Positions 1-26,391 of a stretch of 26,391 nucleotides of DNA are shown here, in pieces. The stretch spans positions 1 to 26,391 of IMG/VR virus record IMGVR_UViG_3300032156_000564; one strand, 5' to 3'. The stretch is from a virus. Positions within the stretch are counted from its first letter, which is position 1; the number at the start of each line of letters is the position of its first letter. The position numbers and the translations under genes are program-made. The notes beneath the pieces are model-generated. The model was given only the letters and a program-made list of their open reading frames with translations, searched no databases and was not told the DNA's origin.

Positions 1-290
1 GTCAAAAAAGCAAAGAGCAAGCACTGACAATAGTTGAACTTGAAAAGTCTCTCCTTATTGAGAAGAAGATAAATGACCTGAATGAACGTGAACTTTACCT
101 TCAAAAGAAAATCATTGAAGTGAAGGATATGGAGATTGCTGGGTTGAATCGAAATTTTGACCAGATGAAAGAGGTATCAGACCGTGCTATTAAATTGGTT
201 GAGACGGTGAAGCCTAAAAGTGCTTGGGAGGTTTATGGGCCTTTAGGGATAATTGCAATCATTGTTGTCACAATAGCAAGTGTATTGTAA
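1..290 (+). CDS. C-terminal part of a coiled-coil protein with a C-terminal membrane anchor
   Basis: The reading frame is open from the left edge and stops with TAA at 288-290, so only the last 95 residues are visible. About 60 residues are rich in Glu, Lys, Leu and Ile with heptad-like spacing and probably form a coiled coil. A short linker with KPKSAWEVYGP follows, then a hydrophobic stretch (LGIIAIIVVTIASVL) that runs to the stop and should be a tail-anchor membrane segment. This layout occurs in phage holin- or spanin-like and other membrane-tethered proteins, but no family motif is visible, so no function is assigned. It precedes the sugar and radical-SAM cassette on the same strand, with 60 bases between. 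Confidence 0.7.
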   Translation, partial: QKSKEQALTIVELEKSLLIEKKINDLNERELYLQKKIIEVKDMEIAGLNRNFDQMKEVSDRAIKLVETVKPKSAWEVYGPLGIIAIIVVTIASVL

Positions 291-306
291 CTCTCTGTAA
301 TAATTC

Positions 307-326
307 TTCAAATTTGAATATATAAA
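307..326 (+). promoter_or_regulatory. Candidate regulatory site: 12-bp palindrome next to a TATA-rich box
   Basis: TTCAAATTTGAA (307-318) is a perfect palindrome and runs straight into TATATAAAA. It lies in the only non-coding gap before the cassette that starts at 351. The A/T-rich box could be a -10 element or a phage late-type promoter, but there is no convincing -35 hexamer 17 bases upstream. It is recorded as a possible promoter or operator only. Confidence 0.25.
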
Positions 327-350
327 ATCATTTAAACCACCAAAGGTATT

Positions 351-1325
351 ATGAAAATTATAGTCCTTTCTAAACATGATTTTTCTGGTAGTGCATGGAG
401 AGTAGTAGAGGCTGTGCGTAAACACACTGAACTTTCTCCAATCCATATTGTGAAAAACAAACATCGCTTTGGTTACCCCACCGATTATGTTTTAAGTTTA
501 TCCAACCGCCGAGTTGTTAAGGGATTGTTAAAAGAGGCAGATATAGTCCATTTCAAAGGTAGTGAGTTACCAATTCGACAATGGTTGGGAATGTCAATTT
601 CTTCCAAAGCCAAAATTATAATCACTGTGGCGGGTTCAGGTTTTAGACGGTTGTCTCCAGAAAATCCCAATCCATCCCCAATCGCACGTAGTTGGTTTCC
701 TTTCAAACGATATATTGATTTGACCGATTTTCGCACTGCTATGACTCCAGATTTGAATTATCCAGAATTTAAAGGCGTTTTTATTCCCCAATTGATTGAT
801 AGTGAAAATGTTCCAAGTTGCTGGATACCACCTAATGGTAAATTTGTAATTGGCTACTATCCAGCAGTAAATCGTAAAGGGTTTGAATCTCATATAAATC
901 CAGCTTTTGTAAGATTAGAAAAAGAGGGATATAAATTTGAAAAAGTCCCTACAGTTAATATGTCTCATCGACAAAGTGTTGAAGTCAAAAAAGGAATGAC
1001 CGTATTTATAGATCAAGTTACTTGGATTGGGGGCTACGGAATGTCGGCATTAGAGGCCATGCAATTCGGTGTTCCAGTAATAGCTTATATAAGTGAACAA
1101 TCACTACAACAATCAAATAGCGAAGAATACAAAAACAACCCTATTTTAAACCCTGGGAAAACTGTAGAAGGTCTATATTCTTTGTTGAAACAAATATTGG
1201 ACGGGAAGATAGATTTACAACCCATTTCTATTAAAATGAAAGAATATTGTAATGATTTTCATGGGTATAGTCATGGTGCCCAAACTTGGAGAGGGATTTA
1301 CGAAAAATTAATAGAAGGAGGTTAA
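351..1325 (+). CDS. GT-B fold glycosyltransferase (GT4-like)
   Basis: This 324-residue protein is probably a cytoplasmic glycosyltransferase moving a sugar from a nucleotide donor to an unknown acceptor. The N-terminus (MKIIVLSKHDFSGSAWRVVEA) resembles the first beta-strand and loop of the acceptor domain of GT-B enzymes. Residues about 223-245 carry the C-terminal donor-site signature: GGYGMSALEAMQFGVPVIA matches the glycine-rich loop plus the E-x7-E-like region of GT4-type enzymes. The length is close to the usual 350-400. An AAAGGT sequence sits just before the ATG. The stop lies inside the ribosome-binding site of the next gene, so the two are coupled. The sugar and acceptor cannot be inferred. 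Confidence 0.72.
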   Translation: MKIIVLSKHDFSGSAWRVVEAVRKHTELSPIHIVKNKHRFGYPTDYVLSLSNRRVVKGLLKEADIVHFKGSELPIRQWLGMSISSKAKIIITVAGSGFRRLSPENPNPSPIARSWFPFKRYIDLTDFRTAMTPDLNYPEFKGVFIPQLIDSENVPSCWIPPNGKFVIGYYPAVNRKGFESHINPAFVRLEKEGYKFEKVPTVNMSHRQSVEVKKGMTVFIDQVTWIGGYGMSALEAMQFGVPVIAYISEQSLQQSNSEEYKNNPILNPGKTVEGLYSLLKQILDGKIDLQPISIKMKEYCNDFHGYSHGAQTWRGIYEKLIEGG

Positions 1326-1330
1326 ATCGT

Positions 1331-1888
1331 ATGGGGTCCATTTATTCTAATAAGTATATAGAGTCGGAGTTTAGTCCCATCCATCCTGATGTTATTTTTG
1401 GAAAAAATGTTAGGGTTGGGCATTACGTTGTAATAGAGGAAGATTGTGAAATAGGAGACAATTGTTTTATTGGAAATTTTGTCTTTATGAGAAAAGGGAC
1501 AAAGATTGGAAGTAATTGTGTGATAGGGCATGGGACAATTTTTGAAGGATGTTGTACAATAGGCAATCGTGTTCTGATTCATTCTCAATGTCATATTACT
1601 AAAGGTGTAATAATAGAGGATAATGTTTTTATTGCTCCAATGTTTGTAGGGGCTAATACTCCTAAGATTGTCCATGGTAGGGAGTATCCTCTTGTTTTAA
1701 AACCTTATAAAATTAAAAGAGCCGCAAGAATTGGAATAGGGGTAATAGTTTTGCCTGGGGTAATTATTGGAGAGAACGCTTTGGTTGCTGCTGGTTCAAT
1801 AGTAACAAAGGATGTTCCAGACAGAGCAATTGTAATGGGAGTTCCTGCAAAGGTTGTTGGAGGAGTTTCTCAAGATGAGTTGTTATGA
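1331..1888 (+). CDS. Left-handed beta-helix (hexapeptide repeat) acyltransferase
   Basis: This 185-residue protein has successive [I/V]-G-x-x hexapeptide turns from about residue 21 to 100. An extruded loop follows (about 106-130), then a second run of turns ending in AAGSIVTKDVPDRAIVMGVPAKVVGG, read here in pieces. The ending VPAKVV is the hallmark of WbbJ/NeuD-type sugar O- or N-acetyltransferases, which are usually trimers using acetyl-CoA. The start is ATG 1331 because an excellent AGAAGGAGGT site (1313-1322) lies 8 bases upstream; an in-frame upstream start at 1286 would lie inside the glycosyltransferase gene. It probably acylates the sugar handled by the flanking glycosyltransferases. 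Confidence 0.85.
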   Translation: MGSIYSNKYIESEFSPIHPDVIFGKNVRVGHYVVIEEDCEIGDNCFIGNFVFMRKGTKIGSNCVIGHGTIFEGCCTIGNRVLIHSQCHITKGVIIEDNVFIAPMFVGANTPKIVHGREYPLVLKPYKIKRAARIGIGVIVLPGVIIGENALVAAGSIVTKDVPDRAIVMGVPAKVVGGVSQDELL

Positions 1889-1986
1889 AATGTAGATGTT
1901 GTGGAACAAAGATGAAAAATGAGTTCTGGTATTGGGTTTGTCCGTTTTGTGGATGGGCAATTCAACATGGAGAGGTGGGCAAATAA
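1885..1986 (+). CDS. 33-residue micro zinc-ribbon protein
   Basis: This very short gene starts in an ATGA overlap with the acyltransferase stop (1886-1888) and ends with TAA directly abutting the ATG of the radical SAM gene at 1987. The peptide begins MKCRCCGTKMKNEF and continues YWVCPFCGWA, giving an N-terminal Cys cluster and a C-terminal CPxC. This is enough to bind one zinc ion as a ribbon. The lack of any spacing on either side argues that it is translated as part of the cassette. It could be a small partner or metal-binding accessory of the neighbouring enzymes, but that is inference. It shares the aromatic-x-CPxCG-aromatic hallmark with micro zinc ribbons elsewhere in the window. Confidence 0.72.
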   Translation: MKCRCCGTKMKNEFWYWVCPFCGWAIQHGEVGK

Positions 1987-2850
1987 ATGAGAATCTTACA
2001 ATTACTAATTAACAATAAATGTGGTTTGTGTTGCGATTACTGTGTTTCCAATATGAATCAACTTGGAGTCCAAGATGTTGAGACTTTTATTGATAGAATA
2101 GGGATGGATAAGTATGTAGAACATATTGATCGAATATTTGGTAAATACTATCCTATGTCAATGTTGATTGGATCTGGAGAACCTACTGATTATCCAAACT
2201 TTATTGAGTTTTGTAATCATTTTCTTGATCAAAAAAATTCAATGCGTGTTATTTCTAATTTGGAGCATGTTGATCGAATACTTCAGATAAAAGATAAGAC
2301 CAGATTAGAGATTGAGGCCTCATTCCATTTGGATTCTTATTTGAGAAATGGTAAGATTCCAGATGATCTGATAGAAAGATATAAGAAGTTATATGATTCT
2401 GGAGTTCATATCGTAAATGTGATTACTCCATTGTCTCCTCTTGTGTTGGCTAATTATTCAGAATATGCACGTTTGATACAAGAAATTTCTGTTTATGTAG
2501 ATGTGATTTGCCCAATTCAGATGTATCATATTTATCATGGACAAGAATACCCAAAAAGTTATACTGAACAAGAAGCAGTTATGGTTAAAGATATATTACG
2601 AAAATATGGACGTAAACTTCAAGTTGAAGATGTTCGAGATGTTAGTAATACAACATTTTCTAAAGGTAAACTTTGTAGAGTATTTGATTTGGTTGCAATG
2701 GTATCAATTGATGGAGATATATGGCATTGTCAATCTCAACCTCAAATAATACTGGGAAATATTGAAACTTATGATGGGGATGTTTATACTTCTCCACAAC
2801 CTTGCTCTGCTGAGTTTTGTCTTTGTTCTGCTTTTTATGATTCTTATTGA
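1987..2850 (+). CDS. Radical SAM enzyme with C-terminal SPASM-like cysteine cluster
   Basis: This 287-residue protein has the radical SAM signature C12-x3-C16-x2-C19 (NNKCGLCCDYC), which ligates the [4Fe-4S] cluster that cleaves S-adenosylmethionine. The GGEP-type SAM-binding motif appears as GSGEPTDYPNF. The C-terminal part holds five more cysteines (C230, C248, C273, C278, C280), resembling a SPASM or twitch auxiliary cluster domain. Such enzymes modify peptides, proteins, sugars or bases by radical chemistry. It lies between the 33-residue zinc ribbon and an asparagine-synthase-like ligase, all co-directional. The substrate is unknown. The next gene follows after 21 bases that include an AAAGGAGA ribosome-binding site. 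Confidence 0.85.
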   Translation: MRILQLLINNKCGLCCDYCVSNMNQLGVQDVETFIDRIGMDKYVEHIDRIFGKYYPMSMLIGSGEPTDYPNFIEFCNHFLDQKNSMRVISNLEHVDRILQIKDKTRLEIEASFHLDSYLRNGKIPDDLIERYKKLYDSGVHIVNVITPLSPLVLANYSEYARLIQEISVYVDVICPIQMYHIYHGQEYPKSYTEQEAVMVKDILRKYGRKLQVEDVRDVSNTTFSKGKLCRVFDLVAMVSIDGDIWHCQSQPQIILGNIETYDGDVYTSPQPCSAEFCLCSAFYDSY

Positions 2851-2871
2851 AATAAAAGGAGACATAAATTG

Positions 2872-4056
2872 ATGAATAATATATTAGAACAATGGAGACA
2901 TAAAAAATCTTGGGGATTAACTTTCCCATTTTGTCCAATTTATGTTTCAAAAAAGACTGGAGAAAAGGACATTTTTTTAACCAATCTTCTAAGTAAGGAA
3001 GATCGGTTAACTTTGAGTTTACGAGATTCAGGATTTAATGAAATAGGAGTGGATTGGTTGTCTGGTGAAATTCCATCTGAGTATCAATATTTGACACAAC
3101 CTCAAGCCAGAATAGAAGGGATTGCCCCTGAACATCTGGCAAGTCTTCTCCTTCAAAGAATCTATCAATATTTTATTTCTGTTTGGGACAGTTCCAAATT
3201 TCATATCGTCCTGACTGGAGGAGGTTTAGATAGTAGAATATTATGTTATGTTTTAACTTTGTTAAGAGAGAAATTGGGTCCAAATTGGATTGGGGATATT
3301 CATTTCCGATGTTGTGAACCAGAAAGCCCTATATTCAGAAAACTTATGGAAAGACAACAATGGCCAGAAGGTTGTTATTCTGTTTATAAAGAAGGTCGAA
3401 TCATGGAGAAAGATTATTTTGAAGATTTATACAATTTTGAAGACAACGTTAATGCCTTTCATCTAAGTCATTTGAATTTCTATCATGATTTAGAAAAATA
3501 TCTAAATCTGAAGTTTTCAGATGTCCAGGTTGTGTCTGGAAATGGTGGGGGGGAAATATTTGATTACCCTTCAAGAATGTCGCAAATAGACCCAAATAAT
3601 CCCTTTGCCAATTTGAAAAAATACTTTGAAGTTGGGAGATTTAACTTTTTATATGACTATATAAAATGGGGTGATATTTTACTTCCTTACTTATCATATT
3701 CTTACTTGGATTTGGCCTTTAGAACTCCTAAAAAACTTATGGATCAATCCATAAAGGTTGATGGAGTTTCTGGATTAGATTTCAATATCAAAAAGGTGTC
3801 TACTGGTTTGATGCGAATTGAGATGTTAAAACTTCTTGGAGATGATCTTCCGTATTACCAAGGACATTTTTATAACACCAAAATTTCTGAATCCAAACGA
3901 GCCTATGTAAAAGATGCCTGGCTCAAATCTCGTTTCTACAATGATTTTAAAGATGTAAAGGAAGTTTCTGAAGCTACACCACAAACCATGAATTGGCAAA
4001 ATTTGGGTTTAGATAATCAACTTTATAGTTTAGCCACCGTTTATCAAGGGATATAA
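2872..4056 (+). CDS. Asparagine-synthase-type ATP-dependent amide ligase, no glutaminase domain
   Basis: About 394 residues. The PP-loop that binds ATP is seen at about 115-121 (LTGGGLDSR), and the second nucleotide/Mg motif of the AsnB family at about 222-230 (SGNGGGEIFDYP). Family members adenylate a carboxylate and then form an amide. Ordinary AsnB starts with Cys2 and an N-terminal glutamine amidotransferase domain. Here only about 110 residues precede the PP-loop, and they lack the Cys2 start, so a free amine or ammonia is the likely nucleophile, as in lasso-peptide cyclases and beta-lactam synthetases. A TTG at 2869 is an alternative start; ATG 2872 has better codon identity and 10-base spacing to GGAG. 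The next gene begins two bases after the stop. Confidence 0.78.
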   Translation: MNNILEQWRHKKSWGLTFPFCPIYVSKKTGEKDIFLTNLLSKEDRLTLSLRDSGFNEIGVDWLSGEIPSEYQYLTQPQARIEGIAPEHLASLLLQRIYQYFISVWDSSKFHIVLTGGGLDSRILCYVLTLLREKLGPNWIGDIHFRCCEPESPIFRKLMERQQWPEGCYSVYKEGRIMEKDYFEDLYNFEDNVNAFHLSHLNFYHDLEKYLNLKFSDVQVVSGNGGGEIFDYPSRMSQIDPNNPFANLKKYFEVGRFNFLYDYIKWGDILLPYLSYSYLDLAFRTPKKLMDQSIKVDGVSGLDFNIKKVSTGLMRIEMLKLLGDDLPYYQGHFYNTKISESKRAYVKDAWLKSRFYNDFKDVKEVSEATPQTMNWQNLGLDNQLYSLATVYQGI

Positions 4057-4057
4057 A

Positions 4058-4864
4058 ATGAATATTTGTGCTTTGGTTCCTACTTGGAGAAGAAGAAAAA
4101 TAACCATAGAAACAATAAGACAGATTCTTGATCAGACAACCCCCCCAGACAAAATAATAGTTGTTGGAAGTTGCTATGAAGATCGAATGGTTTCAAATAT
4201 TACTGGAGTTGGTTATTTAGAAGTTCCAAACGAACCATTGGGAGCAAAAGTCCAAGCGGGAATAGAATATTGTAGAAGATTTAACCCAGATGGTTTGTTG
4301 TTGTGCGGTTCAGATGATTGGTTATCCTCTAACTGGATCGAGGTGCTTTCCCCTTATCTGAATGACTATGACCTTATTGGATGTAATACTTTGTATATAA
4401 TGCATTGTTCTAAACAACACCCTTTTCAAATAGGTCGATGCTCTTATGAAGGAACTAAAAGAGAAAAAGAGCCAATGGGGCCAGGAAGATTTTTAAGTAG
4501 GAGAATTCTTGATAAAATAAATTGGAAAGTTTATCCTTCTAATATAGAGAATAATCTTGACGGAAATAGCTTTAAAATCTTATTAGATAATGGTTGTAAA
4601 ATTTGGCTTGAGACTGGAGACAACGTAAAAATTCTTTCCCCTAAAGGAGATTGGAATGTGATAAATTCATGGGACAATATTGTTCTATATAGGAGGATAA
4701 AAGAAATTATAAAAGACCCAAAACAATGGTTAGAAGATAATTTTTCAAATGTTTCAGAAAAACTATATAGGATGAATATATATATTGAATGGATTGAAGT
4801 TGACAATGGATTAAAATCAAACTTACCCACCCAAATTAAAAATTCTTTCCCATTAACAAGATAG
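4058..4864 (+). CDS. GT-A fold family 2-like glycosyltransferase
   Basis: This 268-residue protein starts MNICALVPTWRR, the first strand of a GT2 nucleotide-sugar domain. The sequence TIRQILDQTTPPDKIIVVGS gives the typical helix and second strand. GSDDW at residues 84-88 occupies the place of the DxD metal and UDP-sugar site. The C-terminal third is rich in Trp, Asn and Lys and has no membrane helices, so the enzyme is probably soluble. It ends the plus-strand cassette and begins two bases after the ligase stop. With the GT-B enzyme upstream it would provide two sugar-transfer steps. The acceptor is not recognisable. Confidence 0.7.
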   Translation: MNICALVPTWRRRKITIETIRQILDQTTPPDKIIVVGSCYEDRMVSNITGVGYLEVPNEPLGAKVQAGIEYCRRFNPDGLLLCGSDDWLSSNWIEVLSPYLNDYDLIGCNTLYIMHCSKQHPFQIGRCSYEGTKREKEPMGPGRFLSRRILDKINWKVYPSNIENNLDGNSFKILLDNGCKIWLETGDNVKILSPKGDWNVINSWDNIVLYRRIKEIIKDPKQWLEDNFSNVSEKLYRMNIYIEWIEVDNGLKSNLPTQIKNSFPLTR

Positions 4865-5032
4865 AGAAATCAATAGTTTACTTATTCAATATATTATCAT
4901 AACCCTTCTGTGATGCCAGGTTGTTTCATTTTACTTGGGTTGTAATATGAGAAACCCTCAAATTTTGAAATTCTTTCAGTAACACCAAGGACATTTTAAT
5001 AACCACTCATCCTTCTCATTCATCTCATCTTC

Positions 5033-5227
5033 CTATTTTGACTTTTCCTTGTCTGCCCGCTTCTTCAAAATGTCTTTCGGCGTGCATCCGTAATATTCAA
5101 CCTGAATTATATTGTCTATACTACAGCCCGCAATATAGTACTGGTTACGATACATGAAAGGACAATCACCCTTTTCCTTATCAACGCAATTACGATACTC
5201 TGCATTAGAAGAATTATTATCATCCAT
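5033..5227 (-). CDS. Small cysteine-containing protein of unknown function
   Basis: This 64-residue protein (MDDNNSSNAEYRNC...) has Cys residues spaced through its middle (NC, DCPF, GC, GC) and a Lys-rich C-terminus (KKRADKEKSK). I place the start at the ATG at 5227 because GGGGAG lies 7 bases upstream; a longer in-frame version would need an upstream start inside the neighbouring gene. It is the last gene of the long minus-strand block, facing the end of the plus-strand cassette. It is not recognised as a family. Four cysteines could bind a metal, but their spacing does not match a classic ribbon. Confidence 0.6.
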   Translation of the reverse strand: MDDNNSSNAEYRNCVDKEKGDCPFMYRNQYYIAGCSIDNIIQVEYYGCTPKDILKKRADKEKSK

Positions 5228-5241
5228 CTTTGTTCTCCCCA

Positions 5242-5364
5242 TTATTGATGAAATTCTACATAGCCACACCAAGGGCAAATAAAATAGTAACCTATCGTTT
5301 CAAAAATAACTTGTCGCAATAAAACAGAGTAAAAACATTTTGGACAGGTTATTATATCATCCAT
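5242..5364 (-). CDS. 40-residue micro zinc-ribbon protein
   Basis: The gene starts at ATG 5364, overlaps the last 13 bases of the HTH gene upstream, and has a GGAGG site (in GGAGGCAAGG) just before the start. The peptide contains CPKC near residue 7 and CPWCG near residue 30, a clean two-knuckle zinc ribbon of only 40 residues. The second knuckle (YFICPWCGY) closely resembles that of the 33-residue protein at 1885-1986 (YWVCPFCGW). The partner or target is unknown. Confidence 0.72.
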   Translation of the reverse strand: MDDIITCPKCFYSVLLRQVIFETIGYYFICPWCGYVEFHQ

Positions 5365-5552
5365 CCTTGCCTCCTTTTTTCTTGCTTCTCTTTCTCGACT
5401 CCCATATAAGCGTCTAAATCTTCTTGGCGAAAACGCCTATGCTCGCCAGTCGTCTTGAAAGATTTTATCTTTCCGCTGTTAGCAAGCGTCTTGAGAGTGT
5501 TTATTGACACCCCAAGATAATCGCTTGCTTCTGTGATTTTATAGATTTTCAT
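5352..5552 (-). CDS. Excisionase/MerR-type helix-turn-helix DNA-binding protein
   Basis: This 66-residue protein carries one winged HTH of the excisionase (HTH_17) family from residue 4 to about 50: YKITEASDYLGVSINTLKTL supplies the HTH, and FKTTGEHRRFRQEDLDAYM the wing and third helix. The C-terminal tail is charged. Such proteins act as recombination directionality factors or small repressors, and are also common in lytic phages without an integrase. The start overlaps the methyltransferase stop (ATGA), so the two are translated together. No integrase or attachment site is visible in this window, so a regulatory role seems likelier than excision. Confidence 0.82.
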   Translation of the reverse strand: MKIYKITEASDYLGVSINTLKTLANSGKIKSFKTTGEHRRFRQEDLDAYMGVEKEKQEKRRQGWMI

Positions 5553-6091
5553 ACTTCATTTCCCCAAACATCCCAACCGTTTGACCTTTGACGGGCAAAA
5601 AGTTCTATTCGGCTAATATCACCCATAAGAAAAACAATCTTTTCACGAGTGCAATCAGGTTTTCTACTGTGTTCTTGAATGGGTGTATCAATAATGGAAG
5701 ATATAGACGCACTTTGCCTTTTAATTCTCCCCTTTTTACCTATCAAGCAAAGTTCAGCGTTTGAGCGTGTCCAATTCCCCATACCAAAAAACCATGAGTC
5801 TGCTTTTTTGTTTTTCTTAACCCACGTAAAAGCAACAGTTTTATACTCAAACCCCCACGATTTTATGAGTTCCAATCCTTCGTCCAACAGAGGCATAGTT
5901 ACCCACAAGAACAGAACGCAATCATCTTCTGCCAATAGTTGAACAGGGAGTTTTCGCAACCAATCCTTCTCTTGTGTCGGGTATTTGAAAGAAGCTCCTC
6001 TTTTTCCAGCACTCGCCTTATCCTTATAACTCCAAGGTGGGTCAGCATAAATTATGTGATACTTCTTATTTGGAAATGGTATTTGTTCCAT
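5549..6091 (-). CDS. MT-A70 family DNA N6-adenine methyltransferase
   Basis: This 180-residue protein has the catalytic DPPW tetrad at residues 17-20 (IIYADPPWSYKD), the signature of the beta-class MT-A70 methyltransferases that make N6-methyladenine. FLWVTMP and the aromatic SAM-pocket sequence ELFARQRSNGWDVWGNEV at the C-terminus complete the Rossmann fold. Phage members methylate a short DNA motif and protect the genome from host restriction or alter gene regulation. No restriction partner is next to it, so it is probably an orphan enzyme. The first 26 bases overlap the end of the small gene upstream, and the last bases overlap the HTH gene. Confidence 0.9.
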   Translation of the reverse strand: MEQIPFPNKKYHIIYADPPWSYKDKASAGKRGASFKYPTQEKDWLRKLPVQLLAEDDCVLFLWVTMPLLDEGLELIKSWGFEYKTVAFTWVKKNKKADSWFFGMGNWTRSNAELCLIGKKGRIKRQSASISSIIDTPIQEHSRKPDCTREKIVFLMGDISRIELFARQRSNGWDVWGNEV

Positions 6092-6236
6092 CTTTCAACT
6101 CCTTAACTAATTTCTCGTTTGCATCTACAATCTTCTGCATATCCTCAACGGATATTTCTTTTTCCAAAGGTTCGAAGAAATAAACCTTCTCATCTTCTGT
6201 CTGAAAATACTCTTTCGTTACTTTGATGACTTTCAT
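6066..6236 (-). CDS. 56-residue acidic/basic helical protein, unknown function
   Basis: This short gene starts at ATG 6236 behind a strong AAGGAG site (AAGGAGTGAAACATG) and ends inside the start of the methyltransferase gene, with a 26-base overlap. The product (MKVIKVTKEYFQTEDEKVYF...) ends in a lysine- and glutamate-rich helix (MQKIVDANEKLVKELKDG). No known family is recognised. The ribosome-binding site and overlap support it as the first gene of the small cassette with the methyltransferase and HTH protein. Confidence 0.62.
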   Translation of the reverse strand: MKVIKVTKEYFQTEDEKVYFFEPLEKEISVEDMQKIVDANEKLVKELKDGTNTISK

Positions 6237-6249
6237 GTTTCACTCCTTA

Positions 6250-6278
6250 AATATACACTATTTCTGGTTAAAAAGCAA
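6250..6278 (-). promoter_or_regulatory. Candidate sigma70-like promoter
   Basis: Read on the minus strand, TTGCTT (6278-6273) and TATATT (6255-6250) are separated by exactly 17 bases, a good match to bacterial -35 and -10 boxes. They stand in the 103-base gap upstream of the gene starting at 6236. The weakness is that the -10 box abuts the ribosome-binding site, so a normal start point would cut into AAGGAG. It would therefore serve best for the methyltransferase and HTH genes further down. Confidence 0.35.
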
Positions 6279-6339
6279 GTGATTTTAACCGATTTCTTTT
6301 GATTTTGTTGGATTTTCATAAGCAGTTAGAACCTCCTTT

Positions 6340-6555
6340 TTAACACTCATCTCCCCCTCCTTCTGCATTTTCTCCAACTCCTTGATTTTTGCCTCCTGTT
6401 ATTTCCCTCTTTTGTTCTTCCGCACATTTAACACAGACATATAACCCACAAGGTCGGAGTCTCGATCTATGAGGAGTCGTTCTTGTTCCGCAAAGTATAC
6501 AAAAACCCCTGGGTATTTCTGACCTATCAGAACCACAATCAGTCGTGCAACTCAT
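6340..6555 (-). CDS. Small zinc-finger-like protein (71 residues)
   Basis: The product has cysteines at 3, 7, 19, 22, 36, 41 and 44; C19ILC22 and C41VKC44 form two CxxC knuckles like those of a treble-clef or DksA-type finger. A Gly/Glu-rich tail follows. AGGAGGGGGAAG lies just before the ATG at 6555. The target is unknown. It belongs to a run of three adjacent small Cys-rich genes (6340-7055). Confidence 0.65.
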   Translation of the reverse strand: MSCTTDCGSDRSEIPRGFCILCGTRTTPHRSRLRPCGLYVCVKCAEEQKREITGGKNQGVGENAEGGGDEC

Positions 6556-6566
6556 CTTCCCCCTCC

Positions 6567-6770
6567 TTATTCATTTTCCCACCAATGCCCGCAACTATAA
6601 CAGTACCACCCTGTCCATTTGGGTTCTTCATTAAGTTTAGTAAATGTGTTACAAGTTCTGTCAACTTTAATAGACTTACACATGGGACACTCTACCTTCT
6701 TCCCTAAATATTTTATCTCATCCTCCTTTGAGCCTTCGCCACCACTGACCGTTATTTTTTTTCCCATCAT
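6567..6770 (-). CDS. Small zinc-ribbon protein (67 residues)
   Basis: A glycine-rich, charged N-terminus precedes CPMC, an isolated Cys (RTC) and a C-terminal C-x2-C (WYCYSCGHWW). The spacing of about 30 residues between knuckles and the aromatic residues around the second one are typical of zinc ribbons. The first two codons are both ATG. The AGGTGA sequence touches the first, so the second (6767) may be the real start. Function unknown; the aromatic-C-x2-CG-aromatic ending resembles the other micro ribbons here. Confidence 0.62.
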   Translation of the reverse strand: MMGKKITVSGGEGSKEDEIKYLGKKVECPMCKSIKVDRTCNTFTKLNEEPKWTGWYCYSCGHWWENE

Positions 6771-6818
6771 TCACCTAATCATCCGTATAGTGCCGGTAAA
6801 CAAAGGGAGGCTTGCTTT

Positions 6819-7055
6819 TTATCCCCTGATAGGCTTCCAGACATTATTTAAGACTTTCTTCTCTACAGACCGACCCACTTTCTTTACAAAATTAAACCAT
6901 GGTTTTTCTTTAATTTCTATTGGTGGAGTTTTCGTTTCACACGTTGAACTTCCTTGAGTAGACGCATAACTAATACTTACATCATTACCGCCCATATACC
7001 TCCCACAGTAGGGACAAATTCTTGATGGTGAAGAAGATGTTCCTCCGGTGATCAT
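6819..7055 (-). CDS. Small protein with N-terminal CPYCG knuckle (78 residues)
   Basis: ATG 7055 follows AAGGAGAAGCC, a good ribosome-binding site. The peptide opens with a Thr/Ser-rich stretch, then ICPYCGRY (C14, C17), and has one more Cys at about 39. The C-terminal half is basic and helical (FVKKVGRSVEKKVL). With only three cysteines it may bind zinc as a dimer or with a histidine-free site, or may be a decayed ribbon. Function unknown. Confidence 0.58.
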   Translation of the reverse strand: MITGGTSSSPSRICPYCGRYMGGNDVSISYASTQGSSTCETKTPPIEIKEKPWFNFVKKVGRSVEKKVLNNVWKPIRG

Positions 7056-7091
7056 GGCTTCTCCTTATTGCTCTGGTTAATAGCTTCTATT

Positions 7092-7724
7092 CTATAGTCC
7101 CGCTCTCCTCCGTCTGTATCGAAAGTCCCTATCAGTTATTTCCAAAAGTTTGGCCATTTCCACATATGTCATCCCTCTTTTTCTAAATCTCCAAACGGCG
7201 TCCCGTAGACTTCTAAATCCGTATTTAGCTAATTTTTGCCTCCAAACCTCACGTCTACTTTTATGAGAAATTCCGTTCCTATCTCTGGATTGTCTGTATT
7301 GATGTCTTATGTATTGACGCTTTGGGACTATTTTTCCTTCAGCCCGTTCTTGGGATAATCGTTTTATGGTTTTGGCTGTTGATCCTCTTGAAAGATTTAT
7401 TTCTTCAGCCATTTCATCAAGACATAATTTTCGCTTTCTAAAAATGTAAACCATATGTGAAGCATCTTTAAATCCTTTGGCTTTGGCAACGGCATCCCAT
7501 TTATACCAGAATTGGTCTTCATAACCATAGGGAATTGTAAGGTGGTCTCTAAAGAGTAACCATATGGTGACTACATGCTTATCCACCCCCTTTTCCAATG
7601 CCAACCAATCCCGTAAAGAATAAAAAGTCTCTCCACCTTTAATCCAAGCATTGATAAATTCAGTAATGGATTTATAACCCTCCTCTTTAGCAATTCTTTT
7701 GACGGTATCTTTTAGAGCTTTCAT
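7092..7724 (-). CDS. Putative DNA-binding protein with tandem HTH-like repeats
   Basis: This 210-residue basic protein contains repeated modules. In the second and third, the landmarks KGF/YGF (residues 85 and 170), FRKR (95 and 180) and EMA (104 and 189) all fall in the same register, offset by 85 residues. A weaker first copy starts near residue 8 (IAKEEGYKS, then IKGG). Each module looks like a helix pair followed by a helix-turn-helix: in module two EMAEEINLSRGSTAKTIKRL fits a sigma-4/homeodomain-like HTH. The linker between modules two and three and the C-terminus are very Arg-rich (RYRRRRAGL). This suggests a sequence-specific DNA-binding protein or transcription regulator. I do not recognise a named family. 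There is no strong ribosome-binding site at the ATG. Confidence 0.68.
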   Translation of the reverse strand: MKALKDTVKRIAKEEGYKSITEFINAWIKGGETFYSLRDWLALEKGVDKHVVTIWLLFRDHLTIPYGYEDQFWYKWDAVAKAKGFKDASHMVYIFRKRKLCLDEMAEEINLSRGSTAKTIKRLSQERAEGKIVPKRQYIRHQYRQSRDRNGISHKSRREVWRQKLAKYGFRSLRDAVWRFRKRGMTYVEMAKLLEITDRDFRYRRRRAGL

Positions 7725-7747
7725 TTTTAACTTTATTTTCTCTTACC

Positions 7748-9667
7748 CTATATACAGGATTTGTCATCTTTTTTAACTACCATAATAGAGTAGTCAAATT
7801 TATCTTTAAAGATAGAGTCATGATCTGTAACCAAGACTGCTTTGCCTCCCATGGCCAGTTTGGTAAATACTTCAAAGTTTACTTCCTTTCCCACCTCATC
7901 AAGTGCATCATTCGGTTCGTCAAATGCGATAAAATTAAAATCTTTTCCACAATCATCTTTTATCATTGAGGCCAATGCCATTGCGATAGATAGCCTAATC
8001 TTTTGTTTTTCCCCACCTGAATACATTTCATACGATAGGGTTGTTCCGCTGGAGTCAGTTATAGAAATATCAAACTCCTCTTTCATTGTTCCACTACGGG
8101 TTTCCCGTTCTGTGGAAAATTGGATTTGTAACTCAGAACTGTATTGACTGAGAAGGTCTTGAGCAAAGGATTGGAAACGGTCTAACATAATTCCAAACAA
8201 TGAAATCCGAATAGACTTAAATCCATCTACCCAGAACCGATAGTATTGAGTTTCTTGGTTGAGGGCCTCGATGTCGGTTTTTATGTCTTTGGATTGTTTA
8301 ACCAGATCGAACAAGGTTGATTTCCTCTCTTCCTCTTGTTTTTTGTATGGATTTACACGGTTTTCAATGTCTTTTAAGGAGACTTCTATATTTTCTAAGG
8401 AAATCCTGTGTCTTTGCTCTTCTGGAGATTTTTCACACCTTAAAACGAGAGTTTTTGCTTCATAGATTAGGCGTTGAAGTTGTTCATTTTTCTCTTTAAC
8501 CTTTTCTAAATGTTTGATATCAATTTCTATCTTTTTTAATAGTTTACCTTCTTCTAATGCTTGGGTTTCTATTTCTGTTGATTGTTTCTTGAATTGTTCT
8601 ATGTTTTTGTTGTGAACAGATATTTCTTTCTTTAAATGTTCTCCAGTAATAGGTTGGTTACAGGTGGGGCAATTCCCAACCCCCAACTTTCGTATTTTAG
8701 AAATTTTCCCGTTTATCTCATTTATTCTTTGTTGAATATTTTGGTCATTGGTTTGTAGCCTTGTTATTTCTTGCTCTATTTTTCTCCTTTCCATATCAAA
8801 GGCTGAGAATTTAACTAACAACTTGTCATTAGTTGTTATTTCTTGTTCATGGGCTTTGATTTGGGTTTCCAACTTTTGAATTTCCTTTTTATTTTTTTCT
8901 CTCGTCTCTTTTAGAAGATTTTCTGTGGTTGTTTTGGATGCTTTGAGTTCTTCCCATTGAGTCTTTCTATTTTCTTCAAACGCCTGAATTTTGTCTTTAT
9001 AATTTATTTCCCGCAATTGAGATATTCTTCCCTCTATGGTTCTCAATTCTTCAGTTTTTTCAGAAATGGATATTTGTATGGCTTTGGTTTCTTCTCCACA
9101 TCGTTTAGAGGCTTTGACATATTGTTCTAATTCCCGTATGTCTGTTAGGATTTTAGCCCTGTCTGCTGGTTTGTGGTCTGGGAAACTCATAAAATCCCGC
9201 CCAAACATTTCACAACATTGGAAGGACACAAAGTTCATACCTAATATTTTTTCCAAATGTTCTTGTTTTACGGCATAGGTTGAACCCCTCATTATTTCTG
9301 TTTCATTAACCCATAAGACTAACTCAGGGGATTTTTTCCATTCAATAGACCTAATGATTTTATAAATGTTTTCTCTCTCTTCAAATAGCACTTCCAATCT
9401 GGCTCGTTTAGCTTTGAGTCCATTACGGTTGTAGATGACTTCATCCTTGTATTTATTCTTTCTACAAATCTCACCATACAACCCCCAACTCACGGCTTCC
9501 AATAGGCTGGATTTGCCTGAACCATTGCTAAGACTCATAGAATCATCTTTGTTTAATCCATCAATTTGAACTGTTTGATTTTGGTAGTCGGAAATGGGAA
9601 ATTTGAACGGATCGTAGAAAGTTAGAAATCCTTCTCCACTTATGGATTTGAGATTAATCATGCTCAT
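7748..9667 (-). CDS. 46: SbcC/Rad50-like recombination ATPase (T4 gp46-like)
   Basis: This 639-residue ABC-type ATPase of the SMC/Rad50 class has Walker A SNGSGKSS at 47-54 and a long coiled coil (about 200-500). The coil is interrupted by a zinc hook CPTC near residue 334, which dimerises two molecules. The ABC signature YSGGEKQKIRLS lies near 545, Walker B FIAFDEP near 580 and the H-loop VTDHD near 614. With the SbcD-like nuclease encoded at 10636-11757 it should form the Mre11-Rad50-type complex that resects DNA ends for recombination-dependent replication. It is shorter than bacterial SbcC (over 1000) and near T4 gp46 (560). An AAAGGG sequence precedes the first ATG; a second ATG two codons later is possible. 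Confidence 0.93.
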   Translation of the reverse strand: MSMINLKSISGEGFLTFYDPFKFPISDYQNQTVQIDGLNKDDSMSLSNGSGKSSLLEAVSWGLYGEICRKNKYKDEVIYNRNGLKAKRARLEVLFEERENIYKIIRSIEWKKSPELVLWVNETEIMRGSTYAVKQEHLEKILGMNFVSFQCCEMFGRDFMSFPDHKPADRAKILTDIRELEQYVKASKRCGEETKAIQISISEKTEELRTIEGRISQLREINYKDKIQAFEENRKTQWEELKASKTTTENLLKETREKNKKEIQKLETQIKAHEQEITTNDKLLVKFSAFDMERRKIEQEITRLQTNDQNIQQRINEINGKISKIRKLGVGNCPTCNQPITGEHLKKEISVHNKNIEQFKKQSTEIETQALEEGKLLKKIEIDIKHLEKVKEKNEQLQRLIYEAKTLVLRCEKSPEEQRHRISLENIEVSLKDIENRVNPYKKQEEERKSTLFDLVKQSKDIKTDIEALNQETQYYRFWVDGFKSIRISLFGIMLDRFQSFAQDLLSQYSSELQIQFSTERETRSGTMKEEFDISITDSSGTTLSYEMYSGGEKQKIRLSIAMALASMIKDDCGKDFNFIAFDEPNDALDEVGKEVNFEVFTKLAMGGKAVLVTDHDSIFKDKFDYSIMVVKKDDKSCI

Positions 9668-9679
9668 AACTATTCCCTT

Positions 9680-10291
9680 TTAGTATTTACTCCAAATGAT
9701 TTTTTTGTATAGTTTTTGCCATTCTCCTCTATTAGCATTAGCTTTAGAATTGCAAGAATTACATAATGTAATTAAATTGAATTGAGAACAACCTTGCTTA
9801 TCATAATTAATATGATGGATAGTTAGCTTTTTTGTTTTATAACTACAATAGGGATTCTGACATTCGTTATTATCTCTATTCTTTATAAAACTTTTGAGTT
9901 CATCCGTAAAGTTTGGAGAATACGGAAGAAAAGATGATCCATCGTTCCAACTTGGATTTTTCTTTCCTTTCATTCGTTTTCCATGTTCTGGGCGTTTTTT
10001 ACCTTTTTGAGATTCGGATATTCTTTCACAAGTTTCCCTTGAATGTTTCTTATCTTTCATCCCAGATATACGCCCTTTTAGAGATGCTCTCATTTTTTTC
10101 CGAGTTTCTTCTGAATGATGTTTGTCTTTCCAATAATCATGTTTACCTTTAGATTTTTCTCGAACTTCAGGACGTTTCATAGGATTATTTTCTCCACTCA
10201 TTTCTGGACGTTTCTTTCCAAACATAGGATTTTTCTTCCCCAACATTCGTTCACTTTGTTCAGGATTTTTCTTTCCTTTAGGCCAGCCCAT
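9680..10291 (-). CDS. NUMOD3-HNH homing endonuclease (copy 1)
   Basis: This 203-residue protein has residues 1-115 full of short Lys/Gly-rich NUMOD3-type repeats (for example HHSEETRKKM, SKGK, LKGR, MKGKKNP), which bind DNA in homing endonucleases. The C-terminal HNH nuclease has C144-x4-C149, the catalytic H159-H160 (LTIHHINYD), N172 and C177-x2-C180. It should cut a specific site in a related phage lacking the gene, spreading itself by repair. It sits between the gp46 gene and a small zinc-finger gene, close to gp47. Its C-terminal 90 residues are nearly the same as those of the endonuclease at 14524-15174. Confidence 0.9.
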   Translation of the reverse strand: MGWPKGKKNPEQSERMLGKKNPMFGKKRPEMSGENNPMKRPEVREKSKGKHDYWKDKHHSEETRKKMRASLKGRISGMKDKKHSRETCERISESQKGKKRPEHGKRMKGKKNPSWNDGSSFLPYSPNFTDELKSFIKNRDNNECQNPYCSYKTKKLTIHHINYDKQGCSQFNLITLCNSCNSKANANRGEWQKLYKKIIWSKY

Positions 10292-10300
10292 TTTTCATCC

Positions 10301-10639
10301 TTACTTTTTTGGAACTAATGACTGTAAGAATTCTTGGGAATAATTTTCAGCAGTATAGATTTTGACTTTTGTGATGGGCTGAGCTCTATCAATATATTGA
10401 TCCATCTTATGTCTCATTTCTGTAGATGTCATTCTATCCGCTTTATTGCTTTTCTTGAATTTATACTTATGAGTTTTATAATGATCTGGATATTTCCAAT
10501 CCCTACATTTTTGACAGAAGTAAAAATTTCCATGTTCCTCAACCTTGGAAACAATAAGTATTTCGTTACAGACATTACAAAACTTTTGTCCTTCTTCCCA
10601 GGGTAATGTCTGTTTTCGTTTTAGTAATAGTTTTTTCAA
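10301..10639 (-). CDS. Zinc-finger protein of unknown function (112 residues)
   Basis: Two CxxC knuckles (C21-C24 and C42-C45), spaced 17 residues apart with aromatic residues before the second (FYFCQKC), make a treble-clef or ribbon zinc finger. A basic, Lys/His/Tyr-rich segment follows, then a C-terminal helix. The start codon is TTG at 10639, overlapping the gp47 stop (TTGA), so translation is coupled to the nuclease gene. The position between gp47 and gp46 suggests a role in DNA-end processing or its control, but that is inference from context only. Confidence 0.65.
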   Translation of the reverse strand: MKKLLLKRKQTLPWEEGQKFCNVCNEILIVSKVEEHGNFYFCQKCRDWKYPDHYKTHKYKFKKSNKADRMTSTEMRHKMDQYIDRAQPITKVKIYTAENYSQEFLQSLVPKK

Positions 10640-11757
10640 TTGAGGCTGTCTTCGTAAACACTTATCCCCATTTCTGTTAATTTTTCTAAATTCAAATTCC
10701 CTTGGTTTTCCTCAGCATAATGGATTATGATTTCTTTGTCTTGTTCTTGTTTGCTTTTCCCAATCAAATGATTTGGTATTTTAGATTGTGAGTGGAATTC
10801 GATTTGGGTTTGGAAGACCACCACCTTTGCCCCAAGTTTTTCCAATTCGCTTTTTATCTTTATTCTATCATTATTGGAAATATCCTCTTTTCGGACTTTT
10901 CCAATAATTCTTACGTAATTGTTATTTACTATTGATTTTAAATCTTCTTTCTTGGGGAAATCGAGTCCGTAGTATTCCAAAGACACAAATTTAGAATAGT
11001 TCAATTGTAGAGGTTTTAGCTGTTTGGTATGGCTGTTGTATAACCAAATGTATCGGTCTGAGTCCTCATCTGAAAACCTGATAGGATATGGGCTACCTAA
11101 AAATTGTATTCCATGAACCTTTTGAGGTTTATGTAGATGGCCTGAAATATAAAGTATATCAGGATCAGTTTTCAAATCCCAAATACCGTCTATTCGTTTT
11201 CCAGTTTCATAGACAGCATCTGGAATGTCTTGGTGTATACAAATGATAGTTGGCTTTATTGGTTGTTTATGAATTTCTATCCAATTTCTTCTAAAATCTT
11301 CCCAATAGCGTCGGAAAGGAATAAAGTAAACGTCACCATCCCATTCAGCTTTATTTACAAATTTAAAGCTCTCCCAATCAAATAATGATAACGTGGGGTA
11401 GTCTTGAATATTGAAGTCATGATTTCCCATTGAAGAAACAAACTTCACCCTACTGGTTATGTCTTCCATTCTTGTTTTGAATTCAATTAGTATATGATTG
11501 GGAACACGGTCTTTAAGTTCAAAAACATCTCCCAAATTATATACTTGGTCAATTTCTGGGTGCTCTACAAGAATTAAAGTTATTTGGTCTAATATGTTTA
11601 GTCCTTCTGCCAATCTGGTATTTAGTCCAGTCTTGGGGTCTATCCTACTAAATTCTTTGCGATCGTGCAGGTGCAGATCAGAAAAGAATATAGTATCTGG
11701 ATTGATGCTAATGAAAGGGTCTTCTTCCACAAGGCGTTTTTTAATTATTTTGGTCAT
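10636..11757 (-). CDS. 47: SbcD/Mre11-like recombination nuclease (T4 gp47-like)
   Basis: This 373-residue calcineurin-type phosphoesterase shows all the metal-binding motifs in order: D27-L-H29, G76-D77-V-F, G111-N-H113-D, H175-Q-D and G206-H-L-H209. A cap and coiled-coil-binding C-terminal region follows. The protein should be the Mn-dependent nuclease subunit paired with the gp46-like ATPase, trimming double-strand ends to give 3' tails for RecA. The ATG overlaps the stop of the HNH gene upstream (ATGA). In many phages the gp47 and gp46 genes are neighbours; here they are separated by a zinc-finger gene and a homing endonuclease gene. Confidence 0.93.
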   Translation of the reverse strand: MTKIIKKRLVEEDPFISINPDTIFFSDLHLHDRKEFSRIDPKTGLNTRLAEGLNILDQITLILVEHPEIDQVYNLGDVFELKDRVPNHILIEFKTRMEDITSRVKFVSSMGNHDFNIQDYPTLSLFDWESFKFVNKAEWDGDVYFIPFRRYWEDFRRNWIEIHKQPIKPTIICIHQDIPDAVYETGKRIDGIWDLKTDPDILYISGHLHKPQKVHGIQFLGSPYPIRFSDEDSDRYIWLYNSHTKQLKPLQLNYSKFVSLEYYGLDFPKKEDLKSIVNNNYVRIIGKVRKEDISNNDRIKIKSELEKLGAKVVVFQTQIEFHSQSKIPNHLIGKSKQEQDKEIIIHYAEENQGNLNLEKLTEMGISVYEDSLN

Positions 11758-12200
11758 CGGGATAATTCCTCTATAGTTTTTTCCAGAAAGTCTTTGGTTA
11801 TTTCTGTTTTGTTTTCGTAATGGTCTAAAAGATATTCCAAATCTTTTGACCTATATTTACGCATAAACTTATACATAAAACAAAAAGACTTGTGGGCAGA
11901 AATTCTCCCAAATTTATGATGGGTTGAACAAAACAAAATCCCGTTGTGTGGGTTGAAACGTAATGTCTTGTTAGTGGAATAGGATTCAATATGATGGGCA
12001 TTTAGTTTTTTAATCTTTTTACAATTGGGAGCTTCACATATTCCCATAGCCTGTTTTTTAATAGTTTGTCTCCATAGGCTTAGAGCTTTATTTGCTAACT
12101 TTTTAATTTCCTTTAGCTCTTTGGCTGAAGGTTTCTTTTCTTTATTTTTCTTCCATCTGTTGAATTCTTTTTCGAGTTTGGGGTTGGTTGGGTTTTCCAT
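11754..12200 (-). CDS. HNH endonuclease (148 residues)
   Basis: The N-terminal 50 residues are highly charged and helical. The HNH core has C55-x4-C60, the HH pair at 69-70 (KLNAHHIES), asparagines in FNPHNG (about 83-86) and C91 plus H94-H95 (CSTHHKFG). The order matches the beta-beta-alpha-metal nuclease fold. The arrangement resembles NinG/Rap-type phage recombination nucleases as well as free-standing homing endonucleases, and I cannot separate the two. GGAGACTTTAA stands before the ATG. It overlaps the gp47 gene by four bases, which favours a role, or parasitism, within the recombination module. Confidence 0.8.
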   Translation of the reverse strand: MENPTNPKLEKEFNRWKKNKEKKPSAKELKEIKKLANKALSLWRQTIKKQAMGICEAPNCKKIKKLNAHHIESYSTNKTLRFNPHNGILFCSTHHKFGRISAHKSFCFMYKFMRKYRSKDLEYLLDHYENKTEITKDFLEKTIEELSR

Positions 12201-12211
12201 TTAAAGTCTCC

Positions 12212-12397
12212 TCACAATTCAGCAGTTATGGTGACCTTGTTTAAAATACTTCTTTCGTCACTCATTGTAGAAACATCTATCCTTCTAACATTTATGTATT
12301 TTATAGTGACGTGACAACCCTTTTCAAAATCTTTAATCATCTCCCCGATGTCTTCCTCTAACTTGTTTAATATTTCTTTGATTTCAATTATATCCAT
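12212..12397 (-). CDS. 61-residue protein of unknown function
   Basis: The product begins with a helix (MDIIEIKEILNKLEEDIGEM) and ends with beta-strand-like sequence (KVTITAEL). A GTGAGGAG ribosome-binding site overlaps the end of recA, and the gene fits tightly between recA and the HNH gene. I see no family motif. Its position suggests co-expression with recombination genes. Confidence 0.6.
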   Translation of the reverse strand: MDIIEIKEILNKLEEDIGEMIKDFEKGCHVTIKYINVRRIDVSTMSDERSILNKVTITAEL

Positions 12398-12404
12398 TTT
12401 CTCC

Positions 12405-13457
12405 TCACTTTCTTTCTTTGGGCTTACGTTCCATTTTGAGTTTTTGTTCTATTTCCTCCCATGTATCAATGACTTGTTCTCTTAATTGATCTTTGTATCC
12501 TTTGTCTTCAATGTATTTGATCGCTCCTTCAAGTGATTGCCAATCCTTATCAATGGCTGGATATTTGGTTGCTCCAGTCATTTTCTTAATGTATTCCAAG
12601 TTAGCTCGAATGTCATCTATTCCATACCCAAATACTATTCTTACAGGAGCTTCACGGTATGGGTCATCTACAGTGCTCTTTACCACTTTTGCAGTAACAT
12701 TAATTCCAATAACCTTTTCTGCTTTGACTTTGTCTGTAATGGAAGTTTGTCGTTTAATGTATCTGGATGGGAATTCAAATCCCACCTTCAATCTCAAACT
12801 GCTATAAAACTTTACGGCATGGCCACCCGTGGATTGCTCTTTTTCTCCCATAGTGTTCATGGTATCTCGGATTTGGTTAGTAAGAACGATTAATTTATCA
12901 TTGGAAGAAATCTTACGGCATGTTTTTCTTAATCCCTCACTAAACTCCTTAGCTCGTCTCATTCCCATCTTATCTTCATCACCCATTTCCATATCTGTAG
13001 ATAGGGCTGCAATAGAGTCTGCTCCAAATACGCTTACTACAGAAGAGTCTGTTTCCCATTCCCAAATAGCGTCAAACAACTCCTTGACCGTATCGGGTCG
13101 GAAGTAATCTTCTTTGCTTACCAAATGTAATCCATAGATTTCACAATACTCTTTGTCCAACCGTGCTTCTGGATCAGCGAATTTGGTCTTTCCACCTTTG
13201 GCTTGGACATGAGAGCCTATTTCTGCCAGTATGGCAGTTTTTCCTGTGCTCTCTGGGCCAAAGATTTCAACTATAATCCCCGCAGGTATTCCTCCCCCTC
13301 TGCGTCTGCCCCCACTTATAGCAAGATCAAGTAGCGTTGAACCAGTGGATATGATTCTACTATAATCCAAAGGTTTTTTACGCTCAATGGGTTTAAGAGA
13401 TGTTTCCTCAACTTGTTGAACTGCTTCGTCTAATTCAGACTTGCGTTTTAAAAGCAT
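12405..13457 (-). CDS. recA: RecA-type recombinase
   Basis: This 350-residue ATP-dependent strand-exchange protein has a Walker A sequence (GPESTGKT, 67-74) identical to the bacterial RecA consensus. The catalytic Glu is in KFADPEARLD (E97), and the Walker B region is VVSVFGADSIAAL. The DNA-binding loop 2 region STGGHAVKFYSSLRLKV is clearly RecA-like. Length and motifs are closer to bacterial RecA (about 350) than to T4 UvsX (391). It should coat single-stranded DNA made by the gp46/47 complex and drive recombination-dependent replication and repair. The AAAGGAGTTAAAAG before ATG 13457 is a strong start signal. The basic C-terminus (KMERKPKERK) differs from the acidic tail of E. coli RecA. 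Confidence 0.95.
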   Translation of the reverse strand: MLLKRKSELDEAVQQVEETSLKPIERKKPLDYSRIISTGSTLLDLAISGGRRRGGGIPAGIIVEIFGPESTGKTAILAEIGSHVQAKGGKTKFADPEARLDKEYCEIYGLHLVSKEDYFRPDTVKELFDAIWEWETDSSVVSVFGADSIAALSTDMEMGDEDKMGMRRAKEFSEGLRKTCRKISSNDKLIVLTNQIRDTMNTMGEKEQSTGGHAVKFYSSLRLKVGFEFPSRYIKRQTSITDKVKAEKVIGINVTAKVVKSTVDDPYREAPVRIVFGYGIDDIRANLEYIKKMTGATKYPAIDKDWQSLEGAIKYIEDKGYKDQLREQVIDTWEEIEQKLKMERKPKERK

Positions 13458-13470
13458 CTTTTAACTCCTT

Positions 13471-13683
13471 TTAGAATGGAATGTCATCGTCTGATTCTAA
13501 TCGTTCTCTACTACGTAATGAGGAATCATCATCCTCAGTGGAGGGGTTAAGTCTCCTTGCATCATCTGGGAATGGATTTTCTCCACATATTTTCCTACCC
13601 ATCTCTTCAAGCAATTGAATAATCTTATCCAACTTTTTTAAGAACATTCTTTCTTTGACTGTTAGGTTAGTATTTTTTTCCAT
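13471..13683 (-). CDS. Small protein ending in a bacterial SSB-type C-terminal tip
   Basis: This 70-residue protein has a helical N-terminal half (TVKERMFLKKLDKIIQLLEE), a Pro/Asp-rich linker, and an acidic end finishing with DDDIPF. That hexapeptide is the same as the conserved C-terminal tip of E. coli SSB, by which SSB recruits repair and replication proteins. There is no room for an OB-fold, so this is not a normal SSB. The gene lies directly upstream of recA in transcription order and overlaps the end of the 5' nuclease gene by 22 bases. The likely role is a tail-mimic adaptor or decoy for host SSB-binding proteins; this is inference from the terminal motif and context. Confidence 0.7.
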   Translation of the reverse strand: MEKNTNLTVKERMFLKKLDKIIQLLEEMGRKICGENPFPDDARRLNPSTEDDDSSLRSRERLESDDDIPF

Positions 13684-14522
13684 TCTTCGTAATTCCCTTT
13701 CTTTAAAAAAGATTTAAGCCCATACTCAAGGCAAACATCCTCAAAACATTTAAGACTAAATTCGTCTTTAAACAATGAAACTGGTAAAGTCCGTTCATGT
13801 GGAAGAGTAACAAGGGGTAAATTTGTCGAATACATTTTTTCGGATAGTTTAGAAATTATGTCCGCCTTTTTGCCTTGTTTAATTTTTCCATTAAACCATT
13901 TTACTGCTGTTTTAATTCCTATTCCTGATATCCCCTTTACATTATCCCCGTCACAACCAGCTAATGCTTTGATCTTTGGCCAATCGAATGGTTGAATACC
14001 AAACTCTTTTACGAAATCATCCCCTGTATATAGCTTTTTGGTTTTGGGATTAAACATACATACGCTTGGGGATAGGAGTTGGTATAAATCATTATCAACA
14101 GACACAATTATGTATTGGTCATGATCTTTAAAAGGTTTAAGAATAGATTTGGTTATTATTGCAATTATATCATCTGCTTCAATCCCAGCTTGGATGAAGT
14201 TATTTACGAATCCGATTTTTGGTAAAATTTGAAACCTCAAAGTGGTAAATTGGGGTCTGGAAGTATCTAATAATTCCAATAAATCTTGGGTCATTTTTTT
14301 GTCTTTTCGTTTGTAATCGGGGTAAACGTCTTTACGATAGGATTTTTTACTATCCCATGCAAATATGAATTTTGGGTAGTCAAAGAATTTAGCCAATTGG
14401 AAAATTTGGTTTAAAAATCCAAAAATAATTCCTGTAGATTTTTCATCAAACGACAATTCCCCCATCGTATATACAGAACGATAGCATAAGAAATGAGAGT
14501 CCACTATGATAGTAGGTTTCAT
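13662..14522 (-). CDS. 5'-3' exonuclease / flap endonuclease
   Basis: This 286-residue FEN-family nuclease is like T4 RNase H, T5 D15 and the N-domain of Pol I. Metal-binding acidic residues are visible in order: D8 (IIVDSHFL), D57 (FAWDSKK), E115/D117/D118 (GIEADDII), D143/D145 (SVDNDLY) and D191/D193 (ALAGCDGDNVKG). A helix-hairpin-helix DNA-binding element (GISGIGIKTA) follows. It should remove RNA primers and flaps from Okazaki fragments, the function missing from the separate polymerase gene at 19912-21183. The upstream homing endonuclease gene ends two bases before the ATG, and its final codons supply the GGAG used as a ribosome-binding site, 11 bases upstream. Confidence 0.93.
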   Translation of the reverse strand: MKPTIIVDSHFLCYRSVYTMGELSFDEKSTGIIFGFLNQIFQLAKFFDYPKFIFAWDSKKSYRKDVYPDYKRKDKKMTQDLLELLDTSRPQFTTLRFQILPKIGFVNNFIQAGIEADDIIAIITKSILKPFKDHDQYIIVSVDNDLYQLLSPSVCMFNPKTKKLYTGDDFVKEFGIQPFDWPKIKALAGCDGDNVKGISGIGIKTAVKWFNGKIKQGKKADIISKLSEKMYSTNLPLVTLPHERTLPVSLFKDEFSLKCFEDVCLEYGLKSFLKKGNYEEWKKILT

Positions 14523-14523
14523 C

Positions 14524-15174
14524 TTAATATTTACTCCAAATGATTCTCTTATAGAATCTTTTCCATTCTCTTTTATTGAAATTAGCTTTTGAATTACAAG
14601 ATGTGCACAGAGTAATTAGATTAAATTGAGAACAATCCTGTTTGTTATAATTAATATGATGAACAGCTAATATCTTTGACTTATAATCACAATATGGATT
14701 CTGACACTCATTGCCATCTCTATCTTTAATAAACTGTTTGAGTTCTTTTGTAAACTCTACAGAATAGGGAAGAAAAGAAATTCCACCTTGCCAATTAGGG
14801 TGTTTTTCTCTTTTGTTAGATATACTCATTTTTTGTTTTGCTTCTTTTGAATGATGTTTCCCTAAATGGAATTGTCTAAGTCTTTCTTTGACCTCTTGTG
14901 ATCTTTGTTTTCCTAAATTGGCTTGTCCTATTTTTCTTTTGTGCTCTTCTGTAAGTTTTCTCCCTAAATTATATTGATTGCCTTTTTTGGATTCCCCCAT
15001 CTTTTTTCGAGTTTCTTCTGAATTATACTTCCTATGATTTTTACTCATTTTTCTTTTACAATTGTCTGAGGCTTTCCTTCCTCTATTCCAATGTCCTTTT
15101 ATCCAATTACCATATGGGGCTATTTTATCGCAACCACATCTACAGAAATTTAGTTTTATAAGAGTTTTTCTCAA
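14524..15174 (-). CDS. NUMOD3-HNH homing endonuclease (copy 2)
   Basis: About 216 residues. I choose the TTG at 15174 as start, because GGGGGAAG lies 8-9 bases upstream and the upstream gene then ends one base before it; an upstream in-frame ATG at 15243 would force a 68-base overlap. The N-terminus has a short Cys cluster (FCRCGCDK), common in this family. NUMOD3-like repeats follow (NSEETRKKM, LTEEHKRKIGQANLG, HSKEAKQKM), then the HNH core with NECQNPYC, AVHHINYN and LCTSCNSKAN. The C-terminus is nearly identical to the copy at 9680-10291. It lies between the 5' nuclease gene and an 85-residue gene. Confidence 0.88.
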   Translation of the reverse strand: MRKTLIKLNFCRCGCDKIAPYGNWIKGHWNRGRKASDNCKRKMSKNHRKYNSEETRKKMGESKKGNQYNLGRKLTEEHKRKIGQANLGKQRSQEVKERLRQFHLGKHHSKEAKQKMSISNKREKHPNWQGGISFLPYSVEFTKELKQFIKDRDGNECQNPYCDYKSKILAVHHINYNKQDCSQFNLITLCTSCNSKANFNKREWKRFYKRIIWSKY

Positions 15175-15175
15175 T

Positions 15176-15433
15176 TTATGCTTCCCCCACGGGTTTCCAA
15201 TCCACTTTTCTAAACAAGGGTGGCAATTCTGGAAAAGTGTCAAACTCTATCCAAAAGTCCCAACCATCAAAAAGGGATTGTGGAACACAACTAATAATTT
15301 TGAAGTGATGTTTTTCTGAAATTTCTTTCATAACTATTTGAGGATGTCTGTGTTCCCCGACTTTGTCAGCATCTATCATATCAAAAAATACCCTTGCTTG
15401 TTTTGGGTTGTCTGGATTAATTCCTCTTATCAT
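15176..15433 (-). CDS. 85-residue protein of unknown function
   Basis: The sequence (MIRGINPDNPKQARVFFDMI...) has a His-rich centre (GEHRHPQIVM, EKHHF) and an aromatic, proline-rich C-terminal third (DGWDFWIEFDTFPELPPLF). It looks like a small alpha/beta fold, but I recognise no family. There is no clear Shine-Dalgarno sequence before ATG 15433. Instead a 10-bp hairpin ends 8 bases upstream of the start, so translation may be controlled by RNA structure (see 15442-15538). Confidence 0.58.
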   Translation of the reverse strand: MIRGINPDNPKQARVFFDMIDADKVGEHRHPQIVMKEISEKHHFKIISCVPQSLFDGWDFWIEFDTFPELPPLFRKVDWKPVGEA

Positions 15434-15441
15434 ATTGTTTA

Positions 15442-15538
15442 TTTCTTTTTACAAATAAAAAGAAAGGGCAGGTCGGATACGGTTAAATGGGACATACACT
15501 CCGACTGCTACATCCCCCCGCCACCCTTTCTTTTTATT
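15442..15538 (-). promoter_or_regulatory. Structured RNA element with two mutually exclusive stems
   Basis: The non-coding gap between the gp32-like gene and the 85-residue gene holds three matching arms. AATAAAAAGAAAGGG (15454-15468) is perfectly complementary to 15524-15538, giving a 15-bp outer stem. Inside it CAG-TCGGA (15469-15477, one bulged G) pairs with TCCGACTG (15500-15507). The 15454 arm can instead pair with 15442-15451 as a perfect 10-bp hairpin with a four-base loop, ending 8 bases before the start codon at 15433. On the minus-strand transcript this looks like an attenuator or riboregulator. The outer stem followed by a U-rich run could also act as a transcription terminator for the gp32-like mRNA. 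The pairing is seen; its function is inferred. Confidence 0.6.
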
Positions 15539-15547
15539 ATGTTAGAG

Positions 15548-16693
15548 TTATTTCCTTCCCCCTATTGGCCCACGTCTTGCTACGGTAATGGGCTTAGCAA
15601 CTCCCCCTCTTGTGGCTAATACGGGTTTTTGGACAGATGATTGCCGTGTTGGTTTGGGGGTTTCTTCCTTTACCTTTAATTTGTCCAGTCTGTCTTTTTC
15701 GGCAGAGCAATCATCCCAAACCTCACAATCTCCACATTTTTCTAAATCTTCGCAATCGGTTCCAAATACTCCCCCAATAGGGCAAGTCCCTTTAGGTGTG
15801 GGGGTTGGGCGAGTTGATTTCCGAACAGGTGGTTTCTCTTCTTCAACGGGTGGGGTTATTTCCCCTCTTCGTAAGAGTCTTGTGGGTGGAGGTGGAGGAC
15901 CTTCAATAACAGCCTCCTCTATGGGTGGTGGAGATTCTTCTTCTTCTTTCTCTGGGGGTTTTCCGAAGAACGTTGTGTAAAGTTCTTCATAGTCTGGGAT
16001 ATGGATTATTTGATCCAACTGATGGGCTAACCCCAAAACATCATCCGTGATCGTGTACCCCTCTCTGGCGACAAATTGATGGCCCAAAAACTCAGTGTTA
16101 TTCTTTGAGCCTTTTCTTTCAAATTGGATTGAACGCCCTTCATCTGGATCTGCAAAGGCAACATACCCACCCCCAGAACCCCCACGGGCTGGAACTTTAG
16201 AGATAGCCATTAATTTCTTTTCCATAAAGAAATGGGCTACATCCCAAACTTGAATACCTTTGGCCTCCTCTTTTGGGTCATCATAACAAAGCCAATTGTA
16301 GATGGATCGGCGTTTGGGGTAAAGACTTTTAACCAAGTCCTCATCATACTCTTCCTCATTCCGCAACTCTTCACGATACTCACAAATTGGACATTGTTGG
16401 TTGTAGTTGCGGGAAGGACAAACGAAACTGTCCTGATTGACTCCGACATTCCCATGAACCCAAATGTCTAAAACATAAGTCCATTGGCCTTCTTTCGTAT
16501 TGGGATCACGGTTTCCAGCTTTATAGGGGATAATGTCTCCTATGTGCTGGCCTTCTTTACATTTCCACTTTTGTAGCCCTTCAATTTCCTCAAAAATATC
16601 TCCATACATCCCCGTATCGTCACGGCGGTTAAAGGAGTCTTGAGTCTTTTGTAGAAGAGCCTGCTTCATTTCTTTTCTTCGGTCTACTGGCAT
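15548..16693 (-). CDS. 32: gp32-like single-stranded DNA-binding protein
   Basis: This 381-residue protein has an N-terminal OB-fold region with the zinc site of T4 gp32: H80, C92, C101 and C104 (NQQCPICEYREEL) follow nearly the spacing of gp32 H64/C77/C87/C90. The basic N-terminus (DRRKEMKQALLQK) corresponds to the cooperativity arm. After residue 245 comes a long Glu/Pro-rich low-complexity linker, then a second Cys cluster (C304, C314, C320, C323, C329) and a basic end (ARRGPIGGRK) in place of the acidic tail of gp32. GGGAGGAGAACG precedes ATG 16693. It should coat single strands during replication and recombination with RecA and the UvsY-like protein. Confidence 0.85.
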   Translation of the reverse strand: MPVDRRKEMKQALLQKTQDSFNRRDDTGMYGDIFEEIEGLQKWKCKEGQHIGDIIPYKAGNRDPNTKEGQWTYVLDIWVHGNVGVNQDSFVCPSRNYNQQCPICEYREELRNEEEYDEDLVKSLYPKRRSIYNWLCYDDPKEEAKGIQVWDVAHFFMEKKLMAISKVPARGGSGGGYVAFADPDEGRSIQFERKGSKNNTEFLGHQFVAREGYTITDDVLGLAHQLDQIIHIPDYEELYTTFFGKPPEKEEEESPPPIEEAVIEGPPPPPTRLLRRGEITPPVEEEKPPVRKSTRPTPTPKGTCPIGGVFGTDCEDLEKCGDCEVWDDCSAEKDRLDKLKVKEETPKPTRQSSVQKPVLATRGGVAKPITVARRGPIGGRK

Positions 16694-16856
16694 TTTCGTT
16701 CTCCTCCCTTTTTTGTTTTTTTAGCTCCTTTTGCCACCAGAATTTAGTCTTCCAATAGCTGATAAAAACAGCAGAGGAAGCTATTCTGAACAAAAGGAAG
16801 ATTATAACCAAACTAATTGGAACAATTAAAAGAAACTCTAAAAGAGTAAGGGTCAT
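16629..16856 (-). CDS. Small single-pass membrane protein (75 residues)
   Basis: An N-terminal hydrophobic stretch (about residues 4-33, with LLIVPISLVIIFLLF) should span the membrane. The rest is strongly basic and polar (KKQKREENENASRPKKRNE) and cytoplasmic by the positive-inside rule. The ATG overlaps the stop of the gene upstream (ATGA). The last 65 bases overlap the start of the gp32-like gene in another frame. It is the only way to fill the 160 bases before that gene. Function unknown. Confidence 0.55.
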   Translation of the reverse strand: MTLTLLEFLLIVPISLVIIFLLFRIASSAVFISYWKTKFWWQKELKKQKREENENASRPKKRNEAGSSTKDSRLL

Positions 16857-17350
16857 TTTGTCCTCGCAGACAGCTTGGGCGACTTGCTGAGGGCTTCTTT
16901 TTGTTTTTCAAAAGATTCTTTAGCCATTACCTCTTTGTGTTCTGGTTTGACTTTGGGATCAGCCCAATAACCGCTAAGGAATAGTTTAACAAGGTTCTCT
17001 AACATAGAGCGTCGTTGTTCCATTGCTCCCCTGGCAGCCATAAGGATACCAACCTGATGTTTGGCCTGAACCCAATCTTCGTATGCATCTTTTGTAGCCT
17101 GATCTAAAGTTACGCCCACCTTAATTGCAGCCTCAGTAACTTTTTCTATCCCGTATTTGTCGGGGTCTTTACGGACATTTTGTTCCACTTCTGCTTTTGT
17201 GACATCCAACCGTTGGTCTGCCCTATCCAATTCGGCCATAGCATCGGCAAGATTTTCAGACCATTTCATAAACTTACGGGGTTGATCTACACATTCTGCA
17301 TCTAAAGCATACTTGTCGATTTCCAAATCTTTTTCATAATCTTTCACCAC
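16853..17350 (-). CDS. Helical protein, candidate UvsY-like recombination mediator
   Basis: This protein of about 165 residues is almost wholly helical and charged, with a C-terminal helix (GILMAARGAMEQRRSMLENL) and a basic tail. I place the start at GTG 17350: AGGAGG ends 8 bases upstream and contains the stop of the previous gene. Size, fold type (an N-terminal helix bundle, then oligomerising helices) and a position beside the gp32-like gene and near recA recall T4 UvsY, which loads the recombinase onto gp32-coated DNA. I see no diagnostic motif, so the call rests mostly on context. Alternatively it is an uncharacterised coiled-coil protein. Confidence 0.55.
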   Translation of the reverse strand: MVKDYEKDLEIDKYALDAECVDQPRKFMKWSENLADAMAELDRADQRLDVTKAEVEQNVRKDPDKYGIEKVTEAAIKVGVTLDQATKDAYEDWVQAKHQVGILMAARGAMEQRRSMLENLVKLFLSGYWADPKVKPEHKEVMAKESFEKQKEALSKSPKLSARTK

Positions 17351-17355
17351 TTTAC

Positions 17356-17634
17356 TCACCTCCTTTCTTTTGGTATTATCTTGTAATTTTTCCATCTTAA
17401 ACAAAGCGAAATTAATCCAGACGGATAAACAACAAAAAACATCTCTCCATCTTTGTCAACAATTTGGGGTTCTATTTTCTCACTTGCCAAGTCCAAGGCA
17501 GTCCGAAGATCATCTATCAAATCTTGACTATCGGTTACATAGGCCGAAACATATCTATGTAAATGGGAGATGTGTAAATCCTTTTCTCCTTCTTCTCTTT
17601 TTATATTAGTAAAGATTGGTGTTTTTAATGACAT
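17356..17634 (-). CDS. 92-residue protein of unknown function
   Basis: The product starts MSLKTPIFTNIKREEGEKDL and has a helical centre (DSQDLIDDLRTALDLASEKI) and a beta-rich end (GEMFFVVYPSGLISLCLRW). AGGAG lies 13 bases before the ATG, which is long. The stop is embedded in the ribosome-binding site of the UvsY-like gene, so the two are coupled. No family is recognised. Confidence 0.58.
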   Translation of the reverse strand: MSLKTPIFTNIKREEGEKDLHISHLHRYVSAYVTDSQDLIDDLRTALDLASEKIEPQIVDKDGEMFFVVYPSGLISLCLRWKNYKIIPKERR

Positions 17635-17695
17635 TTTTATTCTTATCTCCTACTTAATATATACAAGTTTTTCCCCTAAATCATAGATAAATATT

Positions 17696-18328
17696 TTAAT
17701 CTAAAGTTTCCATTTTAAATTTTTTAGCCTCTTCCAACACAAGATTTACATATGGATCATATCTTTTATTATAGGCATTTTCTGGGCCAGCGTTATAGGC
17801 ACGTAGGGCTGGTTTCCAATCTTTGTATTGTTTATGTAAATCCCCCAGGTAGGTTAACCCCAACTTAGCGTTTACCGAAACATCATAAACCTGATTTATT
17901 TCTTTACCAAAAGATGGATGATTTGTATAGGCTTTTCGTAATATGGGCATTACTTGTGTCAATCCCTTTGCCCCTTTATTACTTATTGCTTCAGGATTAA
18001 AATTGCTCTCAATACTTATCATAGCCAAGGCTATTGAGATGGGGACTTGGTTTTGGCCTAAAATAACCTCTCCCAAATCCAAGGCTTGCCCTACGGTAAG
18101 GGATTTGCTACGAAGGAGGGCATAGAGTTGTTGTTTAGCCACGAGGGAGTCGTGTTGTTGTTTAAAGAATTTATAAGATTCTTTTATAACAGCATTTTCC
18201 CATCCTTGGAACCAGTAACCAAAAACAATAACTGTAAGCAAAAGAACCCCTATGAGGTGAAATTTTAAAGCCCTGTGTTTGATCTCTTTTACAATCCTCA
18301 AATGGTCATTTTTCATTATAACAGTCAT
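17696..18328 (-). CDS. Membrane-anchored lytic transglycosylase (SLT family)
   Basis: This 210-residue peptidoglycan-cleaving enzyme has a hydrophobic signal anchor at 24-40 (HLIGVLLLTVIVFGYWF) after a basic N-terminus, which would place the catalytic domain outside the cytoplasmic membrane. The SLT motif is clear: the catalytic Glu is E107 in MISIESNFNP, followed by SNKGAKGLTQVMP and, near 177-182, AYNAGP. Such proteins serve as endolysins or as cell-wall-opening factors. AAAGGGGGTAAAC precedes ATG 18328. It is unusual to find it between replication genes and without a holin beside it. Confidence 0.88.
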   Translation of the reverse strand: MTVIMKNDHLRIVKEIKHRALKFHLIGVLLLTVIVFGYWFQGWENAVIKESYKFFKQQHDSLVAKQQLYALLRSKSLTVGQALDLGEVILGQNQVPISIALAMISIESNFNPEAISNKGAKGLTQVMPILRKAYTNHPSFGKEINQVYDVSVNAKLGLTYLGDLHKQYKDWKPALRAYNAGPENAYNKRYDPYVNLVLEEAKKFKMETLD

Positions 18329-18356
18329 TTTTGTTTACCCCCTTTATTTGGAATCA

Positions 18357-18539
18357 TTACAAATCACAAAGTGCTTCAACCGCTTCATCCTGTATTTTTG
18401 TTCTACAAACCACTATGGTTTTTTTGGCTCCATATCTACGTTGATATACTACCCATTCTTCATTATCATAAACGAGCCACTTGTCACCATGTGACACTCT
18501 AATACAATCATTTGATTTTAATGCCGAAATGATATTCAC
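18357..18539 (-). CDS. 60-residue protein of unknown function
   Basis: It starts at GTG 18539 in a GTGA overlap with the upstream gene, behind GAAAGGAGTAACGG. The sequence (HGDKWLVYDNEEWVVYQRRYGAKKTIVV, in part) reads as a small antiparallel beta fold with many aromatic residues and a C-terminal helix. No family is recognised. Confidence 0.58.
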   Translation of the reverse strand: MNIISALKSNDCIRVSHGDKWLVYDNEEWVVYQRRYGAKKTIVVCRTKIQDEAVEALCDL

Positions 18540-18745
18540 CCGTTACTCCTTTCAATTTCTTTTCTGTTTCCATGTAAGTGTTCTACATTGACTGCCCAAC
18601 CTTGCCCATCAATATAGACCATACAGGAATGGATGTTTGGAAATTCTTTATTTGAGACGTTGTCTGGATAGATTAGTTTTACCGTTTGGTTGAAACGTTC
18701 TATCATTGTGACTCTGGGTTTGCCGTTTAACAATCTGAAGTCCAT
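18536..18745 (-). CDS. 69-residue protein of unknown function
   Basis: It starts at ATG 18745 behind a strong AAAAAGGAGG site. The sequence appears beta-rich (MIERFNQTVKLIYPDN, MVYIDGQGWAVNVEHL). It lies directly downstream of the clamp loader gene and overlaps the next small gene by four bases. No family is recognised. A link to the clamp loader, which lacks an obvious second subunit in this window, is possible but unsupported. Confidence 0.58.
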   Translation of the reverse strand: MDFRLLNGKPRVTMIERFNQTVKLIYPDNVSNKEFPNIHSCMVYIDGQGWAVNVEHLHGNRKEIERSNG

Positions 18746-18761
18746 CTTTGCCTCCTTTTTA

Positions 18762-19709
18762 TCAAATTAACGTTGCCATATAACAAGACACCACCAACCC
18801 GCTTTTTCCAGTGTCGTAGTAGTTATTGGAAAACTCAGCCATAAGCAAAGCTATTCGTTTTCCATCCTCACCCTTACATCCCAACAATACTGAGGATAAA
18901 TAGCCCAGAATGGCTCTACGGGTTTGTTCGGGGTCTTGGTCAAAGGTTTTGAGCATCGATGATAGCCCAGCCCATTTCTTAACTCCCCCCTCTTTCTCCA
19001 TTAGCCTTCGACAAACATCAATAATCTTAACATCATCGTCCACAATAGTGGCTATGGCTTCGAGTTGGTTTTGCTCTCCCTTGATGTCTATGATCTGATC
19101 TAATCTTACTAACAATTTACGTGGGCAACCTTCTGAGGCAGAGATTAAAGTGTTTTGGACTGTTTCGGATAAAGTTACTTGTTCATTGTCTAAAACCCAT
19201 TTTAGTAATTTTCTCATTTCTATGGAGTTTAGAAGTGAGACTATATATGTAGTGCAACGGTTTTTAATTGTCTTTATAATCTTTTCTGGATTGGTGGTGC
19301 AAAGTATATTATAGATATGAGATGGAGTGTCTTCCAAGAATTTAAGCAAAGCCTCTGCGGCAGCACCAGTTATCTGATGAGCCTCATCAAACAAATAAAC
19401 CTTTACTTTTCCAGACAACGGAGCATAAGAAGCCCTTTGAATCACGTCTCTGATAGTATCAATTCCCCTTGTATTAGCAGCATTTAACTCATGAAATTCT
19501 AAATCCTCACATCCCAACCCTTTAGCCAACAACCTTGCTAACGTGGTTTTTCCTGTGCCAGATGGGCCAAAGAATAAGAATGAATGTGGTCTTCCCTCTT
19601 TCCTATCTATAATTGATTGTAATGATTGAACAGTAGCTTTATTCCCAATCACTTCATCAAACTCAATTGGACGATACTTGATATGAAATGGGGTTTTTTC
19701 TAAGTCCAC
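18762..19709 (-). CDS. 44: Sliding clamp loader AAA+ ATPase (gp44/DnaX/RFC-small-like)
   Basis: This 315-residue protein has the RFC-type opening (PFHIKYRPIEFDEVIGN), Walker A GPSGTGKT (48-55), Walker B VYLFDEAH (104-111), sensor 1 around LCTTNPE and an arginine-containing NRC motif near 151 in place of SRC. It lacks the zinc-binding cysteines of bacterial DnaX, so it resembles T4 gp44 and archaeal RFC small subunit. It should load the clamp encoded at 23314-24387 onto primed DNA. The start is GTG 19709 behind AAAAGGAGAACCAA. Just upstream a 6-bp inverted repeat (GATTAA/TTAATC, 19728-19744) overlaps the previous stop and might regulate translation. Confidence 0.92.
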   Translation of the reverse strand: MDLEKTPFHIKYRPIEFDEVIGNKATVQSLQSIIDRKEGRPHSFLFFGPSGTGKTTLARLLAKGLGCEDLEFHELNAANTRGIDTIRDVIQRASYAPLSGKVKVYLFDEAHQITGAAAEALLKFLEDTPSHIYNILCTTNPEKIIKTIKNRCTTYIVSLLNSIEMRKLLKWVLDNEQVTLSETVQNTLISASEGCPRKLLVRLDQIIDIKGEQNQLEAIATIVDDDVKIIDVCRRLMEKEGGVKKWAGLSSMLKTFDQDPEQTRRAILGYLSSVLLGCKGEDGKRIALLMAEFSNNYYDTGKSGLVVSCYMATLI

Positions 19710-19738
19710 TTGGTTCTCCTTTTATCCGATTAATTTGG

Positions 19739-19930
19739 TTAATCTGATATTTTTTTACCAATAAAATTTTTCCAATCAAAAAGAGCATTTTGAATGGTTC
19801 TTTGAAGTGTTATAGCCTCATTTGGAGTTATCAATAAAATTACACTTTGTTTTGATAATTTTCCAAAACATTCTATTTCCAACCCCTCTGGTTTTATTTT
19901 AACTCTTGTTATCATTTTTTCACTATCCAT
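19739..19930 (-). CDS. 63-residue protein of unknown function
   Basis: The product (MDSEKMITRVKIKPEGLEIE...) looks like a small beta-alpha fold ending in a basic helix. Two starts are possible: ATG 19930, with GGAG 13 bases upstream, or ATG 19915, which forms an ATGA overlap with the polymerase stop like many couplings in this block. It sits between the polymerase and clamp loader genes. No family motif is visible. Confidence 0.58.
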   Translation of the reverse strand: MDSEKMITRVKIKPEGLEIECFGKLSKQSVILLITPNEAITLQRTIQNALFDWKNFIGKKISD

Positions 19931-21183
19931 GGTTGATCAACTTCTCCACTGCCATACTCAGCTTTTAACGGAACAATGATCCAAGGAAAAGTCCTTCTTG
20001 TCCCTTCCACCATCATCCACTCTACATTTTTTCTCCAATCATCTTCTTCCTCTGGTTTAATGTCCATAAATATTTCATCGTGGATTTGACCTGGGATTTT
20101 GGTTTCCCAATTTTCTTCTTTTCGTATTCGATTCAATTCAATACAAGACCAAAGTAATAGATGAAAGGCTGTGCCTTGGACTGGAGTGTTAACAATTTGG
20201 TTGCGGGACAATACTCCTATACATCTAAATCCCGTAAGCATTTCAATATAACCATTTCTATAATAGGAACGTATTAACTCTTCTTGCCATTGTTTTAAGA
20301 TAGCAAATTTTTTCCAAAACTCTCTCTCAGCCAATTCCACTCTTCGTTCCGAAAGTTTTGGATAATCTGAGGCTAATGAGGCATAAATACTCTTATAGTA
20401 GCTCCCATATGCCAAAGCAAATACAAAGCTATTTTTAGCATCAAATCTACTTGTTCCCAAGTAGTCAGCCCATTCTTGGTGAGGGTCTTCATCATTATTT
20501 ATCATTCTTATTAGTTCTGGATCATGGCTATAACAACCCATGATTCTTACTTCATGACCCCCATAGTCTGCCCACCCCAATTTGTTTCCAGGTCTGGGGA
20601 TAATGCCTGTTCTGACTAATAATCTGCTTTCTTCATCGTGAGCAGGAATGTTTTGGAAGTTGGGGGAATCTGAGCTTGATCTGTAACTGCGTGGGATATG
20701 AAGATTGAAAGAGGGATGTATTTTCCAAAGCCCATCACTATCTAATGCTGCTAAATCTTTTATACCACCTATGTAAGTTGTCCTGTTCTTTTCGAGCTTT
20801 TTGACTTTTAGAATTTCTTTGGTGAATGGGGTTCCTATTTTCTCTAACACAACATCATCAGATGAGATATTTTCTTTCTCAGTAAATTTTATAGGTTTCA
20901 TTCCCATAAAGCGGAAGAAGAGTTTGGAAAGGTCTTGATGACTAACATGGAGTTTGGTATCGAATGAAATTATGTCTTTGCCCGTTTTAAGTTTAAACAT
21001 TTGGGCTGGTTCCATCCCGCTTATCTTTTGGACTAAAAATTGAACTCTTTTGGTCAATTTTTCGTATGTTTTTTCATAATACTTTTTATCAACACAAATC
21101 CCTTCATCTTCCATATCGGAAAAACAAAGTATTCCCTTATGAAATAAATCATAGGCCTGTTTGAGTGTGGGTTTAAGTTCCAA
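19912..21183 (-). CDS. Family A DNA polymerase, polymerase domain only
   Basis: This 423-residue protein contains the Pol I polymerase core. PNFQNIP is at 174-180, motif A with the catalytic Asp D206 (GWADYGGHEVRIM), motif B at about 246-260 (RFDAKNSFVFALAYG), and motif C with H368-D369-E370 (QIHDEIFMD). There is no 5' nuclease or 3'-5' exonuclease domain. The 5' nuclease is at 13662-14522, and the exonuclease is in the overlapping upstream gene. The start is TTG 21183 behind AGGTGG. A TAA immediately upstream closes the frame. The start region (LKQAYDLFHKGIL...MEDEGICVD) is normally an internal part of phage Pol I, so this is a split polymerase. Confidence 0.9.
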   Translation of the reverse strand: MELKPTLKQAYDLFHKGILCFSDMEDEGICVDKKYYEKTYEKLTKRVQFLVQKISGMEPAQMFKLKTGKDIISFDTKLHVSHQDLSKLFFRFMGMKPIKFTEKENISSDDVVLEKIGTPFTKEILKVKKLEKNRTTYIGGIKDLAALDSDGLWKIHPSFNLHIPRSYRSSSDSPNFQNIPAHDEESRLLVRTGIIPRPGNKLGWADYGGHEVRIMGCYSHDPELIRMINNDEDPHQEWADYLGTSRFDAKNSFVFALAYGSYYKSIYASLASDYPKLSERRVELAEREFWKKFAILKQWQEELIRSYYRNGYIEMLTGFRCIGVLSRNQIVNTPVQGTAFHLLLWSCIELNRIRKEENWETKIPGQIHDEIFMDIKPEEEDDWRKNVEWMMVEGTRRTFPWIIVPLKAEYGSGEVDQPWIVKK

Positions 21184-22432
21184 TTATTTCCACCTGTCTT
21201 TCATATAACATCCCTGTAAACAAAGCATCCAAGGCGTTGTATTCTAATAATTGTTTAATAGGGACTTCATGCATACGATTGAATCCACTTTCATTCGGCT
21301 TTTTAAATGGAGTTATATCGTCTCCGTATTCGTAGCCCCAATTTATAAACACTTGAAAATCTAATCCTGTAAACTTACGATGTTCATTAATAATATGGCT
21401 ACAAACCATTGTATCATGAACCCAATTCTGTGTTTCCACCCCAATTATTCTTCTGCCCCAACTCTCTTCCATTTGAATGTTTTGGGCCACTTTGGGTATT
21501 TTAGGCTCAGAGAGAATTTGTTTCCATAATGATTCTATTGAATCGAATTGTTTATCACTCCAATGATTTGGATAACTATATGGAAAAGAATAGCCATAAT
21601 TAGGCCATTCCAATTCTATCAGACTAACTCCAATTGTCCAGATATGATGGCCTGGTTTATAGGGTCTTAACCCAGAAGTTTCATAATCAATCGCAATTTC
21701 GATAGTTTCTAAAGATTGTTGGTCTAAAATTGATCTTAAAAAGTGGATAACCTCTTTAAAATCTGTTAATGGTTTACAAAACTTTTTCCAATCCATAAAT
21801 TCAGGAGATCCACGTTTTAGCTGATCTAAAGCCCATTTCAGACCTTGTTGGAATTTGGGTTTAAAATCAGCGTTACGAACAGCGAAAGAGGGGTGGTATA
21901 ATGGAATGATCCACGCCCCTGTTTGGGTATCTGGAATACATTGTCGGTTCCACCGTCCAATACTCAAATCTGAAGTAATAGGCTGTGAACGCCCTATGAA
22001 GAAGGCTTCTACTGCTTTGGCTCCGAATAGAAAAATGAATCTTGGATTTATTTCCTCTACGTTTTTCCGCCATCGTTGTTCACAAGAGAAAATCTCTTCT
22101 TTAGTGGGTGGGCGGTTGTTTCCATCTTTATCCGTAGGTCTGCAACCCAAAATGTTTTGTTTATAAAAATCCCTATCTAATTCAAATCCATTTGCAATCA
22201 GCGTTTCTCTTAACAAGTCTCCAGCCTCTCCAACGAACTGTTTACCTTGTAAATCCTCATTTTTCCCAGGAGCTTCCCCCAACATTAAAACTTTAAGTTG
22301 TCCTTCACCTGTGTAGGGCATTTTTGGGCTGTTTACTTGTTTATACAATCCGCACACCTCGCAATCGAATGCTTTACGATTGACTTTGGGTTTAGTTACT
22401 TTGGGAATATCTATCTCAAAAAAACCTTTCAT
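21173..22432 (-). CDS. Fusion of family 4 uracil-DNA glycosylase and Pol I-type 3'-5' exonuclease
   Basis: About 419 residues from ATG 22432, chosen for its ATGA overlap with the upstream stop; ATG 22459 is possible. The N-terminal half is UDG family 4-like: iron-sulphur ligands C24, C27, C97 and C117, GEAPGKNED (52-60), FVGEAGDLL and the active-site H180-P-S. The C-terminal half is a DnaQ-type proofreading exonuclease with D249-Y-E251 (Exo I), N318...E322 (Exo II) and Y398-x3-D402 (Exo III). It ends 11 bases inside the polymerase gene. Together the two genes equal one UDG-exo-pol polypeptide, a layout I recall for SPO1-type polymerases. Uracil sensing may be structural or catalytic. Confidence 0.85.
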   Translation of the reverse strand: MKGFFEIDIPKVTKPKVNRKAFDCEVCGLYKQVNSPKMPYTGEGQLKVLMLGEAPGKNEDLQGKQFVGEAGDLLRETLIANGFELDRDFYKQNILGCRPTDKDGNNRPPTKEEIFSCEQRWRKNVEEINPRFIFLFGAKAVEAFFIGRSQPITSDLSIGRWNRQCIPDTQTGAWIIPLYHPSFAVRNADFKPKFQQGLKWALDQLKRGSPEFMDWKKFCKPLTDFKEVIHFLRSILDQQSLETIEIAIDYETSGLRPYKPGHHIWTIGVSLIELEWPNYGYSFPYSYPNHWSDKQFDSIESLWKQILSEPKIPKVAQNIQMEESWGRRIIGVETQNWVHDTMVCSHIINEHRKFTGLDFQVFINWGYEYGDDITPFKKPNESGFNRMHEVPIKQLLEYNALDALFTGMLYERQVEIIGT

Positions 22433-22638
22433 ATCAACTCTTTTTCCATTGCTAACCATTCAGGGATAACTACAGCAACCATTCGTCTCTCTTTTTTCTC
22501 AATGCCTTCGATTTGCGATTTTGGAATCCAGACTTCTTTTTTACCATCAAACAAAAGCATTGCCTTATCAGTTTCATACTTAATCTGGCCTGTTATCTCT
22601 ATATAGTTTTGGTCCACTGAACGAATTAGTTTAGGCAT
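22429..22638 (-). CDS. 69-residue protein of unknown function
   Basis: The start is taken at ATG 22638 (MPKLIRSVD...), with GGAAG just upstream and an 8-base overlap with the zinc-ribbon gene stop; a GTG at 22668 would lie well inside that gene. The sequence (ITGQIKYETDKAMLLFDGKK, VWIPKSQIEGIE) looks like an SH3- or OB-like small beta barrel with a C-terminal helix. It is coupled to the UDG-exonuclease gene by an ATGA overlap. A role with the polymerase is plausible from position only. Confidence 0.6.
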   Translation of the reverse strand: MPKLIRSVDQNYIEITGQIKYETDKAMLLFDGKKEVWIPKSQIEGIEKKERRMVAVVIPEWLAMEKELI

Positions 22639-22777
22639 CTTCCATCTCTCTTTTTTCTGCCCACCCACAGTCAGGATTAGGACAACGATAATTCCCTTTC
22701 ATTGTTCCCACCCCAATATCAACCTCATCACAATCTAATTCTTCATCGCAACTGGGGCATTTTAAACAATCGACCAT
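22631..22777 (-). CDS. 48-residue micro zinc-ribbon protein
   Basis: ATG 22777 stands behind a strong AAAGGAGGTATAA site. The peptide has CLKCPSC near residues 4-10, another Cys at 16, and CPNPDCGWA near 32-40, so a ribbon with C-x2-C and C-x4-C knuckles. It ends with acidic, charged residues (EKREMEDA). It is the first gene downstream of a homing endonuclease gene and leads into the polymerase operon. It resembles the other tiny ribbons in this window in the CG-aromatic ending. Confidence 0.72.
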   Translation of the reverse strand: MVDCLKCPSCDEELDCDEVDIGVGTMKGNYRCPNPDCGWAEKREMEDA

Positions 22778-22782
22778 ATGAG

Positions 22783-23310
22783 TTATACCTCCTTTCTTTT
22801 AAGTAAATGTCCCCAAACCTTACCATTACAAATTTTCCAAACTTGACAGTTAGATGTTCTAAATCTTTTACTTAGAATTCCGGTTTTAACCCCTTGTTGG
22901 TGGAACCTTCTAATCTCAAAGACTTCCCGTTCAGTAAGTCTTGCGTTTCCGTTTTTTTCACCTTTTCGATCTTGCCTAAGATTCCTAAGTCTACCATCCT
23001 TTTTCATATGGCACGTCCTGCACAACCACTCATAATCAGACACGTCTCGTTTGTATTGTTCCGAGATATTTGCCAAATCATATACCTTTCTGATCTTACA
23101 ACGTTCACATAAATCAGGTTTTATTTTACGGTTTTTAACCCACTCGTGAACCGCTGCGTAGCCGACTTGATCCCCTTTCCATTGACCGTTTTTCTGGCCG
23201 GAGTTAATTCCTTTATAGCAAAAGCGTTCCCTCCCGAATTTATGAATTCTCATATGGTTACTAAAACTTTTTCGATTATCAAATTCCCTTCCATCAATCG
23301 AGCATTTCAT
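22783..23310 (-). CDS. HNH homing endonuclease with HTH tail
   Basis: This 175-residue protein has residues 1-25 resembling a degenerate C2H2 finger (MKCSIDGREFDNRKSFSNHM...). The middle is an HNH domain with CERC, LANISEQYKRDVSDYEWLC and CRTCH. The C-terminus is a helix-turn-helix DNA-binding segment (ARLTEREVFEIRRFHQQGV, then KICNGKVWGHL), typical of phage homing endonucleases. GAAGGAGAGTG precedes the ATG, three bases after the clamp gene stop. It differs in architecture from the NUMOD3 copies. It should target a site in or near clamp or polymerase genes of related phages. Confidence 0.87.
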   Translation of the reverse strand: MKCSIDGREFDNRKSFSNHMRIHKFGRERFCYKGINSGQKNGQWKGDQVGYAAVHEWVKNRKIKPDLCERCKIRKVYDLANISEQYKRDVSDYEWLCRTCHMKKDGRLRNLRQDRKGEKNGNARLTEREVFEIRRFHQQGVKTGILSKRFRTSNCQVWKICNGKVWGHLLKRKEV

Positions 23311-23313
23311 AAA

Positions 23314-24387
23314 TCACTCTCCTTCTACCTTAGCAACCATTAAATGTTTAAAGTTGGGACCACTAAAGAGGATACAATTTTTGTTGGCTCCAATTTGAAA
23401 TTCATGGGTAACTTTGAGAATTTTTTTCAAAAATTCTGGAGCAATCTTTATTTCTAATTCTCCAGGCATCGCATTGTCTTTCCATTCCACTTTGTCCTCA
23501 ATTTCTCCAGCCTCTTTCTTTCCACTTATAAACAAAAAATCCCCTTTCTTACTTAAAGAGACCATTGGTAAAAACCCAGTATCCCTATCTCCAATCTCAG
23601 CTAAAATCCCCACCATATCTAAAGCCTTATCCAACCCTTCTGGAAATTTGTAGGGTTTGGTTTTCTTACTTGAGGAATTGTCTTTAAGAACTTTTTCTAT
23701 TTTGTCAAATGGATATTCTCCTATCATTCTACGGGTGGAAATAATAAGCCCAGATGGATTTTTAAAATGAATCCAAGAGTCAGTAATAGCAACATTGTCT
23801 GAATCTCTTGCATATTTGACTACGTCTCCTACAACCTCTACAGGAAGTATAAACTCATTGGGCATAGTTCCACCCATTGTATAGACGGATACCCGTTGGT
23901 TGTCAGTGGAGAGGATTTGATTTTCTTTAAACCCTACCCCAGATAGAATTCCCAATGTGGGATCACTTTTGGTTCCTGGGATACAAAGGTCTAAACCATC
24001 CATAAACTTCTTGGGCAATGGTTCCCAATTCAAATTATCCGTATCCAAAGACTCCAACCTCTCTTTCAAGACTCCCAATTGTTTTTCTTCCATTAGGGTC
24101 ATTTTCAGAGTGGTTTTGGGATTTTTTATCACCAACTTACTTTCTTCCACAACCATTCTCAAATTATCCCCTTCCATTTTGGATAGGACTTTGTAGAGTT
24201 CTTGGGCTTTGACAGCACAATGAATTGGCTTTGGAGATTCTGCAAAAAAAGATACAGACACTGAATCATTAAAACTTCTTAACCATCCTTTATCGAATAC
24301 CAAAAAATCCATTCCCAAAGGACTGGAAGCCTTATCCACCCCAGGCATAATACATTCAATAGCTTTTAATAGTGTTTCCCGTTTCAT
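23314..24387 (-). CDS. dnaN: DnaN-like beta sliding clamp
   Basis: About 357 residues, a usual length for bacterial beta clamps (about 366). Start ATG 24387 follows AAAGGAGGCTTT and overlaps the previous stop (ATGA); an upstream in-frame start at 24423 is less likely. Clamp-like landmarks are the opening helix (RETLLKAIECI), GVGFKENQILSTDNQRVSVY in the second domain, STRRMIGEYPFDK in the inter-domain region, and a C-terminal strand (FKHLMVAKVEGE). A phage version of the bacterial three-domain dimer clamp, rather than the T4 gp45 trimer, fits the length. It holds the polymerase on DNA and is loaded by the ATPase at 18762-19709. Confidence 0.85.
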   Translation of the reverse strand: MKRETLLKAIECIMPGVDKASSPLGMDFLVFDKGWLRSFNDSVSVSFFAESPKPIHCAVKAQELYKVLSKMEGDNLRMVVEESKLVIKNPKTTLKMTLMEEKQLGVLKERLESLDTDNLNWEPLPKKFMDGLDLCIPGTKSDPTLGILSGVGFKENQILSTDNQRVSVYTMGGTMPNEFILPVEVVGDVVKYARDSDNVAITDSWIHFKNPSGLIISTRRMIGEYPFDKIEKVLKDNSSSKKTKPYKFPEGLDKALDMVGILAEIGDRDTGFLPMVSLSKKGDFLFISGKKEAGEIEDKVEWKDNAMPGELEIKIAPEFLKKILKVTHEFQIGANKNCILFSGPNFKHLMVAKVEGE

Positions 24388-25241
24388 AAAGCCTCCTTTT
24401 GAATGATGTCTTTTTGAAACCAAGAAAATACCTCACGGATATGATGAGGATTCATTTTGTCTTTAAATTTCTTGAGATTGGGATTGTCTAAAACCCCACC
24501 ATCGTTTACCAATTTGTTATTTCCCAGAATGATGGGGTCTGTATAAAAAAGCAATCTCATATATTCACTGAGAAACTCTTCTGGTCTGCAAATACAATAA
24601 CGAAAATTTATGTATTTGTAATTTTTGTCCCAAATATTCATTCCATAGATTTTCCCTTTTTTATCCCAAAGGAGCTTACGAAATTTGCCTCCAAGCACAT
24701 AACTTATCATTACTTCATCGTCCTCTATCTTTTCATCTCCCTTCTTTTCCAACCAAGAAGTTAAAAGCTCATTGAGGTCACCAGAATGGTGATACTTATG
24801 AACCCAATCATAGGTTAGATTATTATTTCCAAATCGTCTGGGCCATTTACGACAATTTTTCCGAAACACTGCCCAAGCCCCACCTTTCATACTTAGGAAG
24901 GTTCTGGGGTCATAAATATATTCATAATCCAAAAATTTGTGTTCCCAGTCTAAAGAAACAAGAGCAGAGGATGGATTCCATTCTGGAAAATCAGACCATA
25001 TCTTGTTTTCATCCCCTCCTATTATCCCTGTAAATTCTACCAAATGAGGTTTTGGAGATAAAATAGACATGGGATTTGGAATAGGAGAAATCATAGGGAA
25101 CATCAACCAATCTCCATCTACAATCATGGAGAAATCTCCTCTCTCTTTCTCTTCCAAATGGGCTTTGGAAAAGTATTCCTCACTACACCAGAAGTTAGGG
25201 GTTATATTCCCTTGTTCTAAAAGCTCTAAATATCGGCTCAT
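24384..25241 (-). CDS. GNAT-fold protein, possibly DUF2156/PG-lysyltransferase-like
   Basis: About 285 residues from ATG 25241 (GGGGGGAAGA upstream); an earlier ATG at 25265 has no ribosome-binding site. It contains FRKNCRKWPRRF near residue 125, resembling the substrate-binding turn of GNAT-like acyltransferases, and an end (NDGGVLDNPNLKKFKDKMNP) resembling the final strand and helix of DUF2156-type aminoacyl-lipid transferases. These similarities are by eye and weak. If true it could modify a phospholipid, protein or nucleic acid using an activated donor. The gene is coupled to the sliding clamp gene by an ATGA overlap. An alternative is a phage-specific protein with an unrelated fold. Confidence 0.55.
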   Translation of the reverse strand: MSRYLELLEQGNITPNFWCSEEYFSKAHLEEKERGDFSMIVDGDWLMFPMISPIPNPMSILSPKPHLVEFTGIIGGDENKIWSDFPEWNPSSALVSLDWEHKFLDYEYIYDPRTFLSMKGGAWAVFRKNCRKWPRRFGNNNLTYDWVHKYHHSGDLNELLTSWLEKKGDEKIEDDEVMISYVLGGKFRKLLWDKKGKIYGMNIWDKNYKYINFRYCICRPEEFLSEYMRLLFYTDPIILGNNKLVNDGGVLDNPNLKKFKDKMNPHHIREVFSWFQKDIIQKEAL

Positions 25242-25304
25242 TCTTCCCCCCGCTTTTCTTTCCATTTGCCGTCTTGGTTTAACAGGCCTTCTCCACTCCC
25301 AGCT

Positions 25305-26135
25305 TTATTTCCTTTTCCTACACAAGAGGACTTTTTTCGGAGTTGCTCGATCAGCTTCCTTGATACTGTCCCCGTCTTTCGGCTTTTTCCTCCCATTTTC
25401 TTTCACCTCCTGTAAATCGTTTATCATTCCGATGGAATCATACAAACACCCAGCCACAACCCCAGTCATAGAGTTATGAGACCCCTCAATGATAAAATAT
25501 CCCTTATCTGGGGGAAGAAAGAAAATCTTGATCTTATCATTAAAATTGAACAAGGAAAAAAAATCATTTGTTCGTAACCCAAGGGGCCCAAAGTCCTCTT
25601 CTATATCGTCTTCATATAGAGACAACCCCAACCCTGTAGCCTTCTTTCTTTCCAATTCTATTAGGGTTCCTGAATAAATGTCCCGCTGAAGGATTTTGAG
25701 CTCTTTGTCTTGTGATAGGAATTCAATGTGGGACAAGCTCTCCTCTAATAAGTCTAATGAAGGTTTGGAAAAAGAGATGTCGGCAACATAGACGTTGTCC
25801 TCATTGTGAAACTTAAAATACAACTCTTCCACTTCTTCAAAAGTCTGGGATGGAACTCGGCAAAGTTTTTTACGGACAAACTCTTGACTCTCTTTCAAGA
25901 AGGTTATGAACCCCTTATGAGTTCCAAATTCTGAGGAATCATAACTGCTGGCGAAAAATCCCACAGGTTCAAGGAATTCTTTTTTTGAGGCTTGAAAACG
26001 GAGAATGACCGTTTTGTCAGAGTTGAGAATATAGACCATATCTTCCAAACAAAAGATCATATTTTTTTGTCGGCCAGATTGTTCCAACCCCATAGCATAA
26101 GAGAAAATTCTTTCCATTTCTAATTCGTTTTTCAT
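25305..26135 (-). CDS. 276-residue protein of unknown function
   Basis: ATG 26135 overlaps the stop of the upstream partial gene, with AAAGGATTGGGATT before it. The sequence has alternating hydrophobic strand-like stretches (KNMIFCLEDMVYILNS, DKIKIFFLPPDKGYFII) and acidic helices, with a beta-rich two-domain look. The end is strongly basic (KKPKDGDSIKEADRATPKK). Its place beside the clamp and DUF2156-like genes invites comparison with clamp-fold or clamp-loader accessory proteins, but I see no motif to support this. Confidence 0.65.
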   Translation of the reverse strand: MKNELEMERIFSYAMGLEQSGRQKNMIFCLEDMVYILNSDKTVILRFQASKKEFLEPVGFFASSYDSSEFGTHKGFITFLKESQEFVRKKLCRVPSQTFEEVEELYFKFHNEDNVYVADISFSKPSLDLLEESLSHIEFLSQDKELKILQRDIYSGTLIELERKKATGLGLSLYEDDIEEDFGPLGLRTNDFFSLFNFNDKIKIFFLPPDKGYFIIEGSHNSMTGVVAGCLYDSIGMINDLQEVKENGRKKPKDGDSIKEADRATPKKVLLCRKRK

Positions 26136-26391
26136 AGCAATCCCAATCCTTTCGATTTACGAAATAGACTAAATTGAAAGTGTTCACAATAATAATCCGT
26201 AAAAGCCTTCACTGTCCTGATGGTTTTGAGTCTGGCTGGACGGGTATGACTATTTACAATATGCCAACAATCTCCCTTTGGAACCCATGGAACCTCTTCT
26301 ACACTACGGGTCTTAATCCAATTGTCTATCCGTTTTTGCCCCCCTCTTTTCCCTCGAATGTTAAGAACGTAATCACAAGGGCTATTAGGGA
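26132..26391 (-). CDS. C-terminal part of an unrecognised protein (start outside window)
   Basis: The minus-strand frame is open from the right edge and ends with TGA at 26132-26134, overlapping the next start. About 86 residues are visible: a basic segment (RGKRGGQKRIDNWIKTRSVE), then VPWVPKGDCWHIVNS, and a C-terminus rich in aromatic and basic residues (DYYCEHFQFSLFRKSKG). It may bind nucleic acid from its charge, but no family is recognised from this part. Confidence 0.6.
   Translation of the reverse strand, partial: PNSPCDYVLNIRGKRGGQKRIDNWIKTRSVEEVPWVPKGDCWHIVNSHTRPARLKTIRTVKAFTDYYCEHFQFSLFRKSKGLGLL

Follow-up and report, generated by a model that had tools for sequence, protein, structure and literature searches.

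SSB tips and comparable systems

The tips of bacterial SSB form a hub that brings some 17 bacterial enzymes to ssDNA. T4 UvsY and bacterial RecO are small recombination mediators that work between SSB and the recombinase. The SSB-tip pocket of DnaG can reportedly be blocked by small competitors. SSB-interacting proteins have a pocket for the terminal Phe of the tip, with a basic lip and ridge, and removal of this Phe abolishes binding (PMC10164576). The affinity of a single tip is micromolar, around 3 µM for RecG (PMC10164576). In phage HK620, the SSB tail NDYPPF draws the phage RecA-like annealase Sak4 to ssDNA (PMC5928155).

The window, meaning the whole stretch of 26,391 nucleotides analysed here, is a 26 kb virus record with a minus-strand replication and recombination module. 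One gene of this module encodes a protein ending in ESDDDIPF, which is referred to as the tip protein. Its last six residues are identical to those of E. coli SSB-Ct (DDDIPF) and stand behind an acidic flexible linker, as in that protein. Unlike in bacterial SSB, the tip is found on a separate 70-aa protein that is predicted to be helical and to have no OB fold. It shares with the HK620 SSB the setting of a phage recombination module and a tail proposed to bring a partner to ssDNA (PMC5928155). In contrast, the HK620 tail is part of the SSB itself, whereas the tip of the window is separate and the SSB of the window is gp32-like and tipless. The tip protein is also small like UvsY and RecO, and its gene adjoins recA, but it has no sequence match to them and bears a ligand instead of a pocket.

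The tip gene

The tip gene lies at 13471..13683 on the minus strand and has a coding signal; its translation is MEKNTNLTVKERMFLKKLDKIIQLLEEMGRKICGENPFPDDARRLNPSTEDDDSSLRSRERLESDDDIPF*. The codons for DDDIPF, residues 65-70, occupy 13474..13491 on the same strand and are followed by TAA at 13471-13473. The first-pass annotation had described a 70-residue protein with an exact SSB tip at this place, and its coordinates, strand, length and sequence all match. The in-frame codon score of the gene is 0.30 bits per codon, within the 0.22-0.39 of 12 window genes, and the remaining frames of the ORF have negative codon scores. Its start codon is inside the 5' nuclease gene, with an overlap of 22 nt. 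The ribosome-binding site of recA comes immediately after the stop codon (TAAAAGGAGTTAAAAGATG) and comprises AAGGAG at 13465..13470 on the minus strand. As this site abuts the stop codon of the tip gene, a single operon is implied, and translation is possibly coupled. By its codon score, its start overlap and its stop at the recA ribosome-binding site, the ORF behaves as a genuine gene.

The DDDIPF end is not a chance match. DNA that encodes DDDIPF followed by a stop codon occurs once in the window and in none of 100 shuffles. Given the composition seen in proteins of the module, [DE]{3}[ILV]PF has a probability of about 1.2e-6 at one given C-terminus.

The replication module

The module contains a clamp, two polymerase-I-like halves, a clamp loader, a gp32-like SSB, a 5' nuclease, the tip protein, a RecA/UvsX-like protein, SbcD, and SbcC. 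The 5'-3' nuclease, which is of the flap-endonuclease type, is encoded at 13662..14522 on the minus strand (PHROG 107, E 2.9e-29), and the last 22 nt of its gene overlap the tip gene. The RecA/UvsX-like recombinase (recA) is encoded at 12405..13457 on the minus strand and matches the UvsX-like PHROG 97 (E 5.1e-49). These two matches flank the tip ORF, so the earlier placement of the gene between the 5' nuclease and recA stands.

The gp32-like SSB (15548..16693, minus strand) matches Pfam PF08804 with 34.9 bits, above the curated gathering cut-off of 26.8. It has a basic C-terminus, ..RRGPIGGRK, and no tip, in agreement with what had been said of it before. The idea that the tip protein was split off from the C-terminus of this SSB is ruled out, because the SSB has its full length and the same kind of end as its tipless relatives. 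The clamp loader (DnaX/RFC-like; 18762..19709, minus strand) is also tipless in the window; in some relatives, the equivalent protein has DDIPF at its C-terminus.

Among named phages, those closest to the window that have a module of this kind are Edwardsiella phage ZHS, Vibrio phage MAR10, and members of Nanhaivirus, with about 30% identity. Those relatives that occur in genome assemblies are mostly on short MAG contigs of unrelated taxa (Ferroglobus, Pacearchaeota, Gammaproteobacteria) and thus do not point to one host.

Predicted structure and family matches of the tip protein

An AlphaFold2 model of the tip protein comprises one helix and a low-confidence tail, with no strands and a mean pLDDT of 72. 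The model was run on the single sequence without an alignment and is thus weak evidence, though it agrees with the sequence. The N-terminal helix is predicted at residues 9-33 (13585..13659, minus strand) and is amphipathic; it may be a docking or dimer part. Its confidence is a block pLDDT of 93 and 88 over residues 11-30. Residues 34-64 (13492..13584, minus strand) form an acidic, low-confidence linker in the model. Any similarity of the helix to an interaction domain is undetectable.

The tip protein has no match in the families of PHROG, NCBIfam or PADLOC. It does not match the SSB families of PHROG, Pfam and NCBIfam, nor any UvsY-like or RecO-like family in these three collections. Judged as a bacterial-type SSB, it has the acidic (I/L)PF tip (ESDDDIPF) but shows no indication of the OB fold. 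The initial view that the protein has no OB fold is thus consistent with both the missing SSB family match and the model of a helix at 9-33 with a tail. DUF4083 was rejected as its family because the Pfam score is under the cut-off. RNA-polymerase sigma region 1.1 was rejected as a relative of the N-terminal part, as the PDB phmmer hit (E 0.21) is at the level of chance. A defence-system identity was likewise dropped, since PADLOC gives no match.

The 5' nuclease-recA junction in relatives

The relatives comprise about 240 loci of uncultured viruses obtained from alignment-based scans. No homologue of the tip protein was found among the ORFs and DNA of these loci (phmmer/tblastn), in 50,697 phage records (tblastn), or by a pattern-based scan of 2.9 million viral contigs. 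The closest group consists of L099 and its near-copies L324-L330, whose 5' nuclease is about 45% identical to that of the window. In this group the 5' nuclease gene directly overlaps recA, no gene separates the two, and the tip protein is absent there. The same overlap without an intervening tip protein is present in L323. The tip protein is therefore a lineage-specific addition, as it has no homologue in the relatives and the nearest junctions do not contain it.

A different arrangement occurs in L322, where an unrelated 62-aa ORF (L322:4862-5050) is located at the junction and starts inside the nuclease gene. As this ORF shows, the junction takes up differing small genes and is a spot for small-gene insertion. 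No [DE][ILV]PF terminus occurs in several long records of relatives, among them the L099 record over its full 75 kb. Given this and the lack of the tip protein in the nearest relatives, the function of the tip is dispensable in the lineage, and the tip is an option and not a necessity for such phages. Several [DE][ILV]PF pattern matches in the whole records of relatives were discarded, as the genes are implausible.

Clamp loaders and SSBs with a tip in relatives

The SSB-type tip is found in the relatives on 9 of 157 distinct clamp-loader C-termini and on 3 of 129 distinct C-termini of the gp32-like SSB. The remaining module proteins, namely RecA, the nuclease, the clamp, the polymerase, SbcCD, and others, carry it on none of about 580. 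The enrichment on clamp loader and SSB has a Fisher P of 1.4e-6, a value that ignores shared ancestry. The tip-bearing clamp loaders (DnaX/RFC-like) are encoded at L026:158-1123, L030:3673-4644, L031:4157-5128, L039:3218-4156, L073:3137-4150, L342:857-1828, L364:145-1116, L377:650-1615, and L392:906-1871. Their ends are ..RKKDDDDIPF, ..EGLSDDIPF, ..TTEDDIPF, ..DQDDDIPF, ..SEDDIPF, ..SESDIPF, and ..KGDVPF. The tip is an appended tail, and tipless relatives stop where this tail starts. Two more probable carriers are an SSB-like protein in L195 and, in L402, a partial ORF that precedes recA on its upstream side.

The tip-bearing clamp loaders of L026, L030, L039, L073, L342, L364 and L377 share with the window the same module and the same docking peptide. 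In contrast, the tip of the window is on a free small protein and not on the C-terminus of the clamp loader. The SSB end is basic in all clamp-loader-tip records checked, and the clamp loader is tipless in the SSB-tip records. Mutual exclusivity of the carriers was not retained as evidence; there is no double-carrier record, but only about 0.2 are expected from so few cases.

A maximum-likelihood tree was made from 102 clamp loaders with the last 12 residues removed. A single subclade of 15 rows contains all tip-bearing clamp loaders, whose tips need at least 3 changes there, and the window is outside it. The tip of the window was thus most likely gained separately. The tip was thus gained on different carriers, comprising the clamp loader, the SSB, and the free protein of the window.

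Some clamp-loader genes of the relatives have in-frame intein-like insertions, located in the P-loop in L078:2819-5089 and at the DExx motif in L127:2968-5187.

DDDIPF ends in other phages

The wider sample covers 80 of the viral contigs in which DDDIPF is followed by a stop codon. The carriers among these matches are mainly SSB-like, but three of them are SF2 helicase-like proteins and four belong to PHROG 1811. The helicase-like proteins with the exact tip are encoded at L228:4836-6524, L262:942-2774 (ResIII/Helicase_C by Pfam), and L270:3136-4845. PHROG 1811 consists of uncharacterised small helical proteins of about 73 aa from cyanophages and pelagiphages. Loci of this family are L201:2619-2846, L215:1276-1497, L226:2980-3207, L258:1958-2179, and L316:5001-5222.

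The PHROG 1811 protein of Pelagibacter phage HTVC033P ends in DDDIPF. The tip is missing in the cyanophage members examined and in two other members, some of which are from pelagiphages. The tip protein of the window resembles the pelagiphage proteins as a small helical protein with the DDDIPF end that is seen in HTVC033P and four viral contigs. However, the two have no sequence relation, and the PHROG 1811 profile does not match the tip protein (hmmscan). Small tip proteins that lack an OB fold thus occur elsewhere, and the tip is labile on them.

Proposed role and alternative explanations

The tip protein is proposed to be a small adaptor through which a phage fork with a tipless gp32-like SSB obtains the host-SSB docking peptide in trans; a probability of about 0.5 is assigned to this reading. 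The helical N-terminal part would dock on a phage fork component or self-associate. The disordered acidic tail would present DDDIPF to the SSB-tip pocket of host RecO, PriA, RecG, RecQ, DnaG primase, or the chi subunit. A fit into this pocket is predicted because the tip is identical to the known ligand. Phage ssDNA that is coated by the tipless gp32-like SSB would otherwise not draw such host proteins to the phage forks, and the adaptor would restore this link in trans. The first-pass annotation had taken the tip to be an SSB-type docking peptide, and this is well supported by its exact identity, by the tipless phage SSB, and by the same tip on clamp loaders and SSBs in the module of relatives. 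Its supply in trans is plausible. Recruiting and blocking are not separated by sequence, and the presence of the tip on fork proteins of relatives leans to recruiting.

A free tip protein could also act as a decoy or inhibitor: by filling the SSB-tip pockets of enzymes such as exonuclease I, RecQ, RecO, PriA, or a helicase-nuclease that serves in defence, it would block repair, restart or defence in the host. Such a role would suit a small soluble protein that has no OB fold and ends in an exact host-type tip, and small competitors are said to be able to block SSB-tip pockets, for example that of DnaG. However, at the micromolar affinity of a single tip (3 µM for RecG, PMC10164576) a monomeric decoy would need high expression, and the gene is part of a replication operon. 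Since relatives attach the same tip to clamp loaders or SSBs at the fork, where local presentation is expected, recruiting fits better than bulk competition, and the decoy is considered unlikely. Alternatively, the tip may act within the phage as a mediator on its own proteins, above all the downstream RecA/UvsX-like recombinase, like a loader of the UvsY/RecO type or the HK620 SSB tail on Sak4. The tip gene adjoins recA with probably coupled translation, and there is a precedent in a phage SSB whose tail recruits a RecA-like phage protein (PMC5928155). Yet close relatives have the same RecA beside the same 5' nuclease without any tip, the tip of relatives is more often on the clamp loader than on the product of a recA-adjacent gene, and a UvsY-like or RecO-like family match is lacking. 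This role is therefore judged improbable.

The tip may also have no tip-dependent function, either as an accident in a small, rapidly evolving ORF where the junction is variable, or as the remnant of a lost SSB. The lack of homologues and the unrelated 62-aa ORF at the L322 junction are in line with this, as is the exact tip at the end of phage proteins that serve other roles, for instance the SF2 helicases. It is nevertheless regarded as very unlikely, given the chance of about 1.2e-6 per C-terminus for [DE]{3}[ILV]PF, its absence from the 100 shuffles, and a codon signal that equals that of real genes. The N-terminal part is moreover predicted to be helical and not an OB remnant.

Beyond the adaptor of the window, the SSB tip may be a portable docking tag in gp32-type phages, a generalisation that is tentative and put at somewhat less than even odds. 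The tag would be placed on the clamp loader, the gp32-like SSB, or a free small helical adaptor, and would plug the host SSB-interaction network into a replisome whose SSB is unable to recruit it. In its clamp-loader form, the topology would be reversed when compared to bacteria, where chi of the clamp loader holds the pocket and SSB the tip. The docking device itself is known; what is new is that the tip is separated from ssDNA binding and is present on different replication proteins of one module. No description of a tip protein without an OB fold, a tip-bearing clamp loader or a phage SSB-tip mimic was found in the open-access literature searched, the coverage of which is incomplete. If the proposal is true, a peptide that recruits partners can work apart from ssDNA binding, as a tag, and the tag would show which enzymes of the host these phages depend on or have to block.

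Other features of the window

The polymerase-I-like enzyme of the window (19912-22459) consists of two overlapping ORFs, an N-terminal half with a UDG-like part and an exonuclease region, and a polymerase half. In named relatives such as MAR10 and ZHS it is contained in one ORF. Four HNH-endonuclease-like ORFs are dispersed in the module (9680-10291, 11754-12200, 14524-15243, and 22783-23310) and by eye are probable free-standing homing endonucleases. A lytic transglycosylase with an SLT domain and a hydrophobic N-terminal segment is present inside the replication module at 17696-18328. A plus-strand cluster at 351-4864 comprises two glycosyltransferase-like proteins, a hexapeptide acyltransferase, and a radical SAM-like protein, and is a possible glycan or modification cassette.
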